In this document: positions 1 through 64,000 of the stretch, piece by piece | How the letters are laid out: every line of letters begins with the position of its first letter | Numbering within the stretch: position 1 is the stretch's first letter | NCBI RefSeq assembly: GCF_030282845.1 | Contig: NZ_JASTWE010000009.1 | Coordinates: forward strand, 1-64,000 | Length of the DNA: 64,000 nucleotides | Source of the DNA: Pseudodesulfovibrio pelocollis | Lineage (GTDB): Bacteria > Desulfobacterota > Desulfovibrionia > Desulfovibrionales > Desulfovibrionaceae | Direction: 5' to 3' | Program-made: the position numbers and the translations under genes | The notes under the pieces: generated by a model | What the model was told of the DNA's origin: nothing | The model's database searches: none | What the model saw: the letters and a program-made list of their open reading frames with translations, nothing else

Positions 1-1262
1 AGGTCGTCGTGTTCGATTTCAACCTGCCAGGCATGAACGGTCTTGAAGCGGGCGAGGCGCTCCTGAGTCACAAGCTGGACCTGCCGCTCGTGCTGCTCAC
101 CGGAGTGGGATCAGAACTGATCGCAGTCAAAGCCATGCGCCTGGGGTTCTTTGACTACATGGTAAAGGACGTCAGCGCGGGCTATCTCAAGCTTCTACCT
201 GCCAAGCTTGAGGAAGTGCTCCGAAGATGCAAACGGGAGAGAGAGCACCGGGAAACCCAGGAGCGATACGCTAGGCTCGTGGAACAATCGCCGGACATCT
301 TTTACACCGTCTCCAGCACGCGCGGCTGGCTCTTTGCCTCCAAGCGGCTGGAAGAGATTCTGGGATATAGTGCGCAGACCATCATGGAAATCCCGGATAT
401 CTGGATGAGCAAAATCCATTCGCAAGATCAGGCCCTTCTTCGAGACGCAATGATCGGGACATCCGCTGGGAGACACTTCTGCCTCGAATATCGAATCCAG
501 GCCAAAGACGGGCAGTGGAAGTGGCTCCGAGACCGCTCCATAAGCGCAAATACCACGGGCGACGAAACAATAATCTCAGGCATTGCCACGGACATCACTG
601 AAGAAAAAAATCTTGAGTACCTCAAAGAGAACTTCGAAATGATCACCCATCACGATCTGCGAAGCCCTCTCTCGGGAATAATCGGCATTTCAAGGATAAT
701 GGAACAGGAAAATGAAGGCTCAGCCAGGGAGCTGGCATGTGCAATCACCGATGCAGCAACCAGGATGTTGGACATGCTCAACCGATGGATGGATCTCTAC
801 AAGCTTGAGGCTGGGATTTTTGAAAGCACCCCCACGAACGTCGACATTGACAAGCTACTCCAATCCGTCATGAGCACCTTGCTCCACAGTCCTGCTTTCC
901 AGGGGGCCAACATCCGCTTTACATCATGTTCGACATCAATCATGACCGATAAAGTGCTTCTTTCGACCATTGTCACCAATTTGCTCAAGAATGCGCTTGA
1001 GGCTGGCGGTGCTGACGATCTCGTGCATCTCGACTGTCAGGATGACGGCGACAAGCTGACCATTGAGGTCCGCAATGCTCAGGAAGTTCCCCCCGATATC
1101 AAGCCATATTTCTTTGAAAAATTTTACTCAAGGGGCAAGCGTTCCGGGACCGGACTCGGCAACTTCTCCGCAAAACTCATGACCGATGCGCTGGGGGGAC
1201 ACATTTCAATGACTTCTTCGGCAGAAAAAGGCACTCTGGTTCGAATAAAACTCAACAAATAG
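1..1262 (+). CDS. Receiver-PAS-histidine kinase (5' truncated by window)
   Basis: The reading frame is open to the first base, so the start lies upstream; about 419 residues are visible. The remnant begins inside a receiver domain just before the phosphoacceptor (FDFNLPGMNG), followed by the conserved Thr (LLTGVG) and Lys (MVKD). A PAS/PAC domain follows at about residues 85-205 (ending ISGIATDIT), then an H-box (HHDLRSPL), an N-box (NLLKNALEAGG) and a short G-box (GTGLGNFSAK). The order receiver then kinase suggests a soluble signalling kinase that takes its input from another kinase and from the PAS ligand. Codon use is AT-richer than in genes beyond 13.4 kb, in line with the island idea. 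No output partner is visible downstream in the same operon; a 242-base gap without features follows. Confidence 0.9.
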   Translation, partial: VVVFDFNLPGMNGLEAGEALLSHKLDLPLVLLTGVGSELIAVKAMRLGFFDYMVKDVSAGYLKLLPAKLEEVLRRCKREREHRETQERYARLVEQSPDIFYTVSSTRGWLFASKRLEEILGYSAQTIMEIPDIWMSKIHSQDQALLRDAMIGTSAGRHFCLEYRIQAKDGQWKWLRDRSISANTTGDETIISGIATDITEEKNLEYLKENFEMITHHDLRSPLSGIIGISRIMEQENEGSARELACAITDAATRMLDMLNRWMDLYKLEAGIFESTPTNVDIDKLLQSVMSTLLHSPAFQGANIRFTSCSTSIMTDKVLLSTIVTNLLKNALEAGGADDLVHLDCQDDGDKLTIEVRNAQEVPPDIKPYFFEKFYSRGKRSGTGLGNFSAKLMTDALGGHISMTSSAEKGTLVRIKLNK

Positions 1263-1504
1263 ATGGAAGCTCCCTTCCGGCAGAATAGCACAGGTTGCAC
1301 CAGAGGTTTCCAAAGAGCCAATCACACCGCTTCGGTCACAGACAACACGGTTGAACGGATTGGCGCTTTTGCCTGGGAACAGTGTATGTCCATCACCTGT
1401 CGAGCAGCCCGGCTTTACATTTTTTGGCGCTTTATCTGCCTGAAATATATTGCATTGAAAGTCGTCTCAACGAGGGCTCTGTCGACTAAGGAGTTTTCAC
1501 AACT

Positions 1505-4282
1505 TTGATGAAGAAGACGGTTCTTTCCTGCGCTCGAAAAACACTGACACTGGCTTTGCCTGTGGTGGTTGTCTTTGCGCTGGTGCTTGGTATAACCGGA
1601 AGCGCTCTTTACGAGTATGGGGAGCGGCTCCTTGGGGAACCCCAAGCGAGGCAGATCGAGGTGGAGGCGGCGCTCATCGCGTCCCGCCTGGAAGAGGCCG
1701 CCTCGGATATGCGTTTTCTGGCGCACAGCCACACCATGAACGCCTGGCTGAATAACCCCACCTCCGGCCAGTTGGAGTTGCTGGGTTTCGACTTCCTGCA
1801 CCTGGTCCGAGACAAGGACCTGTTGCTCCAGGTCCGACTTCTCGGGGTCAACGGCGATGAGTTGCTCCGGGCCGAGGTTGACCCGGCGGAGCGCTCCTTC
1901 TTGCGTCCTGTCAGTGATCTGCAGAGCAAGGCCAAGCGGCAATATTTTGCTGCGGCCAGGCAACTGCCCCGCGGGGCGATCCATGTGTCCAGGTTCGACC
2001 TGAATGTGGAAAACGAAGAGATCGAGAGGCCTTTTCGCCCCACGGTGCGTCTGTCCATGCCCCTTTTCAGCGACGAAAACATCCGTCGTGGAGTGCTTGT
2101 ATTCAATCTGCGCGGGGCAACCATTCTTGACTGGCTGAACGAGATTCCCATTCAGGAAGGCTGGCAATTTCTGGTGACCAATGGTCAAGGATATTGGCTG
2201 AAGGGGCCTTCCCGGGATCAGGAATGGGGATTCATGCTGCCCGAAAGAGCATCGGCAAACATGGGCAACGCCTGCCCGGATGCCTGGGAATCAATCGTCG
2301 GGAGCGAATCGGGACGCGTAGCCACCAATGATGGGCTCTTTCTTTTCACCAGCATCGTCCCCTCGCGGGCAGTCCTTGGAACGCGTTCTCCACGCCAGGA
2401 CTCTGCCCTGCTGACTGGCGTGGAGTCAGGCGACACCCGCTGGGTTCTCGTAGCACACCTGCCGCCCGGCGAACTGGCGAAGCATGCCGCGTCGCTGGGG
2501 AGTCCCCTTTTCGTCTCCTTCGGTGTCGGGAGCCTCATTATCGTTTTGTTCTCGCTGCTGTTGGTCCGGGTGCACGAGCGACTTGTAAGCGCCAGAAACC
2601 ACGAAGAAAGCCAGTCCAGGGAGCTTGTGGAAAGCGTCATGAAAATGGGGGAGTTGGTCAAGTCCAACAGGCGCGTCATCTCCCAGCTTCACGAGGCCAA
2701 TGCAAAACTCGAAAGCGTGTTGAAAGCCGCGACCCAGATAGCGATCATTGCGACCGATCCCCACGGGACCATAACCATGTTCAATCCCGGAGCGGAGAAC
2801 CTGCTGGGCTATGCGGCCAAGGACTTGATCGGATTGCATACGCCTGAGGCTTTTCATCTGCCTGAAGAAGTGCAGAAGCGGGGACGAGAGTTGACCAAGG
2901 CTTTGGGCCGTGAGGTGGCCGGGTTTGGCGTGTTCGTCGAATCGGCCCGGCAGAGCGGGTTTGAAAGCCGCGAATGGACCTTTGTGCGCAAAGACGGCTC
3001 AACCCTCGACATGGAGCTTGTAGTGACCCCGATCCGCAGCGGAATGACCACAACGGGTTATCTCGGCATTGCGGTGGATGTGACCGAGCGCAACAAGGCG
3101 CTGCGGGAACGCGAATACAATCGGGCGAGACTCGACGGCATCGTGAACGCTGCCGTGGACGGTATCTTCACCATGGACACCAGGGGATTCATCACTACGG
3201 TCAACAAGGCCGGGGCGGCGCTTTTTGGCTACGCGCCGGAAGAGATCGTGGGACGCAAGGTGAATATGCTCATGGACGAGCCACCTCGAACCGAGCACGA
3301 CAGGTATCTCGAAAAATACCTGGCCACCGGCGAATCCTCGGTCATCAACGTGAGCGGCCGAGAGGTTCCGGGTCGGCACCGCAATGGCATCGCCTTCCCG
3401 TTGGAAATCGCTGTGAGCGAGGTACGGACCGAAACACAGCACTTCTTCACCGGCATCATGCGCGATATAACCGAACGCAAGAAGGCCGAGCAGGCATTGG
3501 TGCTGGCGAACGAGGCCCTGACGGAGAAGCAGCGCGCACTGGACGAGGACATGGCCGCCGCAGCCCAGATACAACTCAGTCTGCTCCCGCAGAAAGCCCC
3601 AACCGCGCGGGGGTTCGCCATGGACTGGCTCTTTCTGCCCAGCGATCATGTGGGCGGTGATGTTTTCAACATCCTGCCCCTGCCTGGCGGAAGGATCGGA
3701 CTCTATCTCATCGACGTGAGCGGGCATGGCCCGGCAGCGGCCATGGTCACGGTTTCCGTTTCCCAGATCATGCAGCCGGGGTCGGAGTTTGTGCAGGACG
3801 AACACGGCCCTCTTGAGCCGGACGAGGTCTTGCGCAGGGTGGACCGAGCCATTCCTCTGGACCGTTTCGACCGGTTCTGCACCATGTTCTACATGGTTTT
3901 CGATCCGGCTTCGCGAATCATAACCTCCTCTGGGGCCGGTCACCCGCCTCCGATCCTGGCACGGCCAGGACATCCGATCATCCAGCTGTCGGCGGGCGGA
4001 ACGGTGATAGGCCTGGGTGAGCCGGTGCCGTTCGTTTCCCAGCGAACCGAGGTCAGGGAAGATGACGTTCTCCTGCTGTATACCGATGGATGCACCGAGC
4101 ACGCCAACTCCGCCGGCCAGCAATTCGGGGCAACCCGTTTGGAAGACGCGCTGATGGCCTCCGTCCACCTGGAGCCGGACGCCATTCTGGAGGAACTGCG
4201 GCGGGAGCTGGACCGTTTTGGCCAAGGTGTGGAGCCTGAAGATGACATCTCTCTGGTCTGCATCAAGTTCAACGACGACTGA
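1505..4282 (+). CDS. Membrane sensor with two PAS domains and PP2C (RsbU-like) phosphatase
   Basis: A 925-residue protein predicted to dephosphorylate a STAS-domain antagonist. Membrane segments at about residues 12-35 and 335-355 bracket a periplasmic sensor region of about 300 residues. Two PAS domains (about 405-530 and 540-655, each ending in an ITE/VTE motif) lead through a helical linker into a SpoIIE/PP2C phosphatase with the metal-binding motifs GGDVF, DVSGHG, YTDG and EDDIS. It is followed at 14 bases by the STAS gene and then the anti-sigma-type kinase, the classic partner-switch order. AAGGAG at 1488-1493 could serve a TTG at 1505 or an ATG at 1508; the longer form is given. The periplasmic ligand is unknown. 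Confidence 0.9.
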   Translation: MMKKTVLSCARKTLTLALPVVVVFALVLGITGSALYEYGERLLGEPQARQIEVEAALIASRLEEAASDMRFLAHSHTMNAWLNNPTSGQLELLGFDFLHLVRDKDLLLQVRLLGVNGDELLRAEVDPAERSFLRPVSDLQSKAKRQYFAAARQLPRGAIHVSRFDLNVENEEIERPFRPTVRLSMPLFSDENIRRGVLVFNLRGATILDWLNEIPIQEGWQFLVTNGQGYWLKGPSRDQEWGFMLPERASANMGNACPDAWESIVGSESGRVATNDGLFLFTSIVPSRAVLGTRSPRQDSALLTGVESGDTRWVLVAHLPPGELAKHAASLGSPLFVSFGVGSLIIVLFSLLLVRVHERLVSARNHEESQSRELVESVMKMGELVKSNRRVISQLHEANAKLESVLKAATQIAIIATDPHGTITMFNPGAENLLGYAAKDLIGLHTPEAFHLPEEVQKRGRELTKALGREVAGFGVFVESARQSGFESREWTFVRKDGSTLDMELVVTPIRSGMTTTGYLGIAVDVTERNKALREREYNRARLDGIVNAAVDGIFTMDTRGFITTVNKAGAALFGYAPEEIVGRKVNMLMDEPPRTEHDRYLEKYLATGESSVINVSGREVPGRHRNGIAFPLEIAVSEVRTETQHFFTGIMRDITERKKAEQALVLANEALTEKQRALDEDMAAAAQIQLSLLPQKAPTARGFAMDWLFLPSDHVGGDVFNILPLPGGRIGLYLIDVSGHGPAAAMVTVSVSQIMQPGSEFVQDEHGPLEPDEVLRRVDRAIPLDRFDRFCTMFYMVFDPASRIITSSGAGHPPPILARPGHPIIQLSAGGTVIGLGEPVPFVSQRTEVREDDVLLLYTDGCTEHANSAGQQFGATRLEDALMASVHLEPDAILEELRRELDRFGQGVEPEDDISLVCIKFNDD

Positions 4283-4296
4283 ACAAGGAGAGGCGC

Positions 4297-4641
4297 ATGG
4301 AAGAACGCATGATGGGGAAGACGACGATTCTGCGGCCCGTGGAAGAGAGGGTGGACGCCGCCAATTCTGGCCTGCTCAAGAGCCGCTTTGTGGATATGGT
4401 CAACGACGGCCACCGCTCATTCATCATTGATCTTTCGGCAGTGGACTTCATGGACTCCACGGGGCTGGCAGCCCTCATGAGCTGCCTCAAGACACTGGGC
4501 GGCGAGGGGGACATCGTGTTGGCGTCCCTTTCCGTCAAGGTGCGCAAGCTCTTTACGCTGACCCGGCTCGATCAGGGCGTGTTCCGCATCTTCGCATCCA
4601 CGGAAGAAGCGCTGGCTGCGCTCAATGAAAAAGGAAGCTGA
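4297..4641 (+). CDS. STAS-domain anti-sigma factor antagonist (RsbV/SpoIIAA-like)
   Basis: A 114-residue single STAS domain. The phosphorylatable serine sits in the DSTG motif (VDFMDSTGLAAL), as in SpoIIAA and RsbV. In this family the dephosphorylated form binds the partner kinase and releases that kinase's target; the upstream PP2C protein is the expected activator and the downstream HATPase protein the expected kinase. AAGGAG lies 6 bases before the ATG. The stop is 1 base upstream of the preferred ATG of the next gene, so translation is probably coupled. No sigma factor is encoded nearby, so the final output may be a non-sigma target. Confidence 0.93.
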   Translation: MEERMMGKTTILRPVEERVDAANSGLLKSRFVDMVNDGHRSFIIDLSAVDFMDSTGLAALMSCLKTLGGEGDIVLASLSVKVRKLFTLTRLDQGVFRIFASTEEALAALNEKGS

Positions 4642-4642
4642 C

Positions 4643-5068
4643 ATGCATTCGATCGCTCTCTCCATTCCGAGCCGGGCCGAGGCCGTGCGTTTGGCGTGTC
4701 TGGCCATACGGGGACTGTTGCAGGGGGTGAAGCTGGATGACGAGGAAAAGTATCATGTGGAGCTGGCCGTGAGCGAGGCGGCCACCAATTCCATGCGCCA
4801 CGCCTATGGGGGTGAGCCGGAGCACGAAATCGGGCTTCAGGTCAGCATTGATCCAGAAAGATTGATTGTGGAGGTGTCCGACACCGGGCGGTCTCTCGAT
4901 CCTTGCCTGCTTAAGTGCGCCTGCCTGCCGTCCGAGGCGGACGTCCGGGAGGGCGCCGGGGGGCGGGGCCTGTATCTCATCCGCGAGGTCATGGACGATG
5001 TCCGGGTCGAGCGTGTCGACGGGCGCAACGTGCTGCGAATGACAAAGAGCCACAAAGGATTGAAGTGA
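4643..5068 (+). CDS. Serine-kinase anti-sigma factor (RsbW-like HATPase)
   Basis: A 141-residue GHKL ATPase of the RsbW/SpoIIAB type. The N-box (SEAATNSMRHAYGG) and a G1 box (VSDTGRSLD) plus a glycine-rich G2 segment (GAGGRGLYLI) are intact. It should phosphorylate the upstream STAS protein on serine and bind an unidentified output partner. The ATG at 4643 is chosen because AAGGAAG lies 5-6 bases before it; an in-frame ATG at 4625 would overlap the STAS gene by 17 bases. The gene ends only 4 bases from the stop of the convergent PilZ gene, so the switch sits next to the polysaccharide operon, which may be its target by inference. Confidence 0.9.
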   Translation: MHSIALSIPSRAEAVRLACLAIRGLLQGVKLDDEEKYHVELAVSEAATNSMRHAYGGEPEHEIGLQVSIDPERLIVEVSDTGRSLDPCLLKCACLPSEADVREGAGGRGLYLIREVMDDVRVERVDGRNVLRMTKSHKGLK

Positions 5069-5072
5069 GCAC

Positions 5073-5873
5073 CTACAGTGTGCCTATGTAGAGCATGACC
5101 ATGGTGTTGTAGTTGGAGAAGAGCCTGCCCTCCAAATCTTTTATGGCTCGCAGATAGAGCGCCGCAGTGTCGTCGCCCAGCGCTGTGCGGAACAGGTCCA
5201 TGTACAACTCCGGCTCCATGGCCCGGCGCAGTTCCTCAAGGTCAAGGGTTTCGAACCCGGCCTTGGGCCGATCAAGGCATGCCTGCTGGAGCGATTCGAG
5301 ATAGCCCATGTTTTCACGCACACGCTGGTCGATGTCGCCCAGGATCGTCTCCCGGAAGAAACGGTATTCCTCGGGTGAAAACTCGCCCAGACGCGAGAAG
5401 TACGACGAGAGGTGGCGCAAGTAGATGAGGACGCCGCGCTTGAGCAGCACGGAGTCCTTGATCACGCGCAGCAGAATGTTCTCCAATGTTCTCATCCCGC
5501 CAAGATCAATGGCGATTTCACGGCTGCCTATCTCCAGGAACACACCATATTTATCCGGCCCGCCCCCTGTCAGTTGCAGACCGATTCTCTGTTCATCGTC
5601 ATCGCCGTGCCACCGCTCGCGGACTACAGAGCCGACGGTCAGGGTGGTGCCGTCCATGGAAAAGGGCACATGCAGGTTGATCTCGTCGTGCATATGCAGC
5701 CGCTCACGGCTGGCCAGCCAACGGGGAATGGAAATGCCCACCCCGCCCTGACTCACATCCGCGAGCATGTACTGGAATGACTGAAAATCGCTTGTGCGCA
5801 ACCCGATAAAAGGCAGCACCACCGAGGCGATGCCGAGCCGCTTGAACTGCCGGGAATCGGATGCCTGGGTCAT
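5073..5873 (-). CDS. Stand-alone PilZ-domain protein of the polysaccharide operon
   Basis: A 266-residue protein, last gene of the operon running from 13021 down to 5073. The N-terminal half (about residues 8-115) is a PilZ domain with both cyclic-di-GMP signatures: RxxxR (RQFKR) and DxSxxG (DVSQGG). The C-terminal 130 residues are helical and not recognised. The start at 5873 has a GGGAGGG stretch upstream and overlaps the previous gene's stop as ATGA; an upstream extension to 6008 is a shadow. The BcsA-like synthase in this operon lacks a C-terminal PilZ domain, so this protein probably supplies c-di-GMP control in trans. Confidence 0.87.
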   Translation of the reverse strand: MTQASDSRQFKRLGIASVVLPFIGLRTSDFQSFQYMLADVSQGGVGISIPRWLASRERLHMHDEINLHVPFSMDGTTLTVGSVVRERWHGDDDEQRIGLQLTGGGPDKYGVFLEIGSREIAIDLGGMRTLENILLRVIKDSVLLKRGVLIYLRHLSSYFSRLGEFSPEEYRFFRETILGDIDQRVRENMGYLESLQQACLDRPKAGFETLDLEELRRAMEPELYMDLFRTALGDDTAALYLRAIKDLEGRLFSNYNTMVMLYIGTL

Positions 5874-6913
5874 GGCCGTCCCTCCCTGGATGGCAGGGCG
5901 AGGGCACCCGCATGGGACGCAAACATCCCGGCCAGGGGACGCAACCGGGCCGGAGTGACACAGCTCTCCAGCCGCCAATCCTGTTCCTTGTCCGCGTCGA
6001 ACCAGCACAGCCCGGCAAGGCCCCAGTTCCTGGCCGTGTTTACAGCGTCTTCGATCCAGGCCGTCTTGTCGCCCCCTTCGGCAACGGTGGCGGTCTCGAA
6101 GACCACCACCGGCTTGTGCGGGGCCAGGGCGCGCAGTTCCTCGTACAGCGGAGAGAATATCTCGGCAAAGGCCATGAATCGACTGTCCCAGCCATGCTCC
6201 TGCATGGTAAAGGTCGTGCCCCAGTTGTAGCCGTCCATGCCCAGCACGTCCACGGCGTCGTCGCCCGGATAGTAGGAGCTGGCAGTGTTCCAGTCCGCGC
6301 CGTCGCGCACGGGGTGCGGCAGGGATTCAGCATTGGGACAGAACGCGAAAAGCACGTTGTCGGCCCCGTGGAGGCGAAATCGGTCGCGGATATGCCGGAA
6401 CATGGCACGATATCTGGCAGGGCTTTCCGGGCCGTATTCGCTTCTGTCCCCGCCCCAGTGATAGCGCATTAGATTCATTTCATGGGCAAAACGCAGGATG
6501 ATGCGCCCGCCGCTGTCCCGGGCCGACACGGCAAAGGCGTCGATGTATTCGTCCCAGTGGCCATCAAGAATCTCGCGGGCGGCAATTGCGGTTTCCTTCT
6601 CGCCATCAACCGTCATGGGTTCCCAGGTGATGACTGGGACAGCTCCAGCGTCCTGGATTGCCTGGATCCCTTCATCGGGAAACTCAGGCTGGCTTTCCCT
6701 TGGCCAGTGCACGAAGAAGACGACCAGTGTAATGGGCCAGCCGAAGACCTCGTGTACATTTTCAATGGCCTCGGATGAAGGCTGGCCGTGAAGGGCCAGG
6801 CCAAACCCAGGAGGCGGGGGCGGCTGGCAGCCGGTCATCACGGCAAGGACGACCAGCAGCGCCGCCACGTCCCGAACGAGGCCTGTAAGGCGAGGGCAAG
6901 TCTTCAGAATCAT
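5870..6913 (-). CDS. GH26-like glycoside hydrolase lipoprotein
   Basis: A 347-residue protein with a hydrophobic leader ending in a lipobox (VMTGC, Cys29), so it should be a periplasmic lipoprotein. The TIM-barrel body carries the two glutamates expected for family 26 hydrolases: acid/base in FAHEMN (Glu145) and nucleophile in VVFETAT (Glu273). Family 26 acts mostly on beta-mannans and mixed-linkage beta-glucans. In cellulose-type operons the hydrolase (BcsZ, GH8) trims or edits the nascent polymer, and this gene sits in the matching place after the synthase. Its start overlaps the synthase stop as ATGA. The family call is from motifs by eye; the true substrate is unknown. Confidence 0.8.
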   Translation of the reverse strand: MILKTCPRLTGLVRDVAALLVVLAVMTGCQPPPPPGFGLALHGQPSSEAIENVHEVFGWPITLVVFFVHWPRESQPEFPDEGIQAIQDAGAVPVITWEPMTVDGEKETAIAAREILDGHWDEYIDAFAVSARDSGGRIILRFAHEMNLMRYHWGGDRSEYGPESPARYRAMFRHIRDRFRLHGADNVLFAFCPNAESLPHPVRDGADWNTASSYYPGDDAVDVLGMDGYNWGTTFTMQEHGWDSRFMAFAEIFSPLYEELRALAPHKPVVVFETATVAEGGDKTAWIEDAVNTARNWGLAGLCWFDADKEQDWRLESCVTPARLRPLAGMFASHAGALALPSREGRP

Positions 6914-8562
6914 GGCCGTTTCTCCTCCGGGTAATTGAACCAGAAGATGGAGGAGAGAAGCAGAAAGTGATAGAAACACCAGAAGGAGTTGGTAAGCAGG
7001 GCCAAAGGAGTGACCCCTTCATACCAAAACCTCAATCCACCCCACCACACGGCGGAAAAACAGGCCAAGGCCAGAAGTATCTGCATCCACAGCCCGCGAA
7101 GGGGCAGCGAGGTGGCTCCGGCCTTGGGCGTGATGCCAAACGTGCCGCGAAAGCCGAGTATGCCAAGCAGGGACGCCTTCATGTATACGGGAAAACACAA
7201 TGCCTGGAGTAGGATTCCTTGTGCCAACTCCCTGAACGAGTAGCGTCGCTGGCTCATGGAAAACAGAAACAGTGACAGGGTCAGCAGGATGTAGGGCACG
7301 AAAAACAGGAAATATATCTCCGGTCTGGCAAAGTAGCTGGGCACATTGAAGAAGAGGAACAGCACCGGGCAGAGCATCATGACGAAAAGCACCCACCCCA
7401 CGAAATAGTGCGTGCCCGAAAGGAAGTACTCCCACCACTTGGCCGCACTCATGCGCCGCGGGTTGCGGAAAAAGGCCCCCACGATGGTGCGGAACAGCCC
7501 CACCGTGCCAAGCGCCCAGCGGAACTGCTGCTTGAAGTACCCGCCCAGATCCTCCGGTCCCATGCCAAAGGCGCAGACCTTGTTGAGGTAGGCCGAGGAC
7601 CATCCCCGCTCATGGAACTTGAGAGAGGTGGCGAAATCCTCGGTGACGCTGGATTCCTCGAATCCGCCCACGTCCCACAGCGCCTGCCTGTTGAAGATGA
7701 CGTTGGTGCCGCAGCAAAACATGGCGTCCTGCAGGCTCTTGCCCTCGCAGATGTACTCGTAGAACACCGCCTGCTGGAGACCGGCAGCGCGGGCCACCCG
7801 GTTGAACTCGAAGTTGGTATAGTACTGCGGGGTCTGAATGAAGGCCAGGGTGGGGTTGTCCTCCATGAAGGCCACGAGCGGTTCCACAAAATCGGGCAGC
7901 GGGTTCATGTCCGCGTCGAACACGATGATGTACTTCTCGTCCAGGGCAGAGGGCTCGTCCTCGAAGCTGGTCAGGGTGAACCCTTCCGGCGGGTCGCCGT
8001 GCAGATAGTGCAGGAAGTCGTTGATCACCCCGGCCTTGGCTCCGCGCCAGGGACGGCGGAACAGGTTGACGCCGATGCGCTCGCACAACTCGTCCACGCT
8101 GGAGCGATAGTCGGTCAGATCCTGACCGGGCTTGTCGTAGCGGGTGTCGTCCAGGAAATAGATGTGCTTGTTTGGGTAGTTCAGGTTGTAGAAACAGGTC
8201 AGGGTGTCCTCGATCACTTCCAACGGCTCGTGGTAGGAGGCGACGATGATGGCGACCGGCGGATAGCTGCGCAGGGGCGGAACGCGGTCCATGGCGATGC
8301 GCCGCTCCTGCTTCGGACTGTGCAGCACATGGAATATGTTCAGGAAGTAGCCGAAGGCGTGGAGCATGGTGAAGGTCTCGGCCATGAGCAGGGCCATGGC
8401 CAGCCACTTCTCGGTCCAGTGGTAGTCCGCGACGATGAAGAGGGATGTCCGCACCATGAGATACAGAAAGATGCAGACCATGGCCGCCCCCAGCAGGAGG
8501 GAGAAGGAGGTGGTGGCCATCACTCCTTTTGGCCTTGCGCCCGGAGCGGCCCTAGAATCCAT
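6910..8562 (-). CDS. Processive family-2 glycosyltransferase (BcsA-like, no PilZ domain)
   Basis: A 550-residue inner-membrane polysaccharide synthase. Two N-terminal membrane segments are followed by a cytosolic GT-A domain with the full processive signature: DDT (138-140), DAD (216-218), TED (307-309) and QQFRW (345-349), then about five C-terminal membrane helices. It would polymerise a nucleotide-sugar into a beta-linked chain and move it across the membrane. The C-terminus stops after the last helix, so the PilZ domain of canonical BcsA is absent. The ATG at 8562 has GGAG 6 bases upstream and overlaps the upstream gene by 11 bases; an ATG at 8520 has AAGGAG too close (2 bases). Confidence 0.92.
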   Translation of the reverse strand: MDSRAAPGARPKGVMATTSFSLLLGAAMVCIFLYLMVRTSLFIVADYHWTEKWLAMALLMAETFTMLHAFGYFLNIFHVLHSPKQERRIAMDRVPPLRSYPPVAIIVASYHEPLEVIEDTLTCFYNLNYPNKHIYFLDDTRYDKPGQDLTDYRSSVDELCERIGVNLFRRPWRGAKAGVINDFLHYLHGDPPEGFTLTSFEDEPSALDEKYIIVFDADMNPLPDFVEPLVAFMEDNPTLAFIQTPQYYTNFEFNRVARAAGLQQAVFYEYICEGKSLQDAMFCCGTNVIFNRQALWDVGGFEESSVTEDFATSLKFHERGWSSAYLNKVCAFGMGPEDLGGYFKQQFRWALGTVGLFRTIVGAFFRNPRRMSAAKWWEYFLSGTHYFVGWVLFVMMLCPVLFLFFNVPSYFARPEIYFLFFVPYILLTLSLFLFSMSQRRYSFRELAQGILLQALCFPVYMKASLLGILGFRGTFGITPKAGATSLPLRGLWMQILLALACFSAVWWGGLRFWYEGVTPLALLTNSFWCFYHFLLLSSIFWFNYPEEKRP

Positions 8563-11500
8563 AGCGAACTCCGGTCCAGAATCCATTGGCGTTCCATTCC
8601 GGCGAGCGATGCATCAGGCCACGCGCCTCGATGCCCCAGTGGTCGGTAATATCCAACACCCACTCCGCTTCCAGCTGAATGGAATTGTTGGCGTCCGAGC
8701 CCGTGGCACCCGTGAGTCTGACATCCACGAAATGTTGTTTCGCCCCGCAGAAGAAGTCGTCCGCCAGATCCGCATACCACTCAAGCGTGGCCGAACCAGC
8801 CAGATACCCCTGCGGCGTCCAGTAGGGGTGGATGATGTCGGTCAATGTCCCTGCGGTGTCGATCTCCTGGCTGTGGTGCCTGGTATGCCGGTAATCCCCG
8901 CGCAGGATGACCTTGAACATGCGTGGATGGTCTGTCAGCGCGTAGCCCACGGCCAAGTGGGCCGCTTCGCCCGAATTGCTGTCGCTGTACTCGATGTGTC
9001 GGGCGCTGGCCTCCACATCCAATCGTCGTCCGGCAGGGACGCGCGCATCGACAAGAAAGTGGTCCGACTGCGTGCCCTTGAGCAGAGCAAAGCGGTTCGC
9101 CACTTCGTCCACGCGCTCATAGCCGAAGCCCAACCGGGCAGCATTGCGCAGGTTCAGCTCCAACCGTGTGCGGTATTGATCGGTATCCTTGGGGTCGGCG
9201 GCGCCAAAGCGCTTGGCCGTCCATGACGCCTGACCGCTGAACCATTCGTTAAAAACCCCGGAAAAGCCGAGTGTCCCGCCCAAGGCGCTGTACTGTGTGC
9301 TTGGGCCTTGCGGCATCTCCTGCCAGCGGTGGGCGGTCATGTCCAGCCGCAGGCTGCATTGCACCGGCAGGGATACCTGCAGGTCGTTGCGCAGCCGGAC
9401 CATGTTGGCGAGATTGCCGCGCCCCTTCTCTTCCCAGAGGTTCACCCCGGCCCGGAGCCAGGGAGCGCTGCGCCGCTTGTTTCTTTCAAGTGCCTGCCCG
9501 GCCAATGAGTGCTGGGGGTCGATCTCCAGAAGCCGCTCATAGGTGGCGGCCTCTTCCTCGCACAATCCCAGGGCACACTGGGTCTGGGCAAGATCGAACC
9601 ACGCCTCCTGGTTGTCGGGCCGCAGATCGGTCAAAGCGGTCAGATCGTTCATGGCCGGGGCAAACCGCCGGTTGAAGGCCGCCAGTTTGGCCCGTCGCTC
9701 CAGATCTGTTGCATGCTGGATGCGATACAGAGGCAGAAGCTCCGCGAAAATCATGGGATGCGTCCGGGCAACGTCGGTGTCGGACAGGTCGGCATAGGCC
9801 AGGAAAATGCCGCCCCCATAAGCGCTTCGACGCGCAAGGGCTGCGGCTCTCGCTAGCTGGACGTCACCCCGGCCCGCGTCCATTTCCTCCTCTAGCCGTT
9901 CAGCCAGCAACTCGTCCACCGGCGGTTCGAGCATGCGGTCGAATATCTCCGAGGCATGTTGGGCACGCTTGTCCCAGAAGGCGGCCCGTGCCATCTCCCG
10001 CAGCGGCACAGGGTCAGCAGGGTCGGCGGCATGCAGGGCCTCGAAGGCGGCAATGGACTCGTCGTAGCGCCGATCCCAGGCCAGCACTCTGGCGCGGGTG
10101 AGCAGAATCTTGGAGCTGTCGGGAAAATCGGTTGCCAACCCGTCGAGCAGCTTGAGAGATTCACCGAAGCGTCGGGCATAAGCCAGATTCTCGGCCAGGG
10201 CCATGCGCGCCGGGAAGAACTCGGGGTCATGCCTGAGGGCGGTCTCAAGACAGGAGAGGGCCTCTGCATGGTATCCATCCCGAGAAAACAGATCGGCCCA
10301 GAGTGTGAGTTCGTCAGGTTTGGTTTCGGTTTGAATCACTTCACGGCTCAAGATCGCCGGGGCGTGGCCGGGTCTGGCAAGCACCGCGTGGTAGCGGGCA
10401 GGCGGGTACTCCGGGTCCAGTTCATGGGCGCGGTCAAAAACGTCTTTCGCGGCTTGCGTGTCACCAGCTCGTTCAAGGACTCTGCCCAGTTCCACCAGCG
10501 TGGCCGGATCGTCATGGGCCAGCCGTCTCCAAATGGAAGCCGCCTCGGCATATCTTCCAAGCAACGTCAGAGCCTGGGCGCGCAGCGCTTCGACCCTGGA
10601 GTCGCTCCCGGCCTTGGCAAGCGGGTCCAACACCACCAGAGCCGCCCTCCCGTTCTTCTCCTGCAACTTGACTCGGGCCAGGGCCAGCCGAGCCGCCGTG
10701 TCATCGGGGTTCACCATCAATTCTACGCGCAACACCCCTTCGGCTTCCTCGTATCGCTGGGCGCTGGCCAACGCTTCGGCCAAGGCGCGAGTCACCTGAG
10801 GGTCCGGTCCCTGTGTTGCCAGATACTCCCGCCGGATGGACGCGGACTGCTGAAAAGCCCCCCAAAGATTCATGAACTGCGCCAGCCGCAACCGCGCCTG
10901 CGGCGTATCGTCCGCTTTCACCGCCTGCATGGCGTACTTTCGTGCCGCACTGGCGTGGCCCTGCGCAGCCTCCAGGTCGGCCAGTTCATACAGGAGCGCG
11001 GCGTTGTCCGGAGCCAATGCCGCCAACTGGTCAAGCATGGCTCGGGCACGCCGGGTGTCGCCTGTCTGGGCGAGGACTCGCGAGTAGAGCAGGGAAATTT
11101 CCACATCCGTAGGGTGCTGGGCGTGCAATTCGGACAGCAACGGCGCTGCGCGCTCAGCCTGTCCCGACCAGGCCATGGCCTGGGCCAGGCGCAGGCCGAG
11201 GTCTGGCCGTTGCGACCCGGCATCGCGGGCGCGTTGGTAGGCTGCCGCAGCCTCGGCCATGCGCCCGGAAGCAAAGAAAGCGTCTCCAAGTCCGCCCGCA
11301 ACGCGTGGGTCGTTCTGATCTAGGGTGTGGTAGAGTTTTTGCGCCTCGTCCTCGCGGCCCAGGCGCAGGAGCACCTCGGCCAGCTCCAGAGAGAGTTCGC
11401 TGTTTGCGGGAGTCAGGGCGACGAGGCGGCGGTATTCGGCTTCAGCCTGGACCAGCGTGGCTTCCGAGTAGGAGTAAAGACGGGCCAGCAGATGCCGGGC

Positions 11501-11671
11501 CTCGTGATCGGAGATGGCGCTTCGCGGAGAAACGAGGCTGGCGGCCAGCGCGAGTGACGGCGCAAGACACCAGAGTACCGCCGCAAGCGTCACTGCCAGT
11601 GGCATGAGCCACCAGCCTGCGAAGCCTTGGCGCAGGCTACTCCAGCGTTCGTTTGAGCTCTCGGATGGCAT
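8552..11671 (-). CDS. TPR-rich polysaccharide export porin (PgaA/BcsC-like)
   Basis: A 1039-residue protein. After an N-terminal hydrophobic leader ending LALAA, about 650 residues of tandem TPR repeats follow (recurring pattern A-x-L-x8-A/P, with separate arrays to about residue 730). The last 280 residues alternate short amphipathic strands and end in YGF, the C-terminal aromatic signature of outer-membrane barrels. This matches the two-part design of PgaA, BcsC and PelB: a periplasmic TPR scaffold plus an outer-membrane channel for the polymer. The start is uncertain: 11671 overlaps the upstream gene by 35 bases and gives a basic n-region; an ATG at 11605 would give a leader lacking positive charges. 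Confidence 0.88.
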   Translation of the reverse strand: MPSESSNERWSSLRQGFAGWWLMPLAVTLAAVLWCLAPSLALAASLVSPRSAISDHEARHLLARLYSYSEATLVQAEAEYRRLVALTPANSELSLELAEVLLRLGREDEAQKLYHTLDQNDPRVAGGLGDAFFASGRMAEAAAAYQRARDAGSQRPDLGLRLAQAMAWSGQAERAAPLLSELHAQHPTDVEISLLYSRVLAQTGDTRRARAMLDQLAALAPDNAALLYELADLEAAQGHASAARKYAMQAVKADDTPQARLRLAQFMNLWGAFQQSASIRREYLATQGPDPQVTRALAEALASAQRYEEAEGVLRVELMVNPDDTAARLALARVKLQEKNGRAALVVLDPLAKAGSDSRVEALRAQALTLLGRYAEAASIWRRLAHDDPATLVELGRVLERAGDTQAAKDVFDRAHELDPEYPPARYHAVLARPGHAPAILSREVIQTETKPDELTLWADLFSRDGYHAEALSCLETALRHDPEFFPARMALAENLAYARRFGESLKLLDGLATDFPDSSKILLTRARVLAWDRRYDESIAAFEALHAADPADPVPLREMARAAFWDKRAQHASEIFDRMLEPPVDELLAERLEEEMDAGRGDVQLARAAALARRSAYGGGIFLAYADLSDTDVARTHPMIFAELLPLYRIQHATDLERRAKLAAFNRRFAPAMNDLTALTDLRPDNQEAWFDLAQTQCALGLCEEEAATYERLLEIDPQHSLAGQALERNKRRSAPWLRAGVNLWEEKGRGNLANMVRLRNDLQVSLPVQCSLRLDMTAHRWQEMPQGPSTQYSALGGTLGFSGVFNEWFSGQASWTAKRFGAADPKDTDQYRTRLELNLRNAARLGFGYERVDEVANRFALLKGTQSDHFLVDARVPAGRRLDVEASARHIEYSDSNSGEAAHLAVGYALTDHPRMFKVILRGDYRHTRHHSQEIDTAGTLTDIIHPYWTPQGYLAGSATLEWYADLADDFFCGAKQHFVDVRLTGATGSDANNSIQLEAEWVLDITDHWGIEARGLMHRSPEWNANGFWTGVRYGF

Positions 11672-12257
11672 CCTCGTTCCGCCCGGCCCAGGATAGCGCC
11701 TGGGCATATTTTCGCCTGATTTGCACGTCTTCGGGATGACGTTTCAGCAGTCGTTCATATTGCTCGAAGGAATCGTCCAGCCTGTCGCTCCACGAATACA
11801 CTTCGGCCAGTTTCAGCCGCGCGGCGTCATTGTCGGGGTTCTCCGCCAGCACAGCCGAGAGCTGCCTGATGGCCATGTCGTATTGGCGGCGGCCAATGGC
11901 GTGATCGGCAATGAGCATCCTGTCGTCCGAGGTGATGGCCGAATCAGGAAGTGCCATAAAAAGACGAATGGCCTCCTCGTTCTTCCCGGTCCAGGCCAGA
12001 ACCCTGGCCAGACGGACACGCGCAACCTCGTTTTCCGGTTGCTGCTCCAGCACCTTTCGATACTGGGCCGCAGCCTCGTCGAAACGGCCCGCGCCCGAAA
12101 GCAGGTCGCCCAGCTCAAGCCGGGCCTGCCAGTCCGGGACATCCTGGCTTGCCGTGGGCCTGTCGGATGTCGGCACGGGATTATTGACTTGGGCAAAGGT
12201 GTTGTCACAAACGAAAAGCAAGACGAGAACGAGGGCAACGGCAAAAAATCTGATCAC
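11637..12257 (-). CDS. Secreted TPR protein of the polysaccharide operon
   Basis: A 206-residue protein with a Sec-type leader (hydrophobic stretch ending TFAQ at about residue 23), followed by four TPR-like repeats (residues about 45-200). It starts with GTG at 12257, with GGAGG about 6 bases upstream, and its start overlaps the upstream stop as GTGA, so translation is coupled. The repeats resemble those of the large porin immediately downstream, so it probably extends the periplasmic scaffold or arose by partial duplication. No enzymatic motif is visible. Confidence 0.85.
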   Translation of the reverse strand: MIRFFAVALVLVLLFVCDNTFAQVNNPVPTSDRPTASQDVPDWQARLELGDLLSGAGRFDEAAAQYRKVLEQQPENEVARVRLARVLAWTGKNEEAIRLFMALPDSAITSDDRMLIADHAIGRRQYDMAIRQLSAVLAENPDNDAARLKLAEVYSWSDRLDDSFEQYERLLKRHPEDVQIRRKYAQALSWAGRNEDAIRELKRTLE

Positions 12258-13021
12258 TGTTCCTCCCCCAGCAGCCGCCTGTATTCGGTTTCTGCCTCAT
12301 CTATCCGGCCACTCCAGCTCAGGATGCGGGCCAGAACCAGGCGAGCGGCCCGATCATCCGGGTGGGCGCGGACCAAGTCGCGGGCCAGCGGCAGAGCGGC
12401 TTCCATGTCTCTCGCCCAAGTCAGCGTCTCCACCCTGGCCAAGGCTGCCTCGGCATCCATCGGGTCTTCCGCAAGCAGGTTTTCATATTCGGCCAGAGCT
12501 TGGTCATAACGCTGTTGACGACGAAAAAGGTCAGCCAGCTGCATCCGTTCGCCCCGACTCAAACTCTCGTGCTTGACCCGCATCATGAGAGCCAACGCCT
12601 CGTCATCGTACCCGTACGAGTCCATAAGCCCGGCCATTTGCCCGGCCAATCCGACCGGGGTCGGGCGTGTCTCCGAGAGGGTCTGTTCCAAAAGGGAGGA
12701 CGCCTGCCTGCCTCGACCGCTCTCCAACAAAAATTTCGCCGCCTGAAGCACGGCATCGGGTCGATGTGCGCCTTCATTCACGGCTCGAACGATCATCGCG
12801 TCGGACTCGGAAGAACGTCCCTCTTTGGCAAGCATTTTGGCGCGATGCAAAAGCACAATCGGCTCATTGACCGCAGGATACAAAAAAAGCATGCCCGCCG
12901 CGGAAAGGACAAGGAGCACCGCATAGATGCTTTTCTGCCTGGTTTGCATATCCATGGCTTGCGTCCGCTCATCCATGTCCGGGTTGTCTGCATGCTCTTT
13001 CAGAACGGGTTTGACCACCAC
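12254..13021 (-). CDS. Inner-membrane-anchored TPR protein, first gene of the polysaccharide operon
   Basis: A 255-residue protein with one membrane segment (SIYAVLLVLSAAGMLFLYPA, about residues 31-50) and TPR repeats in the remaining 200 residues, predicted to face the periplasm. The start is not settled: GTG at 13021 is the longest form, while ATGs at 12976, 12955 and 12949 are also possible and none has a clear ribosome site. It opens a six-gene operon on the minus strand with overlapping junctions throughout. Its function is probably to link the synthase in the inner membrane with the periplasmic TPR chain; this is inference from position. Confidence 0.82.
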   Translation of the reverse strand: MVVKPVLKEHADNPDMDERTQAMDMQTRQKSIYAVLLVLSAAGMLFLYPAVNEPIVLLHRAKMLAKEGRSSESDAMIVRAVNEGAHRPDAVLQAAKFLLESGRGRQASSLLEQTLSETRPTPVGLAGQMAGLMDSYGYDDEALALMMRVKHESLSRGERMQLADLFRRQQRYDQALAEYENLLAEDPMDAEAALARVETLTWARDMEAALPLARDLVRAHPDDRAARLVLARILSWSGRIDEAETEYRRLLGEEQ

Positions 13022-13329
13022 TCACGACTCTTCTGGTATACCGTTCATGTATTTATTTCAAGCATCTCCATTCAAAAGATCAATACCCCACCCCTTTTGA
13101 CGCAGGGTCAGGCTGAGTTGAGGGGCAAAACGGGGCTGAACCAGTTTGACAGTGTCGAAGCACGAAGACAAGCCACAGGCCGGGATATCGCTTCGGCGTA
13201 TGGATCAGCACCCTTTCCCCGTGGCTCGTCCGTGGCTCCATACGTGTCAAACCTGTTTTTCGTGGCGCTGGTGTCGTTTGCAAGCGGCTGAAATCACCTA
13301 GTAAGCGGCCTCCCGTGGGTTTCAGTATA
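13022..13329. other. Intergenic stretch at the inner island edge
   Basis: About 308 bases upstream of the polysaccharide operon. It should hold the operon promoter on the minus strand, but I cannot choose a -35/-10 pair with confidence. Short reading frames across it look like noise. No integrase remnant is recognisable here, so if the island carries one it lies beyond the left end of the window. Confidence 0.5.
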
Positions 13330-13375
13330 CCCTTTCACGCCGTTAACAGGAGTTCAAATCCCCTTGGGGACGCCA
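13330..13375 (+). repeat. 3' half of tRNA-Glu(TTC): candidate attachment site
   Basis: The sequence matches the second half of bacterial tRNA-Glu: anticodon loop CTTTCAC with anticodon TTC at 13334-13336, T-arm at 13348-13364 (AGGAG, TTCAAAT, CCCCT), acceptor strand TGGGGAC at 13365-13371, discriminator G and CCA at 13373-13375. The 5' half (expected to begin GTCCCC) is absent upstream, and identity fades around the anticodon loop. That is the usual crossover segment when integrases target tRNA 3' ends, so this is read as the displaced native end after integration on the left. Two differences from the usual sequence (an A in the T-stem, TTCAAAT for TTCGAAT) suggest decay. It is not a functional tRNA. 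Confidence 0.78.
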
Positions 13376-13384
13376 AGGAGAATC

Positions 13385-13417
13385 AACGGGTTACAGCAAT
13401 CGCTGTAACCCGTTTTT
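13385..13417 (+). terminator. Rho-independent terminator after the tRNA-Glu remnant
   Basis: A 12-bp perfect stem (13385-13396 with 13403-13414) closed by a 6-base loop and followed by a T-run on the plus strand. On the minus strand no U-run would follow, so it does not serve the convergent ablB gene well. It is probably the original terminator of the intact tRNA-Glu gene before integration. Confidence 0.85.
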
Positions 13418-13530
13418 CGTTTGCGTGGCTCGGCCATCGTGCTCGGCCATGTGCCGTCGGGTATCCTGCCCTGGCCCCGGATTGACCCCCCTCTCGAGGG
13501 AGGGGCGGCGGGGTGAGAACCGCGAGCCCG

Positions 13531-14394
13531 TCAGCGGGCGGCCAGTCGTCGATGCCAGACATTCATGCTCTCCAGCCGCCCGGCGATCTGGGTGTTGTTG
13601 TGCAGGGTGCCGCCGTAGCGGTAACCCGCCCGTGCAAAGACCGTGTTCATGCCGTAGCTGGCGGCCCGGGCGATGGTATAGGTGGTGCGGATGCCCCGGC
13701 CGCGCACGGCATCCTCCATGTGGGCCAGCAACCGCCCGGCCGCGCCCTGGCCGCGCATGGTCGGCAGGGTGGCGAAGTCGGTCATCTCCGCGCATTTCCA
13801 GTGCATGTCCATTTCGGCCGAGGCTGCGGCCAGCAGCCCTTCGTCACCGGCGGGATTACCTGGAATTGCGCCCGGAATGCCGAAGAAGGCCACGTCCGAG
13901 TCCATGGCCTCGCGCAGATAGCCGGGGTCGGTGATGGGAAAGGGATAGGTCTCGAAGACCGCGCCGTAGAGGGCGGCCAGGGCCTCGGCATGCTCTGGCC
14001 CCAGGCGGATCACGGCCGGGCCGGGCGCGGCCACCACGGGCTTGCGCGACTTGCGTTCGGCCACGTCCAGGACATCGGCGATGCGCTCCGGGTCGGCGGG
14101 CACGGCGCGCCTGCGGGCCAGGTATCGGCTCATGAAGCAGGCGCTGCCCTCGCCCCGGCGCATGCCCGGAACCCGCGCCTCGTTGACGAACCCGCGCCGG
14201 GCAAAGTGGTCGGCCGCATCGGCCGGGACCTTGGCAAAGAGCTTGGTATAGCCGTGCTCGCGACCCAGATCGTGCATGGCGTCCACGATGCCCGGCAGGT
14301 CGGCGCGGTCGAGCTTCATCAGGTAGACCCGGTCATTGGCCGGGCCGTGCTGGACCAGGGAGTTGCCCAGCCGGGTGACGGAATCATGCCGCAT
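13531..14394 (-). CDS. ablB: Beta-lysine N-acetyltransferase
   Basis: A 287-residue GNAT-family acetyltransferase predicted to convert L-beta-lysine plus acetyl-CoA to N-epsilon-acetyl-beta-lysine, a compatible solute. The C-terminal GNAT core shows the acetyl-CoA loop ([14 protein letters not shown]), preceded by the ATLPTM strand, and ends with [24 protein letters not shown], typical of AblB. It follows the lysine aminomutase gene with an 11-bp overlap; GGAGG lies 7-8 bases before the ATG. The pairing with ablA makes the assignment firm. Osmotic control is expected from the family's known role, not from anything visible here. Confidence 0.92.
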
Positions 14395-15697
14395 CGTCGC
14401 GCCTCCCCATGCGCTCGTTACTCTGCGGGGTCAGGCTGTTGGTCTCGTCCCAGTCCGAAAGCAGCTTCTCAATGCCGATGGCCTTTTCCTCGGCGTCGTC
14501 CTCCTTGAGCTGGAGGTTGCACTTGGCGCACTCGCGGTCGCAGTAGTTGGCCTCGTAGCTTTCAGGCTCGTGGTAGGTGGTGATGACGCCCTCGTAGTTG
14601 CGCAGCACGACCTTGTTCGGCCCCCAGGAGACCACGTAGTTGGGCATGACCGGGATCTTGCCGCCGCCGCCCGGGGCGTCCACCACATAGGTGGGCACGG
14701 AAAACCCGCTGGTGTGGCCGCGCAGGCTCTCGATGATCTCGATGCCCTTGCCTATGGGCGTGCGGAAATGGGTCAAGCCTTCGGACAGGTCGCACTGGTA
14801 GAGGTAATAGGGCCTGATGCGGTTCTTGATCAGCTTCTGATTGAGGGTGCGGATGAGCCGCTGGCAGTCGTTGACCCCGGCCAGGAGCACTGACTGGTTG
14901 CCCAGGGGGATGCCCGCGTCGGCCAGCCGCTGCACGGCCCGGCGCGACGAGGCGGTCAACTCGCGCGGATGGTTGAAGTGGGTGTTGATCCACAGCGGAT
15001 GGTGCCTGGCGAGCATGGCCACCAGATCCTCGGTGATGCGGTAGGGCAGGACCACGGGCGTCCTGGTGCCGATGCGCACCACGTCCACGTGCTCGATGGC
15101 GTCGAGCTGGGTCAGCAGCCAGTCGAGCTTGTCGTCCGAGAGCATGAGCGGATCGCCGCCGGAGAGGAGCACGTCACGCACCTGGGGGGTGTCGCGAATG
15201 TACTGAAGGCCAGCCTCAAGAGCCTCGCGCGAGGGCACGGAGTCCACATCGCCCACCTTGCGCTTGCGCGTGCAGTGGCGGCAGTACATGGCGCAGACGT
15301 TGCTGACGTGGAAGAGCACCCGGTCCGGGTAGCGATGGGTGATGCCGGGCACCGGGCTGTCCTCGTCCTCGTGCAGCGGGTCGGTCATGTCGTGCCGCCC
15401 GATCTTCAGTTCCTCGGGGCTGGGGAAGGACTGGAGAAAGACCGGATCATTCTCGTAGTCGTCCACGTCGATGAGCGAGAGATAGTACGGGGTCACGGCC
15501 ATGGGGAACTTGTCCAGGGTCCGCTCGTAGATGCGCCGCTTCTTCTCGGGAAACTTCACGCCCAGCACGCGTTCGAAGTCGGCCACGCTCTTGACGGTAT
15601 TGCGCACCTGCCATTTCCAGTCGGTCCAGTCGGTCCAGGAGGCCGTGTCGCGCAGCGTCCTGGCCACTTCCTGCTGATGTTCGTTGAATATGGTCAA
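14384..15697 (-). CDS. ablA: Lysine 2,3-aminomutase (radical SAM)
   Basis: A 437-residue enzyme that converts L-lysine to L-beta-lysine. The radical SAM cluster motif CAMYCRHC gives Cys135, Cys139 and Cys142, and the PLP-binding lysine lies in GGGGK (Lys347). A C-terminal cysteine group (YCDRECAKC) matches the zinc-binding end of known lysine aminomutases. The start is TTG at 15697, with AAGGAG 5 bases upstream; longer forms would overlap the ABC gene, which ends 13 bases away. It is the fourth gene of an operon running from the binding protein at 18079 through permease and ATPase to ablB, which suggests the transporter feeds it lysine. Confidence 0.95.
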
Positions 15698-15710
15698 ATC
15701 GTCTCCTTGG

Positions 15711-16448
15711 TTACAATATTCGGCCGAGGAATTCCCGGGTGCGGGGCTTCCGCGGGGCTTCGAAAAAAGCCTCCGGGCAGTCCTGCTCAAGGATCACGCC
15801 CTCGTCCATGAAGGCCACCGAGTCGGCCACCTCGCGGGCAAAGCCCATCTCGTGGGTGACCACCATCATGGTCATGCCGTCGTCGGCCAACTGGCGCATG
15901 ACGGACAGCACCTCGCCCACCAGTTCCGGGTCCAGGGCCGAGGTGGGCTCGTCAAAGAGCATCACCTCCGGCTCCATGGCCAGGGCGCGGGCAATGGCCA
16001 CGCGCTGTTTCTGCCCGCCCGAAAGGGTCTGGGGATAGACGCTCTCCTTGTCGGCCAGCCCCACCTTGTCCAGGAAGTAGCGGCCCAGTTCGCGGGCCTT
16101 GGCCTTGGGCATGCCGCGCACCTGGGTCGGGCCTTCGGTGACGTTGCCGAGCACGGTCATGTGCGGGAACAGGTTGAAGTGCTGGAAGACCATGCCCACC
16201 CGCGAACGCAGGGCGTTGATGAACCGCTCGTCGCCGTGGACGAGCTGGCCGCTGACGCGGATCTCGCCCTGATCGTACGTCTCCAGGTAGTTGACGCAGC
16301 GAAGCAGCGTACTCTTGCCCGACCCGCTGGCCCCGATGACGCAGACCACGTCAGACGGCATGACCGCCATGTCGATGCCCCTGAGCACGTGATGCTCGCC
16401 GAACCACTTGTTCAGCCCCTGTATTTCGATGACCGGTGTCTGATGCAC
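15711..16448 (-). CDS. Polar amino-acid ABC transporter ATPase (GlnQ-like)
   Basis: A 245-residue ATPase with Walker A (GASGSGKST), Q-loop (VFQHFNLF), signature (LSGGQKQR), Walker B (VMLFDEP) and H-loop (VVTHEMG), all intact and typical of the GlnQ/HisP group. GTG at 16448 is chosen because GGGAGGA sits about 6 bases upstream; an ATG at 16520 would overlap the permease gene and add a basic, non-homologous tail. It acts with the permease and lipoprotein upstream. Its position directly before ablA points to lysine as the likely substrate, by inference. Confidence 0.93.
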
Positions 16449-16500
16449 CGCTTCCTCCCGTGGTTTGAAGATTCTCCGCTGCCGCCGCTTTCGACTCCGA

Positions 16501-17157
16501 TCACTGCGTCGAGACATCAAGCCGGGCCTCCAGGGAACGGAACAGCCAACTAAACACGGCCGTATAGAGCAGATAGAACAAGGCCGCGATGAACAGCATC
16601 TCCATCATCATGAAATTGGACGAGGCCAGTTGCTGCGACTTGAGCAGCAACTCGTTGATGGTGATGGTGCTGGCCAGGGACGAATCCTTGAGGGCGATGA
16701 TGAACTGGTTGCCAAGCGACGGCACCGCCCGCTTGAGCGCCTGGGGCAGGATGATGCGGATCATGGCCCTGGGATAGGGCATGCCCAGGCTGCGGGCCGC
16801 CTCCATCTGCCCGTCTGCGATGGAGACGATGGCCCCCCGGAAGATCTCGGCGATGTACGCGCCGTTGTGGATGCCCAGGGCGAGCACGGCCGAGGTCAGG
16901 GCGCTCAGCCCGGCCAGGCTGCGCAGGCCGAAATAGATGAACAGGAGCTGGAGCAGTAGCGGCGTGCCGCGCACCACATAGATGTAAGCCCGGGCCGGAA
17001 GATTGAGCAGCCGCCGCTTGGAGATGCGCATGAAGGCCGTGCCCAGCCCCAGGCCCACGCCCAGCACGATGCCCAGAGCCGAGACCTTGAGCGTCATCCA
17101 GGCCGCCGGAAGAAAATAGGGCAGATACTTGGGCAGGGCCGCAAAGTCGAAATACAT
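16501..17157 (-). CDS. Polar amino-acid ABC transporter permease
   Basis: A 218-residue inner-membrane protein of the HisMQ group with about five membrane helices. The EAA loop is present ([25 protein letters not shown] in its usual place around residues 120-145; quoted motif core EAARSLGM). One permease gene means a homodimer is likely. It lies 136 bases after the binding-protein gene, with a stem-loop in the gap, and 52 bases before the ATPase start. Confidence 0.93.
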
Positions 17158-17238
17158 GCCAGTGTCCGATGTCTTGAGGGTTGGGACCGGCCGGGGCGGT
17201 GCGCCCCGGCCGTTGTGTCGTCTGTTGTGTCGTCAGCG

Positions 17239-17269
17239 GGCGGCCATCGATCAGCGACCGATGGCCGCC
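17239..17269 (-). terminator. Stem-loop between binding-protein and permease genes
   Basis: An 11-bp perfect inverted repeat (17239-17249 with 17259-17269) and a 9-base loop, without a T-run. Such structures between binding protein and membrane components often stabilise the upstream message or reduce read-through, so the binding protein is made in excess. Role inferred from position. Confidence 0.6.
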
Positions 17270-17293
17270 GAACCCGACCACGCCGGGCGGTGT

Positions 17294-18079
17294 CTACTTC
17301 GAGGTGATGTCAGCGTTGAGCCACCTGACGCTCAGCCGCGCCAGGGTGCCATCCTCGTGCATGGTCTTGATGATCTTGTCCACGGCCTCGAGCAGGGTAT
17401 CGTCGCTCTTGTTGAAGGCCACGGCAATGTCCTCGCTGCGCAGGGGCGCGCCAAGGGGGATAATGTCGAACCTGTCGGAACTCATGGCGTTCACGCCCAC
17501 GACGCGGTCGGTGATCACCCCGTCCACCACGCCGCTCGACAGTTCGGTCAGGGTCTGGGTGTCGTCCTTGTAGAGCTTGACCTCGCCCACGCCGAGCCGG
17601 GCCGCGTCATCGGCAAAGGTGGTGCCCGTGACCACGCCCACGATCTTGCCGCGCAGGTCCTCGGGAGCGGTGAACGGCGCGCCCTTTTTGACCATCAGCT
17701 GCGCCCCGGAATAATAGTAGGGCATGGAGAAGTTGACCACCTTGAGCCGGTCCTCGGTCACGGCCATGCTGCCCAGAATGCCGTCGTACACGCCGGAACG
17801 CAGGCCCTCGATGATGCCGCTCCACTCGGTGGTCACCGGCTTGAGGCCCACGCCGAGCCGGGAGGCCACCTCGCGGGCCACGTCCACGTCGAATCCGACC
17901 AGTTCGTTGTTCTCGCTGTAGAAATTGAAGGGAGGGTAGCCGCCGCTCATGGCGAAACTGATTTTACCAGCCTTCCTGACGCGTTCAAGGGAATCCTTCT
18001 CCGTATCGGAGCAGGCGACAAGACCGAGGAGGAGAAGCGAGGCCGCTGAGGCGACCAGCAAACGCACAATTGTTTTCAT
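17294..18079 (-). CDS. Amino-acid-binding lipoprotein of the ABC transporter
   Basis: A 261-residue family-3 solute-binding protein. The leader ends in a lipobox (LGLVAC, Cys at about residue 23). The binding signature GGYPPFNFY and FDVDVAREVASRLG is characteristic of polar amino-acid binding proteins. It is the first gene of the ABC-ablA-ablB operon. The ligand cannot be read from the sequence; lysine is the simplest guess because the aminomutase is in the same operon. The promoter should lie in 18080-18390. Confidence 0.92.
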   Translation of the reverse strand: MKTIVRLLVASAASLLLLGLVACSDTEKDSLERVRKAGKISFAMSGGYPPFNFYSENNELVGFDVDVAREVASRLGVGLKPVTTEWSGIIEGLRSGVYDGILGSMAVTEDRLKVVNFSMPYYYSGAQLMVKKGAPFTAPEDLRGKIVGVVTGTTFADDAARLGVGEVKLYKDDTQTLTELSSGVVDGVITDRVVGVNAMSSDRFDIIPLGAPLRSEDIAVAFNKSDDTLLEAVDKIIKTMHEDGTLARLSVRWLNADITSK

Positions 18080-18390
18080 GAAAGCTCCCGTGTTTTGATG
18101 AGATGAATAGTGTCCGGTCGGGCGATGCCTTGCGTGATCCTCCCCGATGCTCGCCGCGCTTTGGTCAAGATCGTGGGATCATGAAGCTGGCCGTGGATGG
18201 CATGCAATGGCAGAAAGCATGACGATCAGTCCTTCGCCGTATCGCCAGCATCAGTGGCGCTGCTGTGCAGTTGCATTGCCGTGGCACGCCACGACACCTG
18301 TGCCGCATTCATGCCAAGCAAACATCATTGTGCCCTGCCGGGCAAGGGGGGAAAGCGGGGATGTCTCGGGTACTCGGGGATACCCGAAGG
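18080..18390. other. Intergenic region upstream of the amino-acid transporter operon
   Basis: 311 bases between the binding-protein start and the end of the PAS-LuxR gene. It should carry the operon promoter and any osmotic control site. I see a GTGGC/GCCAC inverted repeat near 18287-18298 (gtggcacgccac) but no clear sigma-70 or sigma-54 hexamers, and no gene. Confidence 0.45.
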
Positions 18391-19617
18391 TCAGCTCAAG
18401 GGGGGCTTCTGTCGAAGGTAGGCGTGGAGCGATGTGCGGCTGCCGCGCAGGCCGAGCTTGCGCCGGATGTTCTTGCGGTGGGTCTGGACCGTTTCAAAGG
18501 AGAGGTTGAGCAACCCGGCGATCTCCGCGCCGGTGCGCCCCAACTGGATGAGTTGGCATACCTCCATCTCTCTGGGCGAGAGGCGGTAGAGGGCGGCATC
18601 CTGCGCCATGCTCCCGGCCTGGGCCGGACCGTCGCCAGCCAGGTCGGCCAGCCGCTCCTCGATGACCGCCCGATAGCCCTCGCGCACGTCTGCGGCCTCG
18701 GCCCTGGCGATGCGCTCCAGGGCTGGCAGCATCTGCTGGCGCACCTGGCTGGTCAGGCTCTGGCGCATCTCGCGGCGGTCCTCCTCCACGGTCTTGATGA
18801 CGCGCTTGAGGGCGATGTTCATCTTCTCCACCTCGGCCTTCTGGTCGCGCAGGTCGGCGCGCAGCTCCACCTGGGGCGAGAGATCGTGCAGAATGAGTTG
18901 GAACAATGAGTATCCTGTCAGCCGGATGCGGCGCAGGGTGGCCTCGGCCGGATAGGCGCCGCCCGCGCCATCGGCCCCGTCCACCCGACCGGCCCAGACC
19001 CCGCCCTGGTCCAACGAGCCCATGGCCCGGCGCATCATGCGGCGCGACTCGCCCGCCAGCAGGCTGCCCACATCACGCCCTGACAGCTCGCGGCCGGGCT
19101 GGCCCAGACGCGCCCCGGCAGCCACGTTGGCCGAGAGCACCACGCCCGCGGTGTCCGTGAGGATGGTGGGGTCCTTGGCTGTTTCAAAAAGCGCGTTGAA
19201 CAGGGCAATGGAGTCGGACAGGGCCGTGATGTTGTCCTCAAGCCGTTCCTCATAGGTCTCGTACAGGCTCTTCATGGGCCGGTTGTCCGTGGCCACGATC
19301 ACGAAGCCGCCGTGGCGCGCCACCTCCCCGGCCAGGGGGATGACCCGCAGCAGGAAGTTGCGCCCGCCCGCGCTGGCAACGTCGTGGATGGTCATGGCCG
19401 GATGGCGCTCAAGGGCCTCGTCCAGGGTCCCGGCTTCCAGGCCCAATGCGCTCCAAAAGGGCTGCCCGGCCCGGCCGGAATCGGGCAGGTAGGCCAGGGG
19501 CTGGCCCTGCACGGCCAGAACCGTGCCCGAGGCATCGGCAAAGAGCACGAGGTCGCTCCAGGCGTCGATGACGTCGCCGGGGTCTGAAAGGGGTGTTATG
19601 GCCGGTTCGCTGGTCAT
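18391..19617 (-). CDS. PAS-domain LuxR-type transcription regulator
   Basis: A 408-residue soluble protein. Two PAS-like segments (about residues 15-130 and 145-265) precede a coiled region (about 270-335) and a C-terminal LuxR/GerE helix-turn-helix (LSPREMEVCQLIQLGRTGAEIAGLLNLS and HRKNIRRKLGL cores, about 345-405). No receiver domain is present, so it is likely ligand- or redox-controlled rather than phosphorylated. The ATG at 19617 is used because homology begins there, although no good ribosome site precedes it; the 85-residue upstream extension is Arg/Pro-rich noise. Lying just upstream of the lysine/osmolyte operon on the same strand, it could control it. Confidence 0.82.
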   Translation of the reverse strand: MTSEPAITPLSDPGDVIDAWSDLVLFADASGTVLAVQGQPLAYLPDSGRAGQPFWSALGLEAGTLDEALERHPAMTIHDVASAGGRNFLLRVIPLAGEVARHGGFVIVATDNRPMKSLYETYEERLEDNITALSDSIALFNALFETAKDPTILTDTAGVVLSANVAAGARLGQPGRELSGRDVGSLLAGESRRMMRRAMGSLDQGGVWAGRVDGADGAGGAYPAEATLRRIRLTGYSLFQLILHDLSPQVELRADLRDQKAEVEKMNIALKRVIKTVEEDRREMRQSLTSQVRQQMLPALERIARAEAADVREGYRAVIEERLADLAGDGPAQAGSMAQDAALYRLSPREMEVCQLIQLGRTGAEIAGLLNLSFETVQTHRKNIRRKLGLRGSRTSLHAYLRQKPPLS

Positions 19618-19682
19618 GAGGAGTATCCGGGGCCAGCCTGACACGCCCGGCGGCTCAAGTAAAGACGGGCGACCGGACTGGC

Positions 19683-19982
19683 TCAGACCACCTCGACACC
19701 GCGCCAGGTGGTGATCACGGCCGGGCCGGTCACTAGTTCCGCCGTGGCCCGGCGCAGGGCGGCCATGTGGGGCGCGGTGCCATGGGCGGCCAGGGCCGTT
19801 TCGCTCTCCCATATTTCGTAGAAGAAAAAAACGTGGCCGTAGTCGGCCCGGTGCAGGTCGTAACGCACGCACCCCGCCTCGGCCCGAACCAGGGGCACCA
19901 CGCGGCGCAATTCCCGCTCAAGGGCGTCGGCGCACCCGTCCCCGGCGGTGACCACCGCCGAGACGTAAACACGCTCACTCAT
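19683..19982 (-). CDS. ABM-domain (antibiotic biosynthesis monooxygenase-like) protein
   Basis: A 99-residue ferredoxin-like-fold protein of the ABM/YgiN type: strand VYVSAVVTAG, helix ALERELRRVVPLVRAEAGC, then YDLHRAD and FFFYEIWES strands and a His-containing segment AHGTAPHM. Family members act as small cofactor-free monooxygenases, heme or quinol modifiers, or unassigned dimers. ATG at 19982 with GGGAG about 8 bases upstream. It lies between the LuxR gene and the cytochrome gene and may share a transcript with the cytochrome. Confidence 0.85.
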   Translation of the reverse strand: MSERVYVSAVVTAGDGCADALERELRRVVPLVRAEAGCVRYDLHRADYGHVFFFYEIWESETALAAHGTAPHMAALRRATAELVTGPAVITTWRGVEVV

Positions 19983-20030
19983 GGGCACATCTCCCTTTTC
20001 GTCACCGCGCCGTGCGGACTCCGCCCTCGG

Positions 20031-20324
20031 CTATTCGCAGACCGTGCCGGTTCCCGGGGCCAGCCCGGCCAGATAGGCCGTTGCCGCGTCGATCTGGTTG
20101 GCGGGCAGTTGCGCGCCCTTCTGGACCATGCGGGCCACGGTGGCCTTCCAGGCGGCGTCGTTCTTGACGCCCACGGTGAGGCATATCCGCTTGGTCGAGT
20201 GACACCGCGAACAGGACTGCTTCACGGTCTGTCCCATGTCGGACGCACCGGCCATACCGGCCAGGGCGAAACCAACGGCGACCGCGCATCCGGCCAGGGC
20301 GTATCGAGCTTTGCGAAAAGTCAT
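20031..20324 (-). CDS. Small monoheme c-type cytochrome
   Basis: A 97-residue secreted protein. After a leader (hydrophobic core ending GMAGAS, about residue 28) there is one heme-binding motif CSRCH (Cys38, Cys41, His42), with Met66 a candidate distal ligand. The mature length of about 69 residues is short even for class I cytochromes. GGAG lies 7 bases before the ATG at 20324; the longer frame to 20417 is noise. It probably moves electrons in the periplasm; the partner is unknown. Confidence 0.85.
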   Translation of the reverse strand: MTFRKARYALAGCAVAVGFALAGMAGASDMGQTVKQSCSRCHSTKRICLTVGVKNDAAWKATVARMVQKGAQLPANQIDAATAYLAGLAPGTGTVCE

Positions 20325-20494
20325 GGCAATCTCCAGTGTGCTGCGCGGCCCGCAAGCCGCTGATGCTGACCACGTGGCGTCATCCAAAGTCGGCCGCGCC
20401 GACCCCGCACTCGCCACCCTCCCACAAATACGTCACCGCGCCCCAAAAGTACAGCCCGCCCGCCGGGTCGAAACCGTGGTCAAAACATTCTTTC

Positions 20495-20523
20495 TTGTCC
20501 GCTCGCCCCAAACTTGCTACTTC
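20495..20523 (+). promoter_or_regulatory. Possible sigma-70 promoter for tRNA-Sec
   Basis: TTGTCC at 20495-20500 and TACTTC at 20518-20523 with a 17-base spacer, ending 11 bases before the tRNA. Both hexamers are imperfect; the call rests on spacing and position. Confidence 0.35.
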
Positions 20524-20534
20524 TGTCCGACCAA

Positions 20535-20628
20535 GGAAGCGTTTCGTCACCGGTGTGGCGCTTGGTCTTCAAAACCAATGTGTGGCAGTGATGTCACAGG
20601 CAGGTTCGACTCCTGTACGCTTCCGCCA
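20535..20628 (+). tRNA. selC: tRNA-Sec (anticodon TCA)
   Basis: A 94-base tRNA with the features of selenocysteine tRNA: long acceptor stem (GGAAGCG pairing with CGCTTCC), anticodon stem TTGGT/ACCAA, anticodon TCA at 20569-20571, an extended variable arm, T-loop TTCGACT, and encoded GCCA end. It decodes the in-frame UGA in the formate dehydrogenase gene at 49811. It is charged by seryl-tRNA synthetase, also encoded in this window. Confidence 0.96.
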
Positions 20629-20638
20629 TCATTAACAA

Positions 20639-20666
20639 AAATGCCGAACAGCAACGATCGGCATTT
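20639..20666 (+). terminator. Terminator downstream of tRNA-Sec
   Basis: A 9-bp stem (20639-20647 with 20658-20666) with a 10-base loop, starting 10 bases after the tRNA end. The T-run is short, so the stem is also usable for the gene on the opposite strand. Confidence 0.7.
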
Positions 20667-20754
20667 CTCGCTTCTCCCCTTTCCCCATCACTCTCCCCAG
20701 ATTGGCGGGGAGTGTGTTGACTTCCTCGCGCCAAGCGGACTCCTGTTGGCCAGC

Positions 20755-21441
20755 TCAGGGTTTTTCGCAGCCGAGACCCGCGCGGGCGAGGCAGAGGACG
20801 TAGCGCGTGCGCTTGGCCCACCATTCGAGACTCGCATTGGCGGCGGACCATGTGTCAGTCACCGAGTCGGGATTGGAGCCGCCCACGCGGCGGTCCACCG
20901 CCGCGCCCATGAGCTCGCCGGTCGTGGCGTCCACCACCTTCATCTCCACCGACACCTCGCCCACGCCGGACTGCTTGCCGGTGCCCGAATAGGTCACCAG
21001 ATTAACGACCGCGCCTATGGGCGTCAGGGATGAGAGCAGATTGCGCACCGGGTTGGAGGGATCGGCGTCGAGAATGCCCATGGACACCCGCATGGTCCCC
21101 GGCTCCGGGCTCGTGACCAAGGTGTAGTCCTTCCCAAGCTCCCTACTCATCAGGGCATAGGCGTTGTTGGCCAGACGCTGATAGTTTTCACGCGTCTCGG
21201 CGTCCAGTTGGCCGTCCTTGGCCACCAGGACCGGTTCGAGCAGGATCTTGTCGTATTTGTTGATGTCGATCTTCTTGTTGATGTAGTGGTAGAGCGCCTG
21301 ATCCCCGGTCCCCTTCTCCAGGATGGAGGGATCGACGAAGGTGGACCGCAGCTTCATGTCGCGCGCGTGGTAGCTAGAGCCGCACCCCGCCACCAGAACA
21401 AGCCAGCCCGCCGCAATCGCAATAGCCATCAGCCGTATCAT
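20755..21441 (-). CDS. DUF3313-type lipoprotein
   Basis: A 228-residue outer-membrane or periplasmic lipoprotein. The leader ends in a lipobox (VLVAGC, Cys20). The body has the DUF3313 pattern: YDKILLEPV near residue 64, an aspartate/alanine-rich alternation, then VEMKVVDATTGELMGAAVDRR. Function in the family is unassigned. AAGGAGAGGGAC precedes the ATG at 21441. It is divergent from lepA. Confidence 0.82.
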   Translation of the reverse strand: MIRLMAIAIAAGWLVLVAGCGSSYHARDMKLRSTFVDPSILEKGTGDQALYHYINKKIDINKYDKILLEPVLVAKDGQLDAETRENYQRLANNAYALMSRELGKDYTLVTSPEPGTMRVSMGILDADPSNPVRNLLSSLTPIGAVVNLVTYSGTGKQSGVGEVSVEMKVVDATTGELMGAAVDRRVGGSNPDSVTDTWSAANASLEWWAKRTRYVLCLARAGLGCEKP

Positions 21442-21683
21442 GTCCCTCTCCTTTGTCGCTCGCTTCCGGGGGTGGCCCCATTGTGTCCCCGCTTGGGGAA
21501 TCCCGCCTTGCGGGCACTGTTCCGATGCTCAATATGCTCCACAGCCGGGGTAATGGCAAGCCCGCCACCCCCGCCCATATATATTAGACAACCCCACCCA
21601 AATGCCGTAGAAGACGTTCCGGTACATTCGGCCGCCCGGCCGCGCCCTGCGGGGCGAGACACGTCACCACAGATACGGAAAAC
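21442..21683. other. Divergent intergenic region upstream of lepA
   Basis: 242 bases shared by the DUF3313 gene and lepA. An AT-rich stretch around 21577-21589 (catatatattag) is a candidate -10 area for lepA, but no convincing -35 is paired with it. No gene is seen. Confidence 0.4.
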
Positions 21684-23489
<1,806 letters not shown>

Positions 23490-23517
23490 CCATCACTCAC
23501 CGACAAGGCATCCATTC

Positions 23518-24138
23518 ATGACCCAAAGCTCCCTGAAATCGTTGCGCGACACGGTGGAGGCCATCGTGGTGGCCCTGCTCCTCGCCTTTGTCATCCGCGC
23601 CTTCGTGGTCCAGGCGTTCAAGATTCCCTCGGGCTCCATGCTCGAAACCCTCCAGATCGGCGACCATCTGCTGGTCACCAAGTTCGCCTACGACCTGCGC
23701 CTGCCCTCCACGGTGTTTCTGGACACCACCGACGGCAAGGTGCTCTACGCCGTGAGCGAGCCTGAGCGCGGCGACATCATCGTCTTCAAGTATCCCGAGG
23801 ACGAGACCAAGGACTTCATAAAGCGGGTGGTAGCCCTGCCCGGCGAGACCATCGAGATCCACGACAAGGTGGTCTTCATCGACGGCAAGCCCCTGGACGA
23901 GCCCTATGTGCGGCACACCAAGCACACCATGGAGCCGGTGCGCGACAACTTCGGCCCCTATACCGTGCCCGAGGGGCAGTACTTCATGCTCGGCGACAAC
24001 CGCGAGGCGTCCCACGACTCCCGCTGGTGGGGTCCGGTCAAGCGCGAGAAGATCGTGGGCAAGGCCCTGGTCATCTACTGGTCCTGGGGCTCCATCACCG
24101 ACGTCCGCTTCGAGCGCATCGGCACGCTTTTCCTCTAG
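23518..24138 (+). CDS. lepB: Signal peptidase I
   Basis: A 206-residue membrane-bound serine protease that removes Sec and Tat leaders. One N-terminal membrane segment (about residues 12-32) precedes the catalytic Ser in PSGSM (Ser40) and the catalytic Lys in KRVVALPGE (about residue 103). The family boxes GDNREASHDSR and ALVIYWSW are present. It lies in the same operon as lepA. Confidence 0.97.
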   Translation: MTQSSLKSLRDTVEAIVVALLLAFVIRAFVVQAFKIPSGSMLETLQIGDHLLVTKFAYDLRLPSTVFLDTTDGKVLYAVSEPERGDIIVFKYPEDETKDFIKRVVALPGETIEIHDKVVFIDGKPLDEPYVRHTKHTMEPVRDNFGPYTVPEGQYFMLGDNREASHDSRWWGPVKREKIVGKALVIYWSWGSITDVRFERIGTLFL

Positions 24139-24170
24139 CCTACAGTCCAGCAACTTGAGGCCTTATGGCC

Positions 24171-24235
24171 CACGGCGGAACCCCGCTTCTTCGCCACGGA
24201 GTCACTCCGCGCTGGCGAAGGGGCGGGGTTCCGTG
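24171..24235 (+). terminator. Long inverted repeat after lepB
   Basis: An imperfect hairpin (24171-24196 against 24212-24235) with about 20 paired bases and an inner loop around 24197-24211. It separates lepAB from the efflux genes. No T-run follows, so it may act as a processing or attenuation structure. Confidence 0.55.
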
Positions 24236-24248
24236 CTATGGCAGGGCC

Positions 24249-25448
24249 ATGCCCAGACAACTCCTTGCCACCCTTTCCATTGTGCTGGCCGCGCTCCTGC
24301 TGACGGCCTGTGGCTCAGACCGCGCGCCTTCGGGCGGGACGCGGGCCGCGTATGCTCCCCGGACAACCTCCGTGGCCGAGCGGACCACCCTGCCCCGGCT
24401 GCACGAGGCCGTGGGCACGGTCAGGGCCAGGACCGACGTCAATGTCGAGGCCCAGATCACGGGCCGGGTACTCGAAGTGCTGGTGCGGCCCGGCGACAGG
24501 GTGGCCCCGGGCGACACGCTGGTGGTCCTCGACGGTCGCGCCTCCCAGGCCCGGCTCGATCAGGCCCGCCAGGCCCGCCAAAGCGCCGGGAGCATGATCG
24601 CCCACGCCCGCGACGGACTGGCCTCGGCCAAGGCGTCCTTTGCCAAGGCAGAGGCCACCTACCGACGCATGAAGCAGCTGGGCGAGCAGCGCGTGGTCAC
24701 GGTCGAGGAGGTGGAGCAGGCCGAGTCCGCCTACCTTCAGGCCCGGGCCGCCCTGGGGCAGGCCGAGGAGGGCGTGGCCACCGCCCTGGCCCGCAGCCGC
24801 GAGGCGGACGAGGTGGTGCAGGAGGCCGAGATCGGCCTTGATCACACCACCATCGTGGCCAGCGAGGACGGGGAGGTGGCCAGACGACTGGTCGAGCCGG
24901 GCGACCTCGCCTTCCCTGGCAAGGGGCTGCTGGTGCTCCAGACCGGCGAGAGCCTGCGCCTGGAGGCCATGGTCCGCGAAGGACTCATCGGCCGGGTGCG
25001 CGTGGGCGACACCGTGCGCGTGGCCGTCTCGGCCTTGGGCGAAGACGAAATGCTCGAAGCCGTGGTGGACGAGATGGAGCCCCTGGCCGATCCGGTGACG
25101 CGCTCCTTCCTGGTCAAGGCGCGGCTGCCCGAGGCCCCGGGCCTCTACCCCGGCATGTTCGGCCGCCTCTTCGTGCCCCTTGGCCAGCGCGAGGCCGTGC
25201 TGGTGCCCGAGGCGGCCGTGACCCGCGTGGGCCAGCTGGAGACGGTCATGGTCCGCGAGGGCGAGACGTGGCAGCCGGTGCATGTGCGGACCGGCGACCG
25301 AGTGGGCGACCAGGGGGGCGACCGGCCGGGAGGTCTCGTGGAGGTGCTCTCGGGCCTGTCCGGCGGCGAGACCCTGGGCATCGGCGCGGCCGATCCGGCT
25401 GGCGAGGCCGCCGGAGAAGCTGGCGGAAAGGCCGGAGGGGACGACTAG
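24249..25448 (+). CDS. RND efflux periplasmic adaptor (HlyD/AcrA family) lipoprotein
   Basis: A 399-residue membrane-fusion protein. The leader ends in a lipobox (LLLTAC). The body shows the order split lipoyl half-motif (VEAQITGRVLEVLVRPGDRV, residues about 65-85), coiled-coil hairpin (about 95-190), second lipoyl half, beta-barrel and membrane-proximal domains. The C-terminus ends in a Gly/Ala/Glu-rich tail. It links the RND pump downstream to an outer-membrane channel, for which no gene is present here. The stop is 1 base before the pump's ATG. Confidence 0.92.
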   Translation: MPRQLLATLSIVLAALLLTACGSDRAPSGGTRAAYAPRTTSVAERTTLPRLHEAVGTVRARTDVNVEAQITGRVLEVLVRPGDRVAPGDTLVVLDGRASQARLDQARQARQSAGSMIAHARDGLASAKASFAKAEATYRRMKQLGEQRVVTVEEVEQAESAYLQARAALGQAEEGVATALARSREADEVVQEAEIGLDHTTIVASEDGEVARRLVEPGDLAFPGKGLLVLQTGESLRLEAMVREGLIGRVRVGDTVRVAVSALGEDEMLEAVVDEMEPLADPVTRSFLVKARLPEAPGLYPGMFGRLFVPLGQREAVLVPEAAVTRVGQLETVMVREGETWQPVHVRTGDRVGDQGGDRPGGLVEVLSGLSGGETLGIGAADPAGEAAGEAGGKAGGDD

Positions 25449-25449
25449 G

Positions 25450-28400
25450 ATGTCGGAGCCCGAACCGGTCCGCCCCGGCCTCATAGGAAGCATCGTCGGC
25501 TATTTCCTGACCTCGCGCATGGCCGTGATCCTGGCCCTGGCCTCCCTGGCCCTGGGCGCGGCGGCCATCGTCGTCACCCCGCGCGAGGAGGAGCCGCAGA
25601 TCGTGGTGCCCATGGCCGATGTGGTGGTGCGCGTGCCCGGCGCATCGGCCGAGGAGGTGGAAAAGCTCGTCACCACGCCGCTGGAGCGACTGCTGTGGCA
25701 GATCGACGGCGTGGAGTACGTCTACTCCATCTCGCGCAAGGACATGGCCGCCGTGACCGTGCGCTTTTTCGTGGGCGAGGACCGCGAGGACTCGCTGATC
25801 AAGCTGCACTCCATGATCGCCAAGAACGTGGACCTGGCCCCGGCCATCGTCGAGGGCTGGGTGGTCAAGCCCGTGGAGATCGACGACGTACCCATCGTGG
25901 CCCTGACCCTGCACGCGGACCACGGCTACGAGGCCCTCTATTCGGACCACGACCTGCGGCGCATGGCCGAGGAGATGTTCCACAGGCTGGCCGAGGTGGA
26001 GGATGTCTCGCGCATCACCCTGCACTCGGGCCGCAGCCGCGAGGTGCGGGTGGAGATCCGGCCCGAGCGGCTGACCGGGTTCAACATCTCGCCCCTTGAG
26101 GTGCGCCGCGCCCTGGCCGGGGCAGACCGAGCCCTGACCGCGGGCGACGTGGTGGCCGCCGACCGGCGCACCAGGGTGGTCAGCCAGTCCTTCCTGCTCT
26201 CGGCCGACGACGCGGCCTCGCTGGTGGTGGGCGTGTTCGACGGCAGACCCGTGTACCTGCGCGACGTGGCCGAGATCAGCGACGGCCCGGGCGAACCCGC
26301 CGACTACTCGCGCATCGGTTTTTCCGACGCCTATCTGGCCCGGCTGGGGCTCGACGCGGCCCAGCCATCGCGCCCGGCTGTAACCCTGGCCGTGGGCAAG
26401 AAGAAAGGCGTCAACGCCGTGACCGTGGCCGACACCGTGGTGGCCCGGGCCGAGGAGCTGCGGCGCGAGGTGCTGCCCCGGGGCGTGGCCGTCACCGTCA
26501 CCCGCAACCAGGGCGAAACCGCCCAGGCCAAGGTCAACGAACTGCTCTCGTCGCTGGGCTTCGCCATCGTCACGGTGGTGGCCCTGCTCGCCTTTGCCCT
26601 GGGCTGGCGCGAGGCCCTGGTGGTGGCCCTGGCCGTGCCCATGAGCTTTTCCCTGGCCCTGTTCGTCAACCACCTCTTCGGCTACACCATCAACCGCGTC
26701 ACCCTCTTTGCCCTCATCCTCTCACTCGGTCTGGTGGTGGACGACCCCATCACCAATGTGGACAACATCCAGCGCCACATCCGCGCGGGCCTCAAGAACT
26801 CGCTTCAGGCCACCCTGGACGCGGTGCGCGAGGTGCTGCCCCCGGTGATCATGTCCACCCTGGCCATCATCGTCTCCTTCACGCCGCTCTTCTTCATCAC
26901 CGGCATGATGGGGCCGTACATGGCCCCCATGGCCGCCAACGTGCCCCTGACCGTGACCTTCTCAACCCTGGCCGCCCTGACCGTGGTCCCCTGGATGGCC
27001 TGGCTGCTCCTGCGCGGCCGCCATGGGCAGAACGCCGGGGAACCGGGAAAGGACGCTTCCGGCCCCGCGCCCAATGCCCGGCTCCTGGCGGTCTACACCC
27101 GGGCCATCACCCCCTTCCTGGGCGCACCCCGCAACCGACGGCTGCTGCTGGCGGGCATCGTGGCCGGGCTGGGGCTGTGCCTCGGGCTGGTGGTCCTGCG
27201 GCTGGTGCCGCTGAAGATGCTGCCCTTTGACAACAAGAATGAGCTGCAACTGCTGGTGGACATGCCCGAGGGCACCACCCTGGAGCGCACGGACCGGGTG
27301 ATGCGCGACTTCGAGGCCCTGCTGCGCACCGTGCCCGAGGTCACCACCCTGGTCACTTACGCGGGCTCACCCTCGCCCATGGACTTCAACGGCATGGTCC
27401 GCCACTACTACTGGCGCGACGAGCCCCACCTGGGCGAAATCCGCATCAATCTGACCGACAAGTCCGAGCGCGACCAGCAGAGCCACGCCATCGCCCTGCG
27501 CCTGCGCGATCAGCTGGACGAGGTGGCCGCGCGCCACGGGGCGCTCATCAAGCTGGTGGAGACCCCGCCCGGCCCGCCGGTCATGGCCACCCTGACCGCC
27601 GAGGTGTACGGCAGGCCCGACCTGCCCTACTCCGCCCTGCTCGACGGCGCGGCCCACCTGCGCGAGATGATGCGCACCGAGCCGGGCGTGGTGGATGTGG
27701 ACGACTCGTCCGAAGCGGACCGGCCCATGCTCGATTTCGTTCTCGACAAAGAGAAGGCGGCCCTGCATGGCATCACCGCCTCGGACGTGGTCCAGACCCT
27801 GCGTCTGGCCTTAAGCGGCGAGGAGCCCGCCTTTGTCCACGCCCCGGGCGAGCGCCAGCCCCTGCCCGTGCGCGTCATCCTGCCCGCGTCCCTGCGCGTG
27901 GGGCCGCAGACCCTGGACCACCTGACCATGAAGAGCGCCACCGGGGCCATGGTCCCCCTGGCCGAGCTGGGCACGTTCCGCGAGGTCGCGGCGGACCAGC
28001 CCATCCTGCACAAGAACCTGCGCCGCGTGGCCTACGTCTACGGCGAGACCGCAGGCGTGCCGCCGGGCGAGGCCGTCCTCGACCTCAAGGGCAGGCTGCG
28101 CCACGACCCCATGCCGCCGGGCACCACCGTGGACTGGGCGGGCGAGGGCGAATGGAAGATCACGCTGGACGTGTTCCGCGACCTGGGGCTGGCCAACGTG
28201 GCGGCCCTGGCCGCCATATACATCCTGCTGGTGATCCAGACGGGCACCTTTGTCATGCCGCTGTTGATCATGTCGGCCATTCCGCTGACCCTGCTCGGCA
28301 TCCTGCCGGGCTTCTGGCTGCTCAACGTGGTGGCGGGCGGGACTGTGGGCGGATACGCGGACCCGGTCTTCTTCACGGCCACCTCCATGATCGGGATGAT

Positions 28401-28716
28401 CGCGCTGGGTGGCATCGTCATCCGCAACTCGCTGGTGCTCATCGAGTTCATCCAGTCCGAGCTGGCGGCGGGCAAGCCGCTTCGCGAGGCCATCATCCAG
28501 TCCGGCGCGGTGCGCATGCGCCCCATCCTGCTGACCGCCCTGACCACGGCGCTGGGCGCATGGCCCATCACCCTTGATCCCATCTTTTCCGGCCTGGCCT
28601 GGGCTCTCATCTTCGGCCTGGCCGCCTCAACCCTCTTCACCCTGGTGGTGGTGCCCAGCGGCTACTACGCCCTGTATGGCGGGAGAGACCGCGCTGCATC
28701 AAATATCAAATCATGA
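25450..28716 (+). CDS. RND efflux permease (AcrB/MMPL superfamily)
   Basis: A 1088-residue proton-driven exporter with the two-fold repeat of the family: a membrane helix, a large periplasmic loop, then five helices, twice. Helix 4 carries the proton-relay pair in LVVDDPITNVDN (usually followed by A rather than P-I-T-N). The closest type is the HAE/heavy-metal-like or unclassified efflux permeases; the substrate is unknown. GGAGGGG lies 9 bases before the ATG, which follows the adaptor stop directly. Codons are strongly GC-rich, unlike the toxin-antitoxin pair that follows. Confidence 0.94.
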   Translation: MSEPEPVRPGLIGSIVGYFLTSRMAVILALASLALGAAAIVVTPREEEPQIVVPMADVVVRVPGASAEEVEKLVTTPLERLLWQIDGVEYVYSISRKDMAAVTVRFFVGEDREDSLIKLHSMIAKNVDLAPAIVEGWVVKPVEIDDVPIVALTLHADHGYEALYSDHDLRRMAEEMFHRLAEVEDVSRITLHSGRSREVRVEIRPERLTGFNISPLEVRRALAGADRALTAGDVVAADRRTRVVSQSFLLSADDAASLVVGVFDGRPVYLRDVAEISDGPGEPADYSRIGFSDAYLARLGLDAAQPSRPAVTLAVGKKKGVNAVTVADTVVARAEELRREVLPRGVAVTVTRNQGETAQAKVNELLSSLGFAIVTVVALLAFALGWREALVVALAVPMSFSLALFVNHLFGYTINRVTLFALILSLGLVVDDPITNVDNIQRHIRAGLKNSLQATLDAVREVLPPVIMSTLAIIVSFTPLFFITGMMGPYMAPMAANVPLTVTFSTLAALTVVPWMAWLLLRGRHGQNAGEPGKDASGPAPNARLLAVYTRAITPFLGAPRNRRLLLAGIVAGLGLCLGLVVLRLVPLKMLPFDNKNELQLLVDMPEGTTLERTDRVMRDFEALLRTVPEVTTLVTYAGSPSPMDFNGMVRHYYWRDEPHLGEIRINLTDKSERDQQSHAIALRLRDQLDEVAARHGALIKLVETPPGPPVMATLTAEVYGRPDLPYSALLDGAAHLREMMRTEPGVVDVDDSSEADRPMLDFVLDKEKAALHGITASDVVQTLRLALSGEEPAFVHAPGERQPLPVRVILPASLRVGPQTLDHLTMKSATGAMVPLAELGTFREVAADQPILHKNLRRVAYVYGETAGVPPGEAVLDLKGRLRHDPMPPGTTVDWAGEGEWKITLDVFRDLGLANVAALAAIYILLVIQTGTFVMPLLIMSAIPLTLLGILPGFWLLNVVAGGTVGGYADPVFFTATSMIGMIALGGIVIRNSLVLIEFIQSELAAGKPLREAIIQSGAVRMRPILLTALTTALGAWPITLDPIFSGLAWALIFGLAASTLFTLVVVPSGYYALYGGRDRAASNIKS

Positions 28717-28780
28717 AATAGAGCTTTACAAATAAAAGGCGCTGCTTTATATCGTGACAACTACACTATCGGAGGTTGCC

Positions 28781-29398
28781 ATGACTAATCTATACCACTT
28801 TACTCACCAAAGCAATTTGGAATCAATTCTCGCCAGCGGCGGGTTGCTGTGCGACTCGGCGATGGCAGCCCAGCGCCATGCCGTTGTCGGCAACCGTGAC
28901 ATCAAGGGGAGGCGTGCTCACCTTGATGTCACGGTTGCTCCTCACGGTGTCGTCGCGGACTATGTCCCGTTTTATTTCGCCCCCAGATCGCCCATGCTTT
29001 ATGTTATACACAAAGGCACCGTCCCTGCATGCGAGTATCCTCAAAACGAGGTTATCTATCTCTGTACCACAGTGGAAGACGTGGTGGCCGTTTGCGACTA
29101 TTGCTACACGGATCGCAACGCAGCATTGTATTTGGCAGAATTTTACAAAGACATAAGTCACATCCATGTCAATGTTGACATGCCGTTGATGTCCGAGGAA
29201 TATTGGAACAACACACCCGAGGATCTTGACAGAATGGAAAGACGGATGGCTGAATTCCTGGTCCATCGCTTTTTCCCGTGGAACCTCGTGAAGGGAATTG
29301 GGGTGTACGGCGATGACAATCTGGAGTATGTTCAGGGGGTGCTGGCCAAGCACGGGCAGGCAGTGCCTACCAAAAAATTACGACACTGGTACTTCTAG
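28781..29398 (+). CDS. darT: DarT toxin: ssDNA thymidine ADP-ribosyltransferase
   Basis: A 205-residue DUF4433 protein. Motifs match DarT: YHFTH near the N-terminus (NAD contact), the substrate/NAD segment FAPRSPMLY with Arg69, and the catalytic glutamate in RMAEFLV (Glu158). The family transfers ADP-ribose from NAD to thymidine in single-stranded DNA and blocks replication. GGAGGTTGCC precedes the ATG at 28781. It is followed 6 bases later by the macrodomain antitoxin. Base composition is AT-richer than both flanks, which points to horizontal acquisition. Confidence 0.92.
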   Translation: MTNLYHFTHQSNLESILASGGLLCDSAMAAQRHAVVGNRDIKGRRAHLDVTVAPHGVVADYVPFYFAPRSPMLYVIHKGTVPACEYPQNEVIYLCTTVEDVVAVCDYCYTDRNAALYLAEFYKDISHIHVNVDMPLMSEEYWNNTPEDLDRMERRMAEFLVHRFFPWNLVKGIGVYGDDNLEYVQGVLAKHGQAVPTKKLRHWYF

Positions 29399-29404
29399 GG
29401 GAGG

Positions 29405-30484
29405 ATGATGATCTTCTTGGCTGAGGGCAACCTGCTCAAATCAGACGCCGAAGCGCTGGTCAACACCGTCAATACCGCTGGTGTGATGGGCAAGGGCATA
29501 GCCCTGCAGTTCAAGAAGGCCTTCCCGGAGAATTTCGAGGAGTACGCCAAGGCCTGCGAGGCTGGACAGGTGCGGCCCGGCTCGATGTTCGTCACCAAGG
29601 TCCGCAGTCTTGGCACCACGAAATACATCATCAATTTCCCGACCAAACGGCACTGGAAGGCCAAAAGCACCATCGAGGACATCAGGCTCGGCCTCGCCGA
29701 CCTCGTGGATACGGTGCGGCACCTTGGCATCCGCTCCATAGCCATTCCCCCGCTCGGATGCGGCCTTGGCGGCCTCCCTTGGACCGATGTCCTCGCGTTG
29801 ATCGAAAAAGCCTTTGCCGAGCTTCCCGAAGTGGACGTCAGGCTGTACCCCCCAAAAGGCACGCCCGACGTGCGATCAATGCCCAACAGGACCAAGAAGC
29901 CACGCATGACGCCAGGGCGGGCCGCTCTGCTGGCCGTGCTTGCCCGCTACTCCGCCATGCGCTTCGACCCGGACTTTACCCTTATCGAAACGCAGAAGCT
30001 CAGTTATTTCCTTCAACTTGTCGGCGAGCCCTTGCGACTCAACTTTGTCAAATGGTGCTACGGGCCCTACGCCGACAATCTTCGGCATGTCATCAGTGAA
30101 CTGGACGGGCACTACCTCTGCGGCTGGGGTGCCGGTGAGAATCGCCCCATGGTGAAACTCAGACTCACGGACCCGGCTCTCCCCGCGATCAATTCCACGC
30201 TAAAGAAAGACAATTGTCTTGAAAATCGAATTGAACGAGTCCTTGATCTCATTGAAGGCTTTGATTCCCCCTACGGCCTGGAGTTGTTGGCCTCGGTTCA
30301 CTGGGTAATCACAAAAGAGTTGGATTGCAGAGTCGATCCCGCTGAAGTGCACACGGCCATCAGCCAGTGGACCCAGAGAAAGAGCCGGATGTTCAAGCAG
30401 CACCACATTGACTTGGCTGTTGAGCGCCTCCAGGAGCAAGGCTGGCTAGAGGAATGCCCTGCCCGCCAATCCGCTCTTTCCTGA
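29405..30484 (+). CDS. darG: DarG antitoxin: macrodomain DNA ADP-ribosylglycohydrolase
   Basis: A 359-residue two-domain antitoxin. The N-terminal macrodomain (about 1-150) has the ADP-ribose loops GNLLKSDAEALVNTVN and PPLGCGLGGL, matching DarG and removing ADP-ribose from DNA. The C-terminal part (about 175-355) matches the usual DarG C-terminal domain that binds and neutralises DarT. Starts at ATG 29405 or 29408; GGGGAGG lies immediately upstream and favours 29408. No start overlaps darT. The pair is a defence/toxin-antitoxin module, known in phage defence. Confidence 0.9.
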   Translation: MMIFLAEGNLLKSDAEALVNTVNTAGVMGKGIALQFKKAFPENFEEYAKACEAGQVRPGSMFVTKVRSLGTTKYIINFPTKRHWKAKSTIEDIRLGLADLVDTVRHLGIRSIAIPPLGCGLGGLPWTDVLALIEKAFAELPEVDVRLYPPKGTPDVRSMPNRTKKPRMTPGRAALLAVLARYSAMRFDPDFTLIETQKLSYFLQLVGEPLRLNFVKWCYGPYADNLRHVISELDGHYLCGWGAGENRPMVKLRLTDPALPAINSTLKKDNCLENRIERVLDLIEGFDSPYGLELLASVHWVITKELDCRVDPAEVHTAISQWTQRKSRMFKQHHIDLAVERLQEQGWLEECPARQSALS

Positions 30485-30523
30485 CAGGGAAAACTCCTCC
30501 CTTTTTCCTCCCCAGCCCCCCGA

Positions 30524-31186
30524 TCAGATGGCCCAGGTGTCGAGGTCGATGAGGCCGAGACGGGCGGCGTAGCGGATGAGTTCCACGGTGCTGTGCAGGC
30601 CGAGCTTTTTCATCAGGTTGGTGCGGTGGTTCTCCACGGTCTTGGGGCTGACGAAGAGCTGGGCCGCCACCTCCTTGGCCGAGAGGCCCTCGGCCAGCAG
30701 GCGCAGCACCTCCTGCTCGCGGGCGGTGAGGGTGGTGTAGGGGTCGCGCCCGGCGCTCTGCTCGTCCTTGGCCTGCATCAGCCGGAAGACCACTTCCTGG
30801 GACAGGGCGTCGTCAAGGAACAGCTCGCCCCGGGCCACGGTGTCGAGCCCCCGCATCAGGCTGCCCGCGGCGGACTCCTTGATCAGGTAGCCGGACGCAC
30901 CCGCCCGGAAGGCCTCGACAATGTAGTCCGCCTCCGAGTGCATGGAGATGATGATGAACCGGGTCTGGGGCAGCGACCGCTTCAGTTCGCGGATCATCTG
31001 GATGCCGTTCTTGCCCGGCATGGAGATGTCCACCAACATGATGTCGGGCTGGTGCCGCTTGCCCAGCCGGATGCCGTCCGTGCCGTTGCCTGCCTCGCAG
31101 ACCACGGTGTACTTGTCGTCGCGGTTGACGATGGTCTTCAGTCCTTCCCGGAACAGGGGATGGTCGTCCACGATCATGAGTTCCAT
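30524..31186 (-). CDS. NarL/FixJ-type response regulator
   Basis: A 220-residue regulator with a receiver domain (phosphoacceptor Asp53 in MLVDISMPG, Lys in YLIKES) and a LuxR/GerE helix-turn-helix (LTAREQEVLRLLAEGLSAKE and TVENHRTNLMKKLG cores). It overlaps the end of the sensor kinase gene upstream by 13 bases, so the two form a coupled pair. Target genes are not visible; nearby candidates include the divergent and downstream loci. Confidence 0.95.
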   Translation of the reverse strand: MELMIVDDHPLFREGLKTIVNRDDKYTVVCEAGNGTDGIRLGKRHQPDIMLVDISMPGKNGIQMIRELKRSLPQTRFIIISMHSEADYIVEAFRAGASGYLIKESAAGSLMRGLDTVARGELFLDDALSQEVVFRLMQAKDEQSAGRDPYTTLTAREQEVLRLLAEGLSAKEVAAQLFVSPKTVENHRTNLMKKLGLHSTVELIRYAARLGLIDLDTWAI

Positions 31187-34026
31187 GCCTGGGCGCTCCT
31201 TTTGATGGTGTCGAGGGGAATGCGAAAGACGATGCGCGTGCCTGTCCCGATCAGGGACTGAATCTCCACTGTGCCGCCGATGAGCCTGGCCCGCTCTTCC
31301 ATGCTGCGCAATCCCATGCGGTTTTCGGCCACGGCCTCGGCCATGCGCGAGGTCACGTCAAAGCCCTGGCCGTTGTCCTCCACGCGGATGAGCAGCTCGG
31401 GATGGCTGCGCACCAGACGCACCGAGACGCGGTCCGCCCGGGCGTGGCGGGCCGTGTTGTTCAGCGCCTCCTGGACCATGCGGTAGACGTTGATCTCGGC
31501 GTCGAAGTCGAGGGCCATGCCCTCGGTGCCCGCAGCCTGGAAGCCGACCTCAAGGCCGGTGCGTCCGGCGGTTTCGGCGCAGTGGTTCTCGAGGGCGCGG
31601 ATGAGGCCGAGCTGATCCAGAGCGGGGGGACGCAGGCCATAGGCGATCTCGCGCACCGCGGCGATGGCCCCGCGCACCACCTCGGCCACGGGTTCGGCGC
31701 GCCGCCGAAGCGCCTCGTCCACCTCGGGCAGGCCGTCGAACAGGGTCTCCATGTTCAGGACAATGGAGGAGAGATCCTGGGCCACGTTGTCGTGCAGATC
31801 GCGGGCGATGCGCTGGCGCTCGTTCTCCTGGGCATGGATGAGCTGCTGGGTGAGGGAAAGGATGCGCTCGCGGGCCTGCCTGCGCTCCTCGGCCTCGGCC
31901 GTCAGCCGGGCGTTGGCCTCGGAAAGCTCGGCCGTGCGCCGCCTGACGCGGCTCTCCATTCCGGCGTGGGCGGCGCGCAGCTCCGCCTCAAGGAGCTTGT
32001 GGCCGGTGACGTCGGTGAGGATGATCAGGCGCGCCCGCGCCCCGTTCCAGCGGATGGGCTTGAGGCTCAAGGTGACCCAGACGGCCGTGCCGTCGGGCCG
32101 CACCACGCGAAAGGGCGCGCCGGGCCCATCGCCCCGTCCGGCCAGATAGACGGCCACCCGGCCACGCATCCAGACCTGATCGTCGGGATGGACCAGATCC
32201 ATGGGGTCGCGATTCTTCAATTCGACGCACGGGGTGTCCAGCATGCGGACCATGGCGTGGTTGACGAAGACAACGGCCTTGTCGCGGATCACGGCCACGC
32301 CCTCCTGGGCGTTCTCCACCAGGGCGCGGTAGCGCTCTTCTGACTCGGCCAGGGCCTGCTCTGCCCGTTTCCTGGGGGTGACGTCCTGGAGCGAGACGAT
32401 GACCCGCGCGAGGGTCTGCCGGTACTCTGGCGGCACCGAGAAATGGACCATGACCCAGATAATCTCCCCGTCCAGGGTGCGGTGGGTGATCTCGCCGCAG
32501 TACTCGAATCCGCCCGAGGCAAGGATGATCATCTCCTCGGTGAAGGCCCGCATGGAGCTTTCGGTCAGGACCGTGTCGAGCCGCCCGAGCAGGTCCTCCT
32601 TGCTCCCGGCCCGGAGCAGGTTCAGGGTGGCCTTGTTCACGGCCACCACCTCCACCAGGGAGGCGCAGCAGGCCAGGTCTTCGGGATGGTCTGCGAAGTG
32701 GCGGCGGAAATCTGTCACGCCCTGCGCCCGCAGGGTGTCGAAATGGGCCTTGAGCCGCGTCAGGTCCTCCTCCCACAGGGAGATGGGCGAGTCCTCGAAC
32801 AGGGCGCGGAACCGGGCCTCGCTCTTCTTGAGCGCCTCCACGGTGTTCATGTAGTCGGTGGCATCGCTGGCCATGCCTTCAATGGCGATGGGCCTGCCGT
32901 GAATGTCGCGGTGCATGACCACGCGCTGGCGCGCCCAGCGCACCTCGCCCGATTTGTGGACGAACTGGAACAGATACTCGGGCCTGACCACGCCCCGGCA
33001 CATCTCGTCCCACGCCTCGCGGAAATAGTCCTGCCAGTCCGGGTGGATTACCCCCCGGACGAACAGGGGACGCGACTCGTATTCGCGCAGACTGTAGCCC
33101 GAGAACCGCTCCACCGAGGGGCTGAGGTAGTCGTAGGTTCCGTCGGGGATGGCCATGCGGAAGAAGATGTCGCTGGTGGAGGTGGCGATGAAGTTGAGGC
33201 TGTGCTGGGCCACGGCCAGCTTTTCCTGGGCCTCGTGCCGGACAGTTATGTCCGAGAGGATACCCTCGATGGCCGGGGCCGAGCCGTCCGGTTCGGCGTG
33301 CAGGGTGATGCGCTGGTTGATCCAGCGGACCGAGCCGTTCCTGTGAACGATGGGGAATTCGTACTCGTGGCGGCAGGTTCCGCCAAGCAGCTCGTTCCAC
33401 CACAGCGCATGCACTTCGGCCCAGCCGTCCGGCACGAGCCCCTCGAAGAGGCCGGGCACCTCGTAGAAATCCTGGGGCGGGTGGCCGGTGATGCTTTCCA
33501 CGGCCGGGCTGATATAGTCGAACCGCCTGTCGGCCAGACGCAGGCGGAAGAGGCAGTCGCGGGTGTTCTCGGTCAGAAAGCGCAGATGGCGCTCGCTCTG
33601 GGTCAGGGCGTTGCGCAGCCGCAGCCGGACCGAGGCGTCGCGCATGATGGAAATGATGTGGGTCAGGCGGCCGGAGTCGTCCAGCACCGGGTCGAACCGG
33701 CCCCAGACCGGACAGAGCCTGCCCCCGGCGGTGCGGATCACGTATTCCCCTTCCCAGCTTTGGCCAAGGCGCATGACCGGGGCCACGGTCTCCCCAAGCG
33801 GGGCCTGCGCGGTTCCGGGCAGGACGTCCTCGGCCCGTCCGTCCAGGATATCTTCCAGCGAATAGCCGTAAAAATCCGTGAACGCCTGGTTGGCGAAGAT
33901 GGGCCGCAGATCCGCGTCGCGAATGGTCATGGCCACGCCCGAGGTGCTGAGCACCTGCTCGAAGAGGTGGGGATTGATCTCCCGCCCCGCCTGGGGGTTG
34001 GTCTGCGATGGTTTCTTCACGCGCAC
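31174..34026 (-). CDS. Multi-PAS histidine kinase (NarX/HisKA_3 type)
   Basis: A 950-residue soluble kinase with no membrane segments. About five PAS/PAC units occupy residues 15-690, each ending in a PAC-like ISD/VTP/LTDVT motif, followed by a coiled region (about 695-730) and a HisKA_3 box (RQRIARDLHDNVAQDLS) with an HATPase domain near the C-terminus (QEALNNTARHARAD, NGQGFD). It signals to the regulator downstream. The start is GTG at 34026 or 34020; no clear ribosome site separates them. Many PAS domains and no periplasmic part suggest sensing of cytoplasmic redox or ligands. Confidence 0.93.
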   Translation of the reverse strand: MRVKKPSQTNPQAGREINPHLFEQVLSTSGVAMTIRDADLRPIFANQAFTDFYGYSLEDILDGRAEDVLPGTAQAPLGETVAPVMRLGQSWEGEYVIRTAGGRLCPVWGRFDPVLDDSGRLTHIISIMRDASVRLRLRNALTQSERHLRFLTENTRDCLFRLRLADRRFDYISPAVESITGHPPQDFYEVPGLFEGLVPDGWAEVHALWWNELLGGTCRHEYEFPIVHRNGSVRWINQRITLHAEPDGSAPAIEGILSDITVRHEAQEKLAVAQHSLNFIATSTSDIFFRMAIPDGTYDYLSPSVERFSGYSLREYESRPLFVRGVIHPDWQDYFREAWDEMCRGVVRPEYLFQFVHKSGEVRWARQRVVMHRDIHGRPIAIEGMASDATDYMNTVEALKKSEARFRALFEDSPISLWEEDLTRLKAHFDTLRAQGVTDFRRHFADHPEDLACCASLVEVVAVNKATLNLLRAGSKEDLLGRLDTVLTESSMRAFTEEMIILASGGFEYCGEITHRTLDGEIIWVMVHFSVPPEYRQTLARVIVSLQDVTPRKRAEQALAESEERYRALVENAQEGVAVIRDKAVVFVNHAMVRMLDTPCVELKNRDPMDLVHPDDQVWMRGRVAVYLAGRGDGPGAPFRVVRPDGTAVWVTLSLKPIRWNGARARLIILTDVTGHKLLEAELRAAHAGMESRVRRRTAELSEANARLTAEAEERRQARERILSLTQQLIHAQENERQRIARDLHDNVAQDLSSIVLNMETLFDGLPEVDEALRRRAEPVAEVVRGAIAAVREIAYGLRPPALDQLGLIRALENHCAETAGRTGLEVGFQAAGTEGMALDFDAEINVYRMVQEALNNTARHARADRVSVRLVRSHPELLIRVEDNGQGFDVTSRMAEAVAENRMGLRSMEERARLIGGTVEIQSLIGTGTRIVFRIPLDTIKRSAQAWNS

Positions 34027-34158
34027 TCGGGGTCAAGGGTGGCCGGATCGGGTCTTGTTTCTTTAGGTTTTCTTAACCCATTCACACGGGGATGGGAAGA
34101 CGGATCGGCCGTTGAAGCGGACTCGCGCAAGATGGCCCGGAGCGACAACCCTCGGCTG

Positions 34159-35790
34159 TCACTGATTCAGCCCCGCGATCCACGACGCGCCGAGCCGGGC
34201 GTGCTCCTCGGCCACCTGCTCGACCCAGCCCGAGGAATCGCTCCGGGCGTCGAGCACCTCGCGGCTCGCCCGAAGCGGGGCCATGACAATGGTGAAGGCG
34301 CGGCCTTGCCCGTCGCGCAGGGATTCGAGGGTGGAGACAAAGGATTGCCAGCGGCCCAGACTGCGCCCGGTGACCAGCCAGAGCACGGGCATGTCCAGCC
34401 GGGCCAGCTGGTCGCGGCCGGGCAGCCCGTCCGGCCCCACGCTGTCGTCCAGCAGGCAGACCAGGAAAGCGGGCCGCACAGCGCTCTGCCCCAGGGCCAG
34501 GGCCAGGGTCGGGACCACGCCCGTGCCGTTGCCCCACACGCCCACCCGCGCCGCGTCCATCGGCTCAAGCCCGGCAAAGTAGGCCAGGGCCGAGGCCGTG
34601 TCCGCCGCCTGCCGCTGCCGGGCCAGGGCCGCAGCCTCGGCCACGCTCAACCCCTCGGGCAGGGCGTGGGCGGCGGCCCCGCCGGATTCGTCGCAGCCGC
34701 GCGGACGGAAGGAGAACACGGCCAGCCCCGAGGCGGACAGGGCACGGGTGAACCCCTGGACCAGCCCATTGTCCACGCAGCGCTCGCCATAGGTCAGGAC
34801 CACGCCGGGATGCCCCTGGCCGGCGGGCGGCAGGGTGGTCCGCCCGGCCAGTGTTTCCGGCTTCGGCTCCTTCTGGGACTTCCTGCCCGCCCTTGCCCCG
34901 GGGTCCGGCTCGGCATCGGACACCGCGAAGCGCACATCGCTCTCGCGCACATGGACCTTGACCGGGAACTGGGCGATGCGGTCGTCGTCGGTCATCAGGA
35001 TGAAACGCTCGATGCGGTCGTCCTTGGCCAGGAAGGTGACGGTGCCGGTGATCGGCTCATCCGCGTGGACCGAGGGGCCGATGGTGTAGATGTATTTGGC
35101 GAACTCCTTGAGACGGCGCAGAGTCTTGTTTTTTGAGTCATAGATCAGAAAGCGGCCGTACTCGGTGTCGCGGGCGTCGATGATGGAGATGATCCGGTCG
35201 TCGCGTGCCCGGAATTGGCCGGAAAATTCCGTGGATTCGTAGGTGTAGTATTCGGCCATCATGGACCGGCCGAAGCGCGCCTCGTGCCCCCGGTGGGCGA
35301 GGACGTCGTGGCGGCTGACATGGATGGGCGGGCCGTCGCGCTCCCCTTCCGTGCCGGACGAGGGCGGCGCGAGAGGGACATCGGGCGCGGGCGGCGTCTC
35401 GGGCGGCGGCGCGGTCTTGACCGGGCTGATGTCGATGGCGTCGGGCGCGGGCGGTTCCGGCGCTTCGGACTCGGCCGGGACGGCAGATTCAGGGGCAACG
35501 GATTCAACAGGTGCGGGCGGCGCAGCGGCCGCGTCGTCCAGGAGGATGGTCTTGTCCATGGGCAGGACCTGCGGCTGGGGCTCCTGCCTTTCCGGTTCTG
35601 CCGGAGGTGGCGCGGGAATTGGTGCAGGGATTGGTGCGGGAATCGGCATGACCACGGATTCGGCCATGGTGGTCAGATCCAGCTCCATGAGCTTGGGCGG
35701 CAGCGAACGACCCAGGTGCAGGGTCTGGATCAGCACCGCCGCGAAGGCCGCGTGCAGGAGAAGGGAGAGAATCAGGCTGAGCGCGCGCAT
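34159..35790 (-). CDS. TonB-like N-terminus fused to a periplasmic alpha/beta hydrolase
   Basis: A 543-residue protein with an unusual layout. An N-terminal membrane anchor (about residues 4-23) is followed by a long Pro/Ala/Glu-rich region (about 45-150) like the spacer of TonB or TolA, then a segment (about 160-290) that resembles a DUF3108-like beta domain (YTYESTEFSGQFRARDDRI). The C-terminal half (about 310-543) is an alpha/beta hydrolase-like domain (VVLTYGERC, FSFRPRGCDESGG, VGVWGNGTGVVP). The nucleophile elbow GNGTGV replaces the usual GxSxG, so catalysis is doubtful. The start at 35790 has AAGG 7 bases upstream. I do not recognise a characterised relative. Confidence 0.75.
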   Translation of the reverse strand: MRALSLILSLLLHAAFAAVLIQTLHLGRSLPPKLMELDLTTMAESVVMPIPAPIPAPIPAPPPAEPERQEPQPQVLPMDKTILLDDAAAAPPAPVESVAPESAVPAESEAPEPPAPDAIDISPVKTAPPPETPPAPDVPLAPPSSGTEGERDGPPIHVSRHDVLAHRGHEARFGRSMMAEYYTYESTEFSGQFRARDDRIISIIDARDTEYGRFLIYDSKNKTLRRLKEFAKYIYTIGPSVHADEPITGTVTFLAKDDRIERFILMTDDDRIAQFPVKVHVRESDVRFAVSDAEPDPGARAGRKSQKEPKPETLAGRTTLPPAGQGHPGVVLTYGERCVDNGLVQGFTRALSASGLAVFSFRPRGCDESGGAAAHALPEGLSVAEAAALARQRQAADTASALAYFAGLEPMDAARVGVWGNGTGVVPTLALALGQSAVRPAFLVCLLDDSVGPDGLPGRDQLARLDMPVLWLVTGRSLGRWQSFVSTLESLRDGQGRAFTIVMAPLRASREVLDARSDSSGWVEQVAEEHARLGASWIAGLNQ

Positions 35791-36090
35791 GTCCGGGCCT
35801 TTCCATCGTCCTTGCCAGCTCTGGCACCACTGGGGCCGGCCAGGGAGAATCCGGCCCTTTTCTCCGGTGTACGCCCCTGCGCGGCCCATGGCAAGCAAAG
35901 GGCTCGGAAACAATGGCTTTTCAGACGCTTGGGGTCGGAATTTCGTCCCTGATCGCGGCCAGGGCCAGGGGCCGCCCCTGCCGCCCACGCCACACCGCCC
36001 GGCTGGCCGTTGCATTTTTGCCAATGACCGACTAGTGTTGGGCGATGATGTGCCCTCCGGGGCGCGGAGCCGGGAACAAAGGAGGCTGCA
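35791..36090. other. Divergent intergenic region with a candidate promoter
   Basis: 300 bases between the TonB-like hydrolase gene and the CBS gene. It holds a candidate sigma-70 promoter for the CBS gene (listed separately). No other gene or repeat is seen. Confidence 0.45.
36010..36038 (+). promoter_or_regulatory. Candidate sigma-70 promoter for the CBS gene
   Basis: TTGCAT at 36010-36015 and TAGTGT at 36033-36038, 17-base spacer, about 50 bases before the ATG at 36091. Reasonable but not decisive. Confidence 0.4.
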
Positions 36091-36768
36091 ATGCTTGTCA
36101 GAGACTGGATGACGGAAAACGTCGTCACCCTGGGTGTCAACTCGTCGGTCATGGACGCGGCCGACATCCTGCGCCGCAAGGATATCCGGCAATTTCCGGT
36201 GATGGACGCCGAGGGGCGGCTGGTGGGCATCGTGTCCGACCGGGACATCCGCGACGCCATGCCGTCGAAGTTCATTCCCGGCGACTGTACCGACGGCCGC
36301 GAGGGCGGCCTGAACACCCTGACCGCAGGCGACATCATGACTCCCGGCCCCCTGACCGTGGCCCCGGACACATCCATCAACGCCGTGGCCGAGATCCTGG
36401 TCAGGCACAAGGTGGGCGGCCTGCCCGTGGTGGAGGGGGGACAACTGGTGGGCATCATCACCCAGGCGGACGTTATGCGCTTCCTGTGCGCTGCGGCGGG
36501 GTCGCTGCGCTCGGGCGTCCAACTCGCCTTCCGGCTCGAAGCCCGGCCCGGCCCCCTGGCCGAACTGCTCACCGACATCCGCGAGATGGGACTGAACTTC
36601 ACGAGCGTGTTCACGGCCTACGACATCCGCAACCCCGGCACCCGAAACGCCTACATCCGCCTGGAAGGCCCGGGCGGCCGCGCCGTGGAGCAACTGGTGG
36701 AAACCCTGCAAAAGAAATACATGGTCCTCTTCTACGTCAACGAGGGCGTCACCGTGGACGTGGCCTGA
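36091..36768 (+). CDS. Tandem CBS-domain protein with ACT-like C-terminus
   Basis: A 225-residue cytosolic protein. Two CBS domains (about residues 1-65 and 75-135; motifs MDAEGRLVGIVSDRDIRDA and VVEGGQLVGIITQADVM) are followed by an ACT-like domain (about 145-220, LAFRLEARPGPLAELLTDI). CBS pairs bind adenine nucleotides; ACT domains bind small ligands. A paralogue lies at 58752-59426 with the same layout. AAAGGAGG lies 7 bases before the ATG. It is monocistronic, with its own terminator. Confidence 0.9.
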   Translation: MLVRDWMTENVVTLGVNSSVMDAADILRRKDIRQFPVMDAEGRLVGIVSDRDIRDAMPSKFIPGDCTDGREGGLNTLTAGDIMTPGPLTVAPDTSINAVAEILVRHKVGGLPVVEGGQLVGIITQADVMRFLCAAAGSLRSGVQLAFRLEARPGPLAELLTDIREMGLNFTSVFTAYDIRNPGTRNAYIRLEGPGGRAVEQLVETLQKKYMVLFYVNEGVTVDVA

Positions 36769-36787
36769 CCGGCCGCACCCCCGCAGT

Positions 36788-36822
36788 CAAAGGGCCGCGC
36801 TTCCGGGGAAGCGCGGCCCTTT
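36788..36822. terminator. Bidirectional terminator between CBS and CheY-like genes
   Basis: A GC-rich stem of about 15 bp (36788-36804 with 36807-36822) ending in A and T tracts on both sides, between convergent genes; it serves both. Confidence 0.85.
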
Positions 36823-36832
36823 GCCGTGTCGG

Positions 36833-37201
36833 CTAGTCTGCCAGGGCCTTCTTGACGGCCTCCAGCAGCTTGCGGGTGTCGATGGGCTTGGTGAAGGTGT
36901 CCACCACGTCAAAGACCTTGGCCAGCTCGACGATGGCCTCGGGGTTGAAGGCCTCGCCGCCCGAGATGGCGATGAACTTGCGGGAGCGGTCGGACTTGAT
37001 CAGCTCGCCCATGACCTGAAGCCCGCCCTTCTTGGGCAGGAAAATGTCAATGATGCTCAGGTCGATGGCATTGTCCTTGTACACGCGCAGGGCCTCCTCG
37101 CCGTCGGCCGCCTCGACCACGGCGTATCCCTCGGCCTCAAGCACGCTCCTGAGCAGCTCCCGGATCATGGGGGCGTCGTCAACAACCAGTATAGTCTTCA
37201 T
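36833..37201 (-). CDS. CheY-like single-domain response regulator
   Basis: A 122-residue receiver domain with no output domain: VVDDAPMIR acidic pair, phosphoacceptor Asp52 (IIDIFLPKKGG), Ser/Thr in FIAISGG, and Lys in FTKPIDT. It follows the hybrid kinase by 30 bases and is probably its partner or a phosphate sink. AAGGAG 7 bases before the ATG at 37201 decides the start over a GTG at 37207. Confidence 0.93.
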   Translation of the reverse strand: MKTILVVDDAPMIRELLRSVLEAEGYAVVEAADGEEALRVYKDNAIDLSIIDIFLPKKGGLQVMGELIKSDRSRKFIAISGGEAFNPEAIVELAKVFDVVDTFTKPIDTRKLLEAVKKALAD

Positions 37202-37231
37202 CCTCACGCTCCTTGCGTTGATGGTCGTTTC

Positions 37232-39697
<2,466 letters not shown>

Positions 39698-39881
39698 GAT
39701 CCTTATCCCGTTCACATTTCCGGTTTCGACGAGGCATGCCGGGGACCGCCGCGCACAGATGGTCCACTCTGCAACCGTAGAGAACCCCACGGGACAGGTC
39801 AATGGTATTTTCCCATTCACCCGATGCCTTTGCCCGATTCGAGGCTGTTTTCAATCCGGCGCGGGGATGGTAGAAAGCGGC

Positions 39882-40751
39882 ATGGACTATCAGGGAACCA
39901 TCATTCGCCCGCCCAGCGAGGCGGACAGCATCCTGCTCCAGGTGACGCTGGGCTGCTCCCACGGCAAATGCGCCTTCTGCGGCGCATACCAGGGCAAACG
40001 GTTCGGCATCAAGGACCGCGAGACAGTGGCCCGGGACATCACCTTTGCCGCTCGCCACTGCCGCCGCCAGCGCCGCGTGTTCCTGTGCGACGGCGACGCC
40101 CTGGTCATGCCCCAGGCCCGGCTGCTGGACATCCTGGACGCCATCCGTCGCGAGCTGCCCTGGGTCACGCGGGTCTCCACCTATGCCAGCTCCAAGAGCC
40201 TGCGCCTGAAGAGCGACGCCCAGCTGGCAGAGCTGCGCGAGGCAGGCATCGCCATGGTCTACATGGGGCTTGAATCGGGCGACGACACCATCCTGGCCGC
40301 CATGGACAAGAACGGCGACAGCGCGGCCATCGTGGAGCAGGGCATCCGCGCCCGGCAGGCGGGGTTCAAGCTCAACGTCACGGTCATCAACGGCCTGGGC
40401 GGGGTCGAGCGCTCCATGGAGCACGCCCGGGCCACCGGGCTGGCGCTGAGCGCCATGGACCCGGACCAGATCGGCGCCCTGAGCCTAATGCTCGTGCCGG
40501 GAACGCCGCTTTACGACAGGCACGCCCGGGGCGAGTTCGTCCTGCCCGACGCCACCGGCATGCTGGCCGAAATCCGCGAGATGCTCGCCCACCTGACCCT
40601 CACGCGCGGCCTGTTCCTGGCCAACCACGCCTCCAACTACCTGCCCCTCAAAGTCCGGCTGCCCTCGGGCCGGGACGCGGCCCTGGCCGAGCTGGACACG
40701 GCCCTGGCGGGCTGCCGCCCCCTGCGGCCGGAATCGTCGCGGCGGCTGTGA
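39882..40751 (+). CDS. Radical SAM protein of unassigned function
   Basis: A 289-residue enzyme with the cluster motif CSHGKCAFC (CxxxCxxC type) near residue 25. Downstream elements include a CDGDAL segment, an MGLESGDD motif that contacts SAM, and a C-terminus ending in HLTLTRGLFLANHASNYLPL, as in the family annotated as radical SAM proteins near coproporphyrinogen-type enzymes. There is no extra iron-sulfur motif. The start is ATG 39882; an ATG at 39867 is possible. It is divergent from the hybrid kinase, separated by 184 bases. Confidence 0.88.
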   Translation: MDYQGTIIRPPSEADSILLQVTLGCSHGKCAFCGAYQGKRFGIKDRETVARDITFAARHCRRQRRVFLCDGDALVMPQARLLDILDAIRRELPWVTRVSTYASSKSLRLKSDAQLAELREAGIAMVYMGLESGDDTILAAMDKNGDSAAIVEQGIRARQAGFKLNVTVINGLGGVERSMEHARATGLALSAMDPDQIGALSLMLVPGTPLYDRHARGEFVLPDATGMLAEIREMLAHLTLTRGLFLANHASNYLPLKVRLPSGRDAALAELDTALAGCRPLRPESSRRL

Positions 40752-41672
40752 CCCGTGAACGCGGGCCGGGCCGTGAGAGGCAGGGGGAGAGGGTCGAAAG
40801 AGGAAATGATGGGGAGTGGTGACACGGCGGACTGCCGCGCCCGGGGCGGGAAAAAGGCAAAAAAGAAGTGCGCTGGCCGGTTTGCCCGGCTGGCCTCCGA
40901 CCGATTTGCTCTCGGTCCGGGGGGTTCATGCGCACGTCACTGTTTGGTGATGTGTTGCGACTCGTTTCGCTGATTTATGGCTTTTGAGGGTGATATCGCC
41001 TTTATCCTCCGCTTGGGTTCTTCCGTCTATCTCATGGGCTGCCAGTGGGCCTCCCTTGCAATCAATAGATAAGCATCCGGCGGCGGATGTAAAGAGGGAA
41101 CGAGACGATTTCGGCGCGTTGCATTGGTGGTCGGGAAAAGGGAAAATGACGGGACAGGAAGGGGCGAATGGCCCAAGCAAAGTGCGCCATTCCGGGTTAT
41201 CCGGGTGTATCTGGACCGTCATTTCAAATTGTGTCTGTATGACGACCTGATACGTTGGGTCTGGCGCACGGTGCTCTTTCTAGAGACAGGGCGACTCGAT
41301 TCGCCACATGTGTTCTGGAAGAAATCGGTGTCTATTTCCCTCCACCCTCCGTTGCCGTTGCTGTGATGCCTTCGCTCTCGAAGGGGCCTCTGCCTTTGAC
41401 TGCAATATACGCCTGTCCAAAAATCATGGCAAGGGGGTCTGGCCGAAAAAACGGCTCGCAAAGCGCAACCGCCGGGCAGTGCAGGAGATAAAAACGCGTC
41501 AGGGGAATACGGAGGAGCATGTCACCGCCCGAAGACAGGCGGACGAAACAAGAGGCAATTAAAACAGCATATTGCAATTGCTACGCAAAGGCAAGAACAA
41601 AGACCCGGCCAAGCTGACCAGGCTGTTCGTAAATCTCCGCTCCAGGCGATGCGGGCAGCCAGTGAGCCGGGC
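40752..41672. other. 0.9 kb stretch without a convincing gene
   Basis: AT-richer than its neighbours. All reading frames here are short and lack homology cues. One tiny frame at 41519-41617 (32 codons) has GGAGGAG just upstream but no recognisable content. Small inverted repeats occur, for example TCAC/GTGA near 40937-40950 and GCATCCG/CGGATGT near 41073-41090. It might hold a small RNA, a decayed mobile element or the regulatory zone of the small gene to the right. Nothing here is assigned. Confidence 0.5.
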
Positions 41673-41945
41673 CTACTCGTCGGCAAAGGGGTCGCTGATG
41701 AGGTCGGCCACCCGGCTGGGGTCCAGGCCGTGCAGATGCGCGCCTTGCGCGGACAACGCATCGCTCAAGCCGTTCAGGCTCGCTGCGGCCTCCATGGCCT
41801 CGCGCCGCCCGCCGTTACGCTCCACCACGTTCAGGGCGGCGTCAAGCCCCTCGCTCGACTGACGCGAATCGCGCAGGTCCCGTATCTTCTTGGAGAGTTG
41901 GTCTATGCGGGGCTCAAACCCCGGCGACAGGTCTATTCGATGCAT
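41673..41945 (-). CDS. Small helical hypothetical protein
   Basis: A 90-residue charged, helix-prone protein (residues about 10-50 rich in Lys, Arg, Glu, Ser, Ala with heptad-like leucines and isoleucines), no membrane segment or leader. AAGGAGGG lies about 7 bases before the ATG at 41945, which supports translation. No family is recognised. The C-terminus is acidic (SDPFADE). It is isolated between the AT-rich gap and the hydrolase gene; the sense of its promoter is leftward. Confidence 0.72.
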   Translation of the reverse strand: MHRIDLSPGFEPRIDQLSKKIRDLRDSRQSSEGLDAALNVVERNGGRREAMEAAASLNGLSDALSAQGAHLHGLDPSRVADLISDPFADE

Positions 41946-42045
41946 GCGTGTCCCTCCTTGCAGCGTGGTTCGACCACAGCAAGAGGCATGCACAATCGCA
42001 TTTTTCTTTTCATTTCTTGATGTTGCCGAAACACGGTCCCAAAAA

Positions 42046-42924
42046 TCAGGCAGGATTTTCCGCCCTGGCCGGGTCCGGGGCGGACAAGGGAGCTCCAGGA
42101 CCGGAAAGGCTGTCCAGGAACCGGGCCAGTCCGTCGGTATAGTCGCGGCCGGAGAGCAGGAAGCCGTCGTTGTGCCCGCCACGCAGGGCGAGGAAGGATT
42201 TGGGCCCCTGGTAGCCCTCGAACAGGGCGCGGCCCAGGGCGTGGGGCACGATCTCGTCGGCCGGCGAATGGACGAAGAGGGCCGGAATCCGCAGTCCGGT
42301 CAGGGCCTCGGCCGCGTCGTATCGGTCGCGGGCGAGGAGGCGCACGGGCAGCCAGGGGTAGAGGCGCGCGCCCATGTCCGGCACCGAGGTGAAGGTGGAT
42401 TCGACAATCAGCCCGGCCGGAGCCGCGCCCTGCGCGACCACCTGCGCGGCCAGCCCCGCGGCCACGGCCCCGCCAAGGGAGCGGCCAAAAACAATCACAG
42501 AGCCGGGCTCGACACCCCGCTCGAAGAGCCAGTCCCAGGCGGCGCGGGCATCGGCCCGGGTGGCGGTCTCGGACGGCTCGCCCTGGCTGCGGCCATAGCC
42601 CGAGTAGTCGAAGATGAGCACCGAGAGGCCAAGGTCGTGGAAGATGCGCAGCGACTCAAGCCGGTGCGAGATGTTGCCGCCGTTGCCGTGGCAGAAAAGC
42701 AGGGTGAACCGGGCCTTGGGATGGGGCAGCCACCAGCCGTGCAGCTCGGTGCCCAGCCCGTTGACCAGCAGCACGTCCTCAAAGGCCAGCCCGGCGTCGG
42801 CCGGGGTGGCGACCACGCTGCGGGTGGGGAAATAGAGCAGCCTGCGCTGGGTAAGATAGACCCAGGCGGCCAGACAAAGATACATCACGGCCAGAATTGA
42901 CGCGATCTTCAGAAACGAGGTCAT
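42046..42924 (-). CDS. Membrane-anchored alpha/beta hydrolase (Bem46/ABHD17-like)
   Basis: A 292-residue serine hydrolase. One N-terminal membrane segment (about residues 5-24) is followed by the alpha/beta core: oxyanion region FCHGNGGNISHR, strand/turn FDYSGYGRSQG, nucleophile elbow GRSLGG (GxSxG), acid in SPADEIVP, and catalytic His in GGHNDGF. The family includes thioesterases and lipases of unknown physiological substrate. ATG at 42924; homology starts there. It is divergent from mobA. Confidence 0.9.
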   Translation of the reverse strand: MTSFLKIASILAVMYLCLAAWVYLTQRRLLYFPTRSVVATPADAGLAFEDVLLVNGLGTELHGWWLPHPKARFTLLFCHGNGGNISHRLESLRIFHDLGLSVLIFDYSGYGRSQGEPSETATRADARAAWDWLFERGVEPGSVIVFGRSLGGAVAAGLAAQVVAQGAAPAGLIVESTFTSVPDMGARLYPWLPVRLLARDRYDAAEALTGLRIPALFVHSPADEIVPHALGRALFEGYQGPKSFLALRGGHNDGFLLSGRDYTDGLARFLDSLSGPGAPLSAPDPARAENPA

Positions 42925-43028
42925 GGCCGGACCATACACGCCCGCGCTCCCGTTGCCTACCCTTGGCGGGCCGGACAAAATCGGCGGTTCCCCTTTTCAT
43001 CGGCCCGGGCCTGGCGTACCGTGGGGAC

Positions 43029-43703
43029 ATGCATAAGACCGAAACTCCCGACGACATCGGGGCCGACACGACTGCCCGCGTCGCGGACATCCCCTGCGCC
43101 GCGATCACGGGCGTGATCCTGGCGGGCGGGCTGGGCACGCGCATGGGCTCTGTGGCCAAGGCGTTTCTCGACATCGGCGGCAGGCCCATCATCGAGCGGC
43201 TCTTGGCCGTGTACCGGCCCATCTTCGCGCAGGTGCTCATCGCGGCCCGCGAGGCAGAACCCTTTGCCCGGCTGGGGCTGCCCGTGGCCCTGGACCGCTT
43301 CGAAGCGCGCAGCTCCCTGACCGGCATCCACGCCGGACTCGCGGCCATGACCACTGACCACGGTTTTTTCGCGGCCTGCGACGCACCCTTTCTGCGGGCC
43401 GGGCTGGTGCGCCGCCTGCTGGCCCATGTGGAGCCGGACGATGACGTGGTCCTGCCCCTCAAGGAGGACGGCTACCGCGAGCCGCTGACCGCGGTCTACT
43501 CCCGCCGCTGTCTGCCCCACATCGCCCGCCAGCTGGAAAACGGGAATTTCAAGATCATCGATTTCTTCCACCGGGTGAAGGTCCGAGAGGTGCCGGTGGC
43601 TGCATTGGTTCCCGGCGACCCTGACCTGATCTCGTTTCTCAACGTCAACCGCCCCGAGGACCTGGCCCTGGCCCGGCAGATGGCCGAAGAAGGGGCGTTT
43701 TAG
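43029..43703 (+). CDS. mobA: Molybdenum cofactor guanylyltransferase
   Basis: A 224-residue nucleotidyltransferase that attaches GMP to Mo-molybdopterin, giving the bis-MGD cofactor needed by formate dehydrogenase. The nucleotide-binding signature LAGGLGTRMG and the metal-binding segment AACDAPFL are present. Length and ending are normal for MobA. The start at 43029 is preceded by GGGG at 4 bases. The last 4 bases overlap the end of the convergent mobB gene. Its placement beside fdhD, moeA-like and fdhE fits the maturation of formate dehydrogenase at 49232. Confidence 0.92.
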   Translation: MHKTETPDDIGADTTARVADIPCAAITGVILAGGLGTRMGSVAKAFLDIGGRPIIERLLAVYRPIFAQVLIAAREAEPFARLGLPVALDRFEARSSLTGIHAGLAAMTTDHGFFAACDAPFLRAGLVRRLLAHVEPDDDVVLPLKEDGYREPLTAVYSRRCLPHIARQLENGNFKIIDFFHRVKVREVPVAALVPGDPDLISFLNVNRPEDLALARQMAEEGAF

Positions 43704-44287
43704 CGCCGCGAGGTTCTCCGGCCAGCCGCCTTGCACACTCTTTCTCCCAGCCTGTCCGCGCTCCACAGGCCGCTGCGCACCCAGCCGTGGAAACGCCGAG
43801 CGATCCACTCTGCCAGCCCGGCCGCGTCGTTCAGGGCAAAGACCGGCACGCCCGCGTCGGCCGGATCATCCGTGACCATGGCCATCAAGCGCTTCTCGTC
43901 GGCGTTGTCCTTATCGCACAGGGGCTCGGCGTGGGCCTCGGCGCGGAACACCTCGATCTTGGGCATGTCCGAGCGGAAAAAGCCTTCGGCCAGCACTAGC
44001 TGCCGGTCGGCGAAAAAGGTCTCGGCCAGTTCGGCCAGCGACATCTCCCGGTCCACGGATTTGATCACCGCCACCCGGGTCGGCGAGGACACGGCAACCG
44101 TGGCCGCCCCGGCCTGCCGATGCCGCCAGGAATCCTTGCCCTCGCGGTCCATCTCGAAGCTGTGGGCATCGTGCTTGACCGTGCCCACGCTCAGGCCCAG
44201 GGCGGCCAGCTCTGGCAGCAGCCCCTCGATGAGGGTCGTCTTGCCTGATTTCTTCTTGCCGACGATGCACAATACGGGAACGGACAT
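43700..44287 (-). CDS. mobB: Molybdopterin-guanine dinucleotide biosynthesis GTPase
   Basis: A 195-residue P-loop protein with Walker A GKKKSGKTTL close to the N-terminus and the MobB pattern VGTVKHDAHSFEMDREGKDS. It assists MobA in nucleotide attachment. The start at 44287 has GAGGTGG upstream; the longer frame to 44431 is not conserved. The C-terminus has a basic extension (KAAGRRTSRR) rather longer than the usual MobB. Convergent with mobA, overlapping by 4 bases at the 3' ends. Confidence 0.92.
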   Translation of the reverse strand: MSVPVLCIVGKKKSGKTTLIEGLLPELAALGLSVGTVKHDAHSFEMDREGKDSWRHRQAGAATVAVSSPTRVAVIKSVDREMSLAELAETFFADRQLVLAEGFFRSDMPKIEVFRAEAHAEPLCDKDNADEKRLMAMVTDDPADAGVPVFALNDAAGLAEWIARRFHGWVRSGLWSADRLGERVCKAAGRRTSRR

Positions 44288-44421
44288 GGGAACCACCTCG
44301 TAGTGTGAGAGCAGGGGGAAAAGACGCTTCTTTGCGCCGCCGCGCCAATGGGCAGTATACAGGAGACTGACCAAAAATGCCACGCCGGACGGGCCGCCCG
44401 CGAACCGGCAGGGAGCGGACC

Positions 44422-45201
44422 ATGGACTCACAAAACTTCGACATCCACGAATACCGCCAGGGGTTCACGCGCAGGCCCATCGCCTCCATCCGCGAGGTGC
44501 CCCTGACCATCATGCTCAACGGCCGCGAGGTGGTCACCCTGCTGTGCACCGCCAAGCACCCGGAATATCTCGCCGTGGGCTTTCTCAAGTCCGACGCCTT
44601 CATCACCAACCCGGACCAGATCACGGACCTGACCGTGCGCCGGGACGACCAGCGCCTTGTGGCCGAGGTGGAGACCTGCCACGATCCCTGGGAGAACCGG
44701 ATCATGGAGCGCTCCATCACCTCGGGCTGCGGCAAGGGCACCAACTTCGGCCGCAACGTGCAGACCGTGTCCAAGCGGCGCCTCGGGGGCGACATCCGGG
44801 TCACGCCCGAGCAGATCCTGGCCCTGGTCCGCGAGCTGCACGAACGCTCCACCCTTTACAACCACACGCGCGGATGCCACAATTCATCCCTGTGCACACC
44901 GGATGAGATGCTCCTCTTCCGCGAGGACATCGGGCGGCACAATGCCATTGACATGCTCTGCGGCCAGTGCTTCCTGGACAACGTGGCCGTGGCCGACAAG
45001 ATGATCGTGTCCACCGGGCGCGTGGCCTCGGAGATTCTGCTCAAGGTGGTGCGCATCGGCGTGCCCATCCTGGTCTCCACGGCCGTGGCCACCAATTTTT
45101 CGGTGGAGCTGGCGCGCAAGACCGGCATCACCCTGGTGGGCAACGCCAAGGACGACAGCTTCTGGGTCTACAACGACAACGGACGGATAGTGGGATTCTA
45201 A
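44422..45201 (+). CDS. fdhD: Formate dehydrogenase accessory protein, sulfurtransferase FdhD
   Basis: A 259-residue protein that passes sulfur from IscS to the bis-MGD cofactor of formate dehydrogenase. The family core (REVPLTIMLNG, AVGFLKSDAF, EDIGRHNAID, STGRVASEI) is present. Two departures from the E. coli pattern are visible: the CxxC sulfur-relay motif is SGCGKG here, with one cysteine, and the segment RGCHNSSLC carries cysteines flanking the usual His region. Start ATG 44422, GGGAG 6-8 bases upstream; the frame to 44377 is less likely. The moeA-like gene overlaps or follows at once. Confidence 0.92.
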   Translation: MDSQNFDIHEYRQGFTRRPIASIREVPLTIMLNGREVVTLLCTAKHPEYLAVGFLKSDAFITNPDQITDLTVRRDDQRLVAEVETCHDPWENRIMERSITSGCGKGTNFGRNVQTVSKRRLGGDIRVTPEQILALVRELHERSTLYNHTRGCHNSSLCTPDEMLLFREDIGRHNAIDMLCGQCFLDNVAVADKMIVSTGRVASEILLKVVRIGVPILVSTAVATNFSVELARKTGITLVGNAKDDSFWVYNDNGRIVGF

Positions 45202-46466
45202 GCACCAAGGACGGCCCCATCTCCCGCGCCCGGGCCATCGGGCGGCTGATCGACGCGGCCCGGCCGACCACGCCCACGGCCATGGCTCCCATGGAGTGCG
45301 CGGGCCTCGTGGCCGCCGCCGACGTGGCCGCCGCATGCGACGTGCCCGAGCGGGCCAGCTCGGTGCGCGACGGGTACGCCCTGCGCGCGGCCGACATCGC
45401 GGCCGCGACCACAGGCAGGCCGGTGGTTCTGCGTGTCACCCACACCGTGCGCGCCGAGTCCGACGCCCTGCGCCCCGTGGAGCCGGGCACGGCCGCCCGG
45501 GTACTGACCGGCGGCATGCTCCCGCCCGGCGCGGACGCGGTCGTGGCCGAGGAGGACGTCGCCCACGGCGGCGGGCACGCCCCCCGCCCGACCCATGGCG
45601 ATGCGGAATGCATCGAGGTACGCGCCCCGGTGCGGCCCGGCTGGTTCGTGCGCGCCGCTGGCGGCGAGATCGCACGCGGCGATGTCTTTGTCTCCCAAGG
45701 CCGGGAGATCACGCCCCAGGCCGTGGCCGTGATGCTGCGCACCCAGGTTGCCAGCGCATGGGTCCACCCCGCGCCGCGCGCCAGGGTCGTGGCTCTGGGC
45801 AGCGAACTGTCCGACCCGACCCATGCCAAGCATGGCGATCCGACGCACCCACTGGCCCGCTTCCCGGCCGACAATCTGGTCCTGACCTCGGGCCTGCTGG
45901 CCCGGTGCGGCCTTGGTGCCATTGAGACCGGGGTGCTGCCCGACGACGAGGAGCGGCTGACGGCCCTGCTCGCGGCCGAGGACCTGCCGGAACTCGTGCT
46001 CACCACCGGCGGCACGGGCCGCAGCGAGCGCGATTTCGCCCGCGCCGGGGCGCGCCGGACCGGGTTCGAGACCCTCTTCAACTCCCTGGACATCCGGCCC
46101 GGGCGCAACATGTTTGCCGCCCGCCGCGAGGCCACCCTGCTCATCGGGCTGCCCGGCCCGCCCACTGCGGTCTTTGCCTGCTTCCACGCCGTTGTCCTGC
46201 CCCTGGTACGCCGTTTGCGCGGCCTGACCGACCCCGCAGCCGTCACTGCCCGCCTCGACGCCCCCCTGTCCACCCGGCCGGGCGGCGAGTGGCTGGCCCC
46301 CTGCATCCTTGGGCGCGACGGCGCGCACCTGCGCGCCTCGGTGCTGGCAGGCAAGACCACCCCCCCCATGCTCGCCACGGGGCTGGCCAACGGCGTGGCC
46401 GTCATGCCCGGCGGCGAGGCCATGCTCGCGGGCGACGAGGTCGAGGTGCTGACCACCCTGTTCTGA
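45195..46466 (+). CDS. moeA: MoeA-like molybdopterin molybdenumtransferase (start uncertain)
   Basis: About 423 residues. The protein shows the MoeA plan: N-terminal ERASSVRDGYALRAAD, the GTAARVLTGGMLPPGADAVV core, TTGGTGRSERDF, and C-terminal GLPGPPTAVF. It inserts molybdate or tungstate into adenylylated molybdopterin. Homology begins near codon 10, but the frame has no ATG, GTG or TTG between the fdhD stop and ATG 45282, which would cut about 28 conserved residues. An ATT at 45195 or a CTG at 45246 is therefore possible. The spacing to fdhD suggests one operon. Confidence 0.82.
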   Translation: MLSTKDGPISRARAIGRLIDAARPTTPTAMAPMECAGLVAAADVAAACDVPERASSVRDGYALRAADIAAATTGRPVVLRVTHTVRAESDALRPVEPGTAARVLTGGMLPPGADAVVAEEDVAHGGGHAPRPTHGDAECIEVRAPVRPGWFVRAAGGEIARGDVFVSQGREITPQAVAVMLRTQVASAWVHPAPRARVVALGSELSDPTHAKHGDPTHPLARFPADNLVLTSGLLARCGLGAIETGVLPDDEERLTALLAAEDLPELVLTTGGTGRSERDFARAGARRTGFETLFNSLDIRPGRNMFAARREATLLIGLPGPPTAVFACFHAVVLPLVRRLRGLTDPAAVTARLDAPLSTRPGGEWLAPCILGRDGAHLRASVLAGKTTPPMLATGLANGVAVMPGGEAMLAGDEVEVLTTLF

Positions 46467-46778
46467 CGACCACGCCCCACTGCCTCGTATTTGGTACACG
46501 CAGCGCAGCGCGGTTTTTTCTCGACACTGCCGTGTGTTTTTTGTCTTTTTTCACTCAAAACGCACTTTTTTTCGCATCCCGGAACCCGCTGAATTTGTGG
46601 CCGAACCCCACAAGACTATGCCCAAAAAGGCATGTTTCTTGATTATTATCTTCCATGAATCAAAGACATTGCAGACTTTTTGTGCCATATCGTGAGCAAG
46701 TGCCAAACCATTGGCAAGCCAAGTGGCGCGCCCCTAGGGTTTTTTCCATAACATGCATAATCCAGCGAGGACACGCCA
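46467..46778 (+). promoter_or_regulatory. AT-rich regulatory region upstream of fdhE
   Basis: 312 bases with T-runs around 46513-46552 (possible terminator tail of the moeA gene), an inverted repeat TTGTGG-N7-CCACAA at 46595-46613, and the palindrome TATGCC-N6-GGCAT at 46617-46633 (listed separately). It should hold the fdhE promoter. No gene is seen. Confidence 0.6.
46617..46633. promoter_or_regulatory. Operator candidate TATGCC-N6-GGCAT upstream of fdhE
   Basis: Half-sites TATGCC (46617-46622) and GGCAT (46629-46633) with a 6-base spacer, about 150 bases before fdhE. The same half-sites and spacing occur before the fdhA operon at 48819-48836. A shared binding site for one dimeric regulator is inferred. 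Confidence 0.55.
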
Positions 46779-47666
46779 ATGCAATTCGACAAGGCCAAAG
46801 CGACGCGCAATCTGGACCGGAAGCTGACCCAACTGAGGGGCAAGTCCTACATTTCCTCTGAACTGATCGATCTGCTGGACGCAGTGGCGCATCTCCAGCT
46901 GGAAGCCCGGACAGAGGCCGAGGTGACGCTGCCCCCCGATGCCGAACAGCCTCCGGCCGAGGCCCTGCTCCAGGGGGTGCCCCTGGTCACGCGCGAGTGT
47001 TTTCCCCACGACCCGGCCCAGGCCGCCAAACTGCTGAGCAAGCTGGTTGCGCTGCTCGACGCGGCCGGGGGGCCGCTGGGTCAGGCCGCCCGGACCGTGG
47101 GCAAGGCCCTGGACAGCGGCGAGATGACCCCCGAGGAACTGTTTCGCCGCTATCTGGGCGACGACGCGACGTTTTTCGCCTCCTGGACCGAGCGCACGCC
47201 TGGCGCACCCAAGGCCCTGGCCTTTCTCGCCTCCGCCGCCCTGGGGCCATCCCTTGAGGCCGCGGCTGGGCAGTTGGCCTCCCGGCTCCCGTCGGCCAAG
47301 GTCGCGCCTTCGGGCGAATGTCCCATCTGCGGCAGCCTGCCGCTCATCTCGTCCCTCAAGGAGAAGGCGGGCTTCCGCCACGCGGTCTGTTCCTTCTGTC
47401 GCCACGACTACCGCATCCGGCGCATCGCCTGTCCCGTCTGCGGCGAGGAAGACCAGAAAAAACTGACCTACTTCACCGTGGACGAGGAGCCCGGCTTCCG
47501 GGTCGATGTCTGCGAGAGCTGCAAGACCTACATCAAGACCATCGACTTCCGCGCGCTGGACCGGGTATCGCTGCCTGTGCTCGACGACCTGGACTCCCTG
47601 GCGCTGGACTACGTTGCCGCGGGGCAGGGATACAAGCGGGCCACGCTGTCCGCATGGGGATTCTGA
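46779..47666 (+). CDS. fdhE: Formate dehydrogenase accessory protein FdhE
   Basis: A 295-residue metal-binding maturation factor. The C-terminal half carries four cysteine pairs arranged as rubredoxin-like knuckles: Cys181/184 (CPICGS), Cys204/207 (CSFC), Cys218/221 (CPVCGE) and Cys245/248 (CESCKTYIKT), the FdhE signature. The N-terminal half is helical. It assists assembly of the periplasmic enzyme before export. GAGGACACG lies upstream of the ATG. It is followed 14 bases later by a transposase-like gene on the same strand. Confidence 0.93.
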   Translation: MQFDKAKATRNLDRKLTQLRGKSYISSELIDLLDAVAHLQLEARTEAEVTLPPDAEQPPAEALLQGVPLVTRECFPHDPAQAAKLLSKLVALLDAAGGPLGQAARTVGKALDSGEMTPEELFRRYLGDDATFFASWTERTPGAPKALAFLASAALGPSLEAAAGQLASRLPSAKVAPSGECPICGSLPLISSLKEKAGFRHAVCSFCRHDYRIRRIACPVCGEEDQKKLTYFTVDEEPGFRVDVCESCKTYIKTIDFRALDRVSLPVLDDLDSLALDYVAAGQGYKRATLSAWGF

Positions 47667-47680
47667 GACAGGAGGCGGCC

Positions 47681-48742
47681 ATGGATTACGCAATGCCCGG
47701 CACCAAGCAAGGACCGGCCGCGCGGACCAGACCCGGTGCGCGGCCAAGCGATGCGCGGTCAAGTGATGCGCGGTCAAGTGATGCACGGTCAAGTGATGCG
47801 CGGTCAAGTGATGTGCGGTCAAGTGATGTGCGGTCAAGTGATGTGCGCCCCAGACGTCCGGCCGTGGCGCACACGCACCAGCCAACCGGGGACTTCTCTG
47901 CCATGCTGCGCGACGAGGCCCGGGCCAGGAGCTATCTGCTCGACCTGGCCTGGCCCACGGGCGACCCCTTCTGTCCGCGCTGCGGCCATCGCAAGGTCTA
48001 CGACCTCTCGGGCGAGCGGCTGCGCTGCGCCGACTGCAAGTACACCTTCCACCCCTTTTCAGGCCGCTGGATAAACAACGGCGCCCTGACCGCCGTGGAA
48101 TGGCTGGGCCTTGTCACCCTGTTCGTGGAAGAGTGCAGCGTCCACCAGATGAAGGAGCGGCTCGGCCTCTCCTACAATACCGTGTACAAGGCCCTCACCG
48201 CCATCCGCTTCGCCATCGTGGCCCACGCCATCGACGCCCGCCAGGTGCTGGGCCGGGCCACCGGGCTCGACTCCTACATCAAGGGCAACCGCCTCACCGG
48301 CGGCCCGCGCGACATGCGCATGGACACCATCCCGGTCTATGGCATCCTGCGGCGCGACGCCATGGTCTTCATCGACCTCGTGCCGGGATTCCAGGCCGAG
48401 ACCCTCTTCCACTTTCACATGAACTTCCACCTCAAGCTCATCCGCACCGGCAACCTGGTCTACACCGACCGCTACAAGGAATACGACGCCCTGCTCTTTT
48501 GCGGCAACGACTCCCTGCCCTACGAGGTCATCCGCCGCTACGACGAGCCGCCCCACATCGACGCCTGCGGCGACGACTTCTGGCCCTTTGCCCTGGAGCG
48601 CATCCGGCGGTTCAGGGGCATCTCCTGCCAGCGCTTCCCCTTGTACCTCAAGGAGCTTGAGTTCCGCTTCAACAACCGGGAGCAGCCCATCGCCGCGGTG
48701 CTGGCCGCCTATCTCTGCGCCCTGGTCCCCGCGCTGGACTGA
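47681..48742 (+). CDS. IS1595-type transposase-like protein in the fdhE operon
   Basis: A 353-residue protein with the IS1595/ISXO2 plan: zinc ribbon (Cys98, Cys101, Cys116, Cys119), a helix-turn-helix-like segment (VHQMKERLGLSYNTVYKAL), and a DDE-type nuclease region with GLDSYIKGN, VYTDRYKEY (Asp263) and ACGDDFWPFALER, ending FRFNNRE. The third catalytic position is Asp-Asp rather than the usual Glu or Asn, so activity is uncertain. AGGAGG precedes the ATG. Residues 22-56 are seven copies of a five-residue repeat (SSDAR/SSDVR), encoded by a 15-bp tandem repeat. No inverted terminal repeats are seen, so it looks co-opted rather than a recent insertion. Confidence 0.78.
   Translation: MDYAMPGTKQGPAARTRPGARPSDARSSDARSSDARSSDARSSDVRSSDVRSSDVRPRRPAVAHTHQPTGDFSAMLRDEARARSYLLDLAWPTGDPFCPRCGHRKVYDLSGERLRCADCKYTFHPFSGRWINNGALTAVEWLGLVTLFVEECSVHQMKERLGLSYNTVYKALTAIRFAIVAHAIDARQVLGRATGLDSYIKGNRLTGGPRDMRMDTIPVYGILRRDAMVFIDLVPGFQAETLFHFHMNFHLKLIRTGNLVYTDRYKEYDALLFCGNDSLPYEVIRRYDEPPHIDACGDDFWPFALERIRRFRGISCQRFPLYLKELEFRFNNREQPIAAVLAAYLCALVPALD
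47746..47850 (+). repeat. 15-bp tandem repeat, seven units, in frame
   Basis: Units of the form AAGTGATGCGCGGTC run head to tail from 47746 to about 47850, with a few substitutions (C for T, A for G, TG for CG). Each encodes a five-residue motif, so copy-number changes would keep the frame. Such repeats vary by slippage; a direct functional role is not shown. Confidence 0.92.
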
Positions 48743-48978
48743 ACCCCGCGCCGACGCATGCCGACTCGCGGCAAGCTCGCCCCCCTGCTGGTGTGAAATC
48801 CTTGTAAAGAAAACAGGCTATGCCAAATGTGGCATAATTGAATTCGCATAAATACGGGCACCTACGCTGCGCACGTGGGAAAACCACTGTGCAACACCAC
48901 ACGCAAGACCGATTTCTTTGCGGTTTTTTCCGAACTCGTCCTATAGAGATATCAGCTACAAAAGGGAGAGGTGCGCAC
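48743..48978 (+). promoter_or_regulatory. Promoter region of the fdhA operon
   Basis: 236 bases with AT-rich tracts, the palindrome at 48819-48836, and a second inverted repeat GTGG-N5-CCAC near 48876-48888. I do not see a clear sigma-54 GG-N10-GC pair. The sequence is the likely control point of formate dehydrogenase expression. Confidence 0.6.
48819..48836. promoter_or_regulatory. Operator candidate TATGCC-N6-GGCATA upstream of fdhA
   Basis: A perfect palindrome (TATGCCA at 48819-48825, AATG spacer, TGGCATA at 48830-48836). It shares half-sites and 6-base core spacing with 46617-46633. A regulator sensing molybdate, tungstate or formate is plausible but unproven. Confidence 0.6.
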
Positions 48979-49206
48979 ATGCGCGATTCAATCAACCAGA
49001 CAGCGGCCGCCAGGGCGGCGGCGCTCCAGCCCTTTGTCGGGCTGGGTTTCGACATGACCGGGGTCTGCTCTGCGGCCCGGGCCATGGTCCTGCGCCGCCC
49101 CGGAATGGACATGGACCGGCAGACGCCGCCCATGCCCTCTGCCGTGGCGCGGCCAAGCGGCTACACGCTCCTCGTGACGCTGTGTCGCGAAATTCGCGGG
49201 CGCTGA
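48979..49206 (+). CDS. Small hypothetical protein upstream of fdhA
   Basis: A 75-residue protein. GGGAGAGG lies 7 bases before the ATG at 48979 and the stop is 25 bases before fdhA, so it is probably in the same transcript. The sequence is Ala/Arg-rich (TAAARAAALQPFVGLGFDMTG), without leader or cysteine pairs and with a basic C-terminus. No family is recognised. It might be a leader peptide or a small regulatory protein; frames of this size in GC-rich DNA can also be chance. Confidence 0.55.
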   Translation: MRDSINQTAAARAAALQPFVGLGFDMTGVCSAARAMVLRRPGMDMDRQTPPMPSAVARPSGYTLLVTLCREIRGR

Positions 49207-49231
49207 CCCGCACCCAACATCAGGAGGTCTC

Positions 49232-52200
49232 ATGCACACCAATCGAAGGAACTTCCTCAAGCTCTCCGCCACGGCGGCCGTGGCAACGGCCTTCGGCGGC
49301 CTCGGGCTTGGCTGTACGCCCAAGGCCGAAGCGGTCGACAGGGCGGCGGCCATGGACCCGAAGTGGAGCAAGCAAACCACAAGCATCTGCTGCTACTGCG
49401 CCGTAGGCTGCGGGCTTGTGGTCAACACGTCCCTGAAGACCAAGCGCGCCGTCAACGTCGAAGGCGACCCGGACCACCCGATCAACGAAGGCGCGCTGTG
49501 TGCCAAGGGCGCATCCATCTGGCAGCTGGCCGAAAACGACCGCAGGCCCGATTCGGTCCTCTACCGCGCCCCCTACGCAAACAAGTTCAAGAAGGTCTCC
49601 CTTGCCTGGGCGCTGGAAAAGATCGCCCACAATGTCAAGAAGGCGCGCGACGAGAACTTCACCCATCTCAATTCACGCGGACAGGCGGTCAACCGGTGCG
49701 ACACCATCGCATCCCTTGGCTCGGCCGCCCTCGACAACGAGGAGTGCTGGGCCTATTCGACCATGCTCCGCAGCCTCGGCCTGGTGTACGTAGAGCACCA
49801 GGCACGTATCTGACACAGCGCAACTGTTGCGGCTCTGGCAGAGTCGTTCGGACGCGGCGCGATGACCAATCACTGGATCGACCTGAAGAACAGTGACTGT
49901 ATTCTCATAATGGGCAGCAACGCTGCCGAAAACCATCCCATCTCCTTCAAATGGGTGACCAAGGCCCAGGAAAAGGGTGCCACCGTCATCCATGTGGACC
50001 CCCGCTTCACCAGGACCTCGGCCAAGGCGGACATGTACGCCCCCATCCGGTCCGGTGCAGACATCGCCGTGCTTGGCGGCATGATCAAGTACATCCTGGA
50101 CAACGACCTGATATTCAAGGAATACGTCCTGGAGTACACCAACGCCTCGTTCATCGTCGGCGACAAGTACGCCTTTGATAACGGCATCTTCTCCGGATAC
50201 AACCGCGAGACCAGAAGCTATGACCTGTCCCAGTGGGCCTTTGCCATGGACGAGAACGGCAACCCCAAAAAGGACCCGACCCTTCAGGACCCGCGCTGCG
50301 TGTACCAGATGCTCAGGAAGCACTACGAGCGCTACACCCTGGACAATGTCGAGGCCATCTCCGGCATGACCCGCGCGGACATCGTCAAGTTCTACGAAAC
50401 CTACGCGGCCACCGGCAAAAAGGACAAGGCCGGAACCATCATGTACGCCATGGGCTGGACCCAGCACACCGTGGGTGTGCAGAACATCCGGGCCATGGCC
50501 ATCATCCAGCTGCTGCTGGGCAACATCGGCATCCCGGGCGGCGGCGTCAACGCCCTGCGCGGCGAGGCCAACGTCCAGGGGTCCACGGACCACGGCCTGC
50601 TCTACCACATCCTGCCCGGCTACCTGGCCACCCCCTTGGCGGCGCACCAGAGCCTGGCGGAGTACAACAAGGCCTTCACCCCGGTCTCCAACGACCCCAT
50701 GTCCGCCAACTGGTGGCAAAACTTCCCGAAGTATTCGGCGTCGCTGCTCAAATCCATGTGGATGGACGACGACCCGGCGGTTTCCTTCAACTACCTGCCC
50801 AAGCTCGATACGGCTGCGGCGTCGGTCTACTCCTGGCTGAACCTCTTCGACAAGATGGACAAGGGCCAGTTCAAGGGGCTGTTCGCCTGGGGCATGAACC
50901 CCGCCTGTTCGGGCGCCAACACCCACAAGACCCGTCAGGCCCTGACCAGGCTCGACTGGCTGGTGAACGTCAACATCTTCCCCAACGAGACCGGCTCGTT
51001 CTGGGAAGGCCCGGGCATGGACCCCTCTAAGATCAAGACCGAGGTCTTCTTCCTGCCCTGCTCCGTTTCCATCGAAAAGGAAGGCTCGGTCAGCAACTCC
51101 GGCCGCTGGATGCAGTGGCGCTACCAAGGACCTGACGCGCCCCACGGCTTCAAGCCCGATGGCGACCTGATGTACGAGCTGATGCACGAGATCCAGGCCC
51201 TGTACAAGAAGGAGGGCGGCGTCTACCCCGAGCCCATCCTGCGGTTCAACCTGGAGGGCTGGGCCACCAACGGCATCTTCGATCCGCACAAGACGGCCAA
51301 GCTGATCAACGGCCACTTCACGCGCGACGTGGAGATCGGCGGCACGGTCTACAAGAAGGGCACCCAGGTGCCCAGCTTCGCCATGCTCCAGGCCGACGGC
51401 TCGACCTGCTCGGGCAACTGGCTGTACTGCAACTCCTACACCGAGCAGGGCAACATGGCCGCACGGCGCAGCCTCGCCCAGACCCCGGAGCAGGAAAAGC
51501 TCGGCCTCTTCCCCAACTACACGTGGTGCTGGCCGGTCAACCGGCGCATCCTCTACAACCGCGCCTCCGTGGACCCGACGGGCAAGCCCTGGAACCCGGA
51601 GCTTCCCCTCATCCAGTGGGACGCGATAACCAAGAAATGGGTGGGCGATGTGCCCGACGGCGGCTGGGCCCCCGGCGAGCGGCACCCCTTCATCATGACC
51701 AGGTTCGGCTTCGGCCAGCTCTACGGCCCCGGCCGTGCGGACGGCCCGCTCCCGGAATACTACGAGCCGCTGGAGTGCCCGGTGAACTCACACCCGTTCT
51801 CCACCACCCTGCACAACCCCACGGCCATCTCCTACGCCGACGAGGACAAAGCCGTGTGCGATCCCAGGTACCCCTTCGTGGGCACCACCTATCGCGTCAC
51901 CGAACACTGGCAGACCGGCCTCATGACCCGCAACCAGGAATGGCTGGTGGAAATGGAGCCCCAGATGTTCGTGGAAATGAGCGAAGAACTGGCCGCGCTG
52001 CGGGGCATCACCAACGGCGAAAAGGTCATCGTCGAGAGCGTGCGCGGCTCAGTCTGGGCCAAGGCCATGGTCACCAAGCGGTTCAAGCCCTTTGATGTCC
52101 AGGGAACGGTCATCCATCAGGTGGGCCTGCCCTGGCACTACGGCTGGACATGGCCCAAGGACGGCGGCGATTCCGCCAACATCCTGACCCCGTCCGTGGG

Positions 52201-52261
52201 CGATCCCAACACCGGCATCCCCGAAACCAAGGCCTTCATGGTCAACGTCCGCAAGGCGTAA
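49232..52261 (+). CDS. fdhA: Formate dehydrogenase alpha subunit, selenoprotein
   Basis: A 1009-residue molybdo/tungstopterin enzyme oxidising formate to CO2 in the periplasm. A Tat leader (NRRNFLK motif, hydrophobic stretch to about residue 30) is followed by the N-terminal cluster cysteines (Cys53, Cys56, Cys60, Cys90) for one [4Fe-4S] group. The UGA at 49811-49813 (codon 194) lies in the catalytic loop EHQARI-U-HSATVAALAESFGRGAM, where selenocysteine binds the metal, so the reading frame continues rather than stops. The next 30 bases form a SECIS hairpin. Automated calling would split it into two genes (49232-49813 and 49862-52261). It is followed 12 bases later by fdhB. Confidence 0.97.
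49811..49844 (+). promoter_or_regulatory. SECIS element in fdhA
   Basis: Hairpin beginning at the Sec UGA: ACT(G)TTGC at 49823-49830 pairs with GCAG-AGT at 49838-49844 around a 7-base loop GGCTCTG (49831-49837), with one bulged G. The form matches the E. coli fdhF/fdnG SECIS (GTTGC stem, GGTCT loop). It recruits SelB with Sec-tRNA. Confidence 0.88.
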
Positions 52262-52273
52262 AGGAGGAATGAA

Positions 52274-52999
52274 ATGAGTAAGACCTTCTTCATCGACCTG
52301 ACCAAGTGTACGGCCTGCCGGGGTTGCCAGGTTGCCTGCAAGCAGTGGAAGAAACTCCCCGCCGAAAAGACCGTGAACTGGGGCTCCCGCCAGAACCCCA
52401 AGGACCTCTCCGGCGTCACCCTCAAACTGGTCCGCTTCAGCGAAGTGGAGACCAACGGCAAGCTTCAGTGGCTGTTCTATCCCGAGCAGTGCCGCCACTG
52501 CGTCGAGCCGCCGTGCATCGACGCCATGACCGTGCCCGGCTCCATCGTCCACGACCAGGAGACCGGAGCCGTCATCTACACCAGCCTCACGGCCAAGGAG
52601 CCCAACAAGGAATCCTTTGCCGCCAACTGCCCCTATGACATCCCGCGCATCAACAAAGAGACCGGGATGGTGGTCAAGTGCGACATGTGCAACGACCGCG
52701 TGAAGATGGGCATGCTGCCCGCCTGCGTGCTGACCTGCCCCACCGGGGCCATGAACTTCGGCGAGCGCGAGGACATGCTCGAACTGGCCGAAAAGAACCT
52801 CGAAGCGGCCCAGAAGCGGTATCCCGACGCCGAACTGGTGGACGAGTACACGGTCCGGGTCATCTACCTGGTGCAGACCAGCCCGACCAGCTACCACGAA
52901 TACCTTGAGGCGGACGCTTCGTCCATCCAGCGCGGACCGCTCTCCAGGAAGCAGTTCCTGGCCAAGCTGGCCTCGCCGCTGAAGCGCATGAACAGCTAA
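52274..52999 (+). CDS. fdhB: Formate dehydrogenase beta subunit, iron-sulfur
   Basis: A 241-residue ferredoxin-like electron-transfer subunit. It has twelve cysteines in three [4Fe-4S] groups: CTACRGCQVAC, CRHCVEPPC with Cys of NCPYD, and CDMC with AC-LTC. That count matches the three-cluster beta subunits of Desulfovibrio periplasmic enzymes, not the four-cluster, membrane-anchored FdnH. No leader is present, so it is co-exported with the Tat-bearing alpha subunit. AAGGAGG lies 6 bases before the ATG. No cytochrome subunit follows, so electrons probably go to soluble cytochrome c3. Confidence 0.96.
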   Translation: MSKTFFIDLTKCTACRGCQVACKQWKKLPAEKTVNWGSRQNPKDLSGVTLKLVRFSEVETNGKLQWLFYPEQCRHCVEPPCIDAMTVPGSIVHDQETGAVIYTSLTAKEPNKESFAANCPYDIPRINKETGMVVKCDMCNDRVKMGMLPACVLTCPTGAMNFGEREDMLELAEKNLEAAQKRYPDAELVDEYTVRVIYLVQTSPTSYHEYLEADASSIQRGPLSRKQFLAKLASPLKRMNS

Positions 53000-53008
53000 C
53001 AGTCAAAC

Positions 53009-53036
53009 CCCCGGCGCGGGCAGGCCCGCGCCGGGG
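53009..53036 (+). terminator. Hairpin after fdhB
   Basis: A 12-bp GC-rich stem (53009-53020 with 53025-53036), 4-base loop, 9 bases after the fdhB stop and without a T-run. A second 10-bp hairpin lies at 53109-53140. Partial termination or message stabilisation before the next gene is likely. Confidence 0.65.
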
Positions 53037-53248
53037 ACAACATACTCGGATAGAACACCTCCGCATGCCCGCTGCTTCGGACCTGGCGGCGATGGCCCGG
53101 AGAGTCAAGGGCCCCGGCCATTGCTATTGTGCCGGGGCCCATTATATTCATGGAGACACTGCGCACACGCGCTGAATGTGCGCGCGGGCCTGCAAGCACG
53201 CGGCAAAACGCGTCAGGCCCCCAAACCGCAACAGGACATGAGGACCGG

Positions 53249-53788
53249 ATGACAATGCGAATTTTCCTGCTCGCGGCCACCGCCCTGCTGATCATGGTCA
53301 CCGCAGCCGCAGCCCAGCCCCTCAGGGCCTTCCCTGATCTGACGATCTCCGGCCCGGTGACGGACGCCCAGAAGATCTATCTCGGTGTGGACGCCAACCC
53401 CTTCAGGCTCTCCGAGATCAAGGCCGACATCCTGTTCATCGAGGGCTACAGCATGTACTGCCCCATCTGCCAGCAGGACGCCCCGGCCCTCAACGAACTG
53501 TTCCAACGCATTGCCGAGGCCGACCCGGAGGGAAGAATCCGCTTCATCGGCCTCGGGCTTGGCAACACGGAGTTCGAGACCACGTTCTACCAGAACAAGT
53601 TCAACGTCCCCTTCCCCCTGTTCAAGGACGAGGATTACGTGATCCACAAGGCGCTGGGAGAGCCGGTTGCCCCCACCTACTACATCGTCAGCACCAGCGG
53701 CCCGGCACCGGAGCTGCTCTACGAGGCCGAAGGGGCGCTTGCCAAAGACATCTTCGAGACTATCATGTCCCTGGCCAAGACCAGATAG
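53249..53788 (+). CDS. Periplasmic TlpA/peroxiredoxin-like thioredoxin-fold protein
   Basis: A 179-residue protein with a leader (LLAATALLIMVTAAAAQ, about residue 20) and a thioredoxin fold. The redox motif YCPICQQD (CxxC) lies near residue 70, and the cis-Pro segment VAPTYYIV is present. It could act as a thiol reductase or peroxide scavenger. AGGA lies 5 bases before the ATG at 53249; the frame upstream of it is noise. It sits 11 bases before a peroxiredoxin gene, and together they may protect the oxygen-sensitive formate dehydrogenase. Confidence 0.82.
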   Translation: MTMRIFLLAATALLIMVTAAAAQPLRAFPDLTISGPVTDAQKIYLGVDANPFRLSEIKADILFIEGYSMYCPICQQDAPALNELFQRIAEADPEGRIRFIGLGLGNTEFETTFYQNKFNVPFPLFKDEDYVIHKALGEPVAPTYYIVSTSGPAPELLYEAEGALAKDIFETIMSLAKTR

Positions 53789-53799
53789 GGAGCACAACC

Positions 53800-54381
53800 A
53801 TGCATTTTGCCGACCGGATTCCCGGGGTGGCCCTGGCCTCCCTGATCCTGATCCTGACCCTGCACGGCACGGCCCTGGGCGACCATGGACATGGCCCGGC
53901 CAAGCCAGTGGACAGCGTGCTCCGGGTGGCCGTGGGCGAGATGGCCCCGGACTTCACCTTGCCCGACCTCGCGGGCAACCCCGTGCGTTTGCGCGACTTT
54001 CGCGGCAGGAAAAACGTGGTTCTCTCCTTCGTGCCTGCGGCCTGGACCCCTGTCTGCTCGGACCAGTGGCCGGGCTACAACCTGATCACGGACCTCCTTG
54101 ATCAACACGACACCGTGCTCCTGGGAATCACCGTGGACAACACCCCGAGCCAGCACGCCTGGGTCCAAGCCATGGGCGGGCTCAAGTTTCCGGTCCTCTC
54201 GGACTTCTGGCCCCACGGCGCGGTGGCTGACGAGTACGGCATCCTGCGCTCCTCCGGCGAGGCCGAGCGCGCCCTGTTCGTCATCGACAAGCAGGGCGTG
54301 CTGCGCTTCATCGATGTCCACGACATCAACACCCGGCCCGACCTAGTCCTGCTGGTCCGGGAAGTGGAAAAGCTCGACTGA
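53800..54381 (+). CDS. Exported AhpC/TSA peroxiredoxin
   Basis: A 193-residue protein with an N-terminal leader (LASLILILTLHGTALG, about residue 27) and the AhpC/TSA fold. The peroxidatic cysteine lies in TPVCSDQW, after the conserved Pro and Thr; no second (resolving) cysteine is seen downstream, so a 1-Cys or partner-dependent mechanism is likely. The thioredoxin-like protein upstream is a candidate reductant. Convergent with the receiver-STAS gene across a strong terminator. Confidence 0.87.
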   Translation: MHFADRIPGVALASLILILTLHGTALGDHGHGPAKPVDSVLRVAVGEMAPDFTLPDLAGNPVRLRDFRGRKNVVLSFVPAAWTPVCSDQWPGYNLITDLLDQHDTVLLGITVDNTPSQHAWVQAMGGLKFPVLSDFWPHGAVADEYGILRSSGEAERALFVIDKQGVLRFIDVHDINTRPDLVLLVREVEKLD

Positions 54382-54412
54382 CAGACACCCGGCATGGCAA
54401 TGCGCCATCGCC

Positions 54413-54463
54413 CAACGCAGTGATCCGGCGGCCACGACATGTGGCCGCCGGATCACTGCGTTG
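54413..54463. terminator. Bidirectional terminator with a 23-bp stem
   Basis: A perfect inverted repeat: 54413-54435 pairs with 54441-54463 around a 5-base loop. It lies between the convergent peroxiredoxin and receiver-STAS genes. The length is unusual; no long T-run follows on either side. Confidence 0.85.
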
Positions 54464-54481
54464 CGCCTCAGCCACGGTCAG

Positions 54482-55228
54482 CTAAGTATTGCGGCTGCCT
54501 AGCGCGTCCAGGGCCGAGGCCTCGGAACGGTAGAGATCGGCCAGCCGGGTGATGCCCACGGACTCGAAGACTGCGCGGAAGTTGTCCGAAAGCCCGGCCA
54601 TGACCACGCGCACCCCGGCCTCGCGGCACTGGCGCAACAGGTCGGTCAGGCCGGATATGCCAGCGCCGTTGATAGACGAGTTCTCGTCGAAGTTCATGAG
54701 AATCAGCCCCTTGCCAATTTTCCTGGCCTCGGCCAGCCGCTCGGCCAGATGGGGCACGGTATTGCCGGTGATGTTGCCGCGCACGCGGATGACCACCGCA
54801 TCCCCCTGCACCTGAAGCCCGACCTGCTCCACCTCGCTCTTGGCAATGGCCAGGCGCTCGCCTGCGCGGGACAGGGCCAGTTCCAGCGCCTCGCGGCGAA
54901 GGGGCTTGTTGATGAAATCCGTGGCGTCGAGGTTCAGGGCCTGGATGGCCAGGTCCATGTCTCCGTGGCCGGTGATGACCACTACCTCGGCCATTGGTTT
55001 GATTTTCTTTATTTCCTTGAGCACCTCTATGCCGTCCATGACCGGCATCTTGATGTCGGTCAGCACCAGCGAGGGGCTTTCCTGCTTGAACAGTTCAAGC
55101 CCCTCCCGGCCGTTTTCGGCCATCAGCACATGATAGCCCATGGCCGTCAGCAGCAGGGAGAACATTTTCAGCGTTGGCCGCTCGTCGTCGATGATCAGTA
55201 TGGTTTCCTTCACGGTGGATTCCTTCAT
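54482..55228 (-). CDS. Receiver-STAS fusion response regulator
   Basis: A 248-residue protein: receiver domain (phosphoacceptor Asp58 in LTDIKMPVMDG, Lys108 in INKPL) joined to a C-terminal STAS domain (about 135-245). The usual STAS Ser region reads NSSINGAGISGLTDLL. The fusion suggests that phosphorylation by the kinase upstream controls a partner-switch protein instead of a promoter. The ATG at 55228 overlaps the kinase stop as ATGA; GTG at 55213 with AAGGA upstream is an alternative start. It is the third gene of a binding-protein/kinase/regulator operon. Confidence 0.88.
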   Translation of the reverse strand: MKESTVKETILIIDDERPTLKMFSLLLTAMGYHVLMAENGREGLELFKQESPSLVLTDIKMPVMDGIEVLKEIKKIKPMAEVVVITGHGDMDLAIQALNLDATDFINKPLRREALELALSRAGERLAIAKSEVEQVGLQVQGDAVVIRVRGNITGNTVPHLAERLAEARKIGKGLILMNFDENSSINGAGISGLTDLLRQCREAGVRVVMAGLSDNFRAVFESVGITRLADLYRSEASALDALGSRNT

Positions 55229-57231
55229 TGTCTGTTCACGCCCTTGGCCGCGGGGAACTGCATGCGAAAGACGGCCCCCTTGCCCTTTTCGCCACGGATG
55301 CGGATGTCTCCGCCGTAATCCTTGACGATGCCGTAGGTGATGGCCAGCCCGAGCCCCATGCCCTGGCCCGCCTCCTTGGTGGTGAAGAAGGGCTCGAAGA
55401 TTTTCTCGCGATCCTCCTCGTCGATGCCCGAGCCGGTGTCCTCCACCTCGATGAACACCATGAACTCCTCGGCCCCGGTGCGGATGGTGATGCGCCTGCG
55501 CGAGACATCGTCGTGGGGCGTGGCGGTGTCGTTGATGGCGTCGCGGGCATTGGCCACCAGGTTGAAGACCACCTGCTGGAGCCGGTTGGAATGGGCCATG
55601 ACCGGCGGCAATCCCTCGACCAGCTCCAGATCGAAGGCGATGTTGTCCAGCTCGAACTGGCGCCGGAGCATGGAGAGCACGGCCCGCACCGGCTGGTTGA
55701 CATCCACCCGCTCCTCCATGAAATCCGACTTGCGGCCAAAGGAGCGCAGGGTGTTGATGATCTCTGCGGCGCGGTCCACCTGGGCCGATATCTCGCGCAC
55801 CACCTCCATGAAGTGTTCCTTGGGCACGTCGGCGTTCTCCTCGCCCATCAGGTAGAGGAAGTCGCTGCCCATCTTGATGGCGTTGAGCGGCTGGTTGATC
55901 TCGTGGGCCACGCCCGCGCTCATCTCGCCCAGGGATTTCATCTTGCTCGCCTGGATGAGTTGGGCGTCCTTCTCGATCATCTCGGTGATGTCGGTCACCG
56001 CGATGATGATGGCGTGGTGACCGCGATAGGAGATGGGGCAGGCGTGCATGTTGACGAAAAACGGCTCGTTGCCCTGCTTGTAGTGGATCTGCTTGGGGAA
56101 ATAGACGCAGCCGCTGCCGCCCTCGGCGAAGAAGGTCAGGCACTTCTCGTTGTGATCCGGCCCAAGCTCGACAAAACGCATGCCGTGCAGGGTCGCCCGC
56201 GAATAGCCGTAAAGCTCCACGGCCCGGGGGTTGGCATCGCGAATCTCGCCGGTCTCGCAATCCACCACAAAGATGGGGTCCGGCCCGGAATCGAACAGGG
56301 AGCGGTATTTTTCCTCGGATTCGCGCAGGCGGCGGCGATAGAGCTTGATGGACCAGACCATGTTCCTGAAGGAGTCGGCCAGCTGGACCACTTCGTCGCC
56401 CTCGTGCTTGCGGTAGAAGGTGCAGTTGGCGCACTTGCGATACTCCTCCCCCGGGCTGGCCGCGCCGCGCGCCTGGTCAAAGTGCCAGCACGGCAGGTCC
56501 GTGTTGTTGAAGGCCGGGCAGCGGGAGGCGTCCCAGTCCTCGTCCGGCCCGAGCTTGAGCGGGATGTCAAAGTTGCCCCGGCCGATCTCGTCGGAGAGAC
56601 GGGTCAGGTCGGACACGGGCCGGGTGATGTAGCGCGTCAACCAGGAGCTGAGGAAGATGGTGATGATGATGACACCCGAGATGAAGCCGAGAAAGGCCAC
56701 GCGCAGCTTGCCCACCAGGGCGTCGATGTGGCTCTTGTTCAGCCCCACGTGGACCGTGCCGATGCGGTACAGCCCCTCGTTGATGGCTGTGGCCAGATCG
56801 TAGACCGGCTCGCCGTCGAGATCGAGGAGCTTGATGGAGTCCTGCGCCCCGGGCGAAAGCCGGTTGGTCAACAGGTTCTCGGGCAGCGCCCGGGTCAGGG
56901 TGTGGGCCAGGACCTCGCCCGCCTGATTCTCGATGAAGATGTACGAGACCAGGTGCTTGCGCTGATGCAGCCGGGTTTCGTCAAAGATCAGGGCCAGCAG
57001 CTGGGGCACGTCGTTGTCCAGGATATGCGAGCCGCCGCGCTCGGCCACGGAATAGGCGATGGCCTCGCCGCGCATCTCCAGCTCGTGGGTCAGGGAGTTG
57101 ACCAGGATGTAGCGGGCCACAAAGGCGATGGCCACGCTGATGAACATGATGGCGATGAGCATGGAGAAGAGAATCTTCTCCCGAAGCCCCAACCGGGAGA
57201 AATACTGGGCGATCCGTTTGCCGATGGTCAT
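55225..57231 (-). CDS. Membrane histidine kinase with HAMP, Cys-rich insert and PAS
   Basis: A 668-residue kinase. Membrane segments at about 19-42 and 177-198 enclose a periplasmic sensor region of about 135 residues. After the HAMP region a cysteine set (Cys238, Cys248, Cys267, Cys270; RCPAFNN, LPCWH, KCANC) forms a likely metal or redox site. A PAS domain (about 305-420), H-box with His443 (GVAHEINQPLN), N-box (NLVANARDAIND) and G-boxes follow. The upstream lipoprotein presumably presents a ligand to the periplasmic part. The start overlaps that gene's stop, ATGA-style. Confidence 0.93.
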   Translation of the reverse strand: MTIGKRIAQYFSRLGLREKILFSMLIAIMFISVAIAFVARYILVNSLTHELEMRGEAIAYSVAERGGSHILDNDVPQLLALIFDETRLHQRKHLVSYIFIENQAGEVLAHTLTRALPENLLTNRLSPGAQDSIKLLDLDGEPVYDLATAINEGLYRIGTVHVGLNKSHIDALVGKLRVAFLGFISGVIIITIFLSSWLTRYITRPVSDLTRLSDEIGRGNFDIPLKLGPDEDWDASRCPAFNNTDLPCWHFDQARGAASPGEEYRKCANCTFYRKHEGDEVVQLADSFRNMVWSIKLYRRRLRESEEKYRSLFDSGPDPIFVVDCETGEIRDANPRAVELYGYSRATLHGMRFVELGPDHNEKCLTFFAEGGSGCVYFPKQIHYKQGNEPFFVNMHACPISYRGHHAIIIAVTDITEMIEKDAQLIQASKMKSLGEMSAGVAHEINQPLNAIKMGSDFLYLMGEENADVPKEHFMEVVREISAQVDRAAEIINTLRSFGRKSDFMEERVDVNQPVRAVLSMLRRQFELDNIAFDLELVEGLPPVMAHSNRLQQVVFNLVANARDAINDTATPHDDVSRRRITIRTGAEEFMVFIEVEDTGSGIDEEDREKIFEPFFTTKEAGQGMGLGLAITYGIVKDYGGDIRIRGEKGKGAVFRMQFPAAKGVNRQ

Positions 57232-58451
57232 TGCGCACCCTCCCCCCTGCCCAGGCCCTTCCAGTCGAGCAAAGGCACGAACCGGCCGCGCTCAAGCCGG
57301 GTGAAGTAGACCTTCTCAAGCCCCTGCCGATCGCCCGGGCCGTAGGTGATGGACAGGCCCGGCCCCAGCTCGTAGTTGCGCAGGGACTCGATGGCCGCGA
57401 TGAGCCCGTCGCGGGTCAGGTCGCGCCCGGCCCGCTGGAGCCCCTCGACCATGATCCGCGCGTTGAGGAACCCCTCAAGCCCCACGAAGCTCGGCGTGTC
57501 GTCGGGAAAGTAGCGGGCCAGCAGCCGCACATACTGCGAGGCCACGTCTTCGGCTCCGTCCGGCCCGGCCACGGGCTGGGGCACCACCTGGGACATGATC
57601 ACCTCGGACTGCACCTCGGGCCCCAGCCTGCGCGCCAGCTCCTCGGCACCCACGAAGGAGACGTTGTAGAAGATGGGGTCGAACCCGGCCTCAAGGGCCA
57701 CGGAGATGAACCGGGCGCAGGCATCGTAGGTACCGACCATGACCACGGCCTCGGCCCCGGAATGGCGGATCTTCTCCATGCCTTCGGACACGTTCAGGGT
57801 ACCCCGGATGTAGGAGCCCCGGGCCACCGGCTCCAGGTCGTATCCCTTGAGGGCCAGTTCCGTGCCGATGAGCCCGTCAAAACCGTAGGCGTCGTACTGG
57901 TAGAAGACCGCGATGCGGTCGATGCCCAGGTCCTCCACCAGATGGCGCACCGCCGCCTCGGTCTCCTGATAGTAGGAGGCGCGGATGTTGACCAGATAGG
58001 GATTGAAGGGCTGGCGCAGGGCATTGGCCCCGGTGAACATGCCCACCAGGGGGATGGCCGCCTCCTCCACCAGGGGCAGCACCTTGATGGTGGTCGGCGT
58101 GCCCACGTAGCAGAACAGGGCAAAGACATCGCCCGAGATGATGAGTTGCTGCGTGTTCATCAGGCAGCGGGGCGGGTCGTAGGAATCGTCGTAGGCGATG
58201 ATGCGTATCTTGCGGCCGTGGACCCCCCCGTTGTCGTTGACGTGGCGGATGTAGGCATCGGCCCCGCGCAGGGTCTGGGTTCCCAGATAGCCCGCGTGAC
58301 CCGTCAGGGCCAGGGACGAGCCCAGCCGTATCTCGTCGGCCGACACGCCCGGGGCGTCGCCCCGCACCGCGCCCGACTCGTCGGCACCGCCACAGCCCGC
58401 AAGGGCGACCAGCAACACGATGAAGACCACTGCACGCAACGCCTTGTCCAT
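57228..58451 (-). CDS. Branched-chain amino-acid-type binding lipoprotein linked to a kinase
   Basis: A 407-residue family-6 periplasmic binding protein (Leu/Ile/Val type), with lipobox VALAGC at about residue 20 and the fold motifs SLALTGHAGYLG, YDDSYDPPRC and VGMFTGANAL. It has no ABC permease or ATPase nearby; instead it heads the kinase and receiver-STAS operon, so it probably works as a sensor protein. ATG at 58451 with GGGGGGAG upstream; ATG 58472 is the longer alternative. Confidence 0.9.
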   Translation of the reverse strand: MDKALRAVVFIVLLVALAGCGGADESGAVRGDAPGVSADEIRLGSSLALTGHAGYLGTQTLRGADAYIRHVNDNGGVHGRKIRIIAYDDSYDPPRCLMNTQQLIISGDVFALFCYVGTPTTIKVLPLVEEAAIPLVGMFTGANALRQPFNPYLVNIRASYYQETEAAVRHLVEDLGIDRIAVFYQYDAYGFDGLIGTELALKGYDLEPVARGSYIRGTLNVSEGMEKIRHSGAEAVVMVGTYDACARFISVALEAGFDPIFYNVSFVGAEELARRLGPEVQSEVIMSQVVPQPVAGPDGAEDVASQYVRLLARYFPDDTPSFVGLEGFLNARIMVEGLQRAGRDLTRDGLIAAIESLRNYELGPGLSITYGPGDRQGLEKVYFTRLERGRFVPLLDWKGLGRGEGAQ

Positions 58452-58751
58452 GGACTCCCCCCGGAGTTTCACGCATTTTCCAATTGCGGATCATGCCATA
58501 TACCGTGACTACTGGTCCGGCGGCAAAAACACAAGCCGCACCCTTTTGCCCACGGTTCAGAACAAACGGCCCAGCCAGCATGAGGGCACTAGCCAAAACC
58601 GCCCATTGCGGCTATAGCAAACACAGCCCGCAGACACCCTTTCCGGGCGCGGGCCGGGCGCCGCCGACCGGCCCCGTCGAACAGGACCACGGCGGAACCC
58701 CGAGCGGGACAGGCGCGCCTCGTCAAGCCGGACTACACAGGAGGATTACAC
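58452..58751. other. Divergent region between the binding-protein operon and the CBS gene
   Basis: 300 bases that must hold two divergent promoters. I cannot name hexamers with confidence. Only short chance frames are seen. Confidence 0.4.
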
Positions 58752-59426
58752 ATGCTGGTGAAGAACTGGATGACCGAGAACGTGATCACCATCACGCCCG
58801 ACAGGTCCATGATGAAGGCGTCGAAACTGATGAAGGACAACTCCATCAGCAGGCTGCCCGTGGTTGACGAAAACGGCCGGATCGTGGGCATCGTCTCCGA
58901 CCGCGACGTCAAGGACGCCTCGCCCTCCAAGGCCACCACGCTCGACATGCACGAGCTGTACTATCTGCTCTCCGAGGTCAAGATCAAGGACATCATGACC
59001 AGGAAGGTCACCACCATCCGCCACGACGAGACCGTGGAAAAAGCCGCCGTGCTCATGCTCGAGGGCAATTTCGGCGGCCTGCCCGTGGTGGACGAGGACA
59101 ACAAGGTGGTGGGCATCATCACCGACACCGACATCTTCAAGGTCCTTGTGGAGATTTCCGGCGTGTACGAGGGCGGCGTCCAGGTCTGCCTGCAGATATC
59201 CACCGCGCCCGGCAGCCTCGCCCCGATTCTCGACTTTCTCAAGGACAACGGGGCGCGCATCATGTCGGTCATGACCCACAACGTGCCCGAGACAGAGGGC
59301 TTCAAGCACGTCTACATCCGCATGCGCGACATGGAAAAGCCCGACTTCAAGCGGGTCAAGGCCGCCATGGATGAGCGCTTCGACGTGGTCTATTGGGTGA
59401 CCGACCCCGTCCACCGCGTCGTCTAG
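58752..59426 (+). CDS. Tandem CBS-domain protein with ACT-like C-terminus (paralogue)
   Basis: A 224-residue protein, two CBS domains (about 1-65 and 75-135; VVDENGRIVGIVSDRDVKDA and VVDEDNKVVGIITDTDIF) and an ACT-like C-terminus (LQISTAPGSLAPILDFL). It is a clear paralogue of 36091-36768 with the same length and layout. The family may sense adenine nucleotides; target proteins are unknown. GGAGG lies 8 bases before the ATG. It is monocistronic, followed by a palindromic repeat. Confidence 0.92.
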   Translation: MLVKNWMTENVITITPDRSMMKASKLMKDNSISRLPVVDENGRIVGIVSDRDVKDASPSKATTLDMHELYYLLSEVKIKDIMTRKVTTIRHDETVEKAAVLMLEGNFGGLPVVDEDNKVVGIITDTDIFKVLVEISGVYEGGVQVCLQISTAPGSLAPILDFLKDNGARIMSVMTHNVPETEGFKHVYIRMRDMEKPDFKRVKAAMDERFDVVYWVTDPVHRVV

Positions 59427-59427
59427 C

Positions 59428-59549
59428 AGGCCGCTGAAAAACGGCGATCTGCGTCGTTGCTTCAAAAAGGTCAAACCCTCGCGTACCGGGAGTACGCTTC
59501 GGTCTTGACCTTTTTTCGCGCCTAGCAGCTCACCGTTTTTGAGCGGCCT
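59428..59549. repeat. 122-bp palindromic intergenic repeat
   Basis: Outer inverted arms AGGCCGCTGAAAAACGG (59428-59444) and its near-complement at 59533-59549. An inner hairpin (59464-59516) pairs AAAAAGGTCAA with TTGACCTTTTT and closes with GCGTAC/GTACGC around CGGGA. The form resembles repeat units scattered through related genomes and may also end transcription of the CBS gene. Confidence 0.8.
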
Positions 59550-59559
59550 GCCTGTTCCG

Positions 59560-59627
59560 ACTTATTGAGCGGCCTGCAAGTGAGGTCGCTGAATACTGGT
59601 GATCTGCTGCCGTTTTTCAACAGCCGC
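59560..59627. repeat. Degenerate second copy of the palindromic repeat arm
   Basis: Fragments of the same arm sequence recur: GAGCGGCCTGC at 59566-59576, and GCCGTTTTTCAACAG near 59609-59623 in the opposite sense. This looks like a truncated neighbour copy. Confidence 0.55.
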
Positions 59628-62855
<3,228 letters not shown>

Positions 62856-62870
62856 ACTGCCGGATTCACG

Positions 62871-62916
62871 AAACAGAACAGGCCGGGACGTGTGCGCGTC
62901 CCGGCCTGTTCTGTTT
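62871..62916. terminator. Terminator after serS
   Basis: A 20-bp stem (62871-62890 with 62897-62916), 6-base loop, followed by a short T-run on the plus strand and preceded by A's, so it works for serS and probably for the convergent gene. Confidence 0.9.
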
Positions 62917-62931
62917 TCCCCGCCTGGGCGA

Positions 62932-63117
62932 TCAGTCGTCTGCGGTTCCGGGTTCGCCGGGCTCGGGAAATCCATCAATGCCGTCGAGCACGGCGGCCAC
63001 GGTGCGCGCCAGCTCGGGCGGCATGTCCACCGAGGCGAACCCGGCCAGCAGGGCGTCCGGGTTCACGCCGTATCCCTCGGCCAGGGTGCGGATGGCGGTT
63101 TCGAGATGTTTGTCCAT
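62932..63117 (-). CDS. Small hypothetical protein downstream of a lipoprotein gene
   Basis: A 61-residue acidic protein (TLAEGYGVNPDALLAGFASVDMPPEL core) without leader or membrane segment. GGGAG lies 6 bases before the ATG at 63117, and it follows the lipoprotein gene by 16 bases, so the two are probably co-transcribed. No family is recognised. Confidence 0.72.
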   Translation of the reverse strand: MDKHLETAIRTLAEGYGVNPDALLAGFASVDMPPELARTVAAVLDGIDGFPEPGEPGTADD

Positions 63118-63133
63118 GTTGGCTCCCCGGGGA

Positions 63134-63610
63134 TTACTGGGCGACAACGAATCCCCGGAACTCGTCGTCGGAAGTGCGGACCCCGGCCGGAACCTGACCG
63201 GGCTCAAGCTCCATGCGTGCGGCGCGACCCACGAAGGACGCCGGGGCCTTGGCCACGATGCGCCACTTGCGGGCCGATTCCGAGGTGCAGATCAGGTCCA
63301 GGACCTCGGCATCGCCCGATGGCTCGATGGCCAGGACCGAGACCGAGCGGGTGGTAATGCCCGCCGCCTCGTCCGAGTCGAAAACCATCAAGGAGAACTG
63401 GTAGCCGGTGTCGAGGTTCTCCCACTTGACCGGGGTGCGGGCCGGGGCGGTGTCCAGGGCGTGGGCCAGATGGCGGACGTCGTTGTCGCTCATGTAGCCG
63501 CCCACATACTTGGGGCCGCCCATATTGAGGACATCCAGGGCGGCCTGCTTGCACCCGGCCGGAATCAGGGCCAGAAGCAGCACGGCCAGGACGGCGGCAA
63601 ATCGTTTCAT
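63134..63610 (-). CDS. Hypothetical lipoprotein
   Basis: A 158-residue protein with a lipobox (LIPAGC, Cys at about residue 20), then about 135 residues of beta-rich sequence (LDTGYQFSLMVFDSDEAAGI, SVSVLAIEPSGDAEVLDLI). No catalytic motif is visible. GGAG lies 6 bases before the ATG at 63610. It heads the two-gene unit with the 61-residue gene. Confidence 0.78.
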   Translation of the reverse strand: MKRFAAVLAVLLLALIPAGCKQAALDVLNMGGPKYVGGYMSDNDVRHLAHALDTAPARTPVKWENLDTGYQFSLMVFDSDEAAGITTRSVSVLAIEPSGDAEVLDLICTSESARKWRIVAKAPASFVGRAARMELEPGQVPAGVRTSDDEFRGFVVAQ

Positions 63611-63708
63611 GATCGTCTCCTGCGTGTTGTTGCTGCCCATGACCATAGAGAACATCGGCGCGTCAGGCAACGGCATAATGCCGCGCGAGGCGGGACTGTC
63701 CGTCGCTA

Positions 63709-64000
63709 CTACGGCCGGATGCGCTCCGGGATGGCCAGACCCTGTTCCTCCCAGAAGCGGGCCGCGCCCGGATGCAGGGGGATGGACACGCCGTCAAGGC
63801 CGCTCTCCACGCCCATGTCCCGGGCCGCGCTGTGGGCGGCGCGGATTTCGGCCAGCCCCTGGGGCGAATACACGGCCTTGAGGCAGTCGTAGACGGTCTG
63901 CGCGTCCAGGGCCGCGCTGGCGCACCAGAGGGAGGCATCCTGAAAGGTGGTCACGTCCCGGTTCTGGCCCTCGTAGGTTTCGGCAGGCACCACGACCTGG
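63709..64000 (-). CDS. TAXI-family TRAP transporter solute-binding protein (C-terminal end only)
   Basis: The visible C-terminal 96 residues match the end of TAXI-type binding proteins: VVVPAETYEGQNRDVTTF, LKAVYSPQGLAEI and IPLHPGAARFWEEQG. The frame is open to the last base, so the start is beyond the window. These proteins feed TRAP dicarboxylate-type permeases in the cytoplasmic membrane; substrate unknown. Confidence 0.85.
   Translation of the reverse strand, partial: QVVVPAETYEGQNRDVTTFQDASLWCASAALDAQTVYDCLKAVYSPQGLAEIRAAHSAARDMGVESGLDGVSIPLHPGAARFWEEQGLAIPERIRP

Follow-up and report, generated by a model that had tools for sequence, protein, structure and literature searches.

Introduction

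Integration of genomic islands into tRNA genes follows a described scheme, in which sequence carried by the element restores the gene and the displaced fragment of the original is left at the far end of the island; the Islander paper (PMC4383910) gives this scheme and also lists tandem arrays and sites of the anticodon type among tRNA-targeted islands. Salmonella genomic island 1 (SGI1) is described as having a second site of attachment and as forming tandem arrays (PMC2297512). Our literature search returned no paper combining Pseudodesulfovibrio, genomic island, tRNA and integrase, and among further publications, judged by title, none named Pseudodesulfovibrio or a tRNA-Glu site.

Here we analyze a 64,000-nucleotide stretch of the Pseudodesulfovibrio pelocollis genome (the window; positions without contig name refer to it), which starts at base 1 of contig C9 in a draft assembly of 138 contigs; its closest relatives with a name are uncultured Pseudodesulfovibrio. 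It contains a tRNA-Glu fragment that is very probably the attR core of an element which a tyrosine integrase inserted into a tRNA-Glu gene, with the genes to its left lying in the island, as far as can be judged from sequence comparison. This supports, in the main, the initial annotation, in which the fragment was interpreted as an island edge.

Results and Discussion

The tRNA-Glu fragment and its terminator

The core of the locus consists of two features:
13331..13375, + strand: displaced 3' half of tRNA-Glu(TTC), from the anticodon loop to CCA (differs at a single base from the intact gene of contig C61; homology begins abruptly at 13331; no tRNA called)
13385..13419, + strand: intrinsic terminator (T run after a stem at 13385-13414), duplicated along with the fragment (terminator scan, fold, comparison with C61)

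The fragment reads CCTTTCACG...GACGCCA, and its sole mismatch to the tRNA-Glu(TTC) gene of C61 is at 13351 (A here vs G in the intact gene), an expected T-stem position, which would fit a copy freed from selection. Over 13331-13435, 100 of 105 bases are identical to C61 (mismatches at 13351, 13378, 13422, 13423 and 13433), with an E value of 4.4e-41 in a BLAST search of 13331-13430; the number of 42-mers with no more than one mismatch expected by chance in the window is ~1e-18, if equal base frequencies are assumed. The base directly 5' of 13331 differs from C61, and no tRNA 5' half precedes the fragment. ARAGORN called no tRNA at this position (its only call in the window was tRNA-Sec, 20535-20628), and a search against Rfam with E values of up to 10 allowed did not detect one either, the only matches nearby being sub-threshold ones to other families.

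The terminator stem has 13 counted pairs, and its T run lies 3' of the stem on the + strand; the same inverted repeat passes the terminator scan on the - strand too, with a weaker T run. The RNA fold has -29.7 kcal/mol (z -7.3), none of 200 shuffled sequences folding equally well, and 13379-13421 is identical to C61 without a single mismatch. Thus, both the tRNA-Glu 3' half lacking its 5' half and the terminator facing in the direction of the tRNA were correctly recognized initially, with coordinates accurate to within 1-2 bases.

The arm and its repeated boxes

Directly upstream of the fragment lies a conserved stretch, designated here as the arm, and a short box recurs on both sides of the core:
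13219..13330, + strand: arm, the conserved end of the island unit on its right side, immediately 5' of the fragment, ~110 bp (match on contig C79; 10-site alignment)
13220..13228, + strand: box CGTGGCTCG in the arm, candidate arm-binding site of the integrase (sequence repeat)
13424..13432, + strand: second box CGTGGCTCG, 3' of the terminator (sequence repeat)

The arm is conserved in all ten aligned sites, i.e., the window, C79 and eight sites from other genomes that were chosen among the best-scoring matches of a genus-wide search with arm plus fragment; in the site from G006, the arm is kept in the alignment and the fragment itself is decayed. Arm and fragment occur together in at least 14 of the 36 Pseudodesulfovibrio genomes, that of P. 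pelocollis included, if a match has to start at or before query position 30 and end at or after 170 (among the matches listed). The box is present in the window in only two copies (13220 and 13424), which flank the core, with none on the reverse strand, and two tandem copies stand on the integrase side of C61. The boxes CGTGGCTC may be regarded as candidate binding sites for the integrase.

Intact tRNA-Glu genes and a second fragment in the same genome

A BLAST search with the fragment region revealed two intact tRNA-Glu genes, one with the anticodon TTC on C61, behind tRNA-Gln, and one with CTC on C50, behind tRNA-Lys; this count refers to the BLAST search with the fragment region. The fragment of the window belongs to the TTC type (95% identity to C61 over 105 bases, 86% to C50). 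A second TTC-type fragment is found at the end of C79, preceded by the arm that is also seen in the window (92% identity over 136 bases; C79 1-136 aligns with 13219-13353), which suggests that the element may form a tandem array. Fragment and intact gene are located on separate contigs (C9 and C61) with the interval unassembled, and C84 (see below), C79 and C9 have no sequence linkage. Since 1-1500 of the window gave no other good match in the genome, the contig preceding C9 is not indicated; contig C44, which has an integrase near its end, gave no BLAST match with the fragment.

At the intact tRNA-Glu(CTC) gene of C50, an integrase-end remnant (...GGDREPPALKLVR; C50:17029-17114, locus L065) adjoins the tRNA gene, and the gene next to it resembles a phage capsid gene on inspection by eye. 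This may be an older, decayed island at the second (CTC) site.

The integrase

On C61, the last 35 codons of a tyrosine-integrase gene face the tRNA-Glu(TTC) gene, past the terminator, with the stop codon 85 bases from the CCA end. Contig C84 terminates within the body of a tyrosine-integrase gene (PF00589, E 1.6e-13), at a break that we take to fall just before the region of the catalytic tyrosine. The two contig ends have only 6 bases in common, followed by one differing base. In six relatives (G010, G032, G033, G006, G013, G005), a single open frame of 364-365 codons spans both parts, and the integrases of the relatives read ...ATTQRYIHKVKKSTGAVDALDA... through the break. These data support, without proving it, that C84 adjoins C61. 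The intact tRNA-Glu gene with an integrase that had been predicted outside the window is thus found at C61, with the integrase end 85 bases away and its body probably on C84. As PF00589 has 14 matches in this genome (13 of them above the cut-off), the presence of an integrase has little weight by itself; what counts is its position beside the tRNA gene.

In five relatives, the integrases adjoining tRNA-Glu(CTC) have 91-92% identity to the C84 integrase, and an integrase of G005 has 88%. The identity of the C84 integrase to full-length integrases on the side of tRNA-Glu(TTC) is 61-63% (G032, G006, G008, G017, G033, G002, G010), and 71% to a partial integrase at tRNA-Glu(TTC) in G033. It is therefore nearest to the integrases of CTC sites rather than of TTC sites, and yet its end adjoins the TTC gene here. 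At E<=1e-20, its family comprises in this genome only the C84 protein itself and one with 37% identity on C8.

The same layout in related genomes

In G010, G013, G032, G033 and G006, an intact tRNA-Glu(CTC) gene, the 91-92% identical integrase and the arm with the fragment follow each other on one contig and one strand, with a spacing of about 17-22 kb from core to core (the CTC anticodon was called by ARAGORN in four of the five and taken from the alignment in G032). In G004, tRNA-Glu(CTC) is accompanied by a different integrase (40%), with arm and fragment 8.1 kb further. Fragment and intact gene are thus seen on one replicon, in the same orientation and with an island between them, in all six of these genomes. 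In G010, another integrase (38%) is located immediately right of the fragment (3584277-3585113), in an array-like manner.

This order bears on the alternative that the fragment is just a decayed duplicate of tRNA-Glu that arose without any integration. Several members of the genus do have two tRNA-Glu(TTC) genes near each other, which could speak for such an origin, but the break at the anticodon loop, the same ~110 bp arm in 10 of 10 aligned sites and the succession of intact gene, integrase and arm with fragment in the five relatives make this origin highly improbable.

The unit at tRNA-Glu(CTC) of G010 (L216, 3565500-3585400) encodes type I restriction proteins (R, M, S), a SEFIR/TIR protein and a BRO-N protein; it is a defence cargo behind the same arm. 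Similar open frames can be seen by eye in G013. At L223, L134 and L135 (G010, G013, G034), tRNA-Glu(TTC) is present as two full-length genes, which lie on the same strand at a distance of ~6-17 kb. In G003, the start of the arm is fused to an integrase remnant, with no tRNA fragment (L147 16480-16640, corresponding to G003 C9:30479-30639); this fusion apparently arose by deletion between GTGGCTCGT repeats.

The left cargo

The genes to the left of the arm include a signalling part (the partner switch of the initial annotation) and an exopolysaccharide cluster:
1..1262, + strand: response-regulator / PAS / histidine-kinase gene, incomplete at the contig edge (Pfam, contig start)
1409..13238, no strand assigned: left cargo unit, common to G003 (86%) and, over 1477-13249, to G004 (87%), with the right limit inside the arm in both
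1505..4282, + strand: sensor-PAS-SpoIIE phosphatase (Pfam)
4625..5068, + strand: HATPase_c_2 protein, anti-sigma-kinase-like (Pfam)
5073..5996, - strand: PilZ-domain protein (Pfam)
5870..6979, - strand: glycosyl hydrolase family 26-like protein (Pfam)
6910..8586, - strand: cellulose-synthase-like glycosyltransferase 2 (Pfam)
8552-11707, 11637-12257 and 12254-13021, - strand: three TPR proteins of the exopolysaccharide cluster (Pfam)

The kinase gene had been called truncated in the initial annotation. As a sign of integration, this truncation had to be rejected, since base 1 of the window is base 1 of C9 and it is the contig edge that cuts gene 1-1262. Furthermore, 1-1409, which includes this gene, has no DNA match in the stretches of G003 and G004 that were examined. 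The proposal that everything on the left is inside the island is supported for the partner switch and the polysaccharide genes, the cargo that ends at the arm in three genomes; the comparison lends it no support for 1-1409.

Indeed, the right limit of the cargo (to about 13240) coincides with the arm in the window, G003 and G004, each time with different neighbours further right, i.e., the fragment and a GNAT gene here, an integrase remnant in G003 and other genes in G004, where the arm at the cargo end is decayed and no fragment follows. In G003, the cargo lies on the same contig as the GNAT block, 63 kb apart, without a fragment at its end. In G004, it is found downstream of tRNA-Glu(CTC) and lies between two arms, the left one complete and with a complete fragment, the right one (3504085-3504253) at a distance of 6.5 kb and with a fragment that is degraded. 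The combination of the same remnant with the same left flank, which had been held to speak against an island, occurs in none of G008, G003 and G004: in G008, the GNAT gene is 2.7 kb away from arm and remnant, but the left side is unlike that of the window; G003 has the left flank with no remnant at that junction, and its arm with fragment elsewhere, on its contig C4; and in G004 the left flank is located at the other tRNA-Glu gene (CTC).

The GC content is 52.6-61.6% left of 13030 vs 65-66% right of 13435 (C61, 64.7% in its first 9 kb; C79, 60.3%; C84, 59.4%). With a threshold of E<=1e-100, the cargo glycosyltransferase is detected in 3 of the 35 other genomes of the genus and in 8 of all 59 other genomes searched. 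G026 matches 2612-12556 of the window at 71%, with neither arm nor tRNA-Glu in the 19.9 kb examined.

This match could be taken to mean that the cargo is ordinary chromosome, beside which arm and fragment were brought by a rearrangement between tRNA-Glu loci, and so could the cargo of G004, which follows a complete fragment and terminator at the CTC site and, on its own, is readable as a flank. However, the arm with the degraded fragment further right in G004 places the cargo inside an array, the cargo is patchily distributed and lower in GC, and the arm is its right limit in three genomes. We thus consider a chromosomal origin of the cargo unlikely.

The right flank and the search for an empty site

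The first flank gene outside the island encodes an acetyltransferase:
13531..14394, - strand: GNAT acetyltransferase gene (Pfam; synteny with G004)

In G004, genes of the C61 type, tRNA-Gln, tRNA-Glu(TTC), the counterpart of 20749-21562, RND-type genes (so assigned on inspection of their translation by eye), the counterpart of 13529-20644 and that of 21561-24139 follow each other in one orientation. The GNAT block (13529-20644) is thereby 10 kb from tRNA-Glu(TTC), on the same side and in the same orientation, and because of this order the right side of the window is assigned to the neighbourhood of the TTC gene. The RND-type and other genes that stand between tRNA and GNAT block in G004 are absent there in the window, and related genes are located left of the GNAT block in G003. 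At the TTC site of G004, no arm or integrase of the island type was detected, and other genes intervene.

A clean empty site, with an intact tRNA-Glu(TTC) running directly into 13436 onward, was not seen among the loci compared (matches of at least 100 bases), and at the same threshold the stretch from 13436 to about 13527 matched none of these loci. Eight flanks were used for this comparison (the right sides of the junctions in the window, G010, G013, G032, G033, G006 and G008, and the stretch downstream of tRNA-Glu(TTC) in G004), with the source loci of the G010, G013, G032, G033 and G006 flanks left out, and none showed a tRNA-Glu/flank junction in the compared loci. The right flank of the G004 array occurs in five others of the 36 genus genomes (that of P. 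pelocollis included), never beside tRNA-Glu among the matches listed.

The lack of a match next to the terminator is one of the points that suit a somewhat different history, in which the fragment is the inner junction of a longer array whose right-hand units were deleted, so that the GNAT gene became its neighbour secondarily. The fragment would then still be an attachment junction, although not the original outer edge, and this possibility overlaps with the attR interpretation rather than excluding it. Similarity to the integrase side of C61 runs past the terminator to 13435 and includes the box CGTGGCTCG, the next about 92 bases match no compared locus, other genes adjoin the GNAT block in G003 and G004, and the fused arm and integrase remnant of G003 indicates that such deletions seem to occur. 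On the other hand, no integrase remnant is seen 3' of 13435, unlike on C50 and in G003, and G008 likewise has arm and fragment near the GNAT block (2.7 kb). We regard a loss of right-hand units as possible but less likely than not.

Two further features were observed on the right side. Colinearity with G003 C9 ends at 20644, 16 bases past tRNA-Sec; in G004, the counterpart of 20749-21562 follows tRNA-Glu(TTC) at a distance of about 200 bases, and the sequence from 21563 onward matches a different contig of G003. As judged from these alignments, gene order was rearranged a second time next to a tRNA gene, at 20535-20749. A ~120 bp repeat at 59428-59550, perhaps the end of an insertion sequence, is also present on G003 C9, on G008 C54 (near the fragment of that genome) and, over part of its length, in related stretches on C50.

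Proposed integration and use of two tRNA-Glu genes

According to the preferred interpretation, the element would integrate by means of its tyrosine integrase in the part of tRNA-Glu from the anticodon loop to the 3' end. It would carry its own tRNA 3' half and terminator beside the integrase gene, and thereby restore the tRNA gene at one end (C61), whereas the original 3' half and terminator would be displaced to the far end (13331-13419), behind the conserved right arm (13219-13330). The left cargo, with its signalling genes and exopolysaccharide cluster, would belong to the island. It would probably be the unit furthest out in a tandem array, with the arm and fragment on C79 as the inner junction of this array; the left side is then probably one array unit and not the whole island. 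Direct observations are the fragment with its arm, the intact gene with the adjoining integrase end, and the same layout in relatives. We infer the order C84, C79, C9 between C61 and the right flank of the window, the exact crossover point, the assignment of one of the terminator copies to the element, and a binding of the integrase to the boxes.

The layout in the relatives, the integrase end at C61 and the cargo ending at the arm in G003 and G004 count for an island, as do the contrast in GC, the patchiness of the cargo glycosyltransferase and the gene order of G004. Against it count the missing clean empty site, the RND-type genes in G004, the overlap of C84 and C61 by just 6 bases, the G003 cargo without fragment, the CTC-like C84 integrase, and the G026 match devoid of arm and tRNA-Glu.

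A CTC-type integrase beside the TTC gene and the presence of the cargo at the CTC site of G004 suggest an exchange between sites. It is an even question whether the two tRNA-Glu isoacceptor genes (TTC and CTC) serve as interchangeable sites for one element family, between which the 12 kb cargo has moved. If so, the right arm would be shared and the integrases related, and the cargo would occupy the CTC site in G004, the TTC site here and possibly the TTC site in G003.

The locus thus probably marks where acquired DNA meets resident DNA, with mobile cargo left of 13331 (at least from 1409) and flank from 13531, and it offers a defined family of attachment sites in Pseudodesulfovibrio, consisting of arm, core, terminator and integrase. 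It also provides a natural and directly testable case in which integrases of one family are associated with the genes of two tRNA isoacceptors.

Comparison with known islands

The tRNA-targeted genomic island is a known arrangement, of which this is a further case in Pseudodesulfovibrio. As in the islands defined by Islander (PMC4383910), there are an intact gene and a displaced 3' fragment, an integrase of the tyrosine family and a site at the anticodon loop, and tandem arrays are known there as well. Unlike those islands, the present one is split over contigs, and the relative orientation of gene and fragment is unassembled in this genome. With SGI1 (PMC2297512), it would share the use of two chromosomal sites by one element and the tandem arrays. 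However, the sites of SGI1 are thdF and an intergenic site, whereas those of the present element would be two isoacceptor tRNA genes, and the cargoes are unrelated; moreover, the use of two sites and the arrays were established experimentally for SGI1 (PMC2297512), whereas here it is the sequence comparison that suggests them.
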